Assembly (NCBI GenBank): GCA_948144175.1
Contig: CANXME010000532.1
Span: forward strand, 2,541,001-2,605,000
From: Closterium sp. NIES-65
Taxonomy: Eukaryota; Streptophyta; Zygnematophyceae; Desmidiales; Closteriaceae
Length of the DNA: 64,000 nucleotides
Reading direction: 5' to 3'
Positions 1 to 64,000 of this stretch are shown here, piece by piece. The notes under the pieces were generated by a model. The model was not told the DNA's origin. It saw only the letters and a program-made list of their open reading frames with translations, and made no database searches. Each line of letters starts with the position of its first letter. Position 1 is the first letter of the stretch. A program made the position numbers and the translations under genes.

Positions 1-14
1 TTCCGCCTCACCAG

Positions 15-86
15 GTGAAGTCAGTGATGGTGGAGAACATAGAGATGGTATTAACCCGTGGTAATCACATAGAGCTTCTTTTAAGG
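15..86 (+). repeat. Diverged duplicate of the VAMP72 exon start
   Basis: A CAG acceptor at 12-14 is followed by sequence matching the start of the real exon at 160 (both encode VKSVMVENI then MVL.RG..IELL). The copy has drifted (T for D, H for R) and loses similarity after about 70 bases, with no obvious donor. It looks like a decaying tandem exon duplicate about 145 bp upstream of the functional exon. It could be an alternative exon, but the loss of the rest of the SNARE motif argues against a working product. Confidence 0.7.
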
Positions 87-159
87 CGCCACAAAAGTCA
101 TCTCTCATTTCCCTATCTCCTCTTATTCTCTCTCCTCACTGCTCATGCTGCCGCACCAG

Positions 160-694
160 GTGAAGTCAGTGATGGTGGAGAACATAGACATGGTGCTGGA
201 CCGCGGTAACCGCATAGAGCTGCTAGTGGACAAAACCGCCACCCTGCAGGACAACACGTTCCGCTTCAAGAAGCAGGCGCGCGCTCTCAAGCGAGCACTG
301 TGGTGGAAAAACACCAAACTCATGTGCGTGTGTGTGGTTGGGAGGGAGGGAGGGATGGGCAAGAGGCGTGTGGGTGGGAGAAGATGGATGGGAGGTTGTG
401 GGATGAGGAGGGGGTGTATGACAATGGAGGGAGGGGAGGGCCAGACGAGATGCACCTTTGTTACACCCTGCCTTCCCCCACCCAGTGCCTTGCTCCTTAC
501 ATTTCTTCCATGTTGTGTCCATTTACCATCGGTGTCCACCTGTATCTTATCAATTGAATAAGCATTTTGTCCTTCATTTTGCTGCTCCCGCTGCTGCTTC
601 CAGGATTGCCATGAGTGGAGTCATTCTTCTTGCGCTGTACCTTTTCGTGGCCCTGTTTTGTGGGGGGCTATTTCTTCCGTCTTGCCATTCGTAA
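160..694 (+). CDS. VAMP72: VAMP72-type R-SNARE, C-terminal exons (partial)
   Basis: This is the C-terminal part of a plant-type longin R-SNARE, a vesicle protein that forms the trans-SNARE bundle with Qa/Qb/Qc partners during fusion at the plasma membrane or endosomes. Two exons are visible: 160-323 (acceptor AG at 158-159) and 604-694 (intron 324-603, GT...AG, phase 2), ending in TAA. The first exon carries the end of the SNARE coiled coil (VMVENIDMVLDRG, then IELLVDK). The basic juxtamembrane stretch ALKRALWWKN follows. The second exon encodes one transmembrane anchor (SGVILLALYLFVALFCGG) and a short lumenal tail. The longin domain and earlier SNARE half lie off the left edge. TGTAA motifs 95-125 bases after the stop may be poly(A) signals. 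The family assignment rests on recalled plant VAMP72 sequence; the subfamily is likely but not proven. Confidence 0.85.
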
Positions 695-855
695 TGGCGC
701 TTTTGAACTGCAATCACTAAAATCTGTTATCGGAGCAGCAAATCACTCTACATGTATACGCTTATACATACCAGTAACTGCTATGGCGTGTAAATTTCTT
801 GCTTGATCTGTATTGTGTGTAAGTAGCGAACCAATGCTGTTGTGAGTCATGAAGG

Positions 856-1453
856 TGTTGGGCTGAGAAAAACCCTTTGGATCTTTGCAGGGCTGAACTC
901 TGAGTAGGACTTGTTGTAATTAGCGGAAGCTTAATGAGAAGTGTTTGAACCACCTTGCGCTGGTATGTGAGGGCAAAGTGAATTGATTAAGGGCATGTTC
1001 CAACGGCCCCTTATCAGGCCAACCTCTTATCAAGCTCGCTGCTTTTACCACTGAAAATTTCCTAAACCCCAAAACCCTCGCTACTTTTACCAGGCAAGGC
1101 TGACAAGAGGTTTGCCTGATACGAGCGTAGGAACATGCCCTAAAGCAAAGAGATACAATATTATATAAGAGTACAAGGAATACGAAGAGATACGGTTCCA
1201 ACTGTTTTACTGTTGCTGTTGCGGTTCGATACAGTGACGACTCGAGCAACTGCTCTGTAACGAGTCAGTTGTGTGTCCTTGCTGTCGCGCTGTACTTGTC
1301 CGGTCAAAGGTCGCTGACCTTTGACTTTCGCGTAACCTCCAGCAACTGCTCAACCTCTGAAGGTTGACTCGCCAGTGCTTCGATATGCTTCGCTTCGTTT
1401 CTGACTTGGTGTTTCGACACGACAGAGGCGCTTAGAGTTAATTGTTTCCAACA
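856..1453 (-). repeat. 3' LTR of element O (contains a MITE)
   Basis: The 598-bp LTR matches the 447-bp copy at 29659-30105. The excess is the MITE at 991-1140 plus small indels. It begins TG and ends CA and is flanked outside by GAAGG. The O polyprotein frame runs a few codons into it, ending at a TAA at 1438-1440 on the minus strand. Confidence 0.93.
991..1140. mobile_element. PIF/Harbinger-like MITE, 150 bp
   Basis: The insertion is absent from the sister LTR near 29795. It starts GGGCATGTTCC and ends GGAACATGCCC, with imperfect inverted-repeat similarity continuing for about 45 bp (ATCAGGC then AACCTCTT on both arms). The flanks are TAA at 988-990 and TAA at 1141-1143; the empty site in the other LTR carries a single TAA. 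A three-base TAA target and short GC-rich termini fit PIF/Harbinger non-autonomous elements. It inserted after O did. Confidence 0.85.
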
Positions 1454-2117
1454 CTCCCCTTCGCTTCTGGAGCGTCGCTGCTGGTGACGTGGCTCTGTCC
1501 AGTCAGCAGCATGCAGTACTCGAACTTCTGCTTTTCGAGCTTCTTGGTCAAGTAGTCGGCTGCCATCTCGGACGTGGGGCAGTATGACAGCTCGAGTCTC
1601 GCCTTCTCGATCTCGTCCTTCACGAAGAAGTATTGCAGGGCGATGTGTTTCGTTCTGTTTGCGAAGCCGTTCTTGTTGGCTATGCGAATGGCCGACTGGT
1701 TGTCGCAGAACATGGTGAAGTTTGGTAACTGGGCTAGCTTCGCTTCCTCCAGGAGTTCGCGAAGGTACAGTCCTTCCTTGGTGGCTGAGCAGAGTGCGAT
1801 ATATTCTACCTCAGCTGAAGAGAGGGTGAAGAATTCCTGCTTGCTCGACTGCCAAGAGATAGGCCCAATAGGCTCGAAGCGATAGATGTAGCCGTTGCGT
1901 GAGCGCCTGTTGTCAGAGTCGCCAGCGTGATCAGCGTCAATGTAGCCGACTAATTTAGGTGTCGAGGTTCCGTTCTTATGATAAGTCAGGCCGATCGTCG
2001 GAGTGCTAACGAGGTAGTGAAGAGCGCGGTCGAGTTCCACCATGTGTTCGGCTTCAGGCCTTTTAAGGTAGGTGGCGAGTTGACTTGCAGAGTATGATAG
2101 GTTTGGGCGGCAGGTGA
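1438..2117 (-). pseudogene. Element O pol, RNase H C-terminal part
   Basis: On the minus strand this encodes the end of a Ty1/copia polyprotein. It begins CRPNLSYSASQLATYLKRPE (the usual TRPDI.YAVG..SR region after the RT). It then gives the RNase H motifs GYIDADHAGD, SSAEVEYIAL, CDNQSAIRIANKNGF and RTKHIALQYFF, and the CPTSEMAADYLTKKL tail. Translation continues upstream, beyond element A, into 16953-17051. Element A interrupts it in frame at the GGTGA target (2113-2117). As a fragment of a dead element it should make no protein on its own. Confidence 0.88.
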
Positions 2118-2243
2118 TGTTGAACAAGAATGAATGAACTAACAGTGAAATGAGTACAAGTAGGAAACCCTAGAAATGTGTACCCCCTATAGGCTAACCC
2201 ACTGTAGCCTAAGCAACTACAACAACATATATAATGTTTGACA
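2118..2243 (-). repeat. 3' LTR of element A
   Basis: The 126-bp TG...CA repeat differs from the 5' LTR at 16822 at three positions (about 2.4%), making A older than B (1 difference) and much younger than O. Confidence 0.92.
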
Positions 2244-2312
2244 CACCCCCATAGGCGAAGTGGGGGAGAACTAGGGGTCACAAGACCAGTCAAGTAAAGC
2301 AAAGCAAAGCAA

Positions 2313-2350
2313 GCTCAGGGTGGATCACAACGTCACCACACATTCCGAGC
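2313..2350 (-). ncRNA. Conserved 38-nt stem-loop in 3' UTR of element A
   Basis: Read on the minus strand, this is the A copy of a structure found at the same place in B, C, D, E and F. An outer stem pairs GCTCGG with CTGAGC (one G-U pair) and an inner stem pairs GTGG with CCAC. The apical loop is TGACGTTGTGAT. It lies between the pol stop and the 3' LTR. A role in packaging, dimerisation or 3'-end formation is inference. Confidence 0.7.
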
Positions 2351-2453
2351 ACAAATTCAAGGCCACAAGGCCAGTTCACATGCAGGAGTATACATATATA
2401 TAAGGCTAAACAAGCAAGAGCAGGTATATATATATGTAACAGTACAAAGAGGG

Positions 2454-4290
2454 TCAAGAGGAGAGCAAGTGAGGCAAGACAGGCACAAGACCCAGCTGGG
2501 AACAGAAGCGCTGCTGATCACAAGGCGGAAGTGCCCTGGTGAAGACATCAGCACTGTTGGCCTCAGAGGCCACGTACGCAAGTCGCAACTGACCACGCTG
2601 CTGTAGCTCACGAGCAAGGAAGTAGCGAAGAGCAATGTGCTTCGTTCTGTGCTCCAGTCTCTGCTTTCGACACAAGGCCAGCATGGCCTTGTTGTCTACG
2701 TACAGGACTGGAGGAGAACGAGGCGGCTCTCCAAGGTCGGTCAGCAGGTAGGTGAGCCAGCGAAGCTCCTGAGCAGCCATGGCCCCTGCGTAGATCTCAG
2801 CCTCACAACTGGAGCCGAGAACAGAAGACGAGCGAGTAGCCCGCCACGAAACAGAGCCGGAACCAAGGCTGAAGGTGTAACCCTGTGACGACCGCTGTGT
2901 AGCCTGGTCGTCAGCCCAAGAAGCGTCTGCGTTACCAGTGAGGACCAATGGACTGCGCCCTCCAAGCACTAGCCCCATGCCCGACGTACTGCACAAGTAG
3001 CGCAACACCCTCTTCGCTGCAGCCATGTGCTCTGGTCGGTGTCTCCCAGGAGCAACATAGCGTGCGAGAATGCAAAGAGGGTATGCAAGGTCAGGTCGTG
3101 TGAAGGTCATCAGGTAGATGAGGCAGCCAACAAGCTCTGGGTACGGGCCACTCGACTCTACGGACTCATCCGAAGGCAGAGCTGAGAGCGAGTGGCGAGT
3201 AGACAGAGGAGTGGCCTGAGGCGAGGAGTACGTGAAGCCGAAGCGCTGAAGGACCTGCTGCACCATGTGTGACTGAGTCAGGGTGATGGTGCGGCGTGCT
3301 CTGTCCCGGGTGATCTGCAAGCCAAGGTAGCTGCGCAGTTCACCCACGTCTGTGCACGTGTGTCTCTTCTGCAGCTCGGACTTCACGTGGGCAAGTCCAG
3401 CAGTGTCAGCTGTGGCAAAGACCAAGTCGTCGACGTACACGAGGATGTAGAACGGCGGCAGAGAAGTGTCGGTGCGTAGAAACAGCGACGGTTCAGCAGT
3501 GGAGGGAGCAAACCCAAGAGCCGCAAGTGTAGTCCTCAGTGTGTCGTGCCACTCACGCGGTGCCTGGCGGAGACCGTAGACCGGCCGCCAAAGGCTCCAC
3601 TGGGTGCCAGGAGGAAAACTCCCAGTGAAGCAAAGAGGGCGGCGCAGCCAGATCTCCTCGTGCAGGCTGCCCTGCAGGAAAGCAGTGCTGAAGTCAAGAG
3701 AGTGTAGCTCGTAGTCACGGTGAGCAGCGACGTGTAGCAGTACCCGAAGAGTGGTCATCTTCGGGGTGGGAGAGAAGGTCTGAAAGTAGTCAACTCCCTG
3801 CCGCTGACTGAAACCACGAGCCACGTAACGTGCCTTGAAGACAGGTGGAGAACCCGGCGGTCGCTTCACCCTGAAAATCCACATGCCACTGACAATGTTC
3901 GCCCCAGGAGGCGGGACAGCGTCAACGTAGGTGCCTGTGGACTTCCAGGAAGCCATCTCTACATCCATAGCTGCCTGCCACTGAGAAGAGTAGGGACCCT
4001 CTATCACCTCCGCGTAAGAGCGCGGAGTCGGGATGTCAAGTGCATCCGGGTCTCCCTCAGGGGTAAGCAGTACGGACACGAGATGAGGTGAAGCAGCGGC
4101 CAAGCACTGGAACTCCTCCTGCCTGTCCTCAAGGACGTCCGTGCCAAGGGCACACTCACCCCCGACGGACGGAGGACAGACAGACTCAGACTCAGCGACA
4201 AGACTAGCAGCGTAGTCTAGGCGACAGCGAGCAGCAAAGTCGACGAGCTCAGTAACTAGGGCAGACGCAGCAGTGGACTCAAAGGAAGCC
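2454..4290 (-). pseudogene. Element A reverse transcriptase-RNase H
   Basis: On the minus strand this encodes the C-terminal half of the A polyprotein. The RT starts near the motif GMWIFRVKRPPGSP, continues through FQTFSPTPKMTTLR and FLQGSLHEEIWLRRP, and has the catalytic YVDDLVFATAD. The RNase H domain follows (TGNADASWADD, SCEAEIYAGAMAAQELRW, YVDNKAMLALC, SADVFTRALPP), and the stop is at about 2454. The frame joins the integrase frame (4279-6702) only through a frameshift near 4290, where B reads straight through. The RT and RNase H catalytic residues look intact; the element is disabled elsewhere. Confidence 0.88.
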
Positions 4291-4789
4291 AGTGACGACA
4301 GTAGCAAGGAGACGCGTGACAGTAGGACTGGCAGCATGAAGGGAGTCAGACCTCGGGTCAGCAACAGCAGGAAGAGAGGACGCAGGAGGAGACGGCTGTG
4401 GCACATGCTGTGGAGCAGTGGAAGGACGAAGCGCCATCCGGTGAGTGCCCGGGACAGCATGAAGACGCTGACGAGGGACACGACCACCAGTGGAAGCAGC
4501 ACGGAAAGGCGAATCACGGCGAGACTCAGGCGACGCAGGACGAGACTCAGGCTCACGACGCTCAGTAAGACCTCCAGTCGGACCAGTGTAAGGAGCAGGA
4601 CCAGGGAGAGAGGAGGCAGACGGTAGCTGTGACTGCAGCTGGATAGACGGAGGACGGCCTAAGGAGGGAGGAGGACAAGGAGGAGGAAGCTGACCAAGAA
4701 CCTGCTGAAGAAGCGCAACGAAGTACGGCCGCTGCCGCGCAGTGACTCCAGAACCAGCAAAGACACCAACGCCAAGGTCTTCAGTACTA

Positions 4790-5235
4790 GCAGCAGCTCC
4801 AACACCAGGGTCCACAGCACCAGCCGCAGCTCCAACTCCCGGGTCCTCAGCACCAGCAGCAGCTCCAACGCCCGGGTCCGCAGCACCAACAGCAGCTCCA
4901 ACGCCCGGGTCCGCAGCACCAGCAGCAGCTCCAACACCAGGGTCCACATCACCAGCCGCAGCTCCAACTCCCGGGTCCTCAGCACCAGTAGCAGCTCCAA
5001 CGCCCGGGTACGCAGCACCAGCAGCAGCTCCAACGCCCGGGTCCGCAGCACCAGGAGCAGCTCCAACGCCCGGGTCTTCAGCACCAGCAGCAGCTCCAAC
5101 GCCCGGGTCCGCAGCACCAGCACCAGCTCCAACGCCCGGGTCCGCAGCACCAGCAGCAGCTCCAACGCCCAGGTCCTCAGCACCAGCAGCAGCTCCAACG
5201 CCCGGGGCCTCAGCACCAGCAGCAGCTCCAGTAGC
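4790..5235 (-). repeat. 33-bp tandem repeat in the A integrase-RT linker
   Basis: About 13-14 copies of a 33-bp unit encode the 11-residue repeat DPGVGAAAGAA. The unit length is a multiple of three, so antisense and alternative frames stay open too. Element B carries a shorter, degenerate version of the array at about 11630-12010. Confidence 0.85.
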
Positions 5236-5449
5236 AGCAGGGTCTGTGAGACGAGGCGCGCCTCTCCGAAGCGTGCAGCGCCGCTCGTACCACTCACGGA
5301 TCTGCTCACGGGAGGGGAGCTCCCTACCAGGAAGAGAAGTACCAGCACCAGTCCCTGTAGTGCGCCTGGCTCCAGAGGTACCTCTCCGGAGGCTGCAGTA
5401 CTCTACGTACCACTCACGCAGCTGCTCCGAGGAGAGGCCTCCTCCAGGT

Positions 5450-5690
5450 GTAGGACCCTCAGGCCCAGCACCTCCATACTCAGTACCCCCAGGCCCCACA
5501 CCCCCAGGCTCAGCACCCCCAGTCCTCGCACCCGCACGCTCAGCACCCCCAGGCTCAGCACCCCCAAGCTCAGTACCCGCAAGCTCAACACCCCAAGGCT
5601 CAGCACCCCCAGGCTCCGCACCCCCAGGCTCAGCACCCCCAGTCTCCGCACCCCCAGGCTCAGCACCCCCAGTAGGACGAGAGTCGACAG
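5450..5690 (-). repeat. 15-bp GGAEP-type tandem repeat in A linker
   Basis: About 15 units encode GGAEP/GGAET/GGVEP pentapeptides just after the integrase. Equivalent arrays occur in B (11215-11420) and, shorter, in C (20770-20840). Confidence 0.8.
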
Positions 5691-6702
5691 CAACCTCAAC
5701 AGGCTCAACCGGGTCTACCTGAGACACACCTAAGGGAGCGGCACCCTGAGGGGGGAGGGGGTCTACGACAGCAGCACCTGGCGCGAGGAAGAGAGGCGGG
5801 GGTGGGAGCGGGGCAGTGCGGTAGGGGAAGAGGCGGTAGTAGGGGACAGACTCGTCAAAATTGACGTCCTGAGAGGGCAAGACCTGACGCGAGGTGGCGT
5901 GGTAAAACTGCCAACCAGGCGCGTCCGGGACAAAGCCAAGGAAAACGCAGGGAACAACACGAGAGGAGAGCTTGTCCGCAGACGCATCGCGGACAAAAGC
6001 TCGAGATCCCCAGACCCGGAAACGCGACGCATCGCCAACCTCCCCCGTCCACAGCAGTGTGGGCGAGGTCTCCGGCAAGGAGACACGGGGCCAGAGGTTG
6101 AGCTGATGCGCAGCGTACCGGACCGCAAACGGCCACAGAAAGTGGGGGGCAGCCGCATGGATCAAGGAGGTACGGGCGACCTCCATGACCAGGCCAATGC
6201 GGCGCTCCGCAACCCCATTCTGCTGTGGAGAGGATGGAAGCGTGAACGACTGCTCAATGCCGTGCTCAGCACAGTAGGCTGCCAAGAGGTCGGAGGAGAA
6301 CTCACCACCTCTGTCAGAGTGCAAGCGCAGGACAGGAAAGTCCGAGCGGAAACGCTCGCTGAGCTGGAGACGGGCTCTGCGGATCCAAGGGATCAAGACA
6401 TCAGGGACCTCACCCGTGGTGCGCAAGGGGAAGACCGTGGTGTAGCGCGAGTAGTCGTCAACAACTATCAGGAAGTACCTCTCCTGACCCTGACCACAGA
6501 CGCGGGCTAGGCCCCACACGTCCATGTGGAGCGTCTGCAAGGGAGCAGTCGTCGGGGGAAACGAGGAGGAGTGAGGAGCGGCGCGCTGCCGCCCCTCGAC
6601 ACAGGGAAGACAGGGAGGAGCAGGCGAGGGTGGGAGGGGAGGGAGGACCCTGGGAAGACCAGAGACAAGGTACCGGGAGTGCATGGCACGAAGGCGCTGC
6701 AC

Positions 6703-7291
6703 AGACGGGTGGCCAAGTCGGTGGTGCCAGAGAACAGTCTCGTGCGCGAGAGAGCGACACGAGCAGGGGGCAGAGATCTGACCTGACGCGGACGCAGACG
6801 CAGCGACCTAAGGGGGGGCAGTAGTCAGTGTGTACAGGTCCGACCCCGGCTGCCGGGTGAAGGTAGCCAAGTGGCGGCCCGTACGAGCACACGTGCAGTG
6901 TGTCACACGCTCGTAGGCAGGGGTGAATTGGTGAACACCCCCGTCCTGGAGTGCACAACCTGCCACCAAGTTCGTAGAGAACGAGGGGAGGTGAAGACCT
7001 GACAGTGTGCCCGACGGGAGCGCAGGACACGGAAGGACAGTGGAGGAGGTTGCAATGACCGGACCCCCAGAGGGGTCAGCGAGGGAGACAGCTAATGGCC
7101 GAGGAAGTGGCTCAAGGGCAGTGCGGTCACGAAAGAAATAGCGAGAAGCACCTTAGTCCAACGTGAAGGTGTGCAGTGCTGTAGTCGACACAGTACTAGG
7201 GGGGGCAGACGTACAACCACCTAGAGCAGCAGCCTCACCAGCACCTGGGGTAGCGGACACGCAAGTACCTGAAGCGGCAGACGCACTAGTC
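6703..7291 (-). pseudogene. Element A protease region
   Basis: On the minus strand this encodes the retropepsin region (LHTFTLD-GASRYFFRD) through to the GAG-pre-integrase domain (SCRSLAHETVLWHHRLGH in the homologous B copy). The catalytic DSGAS motif reads GAC TAA GGT, so the serine codon (TCA in B) has become a stop. A second stop (TAG, 6808-6810) replaces a CAG present in B. The region ends at the B insertion target CTAAT (7292-7296). Confidence 0.82.
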
Positions 7292-7296
7292 CTAAT

Positions 7297-7422
7297 TGTC
7301 AAACATTATATATGTTGTTGTAGTTGTTTAGGCTACAGTGGGTTAGCCTATAGGGGGTACACATTTCTAGGTTTTCATACTTGTACTCATTTCACTCTTA
7401 GTTCATCCATTCTTGTTCAACA
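7297..7422 (+). repeat. 5' LTR of element B plus adjacent PBS
   Basis: TGTCAAACATTATATATG...GTTCAACA, 126 bp, is followed at 7423 by TGGTATAGAGC, a variant of the initiator-Met primer-binding site common in plant copia elements. Confidence 0.94.
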
Positions 7423-7496
7423 TGGTATAGAGCAGGTCCTTCCTAGGACCGATTTTTTTAGGGCCCACCACTACCTACCTACCTACCTACCTACCT

Positions 7497-8185
7497 ACGC
7501 CCTAGGGCGCCTCGGCGTTCACGCCCCTAGAGGCCCCGTCGGCCCCGCGCTCTCACACCTAGAGGCCTCGATCGGGCCCGCGCTCGCATTTAGAGGCCCC
7601 GAATCGGCCCCGCGCTTACCCCTAGAGGCCCGCGTCGGCCCCGCGCTCGACCTTAACGGCCCCGATCGGCCCCGCGTTTGCCCTTAGCGGCCCACGTCGG
7701 CCTCGCGCTCGCCCTTAGCGGCCCTGAACGGCCCCGCGCTAACCCTTACTGCCCTTCAGGCCCCGCGCTCGTCCCTTACGGCCCCGATCGGCCCCGCGCT
7801 CGTCCCTCACGGCCACAATAGGCCCCGCGCTCGCCCTTAGAGGCCCACGTCGTCCCCGCGCTCGTCCCTAACGGCCCCACCCGCTCCCCGCGCTCGCCCT
7901 TAGTGGCCCCGAACGGCCCCACCCAGAACGACCCGTCCGAACCGAGCAGCCCGAACCGAGCCGACCTGAGCCGCCCAGCCCTAACGGAACCGAGCCGCCC
8001 GGCCCGAGCCGCGCAGCCCTAACCGAGCCGAGCCGCCCGAACCGAGCCGCGCCGCCCGACCCGAGCCGCGCCGCCCTACCTATACCGAGCCGCGCCAACC
8101 TACCTGTACCGAGCCGCGCCGCCCTACCTATACCGAGCCGCGCCGCCCTACCTGTATCGAGCCGCGCCGCCCTACCTACCCTTTG
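7497..8185 (+). repeat. GC-rich tandem repeats in the B leader
   Basis: About 14 degenerate units of ~30 bp (pattern CCCGCGCTCGCCCTTAGAGG) are followed by CCGAGCCGCGCCGCCCTAC-type units, between PBS and gag. Element A has the same arrays on the minus strand (16135-16750). They are non-coding; a structured RNA leader is possible. Confidence 0.8.
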
Positions 8186-8218
8186 ACTGCTCCTACTGTT
8201 TTTCCTACTGCTGCTACC

Positions 8219-10740
8219 ATGGCTAGCCCTCCTGTGCTAGCCTTCGATGCTGAGGGCCGCCCAGTGAAGTTCGACACCTGACTTGATGACCTACACCTCT
8301 TCCTACAGCTCACTGCCAAGGAAGACATCTCACTGTACGATCACGCCTTAGGCCACGCTACTGCTCCTGCTGCTACTGCTGACAGCACTGCCCGCTCACA
8401 GTGGCAGACTCGTGATGCCCATGCTCGCTTCGCTATTCGCAACTCTCTGCCGATAGATGAGCGCGAGCACTTTGGGTAGCACAAGACTGCGCAGGCACTG
8501 TACACTGCTGTCGTTGCCCGCTACTCCTCACCGGCCTCTGCCGCTCTAGGTCGTCTCTCTCTTCCCTACCTGTTCCCCGACTTAGCTTCCTTCCACACTG
8601 TCGCTGATCTCATTACCCACCTCCGCACTAGTGAGGCTCGCTTCCGCGCCGCTATGCCTGATGAGTTCCTTGCCACGAACCCACCCCCGCTCTGGCTCAC
8701 TCTCTACCACCTAGTCACCCGCCTCCCTGACATGCTGCGCTCAGTCAGGGACCACTTCCTAGCTCGCTGCCCCACCGAGCTCACCATTGCCCTCCTCGAG
8801 AAGGAACTCCTTGCAGCTGAGACTAGCATAGTCGCTGTAGGTGCCTCTCGCGGTGAACCCCGTACCCCGTTCTTTGAGGGGTGTTCTCCCTCCCCCCTTC
8901 TTCCCTCTGTCGCCTCTGCTGCTGCTGTCGACCTCCTTGGTGCTGAGAAGGTCGGGACTGCGTCTGCTTCGAGTGGGCGCCGCAGCGGTAAGGGCAAGGG
9001 GGGCAAGGGCGGTGGTGGTGACAGCGGGGGTGGCGGTGGTGGGGGAGGTGGTGGTGGCGAGGGGGGTGGCGCGGGTGGGGGAGGTGGCAGCAGTGGGGGG
9101 AGTGGCGGCAGCGGCGGGGGAGGTGGCCGGGGCGGAGGAGGTGGTGGGGGTGGCAGTGGACGAGGCAGCGGCCGGGGTTGGGGTGGTCGGGGAGGTGGTG
9201 GCGGCGGTGGTGGTCGTGGGGGCACTGGCAGTGGCCAGGGCCAGCAGCACACTCCGTCGCCCCAGGAGGTCCGTGAGTGGTACTCTCAGCACGGGGGGGG
9301 GGGGGGGGGGGGGGGTGGCCTTAGCTGCACGTACGTCATTCGCACTGGTGACCGCACTGGCCAGCCGTGTGGGGGACCGCACGCCACACAGCGTTGCTTC
9401 GCTCGTCTGAACGACGCTTGGCGTGTTCAGCTCCCTCAGGCCACTGAGCTGCCCCGCTGGGTTGATCTTCTGAAGAAGGGGATTGATATCTATGCTCTAG
9501 ACTTTGATGCTATTCTCAGTGCCATGTATGTGATGTCTACTAGTGGAGAGGGTGCTGAGTACCTGAGTGTCCCGCCCGACCCGGGCATTAGGACTAGTGT
9601 GTCTGCCGCTCCAGGTACTCGCGTGTCTGCTACCCCAGGTGCTGGTGAGGCTGCTGCTCTAGGTGCTTGTACGTCTGCCCCCCCTAGTACTGTGTCGACT
9701 GCAGCACTGCATACCTTCACGCTGGATTCAGGTGCCTCTCGCTGTTTCTTTCGTGACCGCACTGCCCTTGAGCCCCTTGCTCGGCCAGTAGCTGTCTCAC
9801 TTGCTGACCCCTCTGGGGGTCCGGTCATTGCGACCTCCTCCACTGTCCTTCCCTGTCCTGCGGTCCCGTCGGGCACACTGATAGGTCTCCACCTCCCCTC
9901 GTTCTCTACGAACTTGGTGGCAGGTTGTGCACTCCAGGACGCGGGTGTTCACCAGTTCACCCCTGCCTACGAGCGTGTCACACAATGCACGTGTGCTCGT
10001 ACGTGCCGCCACTTGGCTACCTTCACCCGGCAGCCGGGGTCGGACCTGTACACACTGACTACTGCCCCCCCTCAGGTCGCTGCGTCTGCGTCTGCGTCCG
10101 CGTCAGGTCAGCTGTCCGCCCCTTGCTCGTGTCGCTCTCTAGCGCACGAGACTGTCCTCTGGCACCACCGACTAGGCCACCCGTCTGTGCAGCGTCTTCG
10201 TGCCATGCACTCCCGGTACCTTGTCTCTGGTCTTCCCAGGGTTCTCCCTCCCCTCCCACCCTCGCCTGCTCCTCCCTGTCTTCCGTGTGTCGAGGGGCGG
10301 CAGCGCGCCGCTCCTCACTCCTCCTCGTTTCCCCCGACGACTGCTCCTTTGCAGACGCTCCACATGGACGTGTGGGGCTCAGCCCGCGTCCGTGGTCAGG
10401 GTCAGGAGAGGTACTTCCTGATCGTTGTTGACGACTACTCGCGCTACACCACGGTCTTCCCCTTGCGCACCAAGGGTGAGGTCCCTGATGTTTTGATCCC
10501 TTGGATCCGCAGAGCTCGTCTCCAGCTCAGCGAGCGTTTCCGCTCGGACTTTCCTGTCCTGCGCTTGCACTCTGATAGAGGTGGTGAGTTCTCCTCCGAC
10601 CTCTTGGCAGCCTACTGTGCTGAGCACGGCATTGACCAGTCATTCACGCTTCCGGCCTCTCCACAGCAGAATGGGGTTGCGGAGCGCCGCATTGGCCTGG
10701 TCATGGAGGTCGCTCGTCCCTCCTTGATCCATGCGGCTGA
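8219..10740 (+). pseudogene. Element B gag, protease and first part of integrase
   Basis: The ATG at 8219 opens a copia-type gag (MASPPVLAFDAEGRPVKFDT) that is cut by TGA at about 8279 (TGG in A) and TAG at 8477 (CAG in A). From 8654 the frame is open. It covers the capsid-like end, a very Gly-rich RNA-binding segment, the motif CX13CX3HX4C (from SCTYVIRTGDRTGQPCGG), and the protease (TLDSGASRCFFRD). It then runs through the GAG-pre-integrase (HHRLGHPSVQRLRAMH) and the integrase core (IVVDDYSRYTTVF, HSDRGGEFSSDL, SPQQNGVAERRIGL). A one-base deletion in a C run near 10740 then shifts the frame. A 23-G homopolymer (9293-9315) lies inside gag. Confidence 0.88.
9293..9315 (+). repeat. 23-nt G homopolymer in gag coding sequence
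   Basis: An uninterrupted G run sits just before the zinc motif. Element A has a C run of the same apparent length at 14979-15001 (same place, opposite strand). Such a run is prone to slippage, so its true length and reading frame are uncertain. Confidence 0.85.
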
Positions 10741-13700
10741 CCCCACTTTCTGTGGCCGTTTGCGGTCCGGTACGCTGCGCATCAGCTCAACCTCTGGCCC
10801 CGTGTCTCCTTGACGGAGACCTCGCCCACACTGCTGTGGACGGGGGAGGTTGGCGATGCGTCGCGTTTCCGGGACTGGGGATCTCGAGCTTTTGTCCGCG
10901 ATTCGTCTACGGACAAGCTCTCCTCTCGTGCTGTTCCCTGCGTCTTCCTCGGCTTTGTTCCGGACGCGCCTGGTTTGCACTTTTACCACGCCACCTCGTG
11001 TCGGGTCTTGCCCTCTCAGGACGTCACTTTTGAGGAGTCTGTCCCCTACTACCACCTCTTCCCCTACCGCACTGCCCCGCTCCCACCCCCACCTCTCTTC
11101 CTCGCGCCAGGTGCTGCTGTCGTAGACCCCCTCCCCCCTCAGGGTGCCGCTCCCTCAGGTGTGTCTCAGGTAGACCCGGTCGAGCCTATCTAGGTTGCTG
11201 TCGACTCTCGTCCTGCTGGGGGTACTGAGCCTGGGGGTGCGGACTCTGGGGGTGTTGAGCCTGGGGGTGCGGACTCTGAGGGTGCTGAGCCTGGGGGTGC
11301 GGACACTGGGGGTACTGAGCCTGGGGGTGCTGAGCCCGGGGGTGCGGTGACTGGGGGTGCTGAGCCTGGGGGTGCTGGGTGTGGGAGTTCTGACGCTGGC
11401 GGTGCTGGGCCTGAGGGTACTACACCTTGACGAGACCACTCCTCGGAGCAGTTGCGTGAGTGGTACTTACAGTACTGCAGCCTCCGGAGAGGTACCTCTG
11501 GGACCAGGCGCACTACAGGGACTGGTGCTGGTACTTCTCCTCCTAGTCGGGAGCTCCCCTCTCGTGAGCGGATCCGTGAGTGGTACAAGCGTCGTTGCAC
11601 ACTTTGGAGTGGTGCGCCTGGTCCCGGACCCGGCTGCTGCTGGTGCTACGGACCCGGGCGTTGGAGCTGCTGCTGGTGCTGCGGACCCTGGCGTTGGAGC
11701 TGCTGCTGGTGCTGCGGACCCGAGAGTTGGAGGTGCTGCTGGTGCTGAGGACCCGGGCGTTGGGGCTGCGGCTGGTGCTGCGGACCCTGGCGTTGGAGCT
11801 GCTGCTGGTGCTGCGGACCCGGGAGTTGGAGGTGCTACTGGTGCTGAGGACCCGGGCGCTGGAGCTGCGATTGGTGCTGTGGACCCTTGTGTTTGAGTCC
11901 CTGCTGGTGCTGAGGACCCGAGCGTTGGAGCTGCGGCAGGTGCTGTGGACCCTGGTGTTGGAGCCACTGCTGGTGCTGAGGACTCGGGCGATGGTGCTGA
12001 GGCTAGTACTGAGGACCTGGGCGTTGGAGCTGCTGCTGGTTCTCGTACTGCTGCTTGGGGTACAGGTGCTGTCCCTGCTGTGTCTGGAGTCGCCGCGCGC
12101 CCTCAGCCGTACTTCGTTCCGCTCCTTCAGCAGGTTCTTGGCCTCTCGCCTCCTCCTGGTCCTCCTCCCTTAGCGTGTTCACAGCCTGTCCCGTCACACT
12201 TACAGTTGCAGCCGGCCTCCCCACTACCTGCTCCTTCTCCTTACACTGGTCCTACTGGCGGTCTTACTGAGCGTTGTGAGTCTGCGTCTCGTCCTGCGTC
12301 GCCTGTCCGTCCTGCTAGCGCTAGTGCACGAAGTTCGCGCCAGCGTCCTCCTCCTTCCCCTGGCACTCACCGGATGTCTCTACGTCCGTCTACTGCTCCT
12401 CTGCGTGCCCCTTTGCCTTCTCCTCCTGCGTCCTCTCTTCCTGCTCTCGCCGACCCTGCGTCGGACTCTCTTCGTGCTGCCAGTCCTACTGTCACGCGTC
12501 TCCTTGCAACTGCCGTCACTGACCCTACTTTCGAGTCTTCTGCTGCGTCTGCCCTAGTTGCTGAGCTCGTCGACTTTGCTGCTCACTGTCGCCTAGACTA
12601 CGCTGCGAGTCTTGTCCCTGAGCCTGAGTCTGTCTGTCCTCCGTCTGTCGGGGGTGCGTGTGCCCTTGGCACGGACGTCCTTGAGGACAGGCATGAGGAG
12701 TTCCAGTGCTTGGCCGCTGCTTAACCTCATCTTGTGTCCGTACTGCTTACCCCTGAGGGAGACCCGGATGCACTTGACATCCCGACTCCGCGCTCTTACG
12801 CGGAGGCGATAGAGGGTCCCTACTCCTCTCAGTGGCAGGCAGCTATGGATGCAGAGATGGCTTCCTGAAAGTCCACAGGCACCTACGTTGACGCTGTCCC
12901 CCATCCTGGGGCGAACATCGTCAGTGGCATGTGGATCTTCAGGGTGAAGCGGCCGCCGGGTTCTCCGCCTCTCTTCAAGGCGCGTTACGTGGATCGTGGC
13001 TTCAGACAGCGGCAGGGAGTTGACTACTTTCATACCTTCTCCCCCACCCCGAAGATGACCACTCTTCGGGTACTGCTGCACGTTGCTGCACACCGGGACT
13101 ACGAGCTGCACTCTCTCGACTTCAGCACAACTTTCTTGCAGGGCAGCCTGCACGAGGAGATCTTGCTGCGCCGCCCACCTGGCTTCACTGGGTCTTTCCC
13201 TCCGGGTACCCAGTGGAGTCTCCGGCGTCCAGTCTACGGTCTCCGCCAGGCGCCACGTGAGTGGCACGACACACTGAGGACTACGCTTGCGGCTCTTGGA
13301 TTTGCTCCTTCTACTGCCGACCCGTCGCTGTTTCTGTGCACCGACACCTCTCTGCCGCCCTTCTACATCCTCGTGTACGTCGACGACTTGGTCTTTGCCA
13401 CAGCTGACACTACTTGACTCGCCCACGTGAAGTCCGAGCTGCAGAAGAGACACACGTGCACTGACCTGGGTGAACTGCGCAGCTACCTTGGCTTGCAGAT
13501 CACCCGGGACAGAGCACGCCACACCATTACCCTGAGTCAGTCACACATGGTGCAGCAGGTCCTTCAGCGCTTCGGCTTCACGTACTCCTCGCCTCAGGCC
13601 ACTCCTCGGTCTACTCGCCACTCGCTATCAGCTCTGCCTTCGGATGAGTCCGTAGAGTCGAGTGGCCCGTACCCAGAGCTTGTTGGCTGTCTCATGTACC

Positions 13701-14359
13701 TGATGACCTGCACACGACCTGACCTTGCATACCCTCTTAGCATTCTTGCACGCTATGTTGCTCCTGGGAGACACCGACCAGAGCACATGGCTGCAGCGAA
13801 GAGGGTGTTGCGCTACTTGTGCAGTACGTCGGGCATGGGGCTAGTGCTTGGAGGGCGGAGTCCAGTGGTCCTCACTGGACACGCAGACGCTTCTTGGGCT
13901 GACGACCAGGCTACGCAGCGGTCGTCACAGGGTTACACCTTCAGCCTTGGTTCCGGCTCTGTTTCGTGGTGGGCTACTCGCTCGTCTTCTGTTCTCGGCT
14001 CCAGTTGTGAGGCTGAGATCTACGCAGGGGCCATGGCTGCTCAGGAGCTTCGCTGGCTGACCTACCTGCTGACCGACCTTGGAGAGCCGCCTCGTTCTTC
14101 TCCAGTCCTGTACGTCGACAACAAGGCCATGCTGGCCTTGTGTCGAGAGCAGAGACTGGAGCACAGAACAAAGCACATTGCTCTCCGCTACTTCCTTGCT
14201 CGTGAGCTACAGCAGCGTAGTCAGTTGCGACTTGCGTACGTGGCCTCTGAGGCCAACATTGCTCATGTCTTCACCAAGGCACTTCCGCCTTGTGATCATC
14301 AGCGCTGCTGTACCCAGCTGGGTCTTGTGTCTGTCTTGCCTCACTTGCTCTCCTCTTGA
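10741..14359 (+). pseudogene. Element B integrase end, linker, RT and RNase H
   Basis: After the frameshift the homologous frame resumes (TETSPTLLWTGEVGDASRFR, then SRAFVRD). It is broken by TAG 11191, TGA ~11428, TGA ~11896, TAA 12722, TGA 12866 and TGA 13415. Between these stops the RT (MWIFRVKRPPGSP, PKMTTLRVLLHVAAH, YVDDLVFATAD) and RNase H (TGHADASWADD, CEAEIYAGAMAAQELRW, YVDNKAMLAL) are well preserved, and the normal stop is at 14357-14359. The linker carries GGAEP and DPGVGAAAGAA type repeats. With so many stops B cannot have made its own polymerase at its last insertion unless most stops arose later. Confidence 0.87.
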
Positions 14360-14464
14360 CCCTCTTTGTACTGTTACATATATATATTACTGCTCTTGCT
14401 TGTTTAGTCTTATATATATATATGTACTCCTTCATGTGAACTGGCCTTGTGGCCTTGAACTTGT

Positions 14465-14502
14465 GCTCGGATTGTGTGGTGACGTTGTGATCCACCCTGA
14501 GC
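14465..14502 (+). ncRNA. Conserved 38-nt stem-loop in 3' UTR of element B
   Basis: GCTCGG pairs with CTGAGC (with one G-U pair) and GTGG pairs with CCAC around the loop TGACGTTGTGAT. A second small hairpin, GGCC-TTGT-GGCC, lies about 15 nt upstream. The position corresponds to the copies in A, C, D, E and F. Confidence 0.7.
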
Positions 14503-14576
14503 TTGCTTTGCTTTGCTTTGCTTTACTTGACTAGTCTTGTGACCCCTAGTTCTCCCCCACTTCGCCTATGGGGGTG

Positions 14577-14702
14577 TGTCAAACATTATATATGTTGTTG
14601 TAGTTGTTTAGGCTACAGTGGGTTGGCCTATAGGGGGTACACATTTCTAGGTTTTCATACTTGTACTCATTTCACTCTTAGTTCATCCATTCTTGTTCAA
14701 CA
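14577..14702 (+). repeat. 3' LTR of element B
   Basis: 126 bp; it differs from the 5' LTR only at one A/G (GGGTTAG versus GGGTTGG) and is followed by the CTAAT duplication. Confidence 0.94.
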
Positions 14703-14707
14703 CTAAT

Positions 14708-15028
14708 GCCCGGGTCGGGCGGGACACACAGGTACTCAGCACCCTCTCCACTAGTTGACATCACATACATAGCAGTGAGAATAGCATCAAAGTCTAGAGC
14801 ATAGATATCAATCCCCTTCTTAAGGTTATCAATCCAGCGGGGCAGCTCAGTGGCCTGAGGGAACTGAACACGCCAAGCGTCGTTCAGACGAGCGAAGCAA
14901 CGCTGTGTGGCGTGCGGTCCCCCACACGGTTGGCCAGTGCTGTCACCAGTGCGAATGACGTACGTGCAGCTAAGGCCACCCCCCCCCCCCCCCCCCCCCC
15001 CGTGCTGAGAGTACCACTCACGGACCTC
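14708..15028 (-). pseudogene. Element A zinc-motif region between gag and protease
   Basis: The minus strand encodes the same segment as B 9260-9590: the EVREWYSQHGG run, the 23-base homopolymer, then CTYVIRTGDSTGQPCG..H and the stretch ending in LVDITYMAL. A TAG at about 15027 (CAG in B) separates it from gag. The B insertion begins at its downstream edge. Confidence 0.8.
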
Positions 15029-16078
15029 CTAGGGCGACGTAGTGTGCTGCTGGCCGTGGCCACTGCCAGCGCCTCCACGACCACCACCGCCGCCACCACC
15101 TCCTCGACCACCCCAACCCCTGCCGCCGCCGCGTCCACCGCCACCCCCACCACCTCCTCCGCCCCAGCCACCTCCCCCGCCGCTGCCGCCACCCCCCCCA
15201 CCGCTGCCACCTGCCCCTCCAGTCGCGCCACCACCCCCACCGCCACCATCCCCCCCACCACCGCCTCCCCCGCTGTCACCGCCACCGCCCTTGCCCCCTT
15301 TGCCCTTGCCGCTGCGGCGCCCGCTCGAAGCAGACGCAGTCCCGACCTTCTCAGCACCAAGGAGGTTGACAGCAGCAGCGGAGGCGACAGAGGGAAGAAG
15401 GGGGGAAGGAGAACAACCCTCAAAGAACGGGGTACGGGGGTCGCCACGAGAGGCACCTACAGCAACTATGCTAGCCTCAACTGCAAGGAGTTCCTTCTCG
15501 AGGAGGGCAATGGTGAGCTCAGTGGGGCAGCGAGCTAGGAAGTGGTCCCTGACTGAGCGCAGAGTGTCAGGGAGGCGCGTGACTAGGTGGTAGAGAGTGA
15601 GCCAGAGCGGGGGTGGGTTCGTGGCAAGGAAATCATCAGGCATAGCGGCGCGGAAGCGAGCCTCACTAGTGCGGAGGTGGGTAATGAAGTCAGCGACTGT
15701 GTGGAAAGAGGCTAAGTCGGGGAACAGGTAGGGAAGAGAGAGACGGCATAGTGCGGCAGAGGCCGGTGAGGAGTAGCGGGCAACGACAGCAGTGTACAGT
15801 GCCTGTGCAGTCTTGTGCTGCCCAAAGTGCTCGCGCTCATCTATCGGCAGAGAGTTGCGAATAGCAAAGCGAGCATGGGCGTCACGATTCTGCCACTGTG
15901 AGCGGGCAGTGCTGTCAGCAGTAGCAGCAGGAGCAGTAGCGTGGCCTAGGGCGTGATCGTACAGTGAGATGTCTTCCTTGGCAGTGAGCTGTAGGAAGAG
16001 GTGTAGGTCATCAAGCCAGGTTTCGAACTTCACTGGGCGGCCCTCAGCATCGAAAGCTAGCACAGGAGGGCTAGCCAT
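15029..16078 (-). pseudogene. Element A gag (capsid and Gly-rich RNA-binding region)
   Basis: The minus-strand frame starts at ATG 16078 (MASPPVLAFDAEGRPVKFET). The first ~230 residues are the copia-type gag helical domain (TWLDDLHLFLQLTAKEDISL, ARYSSPASAALCRLSLPYLF). A strongly basic then Gly-rich tail (SGKGKGGKGGGGDSGGGG onward, RGG-like) follows. It stops at a TAG that replaces a CAG in B. The gag domain itself looks intact and could still make virus-like particles; this is inference. Confidence 0.88.
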
Positions 16079-16134
16079 TGCAGTAGTAAGAGTAATAGTA
16101 GCAGTAGTAGCAAAGGCAGTAGGAGCACCCCAAG

Positions 16135-16790
16135 GACAGGTAGGGCGGCGCGGCTCGGTAAGGGCGGCTCGGCTCGGTAAGGTAGGGCGGCGCGGCTCAG
16201 TAAGGGCGGCGCGGCTCGGTACAGGTAGGGCGGCGCGGCTCGGTAAGGGCGGCGCGGCTAGGTTCGGGCGGCGCGGCTCGGTTAGGGCTGGGCGGCTCGG
16301 GTCGGGTGGCTCGGTTCGGACTGGGTGGCTCAGTTCGGGCTGCTCGGTTCGGGCGGCTCGTTCTGGGTGGGGCCGTTCGGGGCCTCTAGAGGCGAGCGCG
16401 GGGGCGGGTGTGGGGCCGTTAAGGGTGAGCGCGGGGCCGAACGGGGCCGTTAGGGACGAGCGCGGGGTCGTAAGGGGCCGCTAAGGGCAAGCGCGGGGCC
16501 TCTCGGGGCCTTAGGGACAAGCGAGGGGCTGATCGGGGCCTCTAGGGGCAAGCGCGGGGCCGTTCGGGGCCTCTAAGGGCAAGCGCGGGGTCGATCGGGG
16601 CCTCTAGGGGAAGGCGCGGGGCCGTTTGGGGCCTCTAAGGGCGAGCGCGGGGCCGATCGGGGCCTCTAGGGACGTGAGCGCGGGGCCGACCGGTCCTCTA
16701 GGGGGAAGCGTGTGGGCCGTTCGGGGCCTCTAGGGGCGCGAAAACGGAGGCGCCCTAGGGCGTAGGTAAGTAGTGGTGGGCCCTTAAAAA
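16135..16790 (-). repeat. GC-rich tandem repeats in the A leader
   Basis: Equivalent to the B leader arrays: GGCGGCGCGGCTCGGTA units (16140-16380) then GAGCGCGGGGCCGTTCGGGG units (16380-16750). Only low-complexity ORFs cross it. Confidence 0.8.
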
Positions 16791-16821
16791 ATCGGTCCTA
16801 GGAAGAACCTGCTCTATACCA

Positions 16822-16947
16822 TGTTGAACAAGAATGAATGAACTAACAGTGAAATGAGTACAAGTTGGAAACCCTAGAAATGTGTACCCCCTATAGGCTA
16901 ACCCTCTGTAGCCTAAACAACTACAACAACATATATAATGTTTGACA
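16822..16947 (-). repeat. 5' LTR of element A plus PBS
   Basis: 126-bp LTR. The minus-strand PBS TGGTATAGAGC occupies 16811-16821. Followed by the GGTGA target duplication at 16948-16952. Confidence 0.92.
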
Positions 16948-16952
16948 GGTGA

Positions 16953-17051
16953 CAGCTGCGAAGAGAAGGCAGCCTAGCTTTCTTTGGTAGTCGCGTATGT
17001 CGGCAGGTCTTAGCGGAGTGGATCCTTCCTTGTTGTTTCCTACCGTGTATC
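16953..17051 (-). pseudogene. Element O pol, stranded fragment between A and C
   Basis: About 100 bp of O lies between two inserted elements. On the minus strand it encodes RYTVGNNKEGSTPLRPADIR and then DYQRKLGCLLFAAVT. This links the sequence ending in TTISTPY at about 26196 to CRPNLSYS at about 2112 exactly as expected for a copia RT-RNase H connection (the Y..L.GCL....TRPD region). It is the best evidence that the flanking segments belong to one split gene. Confidence 0.88.
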
Positions 17052-17056
17052 GATAT

Positions 17057-17202
17057 TGTTAAACATATATATGTATATATATATATGCTAGTGTTATTGC
17101 TAGGCTGTAGTGGGGTAGATAGTGTGGGGTATAACCCCTTAGGGTTTTCCTCTTGTACCAACTCTCTCGATACTCGAATTCACCCTTGCCTAAGTCTCGA
17201 CA
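17057..17202 (+). repeat. 5' LTR of element C
   Basis: 146 bp, TGTTAAACATATATATG...AGTCTCGACA. The 3' LTR lacks about 36 bp near the end, consistent with a deletion between two TCTCGA copies. Confidence 0.88.
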
Positions 17203-17691
17203 TGGCATCTAGAGCACTAAGGTCTCTACGACCTAAGAATAGGGCCCACCTTTAACTAAGCTACCTCACCTACGCCCTCACTGCCTGCCTGCCTGCCCTA
17301 CCTGCTGCCCGCGCGCGTCTCGTTGGCTTGCGCGCGTCACCTTTTAATTTTCGCGCGCGTCACTACTGCAGCCGCCTTAGGAGCTCGCACGTGCCTCGGC
17401 CACTCCGTAGCCCGCTGTAGCGCCGCGCGCCGGCCCGCTCGCGCAGTCCGCGTCGAGCCCGAGTAGCCCGCCGCCGTGTGCGGCCCGCTTAGGCCCCGCG
17501 CGCCGCGTCTGTCGCCAGCGCGGCCCGCTACTGAGCCGCGCGCCGAGTCCGCCGCCCACGAAGCTCGCTCGTGTCCTGCGAGTCGCGTCGGCCGCCTGCG
17601 CGGCCCGCTGCTGCTGAGCCCGCTGCCTTAGGAGTGCGCGCGGCCTACAGCTGCCTAGCGCGCCGCCTCCGGAGCTCGCGTGCGGCCAGCT

Positions 17692-18340
17692 GCCCCTGGT
17701 GCAGCCGCCCCTGGACCCAGAGCAGCTGCCCCTGGCCCCTGAAGCAGCCGCCCCTGGAGCAGCCGCCCCTGGACCCAGAGCAGTCGCCCCTGGCCCCTGA
17801 AGCAGCAGCCCCTGGTGCAGCCGCCCCTGGACTCCGTGCAGCCGCCCCTGGACCCAGAGCAGCCGCCCCTGGACCCAGAGCAGCCGCCCCTGGCCCCTGC
17901 AGCAGCCGCCCCTGGAGCAGCCGCCCCTGGAGCAGCCGCCCCTGGACCCAGAGCAGCCGCCCCTGGCCCCTGAAGCAGCCGCCCCAGGTGCAGCTGCCCC
18001 TGGACTCCGTGCAGCCGCTCCTGGACCCAGAGTAGCCGCCCCTGGCCCCTACAGCAGCCGCCCCTGGAGCAGCCGCCCCTGGACCCAGAGCAGCCGCCCC
18101 TGGCCCATGCAGCAGCCGCCCCCGGAGCAGCCGCACCTGGACCCCGAGCAGCTGCCCTTGGCCCCTGAAGCAGCCGCCCCTGGTGCAGCTGCCACTGGAC
18201 CCTCGAGCAGCCGCCTCTGGACCCAGAGCAGCCGCCCCTGGCCCCTGCAGCAGCCGCCCCTGAGCAGCCGCCCCTGGACCCCGTGCAACCGCCCCTGGAC
18301 CCCGTGCAACCGCCCCTGGACCCCGTGCAGCCACCCGCCG
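17692..18340 (+). repeat. Pro/Gln-rich tandem repeats at the start of element C
   Basis: Degenerate 21-45 bp units (CAGCCGCCCCTGGACCCAGA, CCCCTGGCCCCTGAAGCAG) encode PPLDPEQ/PLAPEAAAPG in shifting frames. The array occupies the position of gag in related elements. The frame is interrupted near 18268, so the protein start of C cannot be fixed. Confidence 0.75.
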
Positions 18341-18342
18341 AG

Positions 18343-19626
18343 CACCGGTCCTACTCGCCCGGCGAGCGCCTGCTCTTCCCGCCACTGGTGAGCACCTGCC
18401 TTGTTTGCGCGCTGCCCGCCATCTGCCTGCCTGCCTGCCTGCCTGCCGCGCTTGCCCTTGCTGCTACTACTGCTATAGCTGCTGCTGGCGGTGGCCAGAT
18501 GGAGCTCCAGCGACGTCCGCGTGAGTCCCTCACGCCCCAGCAACTTAGTGAGTGGTACGCTAGTTGGGGTTGTAGGGGTGGCCGCGCTGCTACTGCTGCT
18601 ACTGCTGCTAGTGTTGTTACTGCTGCTACTGTTGCTACTACTGCTACTACGGCTACTGGCGGTGGCCAGATGCAGCTCCAGGGACGTCCGCGCGAGTCTC
18701 TTACGCCCCAGCAACTTAGTGAGTGGTACGCTACTTGGGGTTGTCACGGTAGCCGTCGTAGCTGTCGCCCTGGAGCTGGCCAGTTGGGAGCGTTTGGCAG
18801 TGGCCAGCTGCAGCTGTAGCGGCGTCCACGTGAGACACTAACGCCCCAGCAGCTTCACGAGTGGTACGCTCAGAGTAGAGGGTCTCTGAGTACCGTTCGC
18901 TACCCGTACGTCATTCGCACAGGTGATCGGACTGGTCACGCTTGCGGGACACTTGGTCACACACAGTCCCGCTGCTTCGCCCGTCTGAGTGACGCCTGGC
19001 GTACCGAGTTTGGCGACGAGGCTGAGCTCCCCGACTGGGTGGAGCTGCTTGGGCAGAGGGTAGATATATTTGCTCTTAACTATGATGCTATTCTCACTGC
19101 CATATATGGCTTGCCTACTAGTGCTAACCGTGCCTCTTACCTGTGCGTACCACCTGACCCAGGTATAGAGCCTGCCGCTCCAGGTGCTGGTGAGTCTGCT
19201 CTCTCTGGTACTGCGCCTACTGAGGCCTTCTACACCTTCACACTTGACTCTGGTGCTTCTCGCTCCTTCTCTCACGACAGCACCACCCTCACGCCGCTCA
19301 GTCGGCCGGTTCCAGTCTCCCTGGCAGACCCCTCTGGGGGTGCAGTCCGTGAGACCTCCTCCACTGTCCTCCCTTGTCCTGCTGTCCCGTCCGAAACACT
19401 GTCGGGTCTTTACCTCCCATCGTTCTCTACGAACTTGGTGGCAGGTTCTGCGCTCCAGGACGCAGGTGTTCACCATTTCACCCCTGCCTACGAGCGTGTG
19501 ACACACTGCACGTGTGCTCACACGGGTCGTCACCTGGCTACGTTCACTCGGCAGCCTGGGTCGGGCCTGTACACACTGACCACTGAGTCCCCTCAGGTAG
19601 CTGTGTCTGCGTCTGCGTCAGGCTAG
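18343..19626 (+). pseudogene. Element C triplicated motif, zinc motif and protease
   Basis: One frame runs across a TAG at 18817-18819. It carries three copies of a segment like QMELQRRPRESLTPQQLSEW (about 18500, 18670 and 18810), then YVIRTGDRTGHACGTLGH with CX4HX4C only (the first Cys of the family motif is replaced by Tyr). The protease TFTLDSGASRSFSHD and the AYERVTHCTCAHTGRH region follow. It ends at TAG 19624-19626 where B has CAG. Both TAGs fall on codons that are CAG in the sister copies. Confidence 0.82.
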
Positions 19627-20840
19627 TTGTCGGCCCCCTGCTCGTGTCGCGCCTTGTCGCACCAGACGGTCCTTTGGCACCACCGCCTGGGTCACCCCTC
19701 GGTGCAGACCCTTCGTAGCGTGCACCGCCGTGTCCTTGTCTCTGGTCTTCCCAGGGTTGTCCCTCCCCTCCCACCCTCGCCTGCTCCTCCCTGTCTTCCC
19801 TGTGTTGAGGGGCGGCAGCGCGCCGCTCCTCACTCCTCCTCGTTCCCTCCCACAGAGGCTCCCCTGCAGACTCTCCACCTGGACATGTGGGGCCCAGCCC
19901 GCGTCCGTGGACAAGGCAACAAGCGGTTCTTCCTGCTGGTTGTCGACGACTACACGCGTTACACCACGGTCTTCCCCTTGCGCACCAAGGGTGAAGTCCC
20001 TTGTGTTTTGATCCCTTGGATCCGCGCTGCTCGTCTCCAGCTCCGCGAGCGGTTTGGGACGGAGTTTCCCGTCCTACGTCCGCACTCTGACAGAGGTGGT
20101 GAGTTTTCCTCCGACCTCTTGGCAGCCTTCTGTGAGGAGCACGGCATCACCCAGTTGTTCACGCTTCCGGCCTCTCTACAGCAGAATGGGGTTGCTGAGC
20201 GCCGCATTGGCTTAGTCATGGAGGTCGCTCCTATCTCCATGATCCATGCGGCTGCCCCCCCATTTTCCGTGTCCTTTTGCGGTCCGATACGCCGCGCATC
20301 AGCTCAACCTCTGGCCCCGTGTCTCCTTGCCGGAGACTTCGCCCACACTGCTGTGGACGGGGAAGGTTGGAGATGCGTCGCATCTCCAGGTCAGGGGTGC
20401 TCGTGCCTTTGTCCGCGATACCACCGCGGACAAGCTCTCCGCCCGCGCTGTTCTCTGTGTCTTCCTTGGCTTTGTTCTTGACGCGCCTGGTTGGCAGTTT
20501 TACCACCCCACCTCGAGCCGTGTCTTCCCCTCTCAGGACGTCACGTTCGACGAGCTGGTTCCCTTTTACCATCTCTTCCCCTATCGAACTGCCCCTCTCC
20601 CCCCCCCCCGCCGCTCTTCCTTGCTCCAGGTGCTCCCCAGGTAGACCCCCTACCCACTCCCGGTCCTGCTCCTTCAGGTGTGTCTCAGGTAGACCCTCCT
20701 CCCTTGATTGCGCCGGTTGAGGTCACTGGTGACTCCGGTTGTGCTGAGGGTGGTCCTGCTCGGGGTGCTACTTCTGGGGGTGCTGAGCCTGGGGGTGCTC
20801 AGCCTAGAGGTGCAGAGCCTGGGGGTGCGGAGCCTTGAGC
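19627..20840 (+). pseudogene. Element C GAG-pre-integrase and integrase
   Basis: The GAG-pre-integrase (CRALSHQTVLWHHRLGHPSV) is followed by the integrase core: HLDMWG, LLVVDDYTRYTTVF, HSDRGGEFSSDLLAAF and QQNGVAERRIGLVMEV. The frame is shifted near 20260 (PPFSVSFCGPIRR versus PHFLWPFAVRYAA in A). It then resumes with WPRVSLPETSPTLLWTGKVG and ARAFVRDTTADKLS. A short GGAEPGGAQ repeat closes the region. Confidence 0.85.
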
Positions 20841-22815
20841 TGCTGAGGGTGCTGGAGCTGGAGGTTCTCGAGCTGCTACGGGTGCTGGCGCTAGAGGTTC
20901 TGGAGCTGCTGAGGGTGATGGCGCTGGAGGTTCTAGAGCTGCTGCGGGTGCTGGCGCTGGAGGTTCTGAAGCTGCTGCGGGTGCTGGCGCTGAGGGTTCT
21001 GAGTTTACTGTTGTGCGATCTCCTTGGAGTAGCCGCCTTCGTCCGCGTGTGCCTCTCACCTCACAACAGCTGCACGACTGGTACTATCGCCGTCAGGGTC
21101 GCGCTTCTGGAGCTCGAGGCTCTGCCGATGGAGGTATTTCTGCTGTCGTCACTGGAGCTGGGAGTGGTGCTGGTCCTGGAGGTGCTCGTATTGGAGGCTC
21201 CAGAGGGAGACCCGGATGCTCCAGACATCCTGTGTCCATGCTGCTTGCCCCTGAGGGAGACCCGGATGCTCCAGACATCCCGACCCCGCGCTCTTACGCT
21301 GAGGCGATCGCGGGTGAGTACTCCTCTCAGTGGCTGATAGCCATGGACGCAGAGATGGCATCCTAGAAGTCCACAGGCACCTACGTCGACGAGGTTCCCC
21401 CTCCTGAGGCGAACATCGTCAGTGGCATGTGGATTTTCAGGGTGAAGCGGCCGCCAGGTTCTCCGCCTGTCTTCAAGGCTCGTTACGTTGCTCAAGGTTT
21501 CAGTCACCGAGAGGGAGTAGACTTCTTCCAGACCTTCTCCCTCACCCCGAAGATGACCACTCTTCGGGTGCTGCTGCACGTTGCCACTCAGCGTGACTAC
21601 GAGCTTCACTCTCTTGACTTCAGCACAGCTTTCTTACAGGGCAGCCTGCACGAGGAGATCTGGCTGCGCCGCCCACCTGGCTTCACTGGGTCGTTCCCTC
21701 CTTGTACCCAGTGGAGCCTCCGGCGGCCAGTCTACGGTCTCCGTCAGGCACCGCGTGAGTGGAACGAGACACTGAGGACGACACTTGTGGCTCTTGGGTT
21801 TGCTCCGTGGACTGCTGAGCCGTCGCTGTTTCTACGCACCGACACTTCGCTGCCGCCGTTCTACATCCTCGTGTACGTCGACGACTTGGTCTTTGCCACT
21901 GCTGACGCTAAGGCTCTCGCCCTGGTGAAGTCGGAGTTGCAGAAGAGACACACGTACACACACCTGGGTGAGCTGCGCACCCATCTTGGCTTGCAGATCA
22001 CCCGGGACAGAGCATGCCGCACCATCACACTGACTCAGTCACACATGGTGCAGCAGGTCCTTCAGCGCTTCGGCTTCACCTGGTCCTCAGCACAGGCCAC
22101 TCCTCTTGCTACAGGTCACTCGCTCTCAGCTCCACCTTCGAACGAGTCCGTAGAGCCGAGTGGTCCTTACCCAGAGCTAGTGGGCTGCCTCATGTACCTG
22201 ATGACCTGCACTCATCCTGACCTTGCGTACACTCTTGGCCTTCTCGCTAGCTACGTGGCTCCTGGTCGGCACCGGAAGGTGCACATGGATGCTACTAAGA
22301 GGGTACTGCACTACTTGTGCAGTACATCAGGCATGGGGCTCGTGCTTGGAGGGAGGAGCTAAGTTGTTCTCACTGGGCACTCAGACGCTTCTTGGGTTGA
22401 CGACCAGGCTACTTAGCGGTCGTCACAGGGTTACACCTTCAGCCTTGGCTCTGGTTCAGTTTCGTGGCGTTCAACACGCTCGTCTTCACTTCTATCTACG
22501 CCACAGTCATGGCTGCACAGGAGTTACGCTGGCTCACCTACCTGCTGACTGACTTGGGAGAGCGGCCTCGTTCTCCTCCAGTGCTGTTCGTCGACAACAA
22601 GGCTACCATTGCCTTGTGTGAGGAGCACAGACTAGAGCACAGAACGAAGCACATCGCTCTCCGTTACTTCCTGGCTCGAGAGTTGCAGCAGCGTGGTCAG
22701 CTTCGTCTGTGTTACGTGGCCACTTGGGCCAACACTGCTGATATATTCACCAAGGCACTTCAGGCTGGTGATCATCAGGGTTTCTGCACTATGCTAGGGC
22801 TTGTGCCCACTTTTC
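20841..22815 (+). pseudogene. Element C linker, RT and RNase H (interrupted by D)
   Basis: The linker is followed by APEGDPDAPDIPTPRSYAEA, a TAG at 21364 (TGG elsewhere) and RT from MWIFRVKRPPGSP through YVDDLVFATAD. Stops at about 22361 (TAA) and 22414 (TAG for CAG) and a small frameshift near 22490 break RNase H. Its motifs SWRSTRSSS, AAQELRWLTYLL, FVDNKATIALCEEHRLEHRT and NTADIFTKALQ remain. Element D inserted a few codons before the end; the residual stop lies just after D at about 24258. Confidence 0.86.
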
Positions 22816-23024
22816 TGTCAGAATATTATCTTATTGTTCTAGCCTGTAGTGGGGTGCTCTATAGCGAGTACAACCCTTCTAGGGTTTGCTATTTGTATCC
22901 TCATTCTTGCTAGTTCAATCCTCTTTCTTTCTTCTAACTTTTGACATGGTATCAGAGCAGGTCGATCCCCTTGGATCGATCCTGTGGGTGGGTTACCACC
23001 TCGCTTCCGCTGCTACTTTTTCCT

Positions 23025-23128
23025 CCCGCCGTGCGCCCCGAGGCGCGCGGCGGTTTTCTGCCCGCCGTGCGCCCCGAGGCGCGCGGCGGTTCATTGCCTG
23101 CTGTGCGCCCCGAGGCGCGCGGCGGGCT
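23025..23128 (+). repeat. Three tandem 36-bp hairpin units in the D leader
   Basis: Each unit contains CCGCCGTGCGCC-CCGA-GGCGCGCGGCGG, a 12-bp stem (one U-G pair) with a four-base loop. The third unit has C-to-T changes in the left arm that still pair as U-G. Element E has three related units at about 24822-24924. Confidence 0.78.
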
Positions 23129-24027
23129 TCTCCCCTACGTCGCGGCCCCGCCCCGATCGTCGCGGCCCCGCCCCTTGACGCGGCCCCGCTCTACGTCGCG
23201 GCCCTGCCCCGGCCCGTCGCCGCCCGTGCGCCTGCCCGGCTCGGCCCCGCCCTTCGTCGCGGCCCCGCCCCGGCTCGTCGCCGCCCGTGCGCCTGCCCGG
23301 CTCGGCCCCGCCCTACCTTCGCGGCCCCGCCCAACGTTGCGGCCCCACCCTATGTCGCGGCCCCGCCCTACGTCGCGGCCCCGCCCTATGTCGCGGCCCC
23401 GCCCCGACCGCCGCGGCCCCGCCCCTCGTCGCGGCCCCGGCCCCGTCCCCCCCCCCCCCCCCCCCCTTTTTCTCCCCTCCCCCCCAATTCCCGGTGTGGG
23501 GTGGCAGGTATGGGGGTGGCCGGTGTACTTTCCTCCCTTTGCTCCTCCTCCTCCTTCGTCTCCCACTGCTGCAGCTGTCGCTGAGGGGGGTGGTTGTGTG
23601 GGAGACTGGGTTTAGGGTTTTAGGGGGGTGCGTGGGAGTAGAGCTAGTGGTGTAGCAGTGGGTGTGTATCAGGGGGGTGGGACTGTGTGCGGGAGGATGA
23701 GCGGAGGTTGCCAGTTTGTCGTCAGCAGCACCTGTAGTCCGGGGCGCTGTCCCGGTAGCCCAGTCGTAGCCAGCTGTGCCAGCCGCCCGTGGGTCCGTTG
23801 CCCGTCCGCCGCTATTTGAGCCGCGGGGCCTGTTACTCCTGTAGTCCGGGCGCTGTCCGGTAGCCGCTGTGCCAGTCTGCCTCCTGTTGCCCGTGTGTCT
23901 GCAGCTTCAGCCGTCGCCTCCTGTCTCCTCTCCCCTCACTCTCCCTCCTCCTCCTCACTTGCCCGTTGTGACTACCACTAGCTTTGCTTATAATTGTGAA
24001 CTCTAAACTATTTCTTCTTGAACTTGT

Positions 24028-24065
24028 GCTCAGAATGTGTGGTGACATTGTGATCCACCCTGAGC
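24028..24065 (+). ncRNA. Conserved 38-nt stem-loop in element D
   Basis: GCTCAG/CTGAGC outer stem, GTGG/CCAC inner stem, loop TGACATTGTGAT. Present although D has no coding capacity, which argues for a function in cis. Confidence 0.72.
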
Positions 24066-24396
24066 TTGTTTTGCTTTGCCTGCTCTGCTGATTACACCCC
24101 ACTTTGGCTATGGGGGTGTGTCAGAATATTATCTTATTGTTCTAGCCTGTAGTGGGGTGCTCTATAGCGAGTACAACCCTTCTAGGGTTTGCTATTTGTA
24201 TCCTCATTCTTGCTAGTTCAATCCTCTTTCTTTCTTCTAACTTTTGACATTTTCCTCACTAGCTGTAGGCCTTGCTTGTACTATGATCTATATATATGTA
24301 TACCTGCATGCTTGCATTGCTAAGTAGAGTTCACTGTGATATTTGTGTTGCATATTTGCCTCTGCATGTGAACTGGCCTTGTGGCCCTTTGCTTGT

Positions 24397-24434
24397 GCTC
24401 AGTGTGTGTGGTGACGTTGTGATCCACCCTGAGC
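24397..24434 (+). ncRNA. Conserved 38-nt stem-loop in 3' UTR of element C
   Basis: Same structure and spacing as in A, B, D, E and F. Preceded by the small hairpin GGCC-TTGT-GGCC. Confidence 0.7.
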
Positions 24435-24498
24435 TTGCTTTGCTTTTCTTGACTGGTCTTGTGATCTCTTGCTCTCCCCCACTTTGCCTTTGGGGGTG

Positions 24499-24569
24499 TG
24501 TCAAACATATATTTATATATATGTTAGTGTTATTACTAGGCTGTAGTGGGGTAGATAGTGTGGGGTATA
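24499..24569 (+). repeat. 3' LTR of element C, left part (interrupted by E)
   Basis: Starts TGTCAAACATATATTTATAT and matches the first half of the 5' LTR of C. It ends in GTATA (24565-24569), the target duplicated by E; the LTR resumes at 26152 and ends at 26190. Confidence 0.9.
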
Positions 24570-26146
24570 TGTCAGAATATTATGCTCTAGCCTGTAGTGG
24601 GGTGCTCCATAGCGAGTACAACCCTTCTAGGGTTTGCTATTTGTATCCCCATTCTTGCTAGTTCAACCCTCTTCTCTCTTCTAAACTTTCACATGCTATC
24701 AGAGCAGGTCGATCCCATTGGATCGATCCTGTGGGTGGGCTCACCACCTCGTTGCTTCCGCTGCAACTGCTACTGCTACTCTCTGTGCCGCACGCCCCGT
24801 GGCATGCTGCAGTTTTTTCTTCCCGCGGTGCGCCCCGAGGCGCGCGGCGGTTTTCTGCCCGCCGTGCGCCCCGAGGCGCGCGGCAGTTCTCTGCCCGATG
24901 TGCGCCCCGAGGCGCGCGGCGGGCTTCTGCCCCGTCACTCGGCGCGTCGCCCTCGGGAGGCGCTGCGACGGGCGACGGGGACCCACGCGTCGGCCCCGTC
25001 GCCGCCCGCATCGGCCCCGTCGCCGCCCGCAGCGGACCCGTTGCCGCCCAGCGCAGCCCCGTCGCCGCGCGCAGCGGCCCCGTCGCCGCCCGCAGTCACC
25101 CCGTGCCCGCCCGCATCGGCCCCGTCGTCGCCGCCAGCGGCCCCGTCGCCGCCACTTGCGGCCCCGGCCCCGCCCCGGCCATGCCTCGTTGTCAGCCGCG
25201 ACGCACCGGGGGCACGTGCACCGCCCCCCCCCCCCCCCCCCCCTCTTTTCCCGTCGCCTGTCGAGGCGACCTGAGGGGGCCGCGGTGGGGGCGAGCGTCG
25301 CCCCTTCTTCCGCCTACTTTGGCGCCCAGGGAGGCCGCGCGTCGCCCCCCCCCCCCGTAACCTCCCTATCCGCCATCCCGCCCTCCCCTGTTTTCGGGTT
25401 TGGGGATGGCGAGTGGGGGGGTGGCGGGTGTGTGGTCTCCCCTGCTCCTCCTCCTCCTCTGTCTCCCACTGCTGCAGCTGCCGCTGAGGGGGGTGGGTGT
25501 GTGGGAGTCGACGGAGTCGTGCTAGGGGGTGGGGTGTGAGTGACCCTAGGGGTGCAGTAGGGGGTGTGTGTCAAGGGGGGTGAGACTGTTTGGGAAGCTG
25601 AACGGAGGTTGCCGTTGTGTCGCCAGCAGCACTTGTAGTCCGGGGAGTTGCTCCGGTAGCCCAGTCGTAGCCACCTGTGCCAGTCACCCGTGGGTCCGTT
25701 GCTCGTCTGCCGCTACTTTAGCCGCGGGGCCCGTTACTCCAGTAGTCCGGCGAGTTGCTCCGGTAGCCACTGTGCCAGTGTGCCTCCTGTTGCCCGTGTG
25801 TCTGCAGCTTCAGCCGTCGCCTCCTATCTCCTCTCCTCTCACTCTCGCCTCCTCCTCCTCACTTGCCCTCTGCGATAGCCTCTAGCTTTGCTCATAATTG
25901 TTAACTTTAAACTATTGCTTCTTGAACTTGTGCTCAGAATGTGTGGTGACATTGTGATCCACCCTGAGCTTGTACTGCTTTGCTTGCTCTGCTGATTACA
26001 CCCCACTTTGGCTATGGGGGTGTGTCAGAATATTATGCTCTAGCCTGTAGTGGGGTGCTCCATAGCGAGTACAACCCTTCTAGGGTTTGCTATTTGTATC
26101 CCCATTCTTGCTAGTTCAACCCTCTTCTCTCTTCTAAACTTTCACA
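24570..26146 (+). mobile_element. Element E: TRIM-like non-autonomous LTR element inside the C LTR
   Basis: Two 124-bp LTRs (24570-24693 and 26023-26146) look identical and are flanked by GTATA (24565-24569 and 26147-26151). E is a relative of D (shared LTR core, leader hairpins, tail) but distinct. Its PBS reads TGCTATCAGAGC, one base off the D version. The interior is non-coding, GC-rich, with C homopolymers (25226-25242, 25346-25356) and the 38-nt stem-loop at 25932-25969. Confidence 0.93.
25932..25969 (+). ncRNA. Conserved 38-nt stem-loop in element E
   Basis: Same outer stem (GCTCAG/CTGAGC) and inner stem (GTGG/CCAC) as D, about 55 bp upstream of the 3' LTR. Confidence 0.72.
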
Positions 26147-26151
26147 GTATA

Positions 26152-26190
26152 ACCCCCTAGGGTTTTCCTCTTGTACCAACTCTCTCGACA
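26152..26190 (+). repeat. 3' LTR of element C, right part
   Basis: Continues the C LTR after E (ACCCCCTAGGGTTTTCC...CTCTCGACA) and is followed by the C target duplication GATAT at 26191-26195. Confidence 0.88.
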
Positions 26191-26195
26191 GATAT

Positions 26196-28285
26196 GGCGT
26201 GGAGATGGTGGTCAGTGTGAGTGCGAAGCGTTTAGCGATGGTGTCGGCGTATTTCGCGGCGCTGAGGTAGATTGCGTCTCCTTTTTCCTGAATGTTGAGG
26301 CCGAGGTATTGCGTGACGGTAGAGGAGACTGTGAGAGTGAGATCTTTGTGCATCTCCCATTCGAACCAAGTAGTGATCCCGTCGGTTGAGCCGATGTAGA
26401 AAAGATCTTCCACGAAGACTGTAAGTAAGATGTAGTCGGCTCCTTTTGTGAGCCGGTACATGCCTTGATCGTGCGGTAGTTGGTGAAATCCGATGCGAAC
26501 GAGTCGGGCGTGGAGGTACTGCTGCCATAGTCTCAAGGCTTGCTTGATCCCGTACAGGGAGTTCAATAACTGACAGACGTGGTTGGAGTTCGTACTGGAG
26601 CCATGTGGTAGCTCAACGAAAATTTCTGCGTCGACGGGTGCGTAAAGAAAGGCGTTGGCAACGTCGATTTGCCGCAGCTTCTTCTTCTTCATGGCGGCGA
26701 TCGCGAGAAGGATTCGAAGTGACATGTGCCGGCTGACCGGGGCGAATGTCTCGGTGAAGTCGCGCCCGTGTTCTTGGTCGAAACCGCGTACGACCCAGCA
26801 TGCTTTAAATTTGTCAATGGTGTCGTCTGCCTTTGTCTTCACACGGAAGACCCACTTTCCGGTAAGTATAGTCTTGTTTCGTGCCACACTGATGGGAACG
26901 ACTTTCCAGGTGTTGCGCTCCTCTAGTGCCTTCAATTCCCTGTCGAAGGTTTCGAAAGCCATGTCGCGACTCGGAAGGTTCAGGTGCCAAATGTATCGAG
27001 TGGCAGCGTCGATGAAGGTGATGGTGTAGTTGTAAGCTCCTTGTCCTGGTACGCGATTGTTTAGGATGTCGCTGTACACCTTTTCGAGCGGTGCGTACGC
27101 TGCACTCCGGTTGTGGTGAGGGACAAACGGCTGATAAGGTAAGTCAGCTTCAGGACATGTGAAGCACGTTCCTTTTACCCGTTGGAGTTCTCTCCCGTCA
27201 TGTAGTAGAAGCGAGTCTCTGTCGAGCACTCCTGCTCTTATCGTGTTGTTTAACGTTGTGTTGCTCAGGTGCCCCATCTGTGCATGCCAGATTTCTTCGC
27301 TGGCGCGGTGTCCGGGTGAACGTCGGTACATGTCGGAGTTGGAGTAGAAGTTGGCGGTGAAGTTTGCGCTTCGATGAACTTCTCGTCGTGCCGGGTTTAG
27401 CTGCTGCGTGGGTGTCGGTGGTGTGTCATCGACGAAGATCGGTGCCGTTGAAGGACCAGCGATTGGTGTTGATGTTACCACTGTTTTTTCCGCTGTCTCT
27501 GCTGCTGCCGTTGTTGTCTCTGCTGCTGCCATTGTTGTCTCTGCTGCTGCCGATGTTGTCTCTGCTGCTGCCGATGTTGTCTCTACTGCTGCTGATGTTG
27601 TCTGTGCTGCTGCCGAATGTTGAATTGTCGCTAACGCTCTTGTTCTTTCTGCTTCAAGAATGGTGTGCGAGTGCCAGAATCCTTCGGGGCTGAAGTTGGG
27701 GTCAAGATCCGGTGGATGTGTCCAGGAAGTGAAGGTGACGATCCCGTTGTTGTCAGCTGTGCCAAGGTCTGGGACAAAGTCGAGAACGAAGACGTTGTTC
27801 TTCAGGACTGCCTTGCCGATGTAGGGACCCCCTCTTCCGTGGTACAACTTAAACTCCTGGGTGGTGCTATCTGCTTCAAGGTGGATGCCTTTCGCCATCA
27901 GCTGGCTGACGCTCAGTAAGTTGTAGCCGAGTCCCTCCGCGATTAATACCTTTGACATCTGCAGTATAACGTTAGTCTCCCTTGACTGAAGTTGAACCAC
28001 GCCTTGTCGTCGTGTGCGCAGGTTCTGATTGTTGACGACGGTGATGGCGGCTTCGCGTTGAAGTTGGTGCCCGCGCTGAACGAAACGTCCCGAGGAGCAC
28101 ATGTGCTGCCCGCAGCAACTATCCCAGAACCAAGTATCTTTTCCGGACGGCTCGCTTTGGGCGATGGCTGCGTACGTTGGGTTCGGTTGAAGTGACTCGC
28201 GGTGAGGTGTGGTGTTGTCAAGTTGCTCTTCCGGTGAGTAGTGTGGCGGTGACTCGGTGATACAGGAGTCGCTCAGTCTTGCCAT
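26196..28285 (-). pseudogene. Element O protease, truncated integrase and RT N-terminal half
   Basis: The minus-strand frame has a protease motif WFWDSCCGQHMCSS (the usual DSGAS.HM, damaged), a protease domain ending NLLSVSQLMAKG, and a TSAAAETT repeat (27480-27620). A GAG-pre-integrase follows (EIWHAQMGHLSNTTL, C..C motif), then the first part of the integrase core (YSDILN, TFIDAATRYIWHL). After FETFDRELKALEE it jumps straight into RT (NTWKVVP, GKWVFRVKTKADD), so the second Asp and Glu of the DDE triad are deleted. The RT catalytic box reads FVEDLFYIGS instead of YVDD. The frame ends at the C insertion. Confidence 0.87.
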
Positions 28286-29597
28286 ACAACTGACGATGTT
28301 CCTTGCTCCTTGTGTAGGTTGTCCTGTTGATGTCGTTTGAACTTGAGCGATGGGGTTCGCTTGTGTTGAAGCGACTTGGCTACTTGAAGGTCGAAGCTGT
28401 CCCTGTGGCGGTGTTGATTGTTGCCGATTCAGGCAGTGTGTTCGCGGCTGTCCTGACGTCTTGTAGAGATGGCAGAACGGAGGTACAGGCTTTGGTTGAT
28501 GTCGGCTGTTGTTGTTGTTGTAGCGTCACTGAGTGTGGAACGCAAATTCGGAAACTGACATTTTCTTCTTGTGCCGCTCATCTTGCAGCAGGTCCATGTC
28601 TTGCTGCTCGGCGTGAATTTCGGCGCAAAGTGCTGCTTCAAAAATCTTCCCGGTGAGCTCGGAGAATGGCTCCAGTGGAGCGCCAATGAGGACCAAGTCA
28701 AGTGATGACGATTGTGACGAAGGCTTCTTCGGAGATTGACCCTCCGCATCGAAGGAGTTTGCCGCGTAGTTCGCGGCAGCGGCTGATATACGCCATTCCT
28801 TTTTTGCCTGGTTTCATCTCGACTGTTGTCAGTTGCGCCATCAACCGACTCTGATTTACGCTGTCTGTTGCTTGATACAGGCTCTTCAAGTGGTTGTATG
28901 CGAGTTCGGCGGAGTTGGCGTATCCCCAGTAAGACCGTTTATTCTGCTGCTGATTCGCAGTGATGTTCCTCAGTAGAATCGTGTACGCCATCATTGACTG
29001 ATAAATGTATTGATGTTTGTCATATTGTGTGTCGTGTGTCGGATATGGCAGGGATCCATCAAAGAAGCCAAGAATCTGCGTGCCTTCCATCATCAATTCG
29101 AACTCGAATGACCAGGTGAAGAAGATCTTTCCGTCGAACGGCCTTGACGTCTGCTGTTTTAAGACGTGCGCGAACTGCGACTCAACTTGAAGTGCGTCCA
29201 GTGTCTTCTCTTGTCTAGGTGCAGGCTATGGTTGTGGCATAAAGCTGACGGAGCTGCGCTAAGGCTCGTACGGGGCAAAGGTAGGTTGCTGCTGTTGATT
29301 TCCACGTGCGTAGGATGAACCATCAAGGCTCATTGGAGTCACATTGTTGTTGTTGTTGCTGTTGTTTGATTGCGCAGGTGCCGACTGTTGTTGTTGCTCG
29401 TATAAGGACATGAAGGAGAAAAACTTCTCCATCATGTTCTGATCGAAGCCTGCAGATTGATTCGCAGGAGTCTCAGTAGAAGTTGCTCTTGGTCTTGTTG
29501 CCGTACCCTCCTATGTCTGTAGGCCAGAGGCAGGAGGTGGAGTAGGAGCAGTACACGGGGAGCCGTTAGAGGAGCTCCTTTCCTTTTGTGTTGCCAT
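28286..29597 (-). pseudogene. Element O gag
   Basis: The minus-strand ATG at 29597 begins MATQKERSSSNGSPCTAPTP, followed by Gln/Asn-rich sequence. The UBN2/copia-type gag core comes next (GTQILGFFDGSLPYPTH, QSMMAYTILLRNI, NHLKSLYQATDSVNQSRLM). Three in-frame stops, all TAG (about 29512, 29260 and 29229), interrupt it. A frameshift near 28700 separates it from the downstream part. Non-functional. Confidence 0.78.
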
Positions 29598-29658
29598 GTC
29601 TTCTGACGTTGTAGATAACTTGATAATGTTTGAGTTCCCCCTGTTAGCTCTCATACCA

Positions 29659-30105
29659 TGTTGGGCTGAGAAATGCCCTTAGGATCTTTGCAGGGCTGAA
29701 CTCTGAGTATGACTTGTTGTAATTAGCGGATCTTTGCAGGGCGGAAGTGTTTGAACCACCTTCGCTGGTATGTGAGGGCAAAGTGAATTGATTAAAGCAA
29801 AGAGATACAAGATTATATAAGAGTACAAGGAATACGAAGAGATACGGTTCCAAATGTTTTACTGTTGCTGTTGCGGTTCGATACAGTGACGACTCGGGCA
29901 ACTGCTCTGTAACGAGTCAGTTATGTGTCTTTGCTGTCGCGCTGTACTTGTCAGGTCAAAGGTCGCTGACCTTTGACTTTCGCGTAACCTCCAGCAACTG
30001 CTCAACCTCCGAGGGTTGACTCGCCAGTGCTTCGATATGCTTCGCTTCGTTTCTGACTTGGTGTTTCGACACGACAGAGGCGCTTAGAGTTAATTGTTTC
30101 CAACA
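29659..30105 (-). repeat. 5' LTR of element O
   Basis: 447 bp, TGTTGGGCTGAG...TTTCCAACA, followed by GAAGG (30106-30110). The adjacent minus-strand PBS is TGGTATGAGAGC. Confidence 0.93.
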
Positions 30106-30110
30106 GAAGG

Positions 30111-30842
30111 AAGGAGTGCGCGTAAGTAAATATTGAAAAAGTGATTAATATGAATGCCAGTGAAATAAAGCCGTAGTGAGTTATAACGAGGGACCGAGAA
30201 ATCGAAATATGGAGCTAGGTGCTTATTGGTTGAAATATTTTATTATAATCAATCATGTTTTTTACATTCACTACGATAAAGGTTCATGCTCGAAGAATTA
30301 TAACACACTGTAATACTCTAGCAGACTTATCCTGTCCAAGATCCTTCGTTTTTTAACACACCTCACTACCATACCACTAAACACATTTTGCCAGCATGAG
30401 CCAAACTTTAAAAGGTGAAATGAATGGTTTTTGTAATGATAGTTCAACGTTACGATACAGTTTCGTAACCGATGTGTTACCTCCTGGAAGTCTGGGCTGA
30501 CGTGGGGGAAATTTCGTTTCAGGAAGGAGAGCAGATAGGATAGACCAGCGTTAGCTCAGGCAGTACGATGATGCCACGTCACAGTGCGCGAATTAGTCGC
30601 GAAATCCTCGGAGCAAGTAGCATCATCCATCGGGGTTGGCTGAGCACCTCGCTCCGCTGCCCTCGGGAGTTGGGGCAACCGCAGGGAGGACCAGCCAGGA
30701 GGCCCACGCGATTCCACACGGGTCCCAGCATTGCTCCTGCCTCCCTCATATCCAGTCAGTCTGCACTTCGGAAGAGCAAGTCAAGCTCTCAACCAACCCT
30801 CCTGTGTTCGAAGTGTGCCACTCTAGCCTTCCACTAGCAACC
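30111..30842 (+). promoter_or_regulatory. 5' flank and likely promoter of LHCB5
   Basis: AT-rich spacer (30111-30480) followed by GC-richer sequence and a 5' UTR. A box GCCACGTCAC at 30573-30582 has the ACGT core of plant G/C-box (bZIP) sites typical of light-regulated antenna genes. No convincing TATA box was found. The O insertion ends about 735 bp upstream of the start codon. Confidence 0.45.
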
Positions 30843-32028
30843 ATGGCTGCCGTGGCATCTTCGTCCGCTGTCCTCAGGAGCTCGTTCCTTGGCCAGAATG
30901 TCGTCGCTCCCCGCGTGGAGTCCGCCTCCCGCACGGTGATGACCCTCGGCAAGAAGAAGGCCGCTGCTGCCAAGAAGGCCGCGCCTGCTTCCGCCATTGA
31001 TGCCGAGCTGGCCAAGTGGTATGGTGAGTAATCCGACCAGCGGCCATCCGACCAGCCTCAAGAACTGCCGCTGTTTAGCCTTCGAATATTCGTAGCAATT
31101 AATTAACAATCTCGTCGGCATTGCAGGCCCCGACCGCAGGACCTACCTTCCCGAGGGTCTCCTCGACAAGTCCGAGATCCCGTCTTACCTGACTGGCGAG
31201 GTTCCCGGCGAGTAAGCCCCCTTGCCGTACATGCAGTCCTAATTGCAGCTTCGTCGTTGCTTTCGCCTCCGCAATTTCCTTTCTCTTCCACATTTTCCTC
31301 GTGCTAACGGTCCTCCTTCACCTCTTCGTGCTATCCAGCTATGGCTACGATCCCCTGGGCCTGAGCAAGAAGCCCGCTGACTTCGAGAAGTACCGCGCCA
31401 ACGAGGTGATCCACGGTCGCTGGGCCATGCTCGGCGCTGCCGGCTTCATCCTGCCCGAGGCGTTCAACAAGTACGTGCCCGGCGTGTGCGGTCCTGAGGC
31501 CGTGTGGTTCAAGACCGGTGCTCTCCTGCTCGAGGGTGACAGCATCCAGTACCTGGGTGCCACCATCCCCGTCAACCTGGCTATCGCCACCCTCGCCGAG
31601 GTCGTCCTCGTCGGCGGTGCTGAGTTCTACCGCGGCAAGAACGCATCTCCTCTCGGCACCGTGAGTACATGACCAGAACTCATCGTCGCTTCGTGGCTCT
31701 CGCTTCGTTGCTGCTGCACTTTCACCTGGTACTAAATGTTCGCGTCTGTTTCCGCTGTTCTGCTATTCAGGACCTCGACACCCTGTACCCCGGCGGTTCC
31801 TTCGACCCCCTTGGCCTCGCCTCGGACCCCGACACCCTGGCCATCCTCAAGGTGAAGGAGCTGAAGAACGGCCGGCTCGCTATGTTCTCGATGCTCGGAT
31901 TCTTCATCCAGGCCAAGGTCACCGGCGAGGGCCCAGTAGAGAACCTGACCACCCATTTGAGCGACCCCTTCGGCAACAACCTTCTGACCTCGCTCGGCTC
32001 TGCCGCGGACCGTGTGCCCACCTTGTAA
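30843..32028 (+). CDS. LHCB5: Chlorophyll a/b-binding protein CP26 (minor PSII antenna)
   Basis: Four exons join as 30843-31023, 31127-31211, 31339-31660 and 31771-32028 (all GT-AG) to give 281 codons, the usual length for CP26. An N-terminal plastid transit peptide ([15 protein letters not shown]...) precedes the mature motif [20 protein letters not shown]. Thylakoid helix B carries [15 protein letters not shown], helix [20 protein letters not shown], and helix [21 protein letters not shown], with the E...H.R and E..NGR chlorophyll ligands intact. The C-terminus is [11 protein letters not shown]...PTL. CP26 is a monomeric antenna linking LHCII trimers to the PSII core and helping in photoprotection. 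Identification against recalled plant LHCB5 is strong across its whole length. A TGTAA at 32086-32090 may be the poly(A) signal. Confidence 0.95.
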
Positions 32029-32847
32029 GGTGGAATTTGCAGTATTCTAGCCGTATTTACAATGAGCGCGTATGCGCGATTTTGATGTAAAGGTCTTACG
32101 GTGATAATGTGAAAAGCTTCAACCACCATGGCTTGTTACGAACAGTTAAAGACCGCAGACTCTCCCAGAACTAATTTTTTAAGGGATTTCTTCTCAGTGT
32201 TGAATCGTAAACCGCCATTCTCGAATCTCAGTCTATAATTAGCTAGTGGTTGCGGAGGCGTAGATACAAGAGATAGAATGTTTATATGGGTACATATGTT
32301 TAAGCAGAATCAATCGAGGGTTGTATGAAATTCTAGGCTCCAGCTTCCTATACTTGAATCAATACCTAGAACTTGTATTAATACAATAGTTTGTGTGCAG
32401 GATTGCTTATCAACACTTATCTTGCTCCATATCATTTTTCCAACCGCGTACAGCCTATCTAATTTTCCTGGCCTTGTGATTCCTGGTCAGCATGGCTGAT
32501 CCAAGTGCAATGGCTTTCCTGTGACAAGCTCTCACACAGACTAGGTTACCAACTCGTCAAGTTTCTTGACACGCTCAGGGGCGCAGTTCGCGGGTGAGTT
32601 CCGTGGTGAATTTACTGCCTTTTCCTGCCTTCAACTTTCTCACCATACACCTTCTCACCGCTCTGTACCGAATTCCGCTTCCGTGCAACCCTCCACCTTC
32701 CGACCGCTTTCCCTTCGTCATACCTTGGCACACACAAATCCGCTCACCTTGAAGGCGAGATTCGTCCAGTCCAGACTCCCTCGTCCCCTGCTTTCTTGCC
32801 GTGGAGCCTCCTCCCTCATTTCACCCACCAACCTTCCGCAGAGCCCC
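32029..32847 (+). other. Spacer between LHCB5 and the SAAL1-like gene
   Basis: Holds the 3' UTR of LHCB5, AT-rich spacer to about 32560, then GC-rich probable 5' UTR of the next gene. The downstream reading frame is open from 32566, but without an ATG before 32848. No other gene seen. Confidence 0.6.
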
Positions 32848-35800
32848 ATGCGGTCCTCCCCGTGCGGTGCAAGCGGAGCAGGTTCCGCTGCGGGTGCAGA
32901 TCCGGGGGAATGGGGGAGCGTAGACGCGCGGGGAGATAGGGGGGAGCTGGGGGTAGCGAGAGAAAGGGGAGGCGCGGAAGCCGTGATGGGGGAGGGGAGC
33001 GGGGAGGGGTACGGGGAGGTGGCACAAGCCCGCGCAGGGAGAGATGCGGACGGGGGAAGGGGGAACATGGCGGGGGAAGGGGGGGAACGCGCAGCGGAAG
33101 CGCAATCCGAAGCGGAGAGAGGGGGGGGCGCTGGAAGCAGGGTGGAGACGGGAGGTCGAGCGGAAGGAGAGACAGGGCCGGTGCGGGAGGGGGAGGGGGA
33201 GAGGAACGGGGAAGGAGGGGGAGCGGGAGCGGGAGCGGGAGCGGGAGCGGGAGCGCGAGCGGAGGCAGAGGCGGAGGCGGGGGCGGGAGCAGAAGAGGAT
33301 CTGTCGACGATAGACCCGTGCCACATCATCAGGCTGATCCGCACACTGCTGGAGGAGGCGGGGGGGGGAGATGCGGAGGGAAGGGGAGGGGGAGACGGGG
33401 CAGAGGCGGTTAGCGAGGGAGGGAGGGGTGGGAGGGGAACAGGAGGGGGAGGCGCAGTGCGGGGAGAAGCGGAAGAAGCAGGGGGGGTTGGAATGGACGA
33501 GGGGGGGGAGGAAGGGGCAGGGGAGGCGAGAGCGCGCGCTGGAGGGGAGAGAGAGGGAGAGAGGGGGATTGCAGGTGGGGAGGTGAGAGAAAACGGGTTG
33601 AGAGGTGAAGGTAGAGGCGGTGGTGATGCTGATGATGATGATGATGATGGGAAGGGGAAGGAGGGCGCATGGGAGGGGGAGGGAGGAGGCGCGAGGGAGG
33701 GCGGCGAGGGGAGGAGGGAGGAGGCAGGGTGTGTGCTGTGGGACCTGGCGGCCAGTGAGGAACATGCCGAGCTCATGGTGGGTGCTATGGTGGGTGTTGC
33801 GGTGGGTGTTGCGGTGGGTGTTGCGGTGGTTAATATGGTGGGTGCTCCATATTTGCAGAAGCGTGTGTACTGTCTATTAGGATGGTGGAATGGCGTGACC
33901 TGACTGGTAACAAATCGTTTTCTTTAGAGGTACACCCTGTTCGGATATGAGACATGGATGGTGGGCGCATGCACATCTAAGCCCCATGCAGGTTCGCTGT
34001 GCGGATTGGCTCGCTGAGTTGAGTCATTGCGACCGATGTGCATGCCCTTGCCATGGGTGCGTGCGCCTGGTTGTCCATGCCATGTCATGCCATCTCATGC
34101 CATGCCATGTCATGCCATCTCATGCCACGCGCCATACCATGTTGTTGGTGCCATGTGTGTGTGCATGTGTGCATGTGTGCATGTGTGTGTGTGTGCGTGT
34201 GTGCATGTGTGCATGTGTGCATGTGTGCATGTGTGCATGTGTGCATGTGTGCGTGTGTGCGTGTGCATGTGTGCATGTGTGCATGTGTGCGTGTGTGCAT
34301 GTGTGCGTGTGTGCATGTGTGCATGTGTGCATGCGTGCATGCGTGCGTGCGTGCGTGTGTGCGTGTGTGCATGTGTGCATGTGTGCATGTGTTCGTGTGT
34401 GCGTGTGTGCATGTGTGCCACGTGTGCATGTGTGCATGGCAGGTACGCAGCCATGTACTGGACGTGGTGCTCTCTGTGCTCGCCTCTCCCTCCTCATCAC
34501 CACGACTCAAGGTCTGCCCTGCACGTCACTGCCCTGCCCTGCACGTCACTGCCCTGCCCTGCACGTCACTGCCCTGCCCTGCACGTCACTGCCCTGCCCT
34601 GCACGTCACTGCCCTGCCCTGCCCTGCTTTGCCCTGCCCTGCCCTGCACCACTACATGCCCGCGCTTCCCATGCCTGCATTGCCTCACTCACTCACACTC
34701 CCATGTGCACCCACTCAGGATGCATCCACCACGCGTCTTGCTCCCGCACTACTTATTTTCCCGCTACTGCTCATGATTGCTTGTGCCTTTGTACCTGTGC
34801 ACAATGCCAGGTCTGTATGCGTGTGGCATTTACAATAGCTACCTGTGACCTACTTTGAACTTTGCACATCTCCTTGCAAGCATTTCCAAGCATGCATCAC
34901 AGAGCTCTCAAGGCATCAGATCCCGTTGTACCATATCTCTCTCATTCTCTCATACCCCCTCGCCTATTCTGTCTCCCGCCTCACGCATTTCCTCCAATAC
35001 ACTGCTCTCCGTCACCTCACTCCACCCCTGTTCTCGCCCATGCCCACCGCCACTCACTCATTGTTCCCTGATTCGTCTCAACCCGTTTACCACGCATTCC
35101 CATCCCTCTCCTGTCCACGTCTCCCTCCCACGCCCTACACCACTCCCCCACCCACACCCTGGTCAGGAGATCTGCATGGGGCTGCTTGCCAACCTGGCAT
35201 GCCACGTGGCGCCAGCACACAGCATGACTGCCATGGGCATGGGCGGCGGTGACAGTGCGGCGCCCAGCAGCATGATGCATGCGGTGGTGGGCGTGCTAAT
35301 GGGGGAGGACGACCCCCCCTGCCTCACTGAGACCTGCCGGTAAGGGTGCCTCATATTTGGTTGGGTGGTAATGGTGGATGGTGGATGGAGGATGGGTCGT
35401 GAAGGGGAAATGGTGAGTGGTGAGTGGTGAGTACGCGAGGGTCAATTTTTTAGGCACCTCAAGAAGGGGGAATGGTGAATGGTGAATACACGAGGGTCAG
35501 TTCATGGTCAATGGTCAACTGCCTATTTATGACGCATGCGGTGCTGCCTGCCTGCGCTCATGACCCAAGTCAAGGCAGAGCAGAACACCCCATTCCTCAG
35601 TAAAAGGCTCCTTGTATACTGCAAAGAGTGCGACATACCGGTATAGTGTCGCACAAACAGTTTCCTACCTAAACTACTAATTGTCGCCTGTAATTACCAT
35701 TTACAGGGGTACATGACACAAACCACCACAACGGATGTTACATTGATTAAACGAAAGAAAGAAAGAAAGAAAAAACCGCGAAGTCTAATACATAAAACAC

Positions 35801-37973
35801 CAGGAAGTGTGCCACAGTGTGTCGCCTTCCCTTTGCAATGAGTGTACCCCTGTGCACCCATTCCCACCACCTGCACACCAGGCTGTTAGGCACGGTGCTA
35901 CGCGGTGCGGAGTCAGAGGCATGGGCGGCGTTCCTGTCAGGCTCTGCTGCTGACTGCCTGCCCCGCGTGCTCTGGATCGCCGCCAACACCCTGCACCCGC
36001 AACTGCTGCGCAAGGTACACGCTGGGGAGGGTGGGGTGTGGTGGGGTGCTGTGGAATGTGGTGTGGTTGGGAGAGGTGGGGTGGGGTGGGCCTCGGTGTG
36101 GCATGGCAAGAGACGGCGGGTTCTGTTGTGAAAAAGACTCTTTGTTTGGAGTCGGATGGGGTGTGGCAGTGGCACTGACGGCTGTGCCTTTGGGCCCATT
36201 AACCTGCTGCGATCATTCTATGTATTTCTATATCATTCTGATGTATATGCTTCAGACTGTGAGTTGAGTTGCAGTTCGTCAGCTGTAACTGCGATAGAAA
36301 GCACTGACCAACTCTGAATAACTGCGGAAATCCCACGTATCCGGCTCTACACAATCGCCGCTGTCAAAACTCCCAACCCGGCCCTGTCTTGCCCGGTGTG
36401 CTGCCTGTATCTTGCTTAGGCGGTTGCGAGTTGCAACTCAATCTTTGAGATGAAACGTCTTGGTTTTCAACGCCAGCAGCAGCACCAGCAGCACGACCAC
36501 CATCACCACCCCCCCACCCATGCGCACACGCACAGTGCAGTATCAGCCTTGCGAGTCAGCAGCGCAGAAACGTCACTTTTGAGTCGACTCAAAAGCAGTA
36601 TCAGCCTTGTGAGTCAGCTGCGCAAAGAACTCAAACGCCATAATTTTGAGTCATCTCAAAAGAACCTCCTCCCCACCGTTTTCAGTGCACGGACCTGCTG
36701 CTGGCAATGGTGGACTCCTCGCACCCGGCAGCACATGTGCTGCTGTCTTTTAAGCACACGCCAAACACCATCCTTTTGAGTCAACTGAATCCCAACCCCC
36801 ACCCCCCACCACTCCCCCCGAGCCCCCTCTCTCCCGCCATGTTCAGTGCACAGACCTGCTGCTGGCAATGGTGGACTCCTCGCACCCCGCATCACGCGTG
36901 CTGCTCCCTGCGCTGCTCGCCCTGCCGCTGCTCTCCACCCTCGCTGACCTCATTGCGTCTGAGATGGACCGACTCGCAGACGGCTCTCGGGACGAGTGAG
37001 TAGTCGCACCGCTCCCCACCGCTCCACACCGCACCACTTTTCATCCCATGCTGCCTGCGTTGCTCGCCCTGGCACCGCTCTCCACCCTCGCTGACCTCAT
37101 TGCGTCTGAGGTGGACCGACTCGCAGATGGCTCTCGGGACGAGTGAGTAGTCGCACCGCTCCCCACCGCTCCACACCGCACCACTTTTCATCCCATGCTG
37201 CCTGCGTTGCTCGCCCTGCCACCGCTCTCCACCCTCGCTGACCTCATTGCGTCTGAGATGGACCGACTCGCAGACGGCTCTCGGGACGAGTGAGTAGTCG
37301 CATTGGCACTGCACTGCACCACACCACACCAGACCGCACCACACCGCACCGCACCACCTCTTATCCTATGCTCCCTGCACCTCCACCCTACTTTCACTTA
37401 TTTTCCCTAGCCCCTGCACTCCACTTTACTCCCTGTTTTACTCCAAGACACATCTTTGATGCATACCCCATCCCGCCCATCCCAACCAACCCATCCCTCC
37501 TACCCATGCCATCCACCCATTTACACGCATCCCACCCATCCTACCCATCTGATCCCACCCATCGCACCCAACCCACCGTGCCATCCACCAGTGATGACAT
37601 CTTGGACTCGCTCCTCCAAGTGCCCGAAGCCATCTCTCTCACGGATCCAGGCCCATAGTGGAGTAGCAGCAAATCCATCCCATCCCATCCCATCCCATCC
37701 CATCCCATCCCATCCCATCCCATCCCATCCCATCCCATCCCATCCCATCCCATCCCATCCCATCCCATCCCATCCCATCCCATCCCATCACATTCCGCCC
37801 ACCAGTGATGACATCCTGGATGCGCTCCTGCAAGTGCCTGAGGCCATCTCTCTTGCGCCCGACCCTCCGTCTGCTCTCCTCGCCGCCCATCCCCGCATGC
37901 TCCCCCTCGCTGTCTCTGTCGTCGCCTCTGCTCCATCCCATGCTGTGAGTGTGTTGTTCCATGCTGTACTCGC

Positions 37974-38045
<72 letters not shown>

Positions 38046-38046
38046 C

Positions 38047-38128
<82 letters not shown>

Positions 38129-39912
38129 CACATGCACAAGATGCCAATAACCTGCACTTTCCATGCCAGACCTTGTACTGCCCTGCCATGCCATGCCACA
38201 CCATGCTGCAAATGCATTGATTGTGTGACGCCTCCCCCCATCCCCCCGTGAGTCTTCAGTCGTACCTTGTTCTCTCCAATGCAGTGAAAATATAACGCCC
38301 CCCTTTACTCTCCCCTTCTCATGTTTCTCACCACCTGGTCCCCCCGGTCCCCTCCCTGCCCTTCACCCTCTCACACCACACCACGGCCACTCTTGCAGGT
38401 GGCGGCAGCAGCAGTGACAGCAGCAGTGCTAGCAGCCAACATCATAGCAGACGACCCCTCTCTCATTCCGCACCTCCAACTCCCCCCCCGTCGCATCCGC
38501 TCTTTCTTCCTCTCTTCCCTCCCGCCCTGTCATGCTCCCTCTCACACCACACCACACCACACCACACCACACCACACCACACCACACCACACCACACCAC
38601 ACCACACCACACCACGGCCATGCCTCCAGGTGGCGGCGGCAGCAGTGACAGCAGCAGTGCTAGCAGCCAACATCATAGCAGACGACCCCTCCCTCATCCC
38701 GCACCTCATTGCAGGTCTGTCCCTCGCACCCCCGCCCCCCTTGCACCCCCGCCCCTTGCACCACCTCCCCTTGCACCACCTCCCCTTGCACCCCCGTCCC
38801 TTGCACCACCTCCCCTTGCCCCACCTCCCCTTGCCCCACCTCCCCTTGCCCCACCTCCCCTTGCCCCACCTCCCCTTGCACCACCTCCCCTTGCCCCACC
38901 TCCCCTTGCACCACCTCCCCTTGCCCCACCTCCCCTTGCACCACCTCCCCTTGCCCCACCTCCCCTTGCCCCTCTGTCCGTACAGGCCGCTTTCTCTGTC
39001 ATCGCACGGCTTTTTCCTGTGTCATGCCTGTCTCCGTGGCCGCCCATCCGCCTCCATGTCCGCTTCTCCATTCATCCACCTCCATTCACCTCCATTCATC
39101 CACCTCCATTCACCTCCATTCATCCACCTCCATTCACCTCCATTCATCCACCTCCATTCACCTCCATTCATCCACCTCCATTCACCTCCATTCATCCACC
39201 TCCATTCACCTCCATTCATCCACCTCCATTCATCCACCTCCATTCATCCACCTCCATTCAGACCAGATCAGATGCAATCGGAAGTCTGATCATCGTTGTA
39301 CCTGATGGGGGATGGTTCATCTTCTCGTTTCCTCATTTTCTCTCCTTCACGCTCCCTCCTTTCCCACCCTCTTTCCCCTCCTCCCCCACTCCCTCCACGC
39401 CCACCGCACCCACCCACCCACCCGCACACCCCTCTCCACCACCTTGCACCTCCCCAACCGCTCCGCACCTCGCAGCACCGCAGTTTGTGCCGCGCCTGCT
39501 GGCCCTGCTCCCGTTGGTCTCGGACGACGAGGGTGCGCGTACTGCTGTGTGGTCGCTACTGCACGCTCTCTGCTCCCACGCCCTCGCACGTGGGGGAGGG
39601 GTGCGTGTCGTGCGCGGGGCAGGGGAGCCGAGGGATGGGCTTGTAGGGGAGGAAGAGGAGGAGAGAGGGTTGGGGGATTGTCCTGGGGGGGGCCGACAGG
39701 AGCGGATGCAGGAGGATGGAGGGGAAGGTGAGGGGGAGGTGGGAGGAGCGGAGGGACAGCAGCAGCAGCAGCAGGAGGCACTTAGTGCAGGAGTGGCTGA
39801 AAATTCTGAGCAAATGGAGGGAGGAGCAACAACGGCAGCACACCCAGAGGCATCAACTGCATCAGCATCAGCATCAGCATCAGCATCAGCATCAGCATCA
39901 TCATCATCATCC

Positions 39913-39945
<33 letters not shown>

Positions 39946-40958
39946 GTGGTGGTGAGCGCAGTGGTATCAGAGTACGAGAGGATTGTGGATGACCTGCAGC
40001 AGCATGAGGAGCATGAGGCGGCTTGTGTGCACGTGGGCGACGGGAGTGGAGGTGCCAGGAGTGAGAGCGGTGGCGAGGAGGAGAAGGGTGGGCATGTGGG
40101 TGGAAGGGAGGGGAGAGCAGGGGATGCGGATGTGGATATGGGGGAGGTGGAGATGGGGGAAGGGGAGTGGAGGGATGGCGGAGCGAATGGGGCTTGTGGG
40201 GGTGGCGCAGTGGCAGCTCACACACAAGGCCACAAGGCAACAGTATGTGTCTGTGTGCTCCCGCTCTCTTCCTTGCACCTTTCTTTCTCCCTCTTCTTGT
40301 CCCTTCCGCTCCAGTCTCTACTCCCCTCTTCCCCTCTTTCTTCAAACCTGCCTTTCATTTTCCCCAGTCGGTAAGCTACCACTATGCAGTGAATGCCCTT
40401 GGAGGCAAGTCTGTTTTTGAGAGTTGCCTCCATCCTGGTCCCACCACCTACATTCAAACAACAGCTTGCAATACCGTATCATCCCCCTAACCCCTGGCCA
40501 TTCGCGTGCGATGAGTCGATTTTTGAGTCGACTCAAAAATCGACTCACCACCTACATTCAAACAAAACAGCAAACAGCAGCTTGCAATACTGTATCATCC
40601 CCGGACCCCTGGCCATTCCTTGCTGTTAACCCACCCTCTCACTCTCTTGCCTTTGAACACCCAGGTATTGCTGCTGATTCGCCTCCTTGAGCAAGCCCCT
40701 TCACTCCCCCCACCAGCTTCTAACCACGGAGACCCTTCAATGGTAGCAGCAGCCCCAGAGCGACAAGCAGGAGATGCAGCACAGGCTGATTTGAATGCCG
40801 TTGGAGCAATATTGCCTTCATCATATGCACACGCACATGCACATTCCATGTTGCTGGACCCCAGCCAGCCCATGTCAATTTCGCAAACACATTTTGGAGG
40901 AGATTTGGATCAGGTACGAGCAGCTGTGGCTGCCTTGCGGCAATGCCTTGGTCTGTGA
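32848..40958 (+). CDS. SAAL1-like armadillo-fold protein
   Basis: Nine exons give one consistent frame of 912 codons: 32848-33777, 34443-34511, 35167-35339, 35882-36014, 36847-36995, 37806-37944, 38630-38714, 39476-40242 and 40665-40958. All junctions are GT-AG and phase-compatible. The start is the first in-frame ATG. After a ~280-residue Gly/Glu/Ala-rich N-terminus the armadillo core matches recalled SAAL1: VLWDLAASEEHAELM, SPRLKEICMGLLANLACH, EDDPPCLTETCRLL, then PRVLWIAANTL. Exon 8 carries more helices (FVPRLLALLPLVSDDEG) and a long acidic, poly-Q and Ser/Ala insert. SAAL1 proteins lack an established plant function; a nuclear or cytosolic scaffold is a guess. Introns are packed with satellites, and several exons have tandem duplicates nearby. 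Exon 8 to 9 is the least certain join. Confidence 0.75.
34152..34438 (+). repeat. GTGTGCAT microsatellite in SAAL1-like intron 1
   Basis: About 290 bp of GTGTGCAT/GTGTGCGT repeats reach up to the acceptor at 34441-34442. ORFs here only encode CVHVCMCA-type repeats in all frames. Confidence 0.92.
34521..34620 (+). repeat. 20-bp tandem repeat in SAAL1-like intron 2
   Basis: Five near-perfect copies of GCACGTCACTGCCCTGCCCT begin about 10 bp after the donor of exon 2. Confidence 0.9.
36576..36595. repeat. 20-bp perfect palindrome in SAAL1-like intron 4
   Basis: CTTTTGAGTCGACTCAAAAG. A related arm pair, TTTTGAG-TCAT-CTCAAAA, follows at 36644-36661, and half-sites (GAGTCA) surround both. Confidence 0.9.
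36687..36760 (+). repeat. Partial upstream duplicate of SAAL1-like exon 5
   Basis: After TTTTCAG the sequence encodes CTDLLLAMVDSSHPAAHVLL, as in the start of exon 5 (36847), then diverges. The acceptor is retained but no donor equivalent is seen. A second duplicate lies on the other side of exon 5. Confidence 0.75.
36898..37305 (+). repeat. ~148-bp tandem triplication covering the end of SAAL1-like exon 5
   Basis: Three copies start near 36900, 37048 and 37195. Each encodes ALLALPPLSTLADLIASE then DRLADGSRDE and ends at the same GACGA/GTGAGT donor. Only the first is continuous with the exon 5 acceptor. The other two are preceded by ~50 bp of intron-like sequence, so they would need their own acceptors. 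Confidence 0.85.
37589..37660 (+). repeat. Diverged duplicate of SAAL1-like exon 6
   Basis: A CCACCAG acceptor is followed by sequence encoding DDILDSLLQVPEAISL, matching exon 6 at 37806. It then runs into a stop (GPGP-stop) and a CATCC satellite. Likely non-functional. Confidence 0.8.
37675..37789 (+). repeat. CATCC pentanucleotide array, ~23 copies
   Basis: A perfect (CATCC)n run ends just before the acceptor of exon 6. Confidence 0.95.
37976..38134 (+). repeat. CATGCC hexanucleotide array, ~26 copies
   Basis: A nearly perfect (CATGCC)n run begins about 30 bp after the exon 6 donor. ORFs of HAHAHA or PMPMPM across it are artefacts. Confidence 0.95.
38399..38483 (+). repeat. Upstream duplicate of SAAL1-like exon 7
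   Basis: After TCTTGCAG it repeats exon 7 (VAAAAVTAAVLAANIIADDP then SLIPHL) almost exactly, but the donor is lost (CACCTCCAACTCC in place of CACCTCATTGCAGGTCTG). The ~40 bp before it (CTCTCACACCACACCA) are duplicated as well. Confidence 0.85.
38543..38615 (+). repeat. ACACC pentanucleotide array
   Basis: About 14 copies between the two versions of exon 7; probably expanded from the shorter ACACC run before the first copy. Confidence 0.93.
38739..38971 (+). repeat. 15-bp minisatellite in SAAL1-like intron 7
   Basis: About 15 units of CCACCTCCCCTTGCC/A; no stop in any frame. Confidence 0.92.
39066..39259 (+). repeat. 24-bp minisatellite in SAAL1-like intron 7
   Basis: About eight units of CCACCTCCATTCACCTCCAT plus TCAT. 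Confidence 0.92.
40512..40547. repeat. 36-bp perfect palindrome in SAAL1-like last intron
   Basis: The arm TGAGTCGATTTTTGAGTC is followed directly by its exact reverse complement, centred between 40529 and 40530. The core is the same TTTTGAGTCGACTCAAAA found at 36576. Flanking sequence CACCTACATTCAAACAA also recurs on both sides (about 40443 and 40548), as a local duplication. Confidence 0.93.
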
Positions 40959-41690
40959 GAGATTGTGTGATAATGCAGAATGCATTTTGGCCTTCGATTT
41001 CGTTCCCATGGGTTGCGCTGGTAGCTAAGGTACTGCACCTGGGTTCTCATGTGACGCGAGTGAAACAATTGGCATTCGGTACATTAACAGTTACAGAAAA
41101 CTCCAAGGTGAGGGCCTTAGAAGAACAGAAAGATTGAAGTGGCATGTCCGCAAGCGCATGTCGCGAACTATTCGCCAAGAGTTAATGAGCAAGCTTGTCT
41201 TTGTGGTTAGCAAGCAAGCTTTGCTAAAATTGTATTACGTGCTTCAAGACGTCCTGGAGATCGGTTGGGGTGTCGAATCTGACGGTGCGGAGGCGAACGG
41301 CGGGTGTGATCCGTCTCGTTTGTACGCGATACAGTAGCGTGTGACGCTTCCAATTTTCAGTACAGTATCAACTGCCACCAAGAAAAAATATGACGTACAG
41401 TCGGTGCCCATTTCAAGAACACCAGGTAGGCGGGCGGCATGTGCGTGAAACGTGTTTTTGACATTTCGCCACGTTCGCCCTTGTCGCCACGGGCAAAAAT
41501 GTTATGAAATTGCAACGTGAATCGAGTTAAGGGTTTTAATTTCGTAACCAGGTTAACTTCTCTGATGACGGGCAACCGTTGTTGTTTATGAACTGTAGAT
41601 GTTTTTCTTCCTCAACTTGGTGACTGTACCCTGAAATCGGCACAATGGTCAATTTAGTCACTCACGGGCAAGACGTTCGCGAGTGACTAA
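40959..41690 (+). other. Gene-free stretch between SAAL1-like gene and element H
   Basis: Probable 3' UTR then unique, moderately AT-rich sequence. No credible gene. Just before H there is a 10-bp inverted repeat, TTAGTCACTC (41655-41664) and GAGTGACTAA (41681-41690), whose last three bases are the target duplication of H. Confidence 0.55.
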
Positions 41691-41785
41691 GGGCGCTTCA
41701 CCTGAGGGGCGGAAGGCCAAAATCCGAACCGACGTATCAGTTTGACTGTACGAACAGTATCCCAAATGAGTTCGAACACAAATAC

Positions 41786-41895
41786 TGTCAAATGTTGTAG
41801 CCTGTAGTGAGGTTTGTCTTAGGGGGTACAGAAGTTAGGGTTTGTCATATGTACCCCAACCAACATCAATGCAACACCCATTCCTCATTCTGACA
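41786..41895 (+). repeat. 5' LTR of element F
   Basis: 110 bp, TGTCAAATGTTGTAGCC...TCATTCTGACA, with no difference from the 3' copy by eye. Confidence 0.95.
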
Positions 41896-42665
41896 TGGTA
41901 TCAGCTAGGTTAGGATCCTGTGGGATCCCGTTCCTCCGTTCTCCGTTCGTACCTCCCGAGCCTGATCCTACCTCTCGTTCGTACCAGTTTCGTAGTTACC
42001 GCGCCTAGTACCGAGCCTAGCGTCATCTCCCCCGTCGCGTCACGCCTGTTCCCCCCCGTCGCGTCACGCCCGTTCCCCCCGTCGCGTCGCGCCCGTTCCC
42101 CCCGTCGCGTCGCGCCCGTTCCCCCCGTCGCGTCGCGCCCGTTCCCCCTGTCGCGTCGCGCCCGTTCCCCCCCGTCGCGTCGCGCCCGTTCCCCCCGTCG
42201 CGTCGCGCCCGCCTGTTACCCCCCCCCGTCCCGTCGCCCTGTCCCGTCGCGTCGCCCTGTCCCGTCGCCCTGTCCCGTCGCGTCGCCCTGTCCCGTCGCG
42301 TCGCCCTGCCCTGTCCCGTCGCGTCGCCCTGCCCTGTCCCGTCGCCCTGTCCCGTCGCGTCGCCCTACCCCGTCGCGTCGCCCTGCCCTGTCCCGTCGCC
42401 CTGCTCCGTCGCGCCGCCCTGCCCCGTCGCGTCGCCCTGTCCCGTCGCGTCGCCCTGCCCCGTCGCGTCGCCCTGCCCTTTCCCCCGTCGCGTCGCCCTC
42501 CCTAGGCCCTGGCCTGTCGCCCTTCCTAGGCCCTGGCCCGTCGCCCTACCCTAGGCCCTGGCCCGTTGCCCTACCCTACGTCTTGGCCCGTCGTCCTAGC
42601 CCGCTCTTCCGCTGCGACTGAGTCCTCTTCCCCCCCCGGTTGTTACTCGCCTGTTCGTTCTCACT
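41896..42665 (+). other. Leader of element F with CGTCGC repeats
   Basis: PBS followed by about 450 bp of degenerate repeats (CCCCCGTCGCGTCGCGCCCG, then CGTCGCGTCGCCCTGTCC), ending just before the gag ATG. Open in one frame by composition, but not protein-like. Confidence 0.75.
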
Positions 42666-44383
42666 ATGGCGACTCCGCGAGTTCTTCGTTTCGACGCCGA
42701 CGGTAGACCCCTTGACTTTTCCGTCTGGCTTCTTCGCGCTCGTCGTCTGTTAGAGAGTCAGGTCCAGGGGGGCGAGACCCTCTGGTCACACGCTACTGGT
42801 GACCTCCCCGAGCCCCCCGAGCCTACAGCTTTAGGCCCTGCTCCTGACGACGCTGCTACGGCTCGCTTTGCCCGTCAGCGCGCTGACCGGACGGCTTGGA
42901 CGTCGCGTGACGCTGCGGCCTGCATCGCACTCAGCAGCCTCCTCCCTGAGTCCGAGGAGGTCCACTTTACTCAGGTTCGCACCGCTGCTGCGTACCTCGC
43001 TGCGATTAAGGCCCGCTACTCTACTCCCGCTACTGTCTCTCTCGGCCGTCTTTTCCTCCCGTTCCTGTTTCCTGATCTTGCCTCGTTTGAGCGCTCTGCT
43101 GACTTGATCGCTCACCTCCGCTCGCTTGACGCTAGTTACCGCGCTGCTTGCACTGAGGCACAGCTTGCACTGCTTCCTCCCCCCATGGCGATTACTGTCT
43201 ATTTCATCGCCACTAGCCTCCCTGACCGCCTTGCCTCCGTTCGTGACGCGCTTCTGCTGAAGCACCCTAGTGAGCTGACTATCGAGGTCCTTGAGTCTGC
43301 ACTCAAGGACGTCGAGAGCAACCTTCGTTCGGTAGCTGCCGCCTCTGGTACTGTGTCCCCCCCACTCTTCCACGGGTGCACAGTCCCGCAGTTACCCACC
43401 TTCACTGCCTCTCTTGCCACTGCCGCTACTGACGCGACTGCGGCTGCTGTTACGACTGCGTCGCGGTCCCGCGGCAGGGGGGGCAAGAAAGGTGGTTCCG
43501 GTGGAGGTGGAGGCGGAGGTAGCGGAGGTAGTGGGGGTGCTGTTGCGACTGGCGGTGGTGGGAGTGCAGCGTCTGGAGAGACCCCTCGTGCAGCGGCCGG
43601 TGACTCCACTGCACCTGCTGGTGGCGGCGACCCTCAAGCTCGTCAGTCGCCTCCTGTACTGCCGGCCCCGCTAGGTGGAGCAGCGGCGTGGTACCAGGCT
43701 CAGCGTCAGCAGCACCTTCAGCAGCAGCAGCAGCCCCTTTCCTCCCAGCAGCCTCAGCAGCAGCAGCGTCAGCAGCTGGCTCCGGGGTCGGGGCTGCGTC
43801 AGCCCCAGCGCGGTGCTGCTTACCCTCCCTGCCCCTACCAGGTTCAGACAGGTCCTCGTCGGGGCCACCCTTGTGGCCGCTTTCACCCCCCTGGTCAGTG
43901 CTTTGCTCAGCTCACTGACACGGTCCGGTTGACCTACGGGGTTGGCGGTCCTGCTCCTGACTGGCTTCCTCTGGTTCAACGCTACGGCTCCGCTCTGTGG
44001 GGCATGTCTGCTGAGCAGTTAGTTGATCTGATTAGTGCTCCTCATGCTATGTATGCTGTTGTTGACTCTAGTGTTTCTGACTCTGTTTACTCTGGTGTTG
44101 TTAGCTTAGGTGCTAGTCTTGCTCAGTTGCCTGTTGCTAGTGTAGGTACTTGTGTAGACTCTAGACCAGCGACTACCTCAGAGGACGCTTCGCTGTCGTT
44201 CACACTGGACTCTGGAGCCTCCCACTGCTTCTTTCGGGACAGCACGACACTTACACCACTTCCTGCGCCTGTTTCTGTAGCGTTGGCTGATCCCACTACG
44301 GGACCAGTCACTGCACGTCACACTACCACTTTACCGTGTCCTGCTGCTCCCTCCGGGTCTCTCACTGGGTTTCACGTCCCCTC
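42666..44383 (+). CDS. Element F polyprotein, gag and protease part
   Basis: MATPRVLRFDADGRPLDFSV opens a copia gag domain (about residues 1-235; RARRLLESQVQGG, ARYSTPATVSLGRLF). A basic/Gly-rich segment (SRGRGGKKGGSGG) and a Gln-rich stretch follow. Next comes the motif CX13CX3HX4C (Cys389 in CPYQVQTG...HPCG), the spacing seen in A and B rather than the canonical CX2CX4HX4C. The retropepsin motif SFTLDSGASHCFFRD has its catalytic Asp at residue 515. The coding sequence ends ...SGSLTGFHVPS at the G insertion and resumes in frame at 52207. No stop is present, so before G arrived the protein was presumably functional. Confidence 0.92.
44328..44383 (+). repeat. 56-bp direct duplication, left copy
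   Basis: Starts ACTTTACCGTGTCC and ends CACGTCCCCTC, and abuts the left LTR of G. The identical sequence abuts the right end of G at 52151-52206. It acts as an unusually long target-site duplication. Confidence 0.93.
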
Positions 44384-44594
44384 TGTCACCAAATACAGTG
44401 GTAAAGAACAATATATTTGGTTGTACGCTATAATTGGTGTAGTGAGGTGTAGGATTGGGGTTATGCAACTTTACAGAGGGGTTGTTGAGCTTCAAGGGAA
44501 TGACGCGAAGTTGGTAGCATGGGGAATTGGGACATTGGGAAGAGCTACAAGCGCCTCGAGGAGCAGGGAATCTGCAAGCAACCAGTAAGGCACA
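44384..44594 (+). repeat. 5' LTR of element G
   Basis: 211 bp, TG...CA; differs from the right copy at 2 of 197 shared positions (TAATT/TAGTT and TGACG/TCACG). Confidence 0.88.
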
Positions 44595-44609
44595 TGGCGA
44601 CTCGAACCC
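44595..44609 (+). promoter_or_regulatory. Primer-binding site of element G
   Basis: TGGCGACTCGAACCC is complementary to a tRNA 3' region of the form GGGTTCGAGTCGCCA (T-arm plus acceptor plus CCA). It directly follows the CACA end of the LTR, which fixes the LTR boundary. The tRNA species was not identified. Confidence 0.8.
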
Positions 44610-45076
44610 AACCCAAGGCCATGGAAATGGTCGTGACTCTGGGTAGGGAATAAAGCAGCCTAGCCTAGACACTAGAACCTGCTCTCTCGTTTTGTTTGCC
44701 TACTATAGTGGATTCAATTCACCGTTCTAAGGCTACGGCAGCTAGGTGATACGCAACTGAGGGCAGCCAGCTTGTGGGGGTAGGAATCTCTCACAAAACG
44801 AGAGAGACCTTACTGGCGACATGGATTGCCACGATCAACGTGTGCAGCGTACGTACTCACGGCGGGAACGATCTCCGTCGCGGAGGAGACGCTCGAGGGA
44901 GCGCGGGAGATCGCCGACGCGCTCGCCACGTCGGGCGGCGTACCGCGCGGATCCGGTGATGCCGACGGACGTGCGAAGGGAAGAAAGCGGGGAGGACCTG
45001 CGCGTCAGGTCAGAGCCGTGGAGGCGGCCGACGATCAGCAACCCGTGGAACCTGGCAGAAGGCCAACGCGGGACGG

Positions 45077-46939
45077 GTGGAAGGCGTGACAACGCCGACG
45101 ACGACGGATTGCCCACTGCGCGGGGCGGCGGAAGGCGCGAAAACGCCGACGACGACGGATCGCCCACTGCGCGGGGCGGCGGAAGGCGTGAAAACGCCGA
45201 CGACGACGGATCGCCCACTGCGCGGGGCGGCGGAAGGCGTGAAAACGCCGACGACGACGGATCGCCCACTGTGCGGGGCGGCGGGAGGCGTGAAAACGCC
45301 GACAACGACGGATCGCCCACTGCGCGGGGCGGCGAAAGGCGTGAAAACGCCGACGACGACGGATCGCCCACTGCGCGGGCCGGCGGAAGGCGTGAAAACG
45401 CCGACGACGACGGATCGCCCACTGCGCGGGGCGGCGGAAGGCGTGAAAACGCCAACGACGACGGATCGCCCACTGCGCGGGGCGGCGGAAGGTGTGAAAA
45501 CGCCGACGACGACGGATCGCCCACTGCGCGGGCCGGCGGAAGGCGTGAAAACGCCGACGACGACGGATCGCCCACTGCGCGGGGCGGCGGAAGGCGTTTT
45601 CCCTGTTGCGCGGGAAGGAGGAGGGCAAAGGTACAAGAGGAGGGATGAAAGGGAGCGAGCCCGACACGGAAAGGTGCGGGGGGAGGACGAGGAGCACGGG
45701 AACGAGGAGTACTCACCTGCGGGACGGCAGGGAGAGGGAAAGAGAGCATCAGCGGGTGTCTACCGCTCGCCTGAGCCGAGACCAGGATATGACCGCCGAC
45801 GGCGCATGGCGATGGGTGAAGGTCGGTGGGCCGAGCGGGCACAGCGGGAAGAGAGGTTGGACTATGAGGAGCGACGTCAGCAGAGCCCGCCTGAGTGGGA
45901 GCGGGTGTGCAACAGAGAAGGACGAGAAAGGGGAAGGCGATCACCGCACGGCTCCAGAGCAGAAGGAGGAGGTCGGCAGCGGAGGGAGCAAGAGTGGCAT
46001 CGCCAGGAACGTTCACCTGTGCGGGGAAATGGACGTTGGGAGGATCAGGAAAGGTGCAGGAGACAGAGCGAAGACGACCAGAGGAAAGGTCGGAGTCCAA
46101 GTGGCACTAGGAGGCTATGGCAGCATGGAGAAGGATCTAGTGGGGCCAGGGCAGCTCGTGAGGGACTGGAGCGAGCACTGTACGGGACAAGCGCAGGAAG
46201 CAGAGGAGACAAAGGAAAGCAGCGAGGGGCTGCTCTGCCAGATCGGGGAGGCTCGGGGAGTTGGGATTGGGGGAGATGGGGCGCAACGGCAGCACCACGG
46301 GTGGAGGTGCCGGTGCGCTTCACAGGGAACGAGAACACAGGACCAAGCCTCAAGAACTACCTGATGCAGATCAGCAATGTGAAGTATCGGTGCGATCGAA
46401 GCGGGATGGACCCCATAGACTTCTTCTTGAGCCTGCCAAACACACTCGGGGGGGAAGCAGAAACCCTATATCGCATGAAGATGGGAGAGTGGTTGAGGAG
46501 GGCCGATGAAGATGAGGAGGACCCGACGGTGCTATTTCTGGACCGGCTGAGAAAGCAGTTTCCAGGGCACACAGCGGCGCGCATCAAAGAGTTTCAAGAG
46601 TTCAAGAGGAGGGACGAGGAATCTTTGCTAACGTACTACGGCCGGCTGATGAATCTAGCGGAGGACGTGGTGTGCACGGACAGCAGTATGGTCATTAGTA
46701 AATTCCTAAATGGGCTGGACAAGGGACTGGCAGGGGGACTGAGAATGCGGGTCTACGAGCTGGGAGCAGACGCGACACCTGAAGAGGTGTTTGAGCTAGC
46801 AGAGAGAGTGGAGCTGGCACAGAGAAAGTATGAGGTGTACCTGCCGCGGCCAACAGAGAGGAAGAATCCTGCTTGGGCTGCAGCAATGATACCTGAGACG
46901 GGAGGAAGAGAAGAGAGCCGACAGGAAAGAGGAGCTTAG
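45077..46939 (+). CDS. Element G gag (N-terminal repeats plus retrotransposon gag domain)
   Basis: After the 51-bp array comes a long Arg/Glu-rich charged segment. The retrotransposon gag domain runs from about 46310 to 46850 (YLMQISNVKYRC, DPIDFFLSLPNTLGGEAETL, FLDRLRKQFPGHTAARIKEF, YYGRLMNLAEDVV). It ends in GRE-ESRQERGA and a TAG at 46937-46939. The same frame continues immediately into three CCHC zinc knuckles, so the TAG is either a mutation (CAG expected) or a readthrough site. The frame lacks an ATG upstream of about 45806; translation may start elsewhere, with initiation uncertain. Confidence 0.82.
   Translation: MEGVTTPTTTDCPLRGAAEGAKTPTTTDRPLRGAAEGVKTPTTTDRPLRGAAEGVKTPTTTDRPLCGAAGGVKTPTTTDRPLRGAAKGVKTPTTTDRPLRGPAEGVKTPTTTDRPLRGAAEGVKTPTTTDRPLRGAAEGVKTPTTTDRPLRGPAEGVKTPTTTDRPLRGAAEGVFPVAREGGGQRYKRRDERERARHGKVRGEDEEHGNEEYSPAGRQGEGKRASAGVYRSPEPRPGYDRRRRMAMGEGRWAERAQREERLDYEERRQQSPPEWERVCNREGRERGRRSPHGSRAEGGGRQRREQEWHRQERSPVRGNGRWEDQERCRRQSEDDQRKGRSPSGTRRLWQHGEGSSGARAAREGLERALYGTSAGSRGDKGKQRGAALPDRGGSGSWDWGRWGATAAPRVEVPVRFTGNENTGPSLKNYLMQISNVKYRCDRSGMDPIDFFLSLPNTLGGEAETLYRMKMGEWLRRADEDEEDPTVLFLDRLRKQFPGHTAARIKEFQEFKRRDEESLLTYYGRLMNLAEDVVCTDSSMVISKFLNGLDKGLAGGLRMRVYELGADATPEEVFELAERVELAQRKYEVYLPRPTERKNPAWAAAMIPETGGREESRQERGA
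45079..45597 (+). repeat. 51-bp tandem repeat at the start of G gag
   Basis: About ten copies of a 51-bp (17-codon) unit. One + frame reads GGRRENADDDGSPTARG and another GVKTPTTTDRPLRGAAE; antisense frames are open too. Only the second frame continues into the gag core. An ATG frame from 44821 (Arg/Ser-rich) reads through the array in the first frame and stops at 45648, so the true gag start is unresolved. Confidence 0.9.
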
Positions 46940-49900
46940 ACACGCACCTGCCACCGATGCAAGCAGCCAGGGCATCGGATGAGAAATTGCAGGAATTGCG
47001 ACACCTGTGGGAAGCCAGGACACCGCCGAAGGGACTGCCCGGATGCACCCAGCTGCGAGGTGTGTGGGAAGCGGGGGCATAAGGGGAAGGACTGCTACCA
47101 ACGCACAGGAGGGCCAAGGAGGACGCCAGAGGAGATAGAAGGGCAGATAGGGAGATTGCAAGCGCAGCTGCAGGCACTGGGAGGGAAGAAGGAGAAAGAG
47201 GCAGGATTGTATGCAAGGGAAGAGGATGACGAAGCAGAGGTGATAGATGAGCCAGCGCTTGAGTACAATTTCATGGTGTTGCGCAGCCGAGAGGAGTTGG
47301 GCCTGCGCAGCGGGGGCAGGGATGGAAGAAAAGAGCAAGTGGTGAGGGAGAGGAGCAGGCCAAAGAGAGCTCCAGAGGAGAAGGGTAGAGGGGAAGAAGA
47401 GCCAGCCAGGCATCCCAAGGAACGGCTAGCCAGTCAAGCGACGGTGCTGGTGGCAGGAGCGGGAACAGTGGCAGTGGGAGGGGAAGTGGCAAGAACTGCG
47501 ATCATAGATACGGGGGCACAGAGTGTGATGTTGGGGAGGCGGTTAGCAGAGAAGCTGGGGCTGAACGGGCCGGGACAGCACATAAAACGAGGAATGCTAG
47601 TAATGACAGCAGAGGGAGGTGAGCCTAAGTCCCTGCCGTGCACCAAGACTCCAGTGGAGATAGTCCTGATGCCGGGGAAGGAGGAGCAGACTAGTATAAG
47701 GCTGCAGTGTGGGATTTCAGACTCAGAAGATTTTGATGTACTGCTAGGCACAGACCTGATTTGGGGAGTAGGGATGACCATCTGCACGTGGAAAGAAAAG
47801 GTAAAGTTTCGAAAGCAGTATTGGGAGCGGGGGAGCAAGACGGGAGAGCTGCCTGTGTCATTCACTAAGCAGGAGCCAAAGAGGGCGTACACGGGCGAGC
47901 AGATGGGGACCAGGGAGAGAGGGAGAGCAGGGATCGTGGGAAAAGCAGCAGCAGTCAACGCATGGCAAGAGCCGATAAAGCTGGTCGAGCTGTTTGGGGG
48001 AATAGGAGCAGGGCTGGCAGCAGTGCTCAAGGCAGGAGTGGCCGTGAGGGAATGGGTATACGTGGAAAATAACGAACAGGTGAGGAAGATGGCAGAGCAC
48101 CATGCGAGAAAGCTGCAGCAAGAGTACCCCGAGCTACTAGAAGAAGCAGTGATAGTGAAGGCAATGCGAGGAACAGTGACTGATGTAAGAAGCATCACGC
48201 GGGAGGTGGTGAGGAGCTGGGGGCATGTGGACCTGCTGGTGGCCGGATGGGAGTGTCAGGCTGTGTCAAGGGCAGGGAAAGGAAAGGGATTAGGAGATCC
48301 AAGAGGGGCGCTGCTAGTGAACTTGCTGTGCATCATAGACTGGATTAAGGAAGGACAAGAGAAGGTGGTATACCTGCTGGAGCACCTGGATCTGGAAGGG
48401 GACTGCAGGGAGCCTGTCAGGAAAGTGCGGGAGTTAGTGACAAGGAAGCTGGGGAAAGGGGTAAGATGTGATGCGGCCAGGCTGGGGGCACGAGCTCATC
48501 GTGTCCGGCGATACTGGCAGAACGTGGTCACAGATGAGCAACTGCAGCAGGAGCTGGATGGAATACGCAGGGACTGGAGCCGGACCGTGCGAGAGATTTT
48601 AGAGCCCGGTAGGACAGCGGCACCTGTTAGGAAAGGCAGGCATGAGACACAATGCCCATGCAACAAAGTGGGGGCAGAGCGCAGGGCGTGGCCGACATTA
48701 GTGGGGTACGAAGGGGCAGCTGGGTTCAGAGAGGAAGATGGGCTGCCAGGAGAAGGCATGGTGTATGACTGCCGTTCGAAGAGATGGGAGGAGCCAAGTG
48801 CGTTAGAAAGGGAATTAGCAATGGGGTATGGAGAGGAGGCCACCAAGGCAGCAGGGGTGACGGAAAAGGAGAGAAGAAGAGCATTAGGACAGGCCATGGA
48901 CGGACAAGTTATGCAGTGGTTACTGAGGCGGATGTGGAGAGGGCTGGTGCTAGAAGAGGAAGGAGGAGAAGAGAGTGTGGGGACAAGGGTGAAAAAGGTG
49001 GGGGCATGGGTATGCATGGCAGCCAAGGAAGAGCCAGCATGGGTCGTGGGGAATGCAATGAGTGAGAAAGGAAAAGAGGCAATGCAGGCGGTGCTGGCGA
49101 GGTATAGGCACGCCTTCGCGTTTACCATGCAGGAGCTGGGGAAGTGCACTGTGAAGGAGATGGAGCTGAAGCTGGTGACGGATGAGCCGGTATTCCAGAG
49201 GAAGCGGAGGATGACCCCTGGAGATGAGGATGTCTGCAAGGAGAAATGTAAGGAGCTGATGGAAGCAGGGTTGATACAGAGGTCGGAATCAGAGTATGCA
49301 ACACCGACAGTAGTAGCTGCCCGAAAGGACCTGCTGGGGGAGGTGCTGAGCAGACGCATGTGTGGGGATTATCGGGCACTGAACAAGGTGACAGTGCCTG
49401 ACCGCTACCCAATGCCCACAGCTGAAGATATCTTTGACCGGCTGGGGGCAGGTGAGGTCTTTAGCACGCTAGACTTAAGACAGGGGTTCAACCAGATTAG
49501 GATAAGGAAAGAGGACGTGCGGAAGACGGCGTTCCATGGAGCAGATGGCCTATACGAGTGGCTGTTCATGCCATTCGGGCTGCGAAACGCGTCTGCCATC
49601 TTTCAGAGAGTAATGGACAGCGTGCTGAGGGGGCTGGAGTGCGCGGCGTGTTACATAGATGATGTAGTAATTTTCAGCCGGACGGAAGAAGAGCATGTGA
49701 GAGACGTGGAGCAGACACTGAAGGCGTTGGCAGCAGCTGGGCTGACATGCCATCCGAAGAAGTGTAGGTGGGGAGAGGCGACAGTGCAGTACCTGGGCTA
49801 TGAGGTTAGGGGCGGGCAGCTAGGGATCCAGCAGGCGAAGATTGAGGTGCTGAGCAGGCTGCAGCAGCCAAAGGACCGAAGCGGACTAAGGGCGGTACTG

Positions 49901-51838
49901 GGATTTCTGAGCTATTACCGCAGGTTCGTCCCGAATTTCAGCAAGCGGGCTGCACCACTGAACGGGCTGCTGAAGGAGGACAGGAAGTGGGAATGGGGGA
50001 TGGAGCAGGAAGCAGCATTGAAAGATCTGATGGAAGCGGTGCAGACAGCAACGATTCTGCAGCTACCCAAGACTGACAAGCCCTTTTGCCTATACACCGA
50101 CTGGAGCAGCCAAGGCATGGGGGCAATCCTGTGCCAGGAGTTAGATGGGGAGGAGAGGGTTGTGGCATACGCAAGCAGGAGCTGCAGCCCAGCGGAAGCC
50201 AAGTACAGCTCTTACCACGGAGAGGGGCTGGCAGCCGTGTGGGCTGTAAAACACTTCAGGGTATACCTGCAGGGAAGGAAGTTCACACTGATCACAGACC
50301 ATCAACCCCTGCAATGGCTGATGACCCACCAAGGGCTGACAGGGAGGAACGCGCGTTGGGCCGTGACGCTGCAAGAATATGACTTCAAGATACGCCACAG
50401 GCCGGGAAAGACTCTGCAGCACGTGGACGGGCTCTCAAGGAACCCGCCGGCAGCAGAGCCAGTACACACGCTGATGTTGCTGGCAAGGCAAGGGGAAGAG
50501 GCAGCAGCAGGGAAGCAAAAGGGGCCAAAGGATATTTGGGAAGATCCAGCAGCACTGCGATGGATTCAGGGAGAAACTGATGAGGAGGAGCAGGTCTCTG
50601 ACAGGGTCAGGGCAAGGGGGCACCATTACCGATGGTACCAGGGACAGCTGCAGTTACAGACGGCGGATGGATGGAAGCTGGTACCTGCACCACAGGACAG
50701 GGAGGGAGTGATTAAGGAGGTGCACAGGAAGCTGGGGCACTTCGGGCACGAGCGCACGACGGAACTGTTGAAGACCGGCTGGTGGTGGGAGGGTATGAGA
50801 AGGCAGGTCAGGGAATGGGTCAGCGGATGCGAAGGTTGTCAGAGGAGCAAGGCCAGCCTAGCACAGGCGAAGCAGGAGCTGCAGTCACTGCCGATAAGAG
50901 GGTTAGGGTTCAGGTGGTCTCTCGACATAGCTGGTGAACTGCCGCTGAGCAGGGGAGGCAAGCGATATATACTGCTAATGGTGGAACACGCGAGCAAGTG
51001 GGTAGAGGTGTGTGCATTGCCGAGCAAAGATTCCAGGCACGTGGCAAAGGCATTCAAGGGACAGGTCCTGTGCAGGTTTGGGGCACCAGGGGAAGTGCTC
51101 ACAGATCAGGGGACGGAATTCAGAGGGGAATTTTAGGCACTGCTGGACGAGGCAAGGGTGACACACAGGCTGACATCTAGGTACCACCCACAGAGCGATG
51201 GGTTGACTGAGCGCCTGGTGCAAACCCTGAAACGGAACCTGAGGGCATATGGAGAGAAGCGCAAGAGAGACTGGGATGAGGAGTTGGACTGGATTGCGGC
51301 GGGGTACCGATTTGGGAAGCAGGCCTCCCTGAAGGACTATTCCCCGTATAGCATGCTGTTTGGGAAGGAGCCAATCCTGCCAGTGGGAGCACCGAGGGTG
51401 CTGACAGATGTGGTGCAAGTCACAGGAGCAGAGCAGTGGGTGGCACTAGCGGAGGCACGGGCACGATACATGCGGGAGATGCTCCCTGCGGCCCTGGAAA
51501 ACCTGCACACGGCGCAGTTGAGGGACGCACACAGGTATGAGCAGCGGCAGCAGCAAGGTGGCAGGAAGGCCAGACCAGCGGTGATGGAAGGACAAGAGGT
51601 GTACCTGCGCAGGGCAAAGAGGGATACGCTGGACGTGGGGCTAGGAACGCAGAGATGGAAGGTGAAGGAGGTGAGAGGGTCTGGAGTGCTGGTGCTGGAG
51701 AACGACAAGGGGGAAAAGACGGTGGATCATCAGACTAATGCTGCGGTAGTGGATGGACGAGGGCCTCAGCGAGAGGGTCCTGTGACCCGGGCACGGGCAG
51801 CCCGAGACCGGGCACAGGAGGGGGTAGGTAGTGGCTGA
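46940..51838 (+). CDS. Element G pol: CCHC, protease, C5-methyltransferase, RT, RNase H, integrase
   Basis: Residue numbers count from Met 46979. Three canonical knuckles lead (CHRCKQPGHRMRNC, CDTCGKPGHRRRDC, CEVCGKRGHKGKDC), then a retropepsin (IIDTGAQSVMLG, Asp177). The methyltransferase covers about 334-650. RT follows (MCGDYRALNKVT, TLDLRQGFNQIRI, catalytic YIDD at 892-895), then RNase H (CLYTDWSSQGMGAIL, TDHQPLQWL). The integrase has an HHCC zinc domain (GHFGHERTTELL...CEGCQRSKA) and a DDE core (SLDIAGEL, LTDQGTEF, YHPQSDGLTERLV). A TAG at 51134-51136 splits the integrase core between the second Asp and the Glu. The frame then continues to TGA at 51836-51838 through an SH3-like tail (WKVKEVRGSGVLVLENDKGE). 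No chromodomain seen. Confidence 0.92.
47978..48940 (+). other. C5 cytosine DNA methyltransferase domain within G pol
   Basis: The AdoMet-dependent C5-MTase motifs appear in order. Motif I is KLVELFGGIGAGLAAV (residues 334-349) and motif II WVYVENNEQV. Motif IV is LVAGWECQAVSRAGKGKGLG, with the catalytic Cys at residue 426 (codon 48254-48256). Motif VI is VYLLEHLDLEGD and motif VIII GARAHRVRRYWQNVV. A target-recognition-like segment follows (HETQCPCNKVG...EEPS), then motifs IX/X (ERELAMGYGEEAT, RRALGQAMDGQVMQWLL). The usual Pro before the catalytic Cys is Glu (ECQ for PCQ) and motif VI has H where N is usual. The domain is in frame with protease and RT, so it is part of the polyprotein. Whether it is active is unknown. 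Confidence 0.9.
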
Positions 51839-51953
51839 GGCCGAGGCACGCAAAGTCTGCAGGCAGGCAGGGAAGTGCAGAAAGAAGAAGGGTAAGAGGA
51901 CAAGGGAGGAAGCAGCCAAGGGGTGAGGTGAGAAAGAGGAGATCTCCGACAGC

Positions 51954-52150
51954 TGTCACCAAATACAGTGGTAAAGAACAATATATTTGGTTGTACGCTA
52001 TAGTTGGTGTAGTGAGGTGTAGGATTGGGGTTATGCAACTTTACAGAGGGGTTGTTGAGCTTCAAGGGAATCACGCGAAGTTGGTAGCATGGGGAATTGG
52101 GACATTGGGAAGAGCTACAAGCGCCTCGAGGAGCAGGGAATCTGCAAGCA
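51954..52150 (+). repeat. 3' LTR of element G, truncated at its right end
   Basis: Matches 44384-44580, but the last ~14 bp (ACCAGTAAGGCACA) are missing. The F-derived 56-bp duplication begins instead. The normal CA end of the retrotransposon is therefore absent here. Confidence 0.88.
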
Positions 52151-52206
52151 ACTTTACCGTGTCCTGCTGCTCCCTCCGGGTCTCTCACTGGGTTTCACGT
52201 CCCCTC
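52151..52206 (+). repeat. 56-bp direct duplication, right copy
   Basis: Identical to 44328-44383. It re-supplies the F codons for TLPCPAAPSGSLTGFHVPS so that F resumes in frame. Confidence 0.93.
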
Positions 52207-55200
52207 GTTCTCCCGGAACTTGGTGGGCGTGCGACCCCTCGTGAGCCAGCACGTGGGTGTGTGGTTTGAGCCTTCTGGAGAGACTGCGGTGTGTGTTGAC
52301 GGAGACTCTTACCAGCCTCTTGCTACCTTTACTGCTGAGCCGGGCTCGGGTCTCTACACTCTTCACACTGGCCCGCGTGCGCCGCAGCAGCAGCCGCAGC
52401 AGCAGCAGCAGCCGCAGCCGCAGCAGCAGCAGCAGCAGCACCAGCGGCCGCACCAGCAGCCCCCCCTACTGCCACTGCCCCCGGTTCCCCCCCCCGTTCG
52501 GGTCCCCGCGTCTCACCAGGTTGCTACGTCCCCCCAGGTGTCTGTGTCGTGTCAGGTTCCTACGTCTCTTCCAGTCGCTGCGTCGTGCTCCTGCCGGTCG
52601 CTTGCCCACCCCACCGTTCTGTGGCACCACCGGATGGGGCACCCGTCCCTTCCACGTCTGCGCGCTATGTCTAGTCAGCGTCTTGTCCTAGGCCTCCCAC
52701 GTGTCTTGCCGTCGCTGCCGCCTTCGCCTGCGCCGCCGTGTCGTCCCTGCGTCGAGGGTAGGCTGCGCGCCACCCCTCACTCCTCCTCCCTTCGTCCGGC
52801 CACCGAGCCTTTTGAGACGCTTCAGTTGGACGTCTGGGGCCAAGCCCCTCGTCTAGGCCCTGAGCGTGAGCGTTACTTTCTGGTGGTCGTTGACGACTTC
52901 TCCCACTACACCACAGTGTTCCCTCTGGCGAAGAAGTCTGAGGTGACTTCTACGCTGATCAGGTGGTTGCTCACCACCGAGGACACTCGTGGTCGTCGTG
53001 TCAGCTGTCTCCACTCCGACCGTGGGGGTGAGTTTCGCTCCGGCATTCTCGCTGGATTCTGTCGCGAGCAGGGCATTCGTCAGTCCTGGACGCTTCCAGA
53101 GTCCCCACAGCAGAATGGGGTTGCTGAGCGCCGCATAGGCCTGGTCATGGAGATCGCCCGCACCTCCCTGACTCACGCCTGTGCCCCCCATTTTCTGTGG
53201 CCCTACGCGGTCAGGTACGCCGCGCACCAGCTGAACCTCTGGCCACGTGTCTCTCGACCAGAGGTTTCACCGACCAGTCTTTGGACAGGGTCCCCTGGTG
53301 TTGCGTCGCGGTTTCGTGTCTGGGGGTGCTTGGCTCTTGTCCGCGACACCTCCGCGGACAAGCTCTCGCCTCGTGCCGTCCCCTGTGTCTTCCTTGGTTT
53401 CCCTGAGGACTCCTCTGACTTCACCTTTTACCACCCTCCCTCTCACCGGTTCTTTGACTCCCGTGACGTTCGTTTCGAGGAGTCCACTCCGTACTACGTC
53501 AGGTACCCCAGTCGAGGTCTCCCGGTTCCTCCCCCCCCTCTCTTCCTGACTGCCGTTCCCCCTCCTGCTCCCCCGGTACAGCCTCCCCCCCCTGGTCCAG
53601 CCCCGTCAGGTGTGTCCCAGGCTACCCCTCCTCCTTCGGTAGCCCCTCCGGTACAGCCTCCCTCCCCACAGTCCTCCTCGCAGCGTGCCGCTGGTGCTAG
53701 CTCTCGAGAGGTTGGTACGGCGCCTGTTCCTGTACCGGTTTCTGGTTCTGGGGGTGCTGGAGTTGGAGCTGGAGTTGGAGCTGGAGTTGGCACTGGAGTT
53801 TCTGGTTCTGGGGGTGCTGGAGTTGGAGCTGGGGTTGGAGCTGGAGTTTCTGGTTCTGGAGTTGGAGCTGACCCGGTGGGTGCAGAGGACTCTTGTCGTC
53901 CGGGAGCTGGTGCTGGCCGCGCGGACACTGGGGGTGCTGCGTCTGGGGGTGAGGGTGCGCCTCCTTCCGGTTTAGGTGAGCCTGGGTCTGGAGCTGGTGT
54001 TAGTGCTGCCTCTGGGGGTGGTGCGCCTAGTTCTTCTGGGGTGGACTCTGGAGCTGCCGCTGCTTCGGACACTACTCCACCCCCCCACCCCTACCCGACT
54101 AGGCACCAGGCTCGTGTTCGCTGTGCCCGTGACGAGCAGCTGGCGTTGGAGAGAGAGGAGAGGGAGTTACAGCGGCTGGAGGAGCAGCAGCAGCAGCTGG
54201 AGCCGCAGGAGCAGCAGCAGCAGCAGCAGCAGCTGGACCCGCAGGAGCAGCAGTCCCAGCAGCAGCCGCGTCCGCAGCAGCAGCAGTCGCAGCCGCAGCA
54301 GCAGCAGCCACTTCCTCCTCCTGTCTCGGGTCTTCGGATCCTTGGTCTCCCCTCCCCTTCTCCTCCCTCCTCCGCCTCTCCTCCTGTCTACGGTCCCACG
54401 TTTCCTCCTCCTGACTCCTCCCCCGCTGTTTTCCCCAGTTCTCCGCCCTTGTCCTCTTCTCCTCCGTCTCGTTCTTGGGCTACTCGTCGCTCCCCTCGTG
54501 CTCGTCCCTCGTCTCCTGTTCCCTTCACTGACCTTCGTACTGCCTTCCTTCTTTCTAGTCCACCTCGTCCGTCTCAGTCTGTGCTTCCGTCTCCTCCTGA
54601 GTCGGCCCTCACTGTGTCGCTCCCTACTCCTGTCACTGACTACTACCGCACGTACCGTCCTGTTCTCTCTCGTGTTCTCGCCTCTCTTGTTACTCACCCT
54701 CGTGCCTCTGTGTCCTCTGTGTCCGCTCTTACTGCCGCAGCTACTGACTTTGCCTCTACCCGCCGCCTTGACTACGCCACCACGCTTGTGGCTGCTCCTC
54801 CTACCAGTCCTCTGGCCGTCGGGGGTGTGTCTACCCTTGGCCGTGACGCCCTAGAGGACAGGCAGTTTGAGCTAGAGTTCCTGGCGGCTGCTTCCCCTCA
54901 TCTCTGTGCCATGCTCCTCGCCCCTGAGGGTGACCCCGACGCCCTTGACATTCCGACTCCTCGCACTTACGCTGAGGCAGTGTCAGGGCCTTGGGCCTCT
55001 CAGTGGAGAGCTGCCATGGACGCAGAGATGGCCTCCTACAGATCCACAGGCACCTACGTCGATGAGGTTCCCCCCCCTGGGGCGAACGTAGTCGACGGCA
55101 TGTGGATCTACAGGGTGAAGCGGCCACCGGGATCTCCCCCGGTCTTCAAGGCGCGCTACGTGGCTAGAGGTTTCAGTCAGCGTGAGGGAGTTGACTTCTT

Positions 55201-56524
55201 TCAGACCTTCGCACCTACCCCGAAGATGACCACTCTTCGGGTGTTACTACACGTAGCAGCACAGAGAGACTACGAGTTACACTCTCTTGACTTCTCCACT
55301 GCTTTCCTTCAGGGCAGCCTACACGAGGAGGTCTGGTTGCGTCGTCCCTCGGCCTTCACTGGCACCTTCCCTCCTGGGACCCAGTGGAGGCTGAGGCGAC
55401 CTGTTTACGGTCTTCGCCAGGCCCCTCGTGAGTGGCACGACACTCTGCGTTCTACCCTCTCTGACCTTGGGTTCCAGCCGTCTTCTGCCGACCCGTCGCT
55501 GTTCGTTCGTCGTGGCTCCACACCGTTCTTTGTTCTGGTTTACGTCGACGACCTCGTTTTCGCCACTCCGGACAGGGTTGCTTTGGCAGACGTGAAGTCC
55601 GAACTGCAGAAGAGACACACGTGCACTGATCTTGGTGAGCTGCGCCACTACCTTGGCCTGCAGATCACCAGGGACAGAGCCGCTCGCACCATTACACTCT
55701 CACAGTCACACATGGTGCAGCAGGTCCTTCAGCGGTTCGGGCTTCAGCACTCCACCGTACAGCGCACACCTCTAGCTGTTGACCACAGACTCACTGGTCC
55801 CTTTCCTGACGAGCCGTTTGAGCCTAGTGGTCCCTACGCAGAGCTTGTGGGTTGCCTCATGTACCTGATGACTTGTACTCGCCCGGACCTCGCCTTCCCT
55901 CTCAGCATCCTTGCGCGCTTTGTTGCGCCAGGGAGACACCGTCCTGTTCACTGGACGGCAGCTGTGAGGGTGGCGAAGTACCTAGCGACTACATCAGGCG
56001 TGGGGCTAGTTCTTGGAGGGCAGCAGTCTGTCGTACTCACTGGTCACTGTGACTCCTCTTACGCTGACGACGCTGAGACTCACAGGTCTACTCAGGGGTA
56101 CTGTTTCAGTCTGGGTTCTGGAGCTGTTTCCTGGCGTTCCACGCGCTCCTCTTCTGTCTCGACCTCTACAGCTGAGGCTGAGATTTACGCTGGTGCCATG
56201 GCGGCACAGGAGTTGCGTTGGTTGACCTTCTTGCTCGCCGACCTTGGTGAGCGGCCGAGCTCTGCACCGACCTTGTTCACTGACAACAAGGCGTCGATCC
56301 TCCTCTGTCGTGAGCCGCGACTGGAGAGCAAAGTGAAGCACATTCACGTCAGGTACTTTCTTCTGCGAGAGTTGCAGAGACGTGGACAGGCTCGCTTCGA
56401 GTTTGTGGAGTCCGAGGCCAACACTGCAGACATCTTCACCAAGGCGCTTCCGCCTCGTGACCACCAGAGGTGTTGTGTGCAGTTAGGCCTTGTTGACACA
56501 GGTTCTAGTCATGTGCAGGCTTGA
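52207..56524 (+). CDS. Element F polyprotein, integrase, RT and RNase H part
   Basis: Continues the F frame after G. It encodes the rest of the protease, a Gln-rich linker and the GAG-pre-integrase (CRSLAHPTVLWHHRMGHPSL, CRPCVEGRLRATPHS). The integrase core has DDE residues in QLDVWG (Asp781 of the joined protein), LHSDRGGEFRS and SPQQNGVAERRIGL. A Gly/Val- and Gln-rich linker follows. RT runs from MWIYRVKRPPGSP through YVDDLVFAT (Tyr1685), then RNase H (TGHCDSSYADDAETH, STAEAEIYAGAMAAQELRW, FTDNKASILL, NTADIFTKALPP). All catalytic motifs are intact and no stop occurs before TGA 56522-56524. Some linker arrays (GAGVGAGV) are shorter than in A. Confidence 0.94.
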
Positions 56525-56604
56525 GTTTATTGCCTGCTTCGTCTGTACTCTTGCTATATATACTTGTGATCTCTTGGACTGGCCTTGTGGCCACTGTTGC
56601 TTGT

Positions 56605-56642
56605 GCTCAGAGTGTGTGGTGACGTTGTGATCCACCCTGAGC
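56605..56642 (+). ncRNA. Conserved 38-nt stem-loop in 3' UTR of element F
   Basis: GCTCAG/CTGAGC and GTGG/CCAC stems with loop TGACGTTGTGAT, 80 bp before the 3' LTR; preceded by the GGCC-TTGT-GGCC hairpin. Confidence 0.75.
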
Positions 56643-56721
56643 TTTGTTTTCTTTTGGACTGGTCTTGTGACCGTACTCTTTTTGTTTTTGCTAGACACCC
56701 CTCACTTAGGCTATGGGGGTG

Positions 56722-56831
56722 TGTCAAATGTTGTAGCCTGTAGTGAGGTTTGTCTTAGGGGGTACAGAAGTTAGGGTTTGTCATATGTACCCCAACCAAC
56801 ATCAATGCAACACCCATTCCTCATTCTGACA
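56722..56831 (+). repeat. 3' LTR of element F
   Basis: 110 bp, identical by eye to the 5' LTR; followed by AATAC. Confidence 0.95.
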
Positions 56832-57308
56832 AATACGTACAATGAGCGAATGTGACACAGGCCATCACAGGTGACGACATCGCTATTCGCACACGCGGTC
56901 TGTTCGAACACAGCGACGTCGCCCACAAAAGAGCGACGTCGCCAAACATTGGGTCCCTCGCTTGTGTGTTTTCTCGAGCGCTGCGACCACCAAATGCGGA
57001 GCCAACTGGATTGCTAGAAATACAGCCAACGTCTGGCCGGGTCGCAAACGTTCATGGGCGACCCGGAAGACTGTGGACCAATCATATCAGTCGTTTGTGC
57101 GGAATTGTGTGTCACCTATCCCAACCTGTTCGAACAAACGTGTTCGAACGCGCGGGATGATGAAAATCGGGCTTGAGGTGACAGCTCTGTTCAAATAGGC
57201 GAAATTGTGCTTCGCGACGTCACGATCACCACTACGAACATAGGCGAAACGAGTAACGTTTCGCCTGTTCGAACGAGTGTGTTGTTCGAACCGACAGGTG
57301 AAGCGCCC

Positions 57309-58916
57309 TAAATTTCTAATTGACAAGAGAAAATGTTTTGTGATACCGGTAGGCTGAGCATCGACTGTAGACGTACGCGCTAGTCACACCTGTCACACAG
57401 AAAAATATCCTCCCTTCCAACCAATCCAAGCGATCCGCGCGGAACCTGCCAGAAGAAAGCTAGCTGCTTTTTCCGGTTCGATTCCAGATCGGCGGCGAGA
57501 GGTTCGGTTCGGTTCGTCTCGGCTCATCAGATAGGGCATTTGGTGGTTGTTGACTTGCGGGCAAACCATGTGCAACGTGGTCTGCGAAGTGAGGAACGAT
57601 GGATGTGTGCGCCGTGATTCGCGATGATATCTTCGTGATCGCGTAGCTTCATCCCACGCGCTGCCCCGCACCGCCATGTCGTGGCCGCTCCCACGCGTTT
57701 CATCCTCTCGCGCGCTCCGCTCTCTCCCGGCCTGTGCTCCGCGAGCGTATTCGCGTCTCGCCACCTTACACGCTTCTCGTTACGTTTGCCTCGGGGTAGC
57801 TGCTGCGGGCACGTGTCAGACCACCGTTGGTCGGTCGAGCTATTTCAGTAGGCTTTTCTGTCCGATTTTCCACTTTCAGGCGCAGATTCCGCCGCCGGGG
57901 GTACATTGCGTCCCGATTCGCGGTTACTTGCCGTCTGTCGCCCATACGAGTCGTCGTGCGTCGCTGTGCATCGCGCAGCGACTCTGCGAGTCTGGGCGAA
58001 GCGGATTGCGTGCAAGTCGTGTGCGCGGCGAGGGTTCGAATCTCGCCGCCGGCTTTTTCGCCAGGGTATAATCACCTGCTTCCTGGCTTGCGCACTTCGA
58101 TGCATCTAATGAATGGAGTCATCCATAGCAGTGCATATACGCATCATGCTTTTAGAGATCCGATGCTGCGGAATGTGGTATTTTGGAACTGGGACGAGAC
58201 GATCTGCACTGGGGGCAGAGTGTTATTTGAAGCATATTAAAAGGCTGGGTGTGGAATGGTGCAGACGAGAAGCTATAAGAACTCCAAGGAAGGAAGGAGA
58301 TGGAGGAGGGAGGGGAAAATAGATTCAGGGTTCAGGGTTTCGGGTGCTGGTCGGTGGATCAGGGCTGGTTGCTAGTTGATCTGCGTGCGTTCACCAAGCC
58401 GAATCCTCTCTCGAACGCAGGTTTCGTGACTGATATGGCAGTCAGCACGGCAATTGCCACACTTGGCAGCTCAGCACTTTGTTCAGCGTGAAATAGAAGA
58501 GGCTTGTGTCTTAAAACGCGGATGCGAAGGGATCCTGTATCAGGCGTCTCTCGCCCGCCGTAACTGCTACGGTGCTGCCTGTGCCTCGCTTCGCGTCGTC
58601 TTTGGCCTCGTCAATACGCTGCCACATAGCCCACCTCAGCTTGTTTCGAGTCGGCTCAGAGCACATTTTCGAGTCACCTTAGAACATCTCTGGCCTCGTC
58701 GATCCCGTGCCACATTGCCCGCCTCGCGCCTGCTAGCCCCTCGTGCCCGTGCCTTCCCTTCTGCCTTCCCCTACCGTTTCGCTCTTTTCATTCTTTGTAA
58801 CTTACTTTCTCCCTCCCTCCCTCCCTCCCTTCCTCGTCCCGCTTCTCGTTGTGTGCACACTTGGCAGCCAGCTGGGACCAGCAAGAGGGGGTTCACTAGT
58901 AGCAGCGCCGGCAGCA

Positions 58917-58954
<38 letters not shown>

Positions 58955-58993
58955 GGTGGTGGTGGTGGTGGGTGCAGCAGAGTAGCCCGTCCG
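57309..58993 (+). other. Spacer and probable upstream region of the PAP-like gene
   Basis: Unique sequence without a convincing gene. A 131-codon ATG frame at 57676-58071 (MSWPLPRVSSSRALRSLPAC) is Arg/Ser-rich and could be a transit-peptide exon, but has no supporting homology. A CCTC run lies at about 58810-58835. GAGTCGGCTC and GAGTCACCTTA near 58650-58690 resemble decayed copies of the intronic palindrome. Confidence 0.4.
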
Positions 58994-61900
58994 ATGGCCC
59001 TCACACAGGCTACGCCCATGGCTGCCCTGCCGTCTCTTGCTCTCTTGAGATGCTTCGCCGCGCCCGTTCCCACCCTCCACACCGCATCCCCCTCCGCCAC
59101 TTCTTTCCTTCCCCTCAAAAGCCAGTGCGCCAGGTCACGTGGCATCAGCACCGCTGCTTGCTGCAGCAGTAGCAGCAGCACCAGCAGCAGCGGGAACAAC
59201 AACAACAGCAGCAGCAGCGGAAACAGCAGCAGCAGCAGATCCAGTGGCAGTGGCAGCGGAAACAACAGCATGAGAGGCAGTTCACCCCCTGGAAGCAGGG
59301 GCTATGGCAGCCTGGCTTCTGACATCGATTCGGCCGCTCCTGCTGCTGCTGCTCCTGCGGCACTCACTGCTGCGGCGGCTGCGGCTGCTGCTGGTCACGG
59401 GACGCACGCAGGGGAGGGTTCCACAGCGGAGAGAAGCCGGAGGAAGAAGGAGCGGGCGCAGGGGAAAAGCGGTGCTGCTTCTCCCGCTGGTCATGGTGCC
59501 CATTCGGGTAGCAAAAGCGCTCGTGGAAGTGGTAAAGGTGGTGGTGATGGCGCTGGTGGTAGCAGTGGTGGTGTGGGTAGAGCCGGGGGTGGTGCGGCTA
59601 GCAGCAGCAAGAGTGGCCGTGGCAAGAGGTCAAAAGGCAAAGGGAAGGAGGGAGGTACGATACTTCCGGTCCTTGTTACTTTAGCGCTGCTTTCTTGTGT
59701 CACATCATGCTCTTTTTTGTGCCCTCCCCTTGCTCATCCATCCCCCACCTTCTCCACCAACGCCCTTCCGCCCTCTCATGCTCTCTTCCCCCTTTTGCCT
59801 TACCCTTTGCCGCCCCCCTCTGCTCCTCCTCCTTTCCCCATTCTTTTCCTTCTTCCCCTCTCCCCTTACCCTTTGCCGCCCCCCTCTGCTCCTCCTCCTT
59901 TCCCCATTCTTTTCCTTCTTCCTCTCTCCCCTTACCCTTTGCCGCCCCCCTCTGCTCCTCCTCCTTTCCCCATTCGTTTCCTTCTTCCCTTCTCCCCTTA
60001 CCCTTTGCCGCCCCCCCCTTGCTCCTCCTCCTTTCCCCATTCTTTTCCCTCTTCCCCTCTCTCCTTACCCTTTGCCGCCCCCCTCTGCTCCTCCTCCTTT
60101 CCCCATTCTTTTCCTTCTTCCCCTCTCCCCTTATCCTTTTCCGCCCCCCTCTGCTCCTCCTCCTTTCCCCATTCTTTTCCCTCTTCCCCTCTCCCCTTAC
60201 CCTTTGCCGCCCCCCTCTGCTCCTCCTCCTTTCCCCATTCGTTTCCTTCTTCCCCTCTCCCCTTACCCTTTGCCGCCCCCCTCTGCTCCTCCTCCTTTCC
60301 CCATTCTTTTCCTTCTTCCCCTCTCCCCTTACCCTTTGCCGCCCCCCTCTGCTCCTCCTCCTTTCCCCATTCTTTTCCCTCTTCCCCTCTCCCCTTACCC
60401 TTTGCCGCCCCCCTCTGCTCCTCCTCCTTTCCCCATTCGTTTCCTTCTTCCCCTCTCCCCTTACCCTTTGCCGCCCCCCTCTGCTCCTCCTCCTTTCCCC
60501 ATTCGTTTCCTTCTTCCCTTCTCCCCTTACCCTTTGCCGCCCCCCCCTTGCTCCTCCTCCTTTCCCCATTCTTTTCCCTCTTCCCCTCTCCCCTTACCCT
60601 TTGCCGCCCCCCTCTGCTCCTCCTCCTTTCCCCATTCTTTTCCTTCTTCCCCTCTCCCCTTATCCTTTTCCGCCCCCCTCTGCTCCTCCTCCTTTCCCCA
60701 TTCTTTTCCCTCTTCCCCTCTCCCCTTACCCTTTGCCGCCCCCCTCTGCTCCTCCTCCTTTCCCCATTCGTTTCCTTCTTCCCCTCTCCCCTTACCCTTT
60801 GCCGCCCCCCCCTTGCTCCTCCTCCTTTCCCCATTCTTTTCCCTGTTCCCCTCTCCCCTTACCCTTTGCCGCCCCCCTCTGCTCCTCCTCCTTTCCCCAT
60901 TCTTTTCCTTCTTCCCCTCTCCCCTTATCCTTTTCCGCCCCCCTCTGCTCCTCCTCCTTTCCCCATTCTTTTCCCTCTTCCCCTCTCCCCTTACCCTTTG
61001 CCGCCCCCCTCTGCTCCTCCTCCTTTCCCCATTCGTTTCCTTCTTCCCCTCTCCCCTTACCCTTTGCCGCCCCCCTCTGCTCCTCCTCCTTTCCCCATTC
61101 TTTTCCCTGTTCCCCTCTCCCCTTACCCTTTGCCGCCCCCCTCTGCTCCTCCTCCTTTCCCCATTCTTTTCCTTCTTCCCCTCTCCCATTTCTCCCTTAC
61201 CTTTTTTCTCTTCACTCTTCCCCCCCTCCCCGCTTTCCCCCTCCCCCGTCCTGCCCGCTCCGCCTTACGCCTTAGCCCCTGTCCCCCTTCTCTGCCGCCC
61301 TGTCCCTGTCGTCCCCCTCTGCCCTCACCGCATGGAGCATGCATAGGGGCGGCCCCAGCAGTGGTGCTGCGAGCAGGGCAGCACCCAATGCGCCCGCACC
61401 TCATCCCCTTGGCCCTTCCCCCTCTCCTCTCTTACCGGATTCTCTGTCCCATTCCTATGCCGTGCTGTCCCCATCAACCCCCCTGTCCCCATCACCGCAT
61501 GGAGCATGCATAGGGGCGGCCGCAGCAGTGGTGCTGCGAGCAGGGCAGCACCCAATGCGCCCGCACCTCATCCCCAGCTTCACCTGGCATGTGCTCCGGG
61601 GGCTGCGACGCCACGGTGAGAGAGGCGCTGGGCGGGGGGGGGGGTGTGGGTGGGTGTGAGTGTGAGTGTGCTCCGCACAGGTGCTCAGCTTCACCTGGCA
61701 CGTGCTCCAGGGGCTGCGACGCCACAGTGAGAGGCGCTGGGTGCGTGGGTGAGCGGCATAGGTCACTCGTGGAGTCACAAGGAGTCAACAAGTCATCCGG
61801 GTGGGGTCTGGTGGGTGGATTCTGGTCGACTCTTCAGTCAACAAGCCCAGCTTCACCCAGCACGTGCTCCGGGGGCACTTTGATTCTGAGACGTCCCTGA

Positions 61901-62203
61901 TTGTGCGCACGGGGCACCAGACGTCAAGGCAAGGCGCTGGTTGGGTGGGTGGGGAAAGGAAGGGACGAAGGGAGAGGAAGGAGGGTGACGTAAGGTACGG
62001 GTGAGGGGATTGACTGGCAGAGAGGTTGGAGGGGAGGGGAGTGAGGGGTGTCAGGGTTGTTATGCCCAATCGTTATGAGGTTATGATCCACAAAAGAAGT
62101 GGCTTTTGAGGCGCCTCAAAAGGGGTGTCAGGGTTATGTCCAATCGTCATGAGATCGTGGTCCACAAGAGAAGTGGAATGTGTGTCTGTTCTCCATACAC
62201 CAA

Positions 62204-62274
<71 letters not shown>

Positions 62275-63552
62275 ATCTCATCTTGCCTGCCTTTAAGTTG
62301 CTCCCAGTCACAACCTTCACCAAGTCTTCTGTCTGTTCCCACCCTCCCACCCTCCCACCCTCCCACCCTCCCACCCTCCCACCCTCCCACCCTCCCACCC
62401 TCCCACCCTCCCACCCTCCCACCCTCCCACCCTCCCACCCTCCCACCCTCCCACCCTCCCACCCTCCCACCCTCCCACCCTCCCACCCTCCCACCCTCCC
62501 ACCCTCCCACCCTCCCACCCTCCCACCCTCCCACCCTCCCACCCTCCCACCCTCCCACCCTCCCACCCTCCCACCCTCCCACCCTCACACTCCCCACCCT
62601 CCCACTCCACCTCCCTCCCACTCCCCCACCCTCCCACTCCCCTACCCTCCCACTCCCCCACGCTCGCACTCTCCACCCTCTCACTCCGCTCCCAACCATC
62701 CCCCCACCTCTCTTTGGCAGGGTTCGAGGCGTATCTAGTGGGCGGCAGCATCAGAGACCTACTGCGGGACGTGCCCCCCAAGTGCGGTTTGAGCTATCAA
62801 CACTCTATCTCTCTCCCTCCCTCAGACTATCCCACTCTCCCACTCTCATGACAAACGGCAGCTCCTCTCCTCTCCCACCCCCCACGCGTGCCTGGCAGGG
62901 TTCGAGGCGTACCTGGTGGGCGGCAGCATCAGAGACCTGCTGTTAGACGTGCCACCCAAGGACTATGACGTGCTCTCCACCGCCACCACCCATCAGGTGT
63001 GCGCTGCTGCCTTCCTCTCCTCGCACCGTGACTGCACTGCACCTCTCTAGGTGTCTCGTGAGTCAACTCTCAAGCGACCTGCTGCTAGACGTGCCACCCA
63101 AGGACTATGACGTGCTCTCCACCGCCACCACCCATCAGGTGCGCGCTACTGCTTCTCCCCTCACCGTGACTGCACGCACGTGTAGGTAACTTGTTGTGAG
63201 TCAACTCAGAAGGGACCGTTACGCATGCTGTGCCCCGCAAGGACTTACTGGGAAGGGGATGGAGTGGGAGGGCGGGTGTGGTTTGAACTCTGATGTTTTG
63301 GGATGGTGTGAAGGTTACTGGCTTTTGCCCACAGTTGCCTCCAAGGTGTGGTGTGGTGTGGTGTGGTGTGGTGTGGTGTGTTTTTATCTGCTTTGTGCTC
63401 TCCTATCTTGTTCCTCCCTTACACTATCCCGCTCTCCCTCACCCCACTTCGTCCCCCCATGGCGTCAGATCCGCAAGTCGTTCCCCAGGGCGCGCATTGT
63501 GGGGCGGCGCTTCCCCATCTGCCACGTGATGGTGGGCGGGGAGATCGTTGAG
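58994..63552 (+). CDS. Organelle-type poly(A) polymerase / tRNA nucleotidyltransferase-like protein (partial)
   Basis: The gene runs off the right edge. Exon 1 (58994-59654) starts at the first in-frame ATG with a likely plastid/mitochondrial presequence ([20 protein letters not shown]), then Ser/Asn, Ala and Lys/Gly-rich low complexity. A 1.9-kb intron with a 66-bp minisatellite follows. Catalytic-domain exons are 61578-61615 ([12 protein letters not shown]), 62899-62996 ([16 protein letters not shown], then [15 protein letters not shown]) and 63469-63552 ([20 protein letters not shown]). GG..RD and the DxD metal site are class II nucleotidyltransferase hallmarks, and GRRFPICHV is typical of bacterial-type poly(A) polymerases in plants. 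The phase of exon 1 does not fit the next exon, so an exon or donor is missing from this model. Several exons have extra tandem copies. Confidence 0.75.
59800..61190 (+). repeat. 66-bp pyrimidine-rich minisatellite, ~21 copies, PAP-like intron 1
   Basis: The unit runs CTTACCCTTTGCCGCCCCCC then TCTGCTCCTCCTCCTTTCCC and CATTCTTTTCCTTCTTCCCC. Variants (TTATCCTTTTCCG; TTTCCCTCTTCC; CCCCCCCTTGC) recur with higher-order periodicity. As 66 is a multiple of three and the unit lacks stops, all three + frames give long but meaningless ORFs. Confidence 0.95.
61689..61726 (+). repeat. Second copy of PAP-like exon [12 protein letters not shown]
   Basis: 38 bp bounded by a CAG acceptor and a GTGAGA donor; it encodes [12 protein letters not shown] with the same phase as 61578-61615. 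A third, partial copy begins at 61851 (FTQHVLRG) and diverges. Confidence 0.8.
62045..62176 (+). repeat. Tandem duplication around a 20-bp palindrome
   Basis: Two ~55-bp copies (GGGGTGTCAGGGTT...AGAAGTGG; 62045-62102 and 62122-62176) flank the perfect palindrome CTTTTGAGGCGCCTCAAAAG at 62103-62122. Confidence 0.85.
62204..62272 (+). repeat. GCTCCT hexanucleotide array
   Basis: About 11 perfect copies in a PAP-like intron. Confidence 0.93.
62339..62587 (+). repeat. ACCCTCCC octanucleotide array, ~31 copies
   Basis: A near-perfect 8-bp array in a PAP-like intron. Its complement is G-rich (GGGAGGGT) and could form G-quadruplexes. Confidence 0.95.
62721..62782 (+). repeat. Upstream partial copy of PAP-like catalytic exon
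   Basis: After TTTGGCAG it encodes [20 protein letters not shown] and K, then loses the DxD-containing half. It lacks a donor at the matching place. Confidence 0.85.
63074..63138 (+). repeat. Downstream partial copy of PAP-like catalytic exon
   Basis: Encodes [20 protein letters not shown] and Q and keeps the CATCAG/GTGCGC donor, but lacks the start of the exon and its acceptor. Confidence 0.85.
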
Positions 63553-63644
63553 GTGAGGAGGAGCGGAAGGGAAGGGGAGGGGGAGGGGAATGGGAGGGGA
63601 GGAGGGTGAAGAGAGGGTGAGGCGATGGGGAAAATCGTCAAGAG

Positions 63645-63710
63645 GGGACCTTCCCCATCTGCCACGTGATGGTGGGCACGTGATGGTGGGCAAGGAGATT
63701 GTTGGGGTGA
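63645..63710 (+). repeat. Partial copy of PAP-like exon [14 protein letters not shown]
   Basis: CTTCCCCATCTGCCACGTGA repeats from 63507, then contains an internal direct repeat of GCACGTGATGGTGGGC-type sequence and ends with the same GTGAGG donor. Confidence 0.75.
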
Positions 63711-63814
63711 GGAGGAGGTGGGGAAAGGGGGGGAATGAGAGGCGGGAGGGGGAAAGGTTGCAGGAAGGGTGGGCGATGGGGCAAGTTGCAGGGAGACTGT
63801 TGAATAGGGGAGAG

Positions 63815-64000
63815 GGAGGGTGGAGGGAGGGTGGAGGGAGGGTGGAGGGAGGGTGGAGGGAGGGTGATTTGAAGGGAGGCGAAGAAGACATTTTCTGAGA
63901 GAGGGGGGAGGGAAGGGGAGGGGAAGGGAGGAGAGGGAAGGGGGGAAGGGGAGGGAAGGGTAGGGAAGGGGAGGGGACGGTAGGAGAGGGAAGTCTGTGG
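63815..64000 (+). repeat. Purine-rich GGTGGAGGGAGG array and GGGAAGG-rich end
   Basis: A 12-bp array (63815-63866) is followed by AGGGGAGGGAAGG-type purine sequence to the window edge; intronic, potentially G-quadruplex forming. Confidence 0.85.

Follow-up and report, generated by a model that had tools for sequence, protein, structure and literature searches.

We analyzed a 64,000-nucleotide stretch of the Closterium sp. NIES-65 genome (hereafter, the window), in which a Ty3-like retroelement lies nested in a Copia element (Copia halves at 42600–44588 and 52088–56524; Table 1). Much of the window is taken up by further Copia-like frames, named by eye (2454–6807, 8480–10813, and 21367–22362). 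The pol frame of the Ty3-like element encodes, in order, zinc knuckles, an aspartyl protease, a DNA_methylase domain (hereafter, MT), a reverse transcriptase (RT; RVT_1), RNase H, and an integrase, as identified by Pfam. The original prediction had put protease, MT, RT, RNase H, and integrase into one open frame; the domain order stood, but the uninterrupted frame did not, as a TAG at 51134–51136 falls inside the integrase rve core. A second in-frame TAG (46937–46939) lies at the boundary between gag and the zinc knuckles, and both TAGs are outside the MT. The gag part had no Pfam match, and the 51-nt array in its leader is open in more than one reading frame. Inspection by eye for a primer-binding site gave no convincing tRNA match.

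Table 1 Features of the window copy (positions in the window; motif numbers as we assign them)
Feature	Position	Strand	Basis or remark
Target duplication of host Copia (56 bp), left copy	44328..44383	.	Exact 56-base repeat
Terminal repeat A1, 5'	44384..44792	+	~409 bp, starts TGTCAC; extent from genomic copies
gag part of gag-pol frame	44960..46939	+	ORF list; closes at in-frame TAG
51-nt tandem array, gag leader	44974..45687	+	714 bp, ~14 units, repeat search
pol frame	46940..51136	+	ORF list and Pfam; closes at in-frame TAG
Aspartyl protease (Asp_protease_2)	47468..47755	+	Pfam; DTGAQS active site 47507-47524
DNMT3-type C5-MTase domain	47903..48985	+	Folded core ~47954-48952
MT motif I	47981-48016	+	LVELFGGIGAGL
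MT motif IV	48242-48259	+	AGWECQ
Glu-Cys replacing usual Pro-Cys, motif IV	48251..48256	+	Glu codon 48251-48253, Cys codon 48254-48256
MT motif VI	48374-48391	+	LLEHLD
MT motif VIII	48494-48517	+	AHRVRRYW
MT target-recognition side/motif IX	48683-48700	+	RAWPTL
MT motif X	48875-48901	+	RRALGQAMD
Reverse transcriptase (RVT_1)	49355..49807	+	Pfam
RNase H (RT_RNaseH)	50075..50380	+	Pfam
Integrase: H2C2 zinc finger, rve core, C-terminal part	50693..51835	+	Pfam
Repeat B1	51827..51951	+	~125 bp, ends CTCCGACA; overlaps pol end
Repeat A2	51954..52150	+	Stops after 197 of ~409 bp; identical to first 197 bp of A1
Target duplication (56 bp), right copy	52151..52206	.	Exact repeat; Copia resumes here

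Identity of the methyltransferase domain

The profile search for DNA_methylase that had been set as a check on the prediction returned PF00145 in the window pol frame at 24.4 bits, above the Pfam cut-off of 22, and a phmmer search of the PDB matched the MT domain to DNMT3B/3A at ~1e-7, so that a chance motif match could be ruled out. Residue shuffles of the domain (n = 2,000) reached at most 8.3 bits against a family profile to which the real domain scored 479; because this profile contains the window sequence, the independent proofs are the PF00145 and PDB matches. As predicted, C5-MTase motifs follow one another in order within the frame, located at 47981–48901 in stretches that we take to be motifs I, IV, VI, VIII, IX, and X. 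The domain is whole and has a C5-MTase fold of the Rossmann type with linear motif order, and it retains the SAM motif together with the catalytic Cys, the Glu of motif VI, and the HRxR of motif VIII. The prediction of a "complete" C5-MTase between protease and RT thus holds for the domain and its position, while completeness has to be qualified, since motif IV is without its usual Pro and motif VI reads EH rather than EN.

Profile scores placed the MT closest to DNMT3A (1.3e-23), ahead of DRM2-type entries (from 6.5e-12) and HhaI (6.1e-11). With DNMT3 as its best match and no DRM permutation, the domain is of DNMT3 type, and a DRM origin is disfavored by the linear motif order and the profile scores. 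It shares ~18–24% identity with the catalytic domain of DNMT3A/DNMT3B, from which it differs in having Glu rather than Pro ahead of the catalytic Cys; unlike those proteins, the window frame carries no ADD or PWWP domain detectable by Pfam.

Active-site residues were counted in the window and 98 proteins, 99 non-outgroup rows in all, of which 84 had a readable motif IV. In these readable retroelement rows, Glu stands ahead of the motif IV Cys 62 times and Pro 20 times, with one case each of Asp and Ser. The catalytic Cys itself was kept in 83/84, the motif VI Glu in 85/85, and the motif VIII Arg residues in 77/79 and 77/78 readable rows. Asn follows the motif VI Glu in 72 of 85 rows, His in 12 (window included), and Asp in 1. 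Both the catalytic Cys of motif IV and the Glu of motif VI are present in 30/30 genomic copies, and the motif IV Glu and Cys are invariant in these copies (window included) despite variation between GAG and GAA and between TGT and TGC codons; sequencing error and decay can thus both be dismissed as the origin of the Glu-Cys dipeptide. On a 56-row MT tree the Pro and Glu states need at least four changes, a count to be read with the program's warning on long outgroup branches, which leaves the root and the Pro/Glu polarity insecure. We take the motif IV Pro as usual but non-defining for C5-MTases, because close relatives vary there. In M.HhaI, the backbone adjoining the motif IV Pro position contacts the flipped cytosine, and by analogy Glu at this position could alter base recognition.

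Genomic copies and relatives

A search of the 874-Mb assembly with the MT protein gave 112 scored matches (window's included) among 1,548 candidates, with identities from 100% to 59%; some matches represent one insertion on two contigs (C73/C1923, C1666/C2336). At all 30 loci that were fetched, the MT has a protease and a complete or partial RT beside it. Several copies sit in open frames of >2,000 aa, and in one 10-kb stretch read whole a single 2,462-aa frame runs from zinc knuckle to integrase, so gag-pol is probably translated as one polyprotein. A genome search with PF00145 scored 123 of 902 candidates, nine places being shared with the MT-protein match list. No cellular Closterium DNMT was among the six PF00145 loci read of these 123; all were MT elements or similar MT pieces. 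The nearest named proteins come from Closterium NIES-53, NIES-54, and NIES-68, and the domain is also found in proteins of NIES-65 and Naga37s-1. No K. nitens sequence was among the protein matches. IMG/VR, scanned with the window MT and RT, yielded no relative; the profile scan returned 34 loci, nearly all of them partial matches at 24–55% identity.

Terminal repeats and integration

The genomic copies follow the plan A1-coding-B1-A2-B2, with A of ~409 bp and B of ~125 bp. Among the 18 copies whose ends were examined (sets of 6, 10, and 2), A2 is followed by B2 in 11 (C2065, C73, C1923, C2200, C1770, C2079, C2059, C1548, C2400, C1305, and C1891), and C106 has B1-A2 alone. C1666 and C2336 (L091, L095) carry A1 and a single B without A2 and keep the 4-bp duplication, while C1093 (L085) and C1592 (L086), judged by eye, have a single B-like 3' end, again without A2; these four copies, whose 3' ends have one B and lack A2-B2, are possibly B1-B2 recombinants. 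In C1652, A2 runs into leader sequence where B2 would be expected, and the 3' stretch of C1672 matched nothing.

Both outer ends, which have the form TG...CA, were legible in 10 copies representing 8 distinct sites, and flanks read by eye showed 4-bp target duplications at all eight (GTGG, AAAT, CGAG, TCGG, CCAC, CGGC, AGAG, and CCAT), of which CGAG (C2200) and CCAT (C1305) sit inside tandem repeats and are weaker. The B1-A2 joint reads CTCCGACA-GC-TGTCA in 9 of 10 copies read (window included), with CC in C1891, whereas the A2-B2 joint varies among copies, the differences ranging from a few bases to about twelve (3' ends L066/L077, L070/L079, L087, L093, and L097). Because one joint is variable and the other nearly fixed, it looks as if A2-B2 were made anew in every cycle through a template jump.

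The ~200-bp repeats of the window might be read as ordinary LTRs, a reading we dropped when the genomic copies revealed them as the start of the longer repeat A in an A-coding-B-A-B plan. The element has the protease-RT-RNase H-integrase (rve) order of Ty3/gypsy elements (Metaviridae) but not their two identical terminal LTRs. Because the complete copies that were read begin with A and finish with B, we call the element "Ty3-like pol" and not a standard LTR element. It has its repeat plan in common with DIRS/PAT elements but encodes an rve integrase and no tyrosine recombinase. DIRS/PAT elements are not known to make a target duplication, unlike the Closterium element with its 4-bp duplications at 8 sites.

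The window copy itself lacks B2 and is truncated at its 3' end, and its flanking duplication is 56 bp long, compared with 4 bp at the 8 other distinct sites. The long duplication and the truncated A2 look like the outcome of insertion without normal integrase action, and we infer that the copy is an incomplete cDNA put into a staggered break.

Selection on the methyltransferase and the trace of methylation

Selection was assessed over 30 loci. In six between-subfamily pairs, dN/dS was 0.047–0.075 for the MT (upper 95% bounds ≤0.105; dS 0.77–1.59), 0.029–0.075 for the protease, and 0.022–0.035 for the RT; many dS values exceed 1, the resulting saturation making single ratios rough, and the pooled values omit such pairs. 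Pooled over pairs with dS of 0.05–1, dN/dS was 0.067 for the MT (136 pairs), 0.092 for the protease (207), and 0.036 for the RT (181 pairs, drawn from 26/30 loci). Constraint on the RT is thus about twice that on the MT, which resembles the protease. Over recent pairs, pooled pN/pS was 0.38 for the MT, 0.34 for the protease, and 0.35 for the RT. Across the 30 copies 198 of 335 MT residues are invariant, and 7 copies have one stop within the MT. Judged from these substitution ratios, the MT domain is under purifying selection of about protease strength, weaker than that on the RT; it is real, intact as a domain, and, as far as selection tells, functional.

Singleton changes within three near-identical copy groups (23/30 loci) comprised transitions at 50/7890 CG, 52/14069 CHG, 47/31320 CHH, and 29/40599 A/T positions, and transversions numbering 3, 25, 27, and 29 in the same order. 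Transitions were enriched at CG relative to CHH (odds ratio 4.2, p 6e-12), and this CpG C-to-T decay signature suggests that the genomic copies are methylated at CG, by an enzyme that may be the host's alone. A CHG methylation signature was dropped, CHG transversions being raised as well as transitions. In the window, pol (46940–51838) has a CpG observed/expected ratio of 0.54 and a TpG+CpA ratio of 1.42, compared with 0.70–0.78 and 1.17–1.20 in the surrounding Copia halves; pol is not alone in being poor in CpG, however, with a ratio of 0.58 at 56600–64000.

Two architectures

We compared domain order in 71 rows (70 proteins and the window). The MT precedes the RT in 29 (21 of them Closterium, window included) and follows it in 18, none of which is from Closterium; no RT was seen in the other 24. 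Of the MT-after-RT rows, 17/18 read RT-RNase H-MT-integrase and one more, P0024, reads RT-RNase H-MT. This second Ty3 set (P0022, P0025, P0055, P0064, and others) has a homologous MT, mostly with Glu-Cys as in the window, but places it between RNase H and integrase, whereas the Closterium elements place it between protease and RT. Pfam found a PHD finger 3' of the integrase in P0022 and P0064, and precomputed Pfam lists give PHD for most others, so that in P0022, P0055, P0064, and similar proteins a reader (PHD) and a writer (MT) module stand in one polyprotein. The set is perhaps of chlorophyte origin, because one similar protein, P0035, comes from Haematococcus lacustris; in P0035, a protease and an MT were seen but neither RT nor integrase, and the protein is absent from the MT tree.

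The tree used 56 of 68 rows, P0035 not being among the 68; the 12 left out as near-duplicate, gappy, or doubtful were P0017, P0018, P0083, P0045, P0048, P0049, P0061, P0056, P0074, P0077, and the outgroups P0106 and P0108. SH-aLRT support was 99 for the clade that holds the RT-RNase H-MT-integrase set and 100 for a separate clade with Closterium. Order and clade match imperfectly, since P0058, inside the second-set clade together with P0024, has protease and MT with no RT seen. These placements are consistent with an MT module that was either relocated or exchanged between two positions in pol.

Discussion

Closterium belongs to the Zygnematophyceae, another algal class than that of Klebsormidium nitens. 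The original prediction pointed to the reported capture of cytosine methyltransferases by retrotransposons of charophyte algae and dinoflagellates, and the published charophyte case is KnitGypsy-Dnmt3 of K. nitens, a Gypsy-type pol carrying a DNMT3-type domain with Ka/Ks <0.2 (PMC5890265). It was right, too, in placing the window element with elements of this kind: the Closterium MT is of DNMT3 type, sits in a Gypsy Pol frame, and is under purifying selection. Both elements have an intronless, non-rearranged domain within Pol, both are under purifying selection (pooled dN/dS 0.067 in Closterium), and both have A-coding-B-A-B repeats, whose structure in KnitGypsy-Dnmt3 the authors equated with the A-B-A-B plan of a DIRS retrotransposon (PMC5890265, Fig. 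4 legend). They differ in that key amino acids are reported as conserved in KnitGypsy-Dnmt3, whereas Closterium has Glu-Cys in motif IV; the 4-bp target duplications are measured in Closterium, KnitGypsy being compared by its published description. SymbioDIRS-Dnmt3 and SymbioLINE-Dnmt of Symbiodinium likewise encode a DNMT, and SymbioDIRS-Dnmt3 has split repeats as in Closterium, but these elements rely on a tyrosine recombinase or a LINE endonuclease, in contrast to the rve (DDE) integrase and 4-bp duplications found here (PMC5890265). We found no report of Closterium MT elements or of the PHD-bearing set in the literature covered, which included few subscription journals, and met none of the Glu-Cys motif in the literature on such elements. 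The kind of element has been known since 2018; what is new is the Glu-Cys active site, the second architecture, and the occurrence of split repeats in an element that has a DDE integrase and makes 4-bp duplications. The original prediction mentioned neither the Glu-Cys motif nor the split repeats, and it also missed the second element set and the broken state of the window copy.

The original prediction suggested that the element may methylate its own cDNA or new insertions. Along these lines we propose, with a probability of roughly 0.55, that in a Ty3/gypsy-like lineage of Closterium a DNMT3-type de novo MT has become fixed in Gag-Pol as a predicted active Glu-Cys enzyme that methylates the element's own cDNA or insertion. 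The MT would be released from the polyprotein, or kept with the RT, in a virus-like particle. It would methylate the double-stranded cDNA or else the newly inserted copy, with CG as the probable target, and would do so no later than integration by the DDE integrase. A new copy would arrive pre-marked and may thereby hide from sensing, or stay quiet cheaply for the host. We take the Glu-Cys motif to be a selected form of an enzyme that is active, but the replacement of Pro by Glu may bear on activity, the CG decay signature is explicable wholly by host enzymes, 7 of 30 MT copies have a stop, and low CpG extends outside pol. Moreover, KnitGypsy-Dnmt3 expressed in yeast gave no methylation, in a test its authors term inconclusive (PMC5890265).

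Selection on the MT would also be expected if it served another chemistry or substrate. The Glu-Cys loop might have turned the enzyme toward RNA, RNA:DNA hybrids, or single-stranded cDNA, or toward a SAM-dependent binding that transfers no methyl group, in which case the domain could act next to the RT in processivity or packaging or as a nucleic-acid chaperone. We consider this rather unlikely. Motif IV is non-Pro in 64/84 readable rows and under constraint across the 30 genomic copies, EN of motif VI has become EH in 12/85 rows (window included), and the MT adjoins the RT in Closterium rows; however, hardly any readable row has lost the catalytic Cys, Glu, or Arg, residues that pure binding would not need, and Pro-Cys occurs in 20/84 rows at more than one place in the tree in domains that are otherwise similar. 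It seems still less probable that the MT silences the element's own new insertions, so that transposition is low and copies are tolerated, a host-beneficial or self-limiting role in place of cDNA protection. This option was raised by de Mendoza et al. (PMC5890265), and the many coexisting copies with CpG decay are in keeping with it, but host CG methylation alone can explain the decay, and Copia elements, with no MT seen in them, persist in the window too.

A functionless passenger, captured once and now decaying, might account for the MT stops and for the two stops elsewhere in the window pol, yet for the lineage this is refuted by the selection test and retains a very small probability: dN/dS stays low between subfamilies at considerable dS, more than half of the residues are invariant, and homologous modules occur in the second element set. 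Smaller still, and refuted as well, is the chance that assembly or gene modeling joined a host DNMT to a retrotransposon. Such a chimeric join, which the original prediction had named as its own possible undoing, should be lacking in other copies, whereas the domain recurs in the 112 scored genomic matches, stands beside protease and at least a part of the RT at every fetched locus, and is present in proteins of all the Closterium strains listed above.

A broader scenario is possible though on balance doubtful: a widespread algal retroelement lineage may have fixed a new Glu-Cys form of C5-MTase that acts on reverse-transcription products in the particle, its module having moved or been exchanged between two pol positions.

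The combination of split repeats, DDE integrase, and 4-bp duplications is informative about the ways in which evolution can recombine integrases with terminal repeats, and the selected Glu-Cys is a natural variant of a much-studied catalytic dipeptide. Closterium stands close to land plants, and a single assembly holds roughly a hundred copies or more; here the puzzle of why an element would carry a class of enzyme that hosts use for silencing it becomes testable. If the Glu-Cys MT is active, the Pro-Cys dipeptide of motif IV would be dispensable, and de novo methylation would belong to the transposition cycle.
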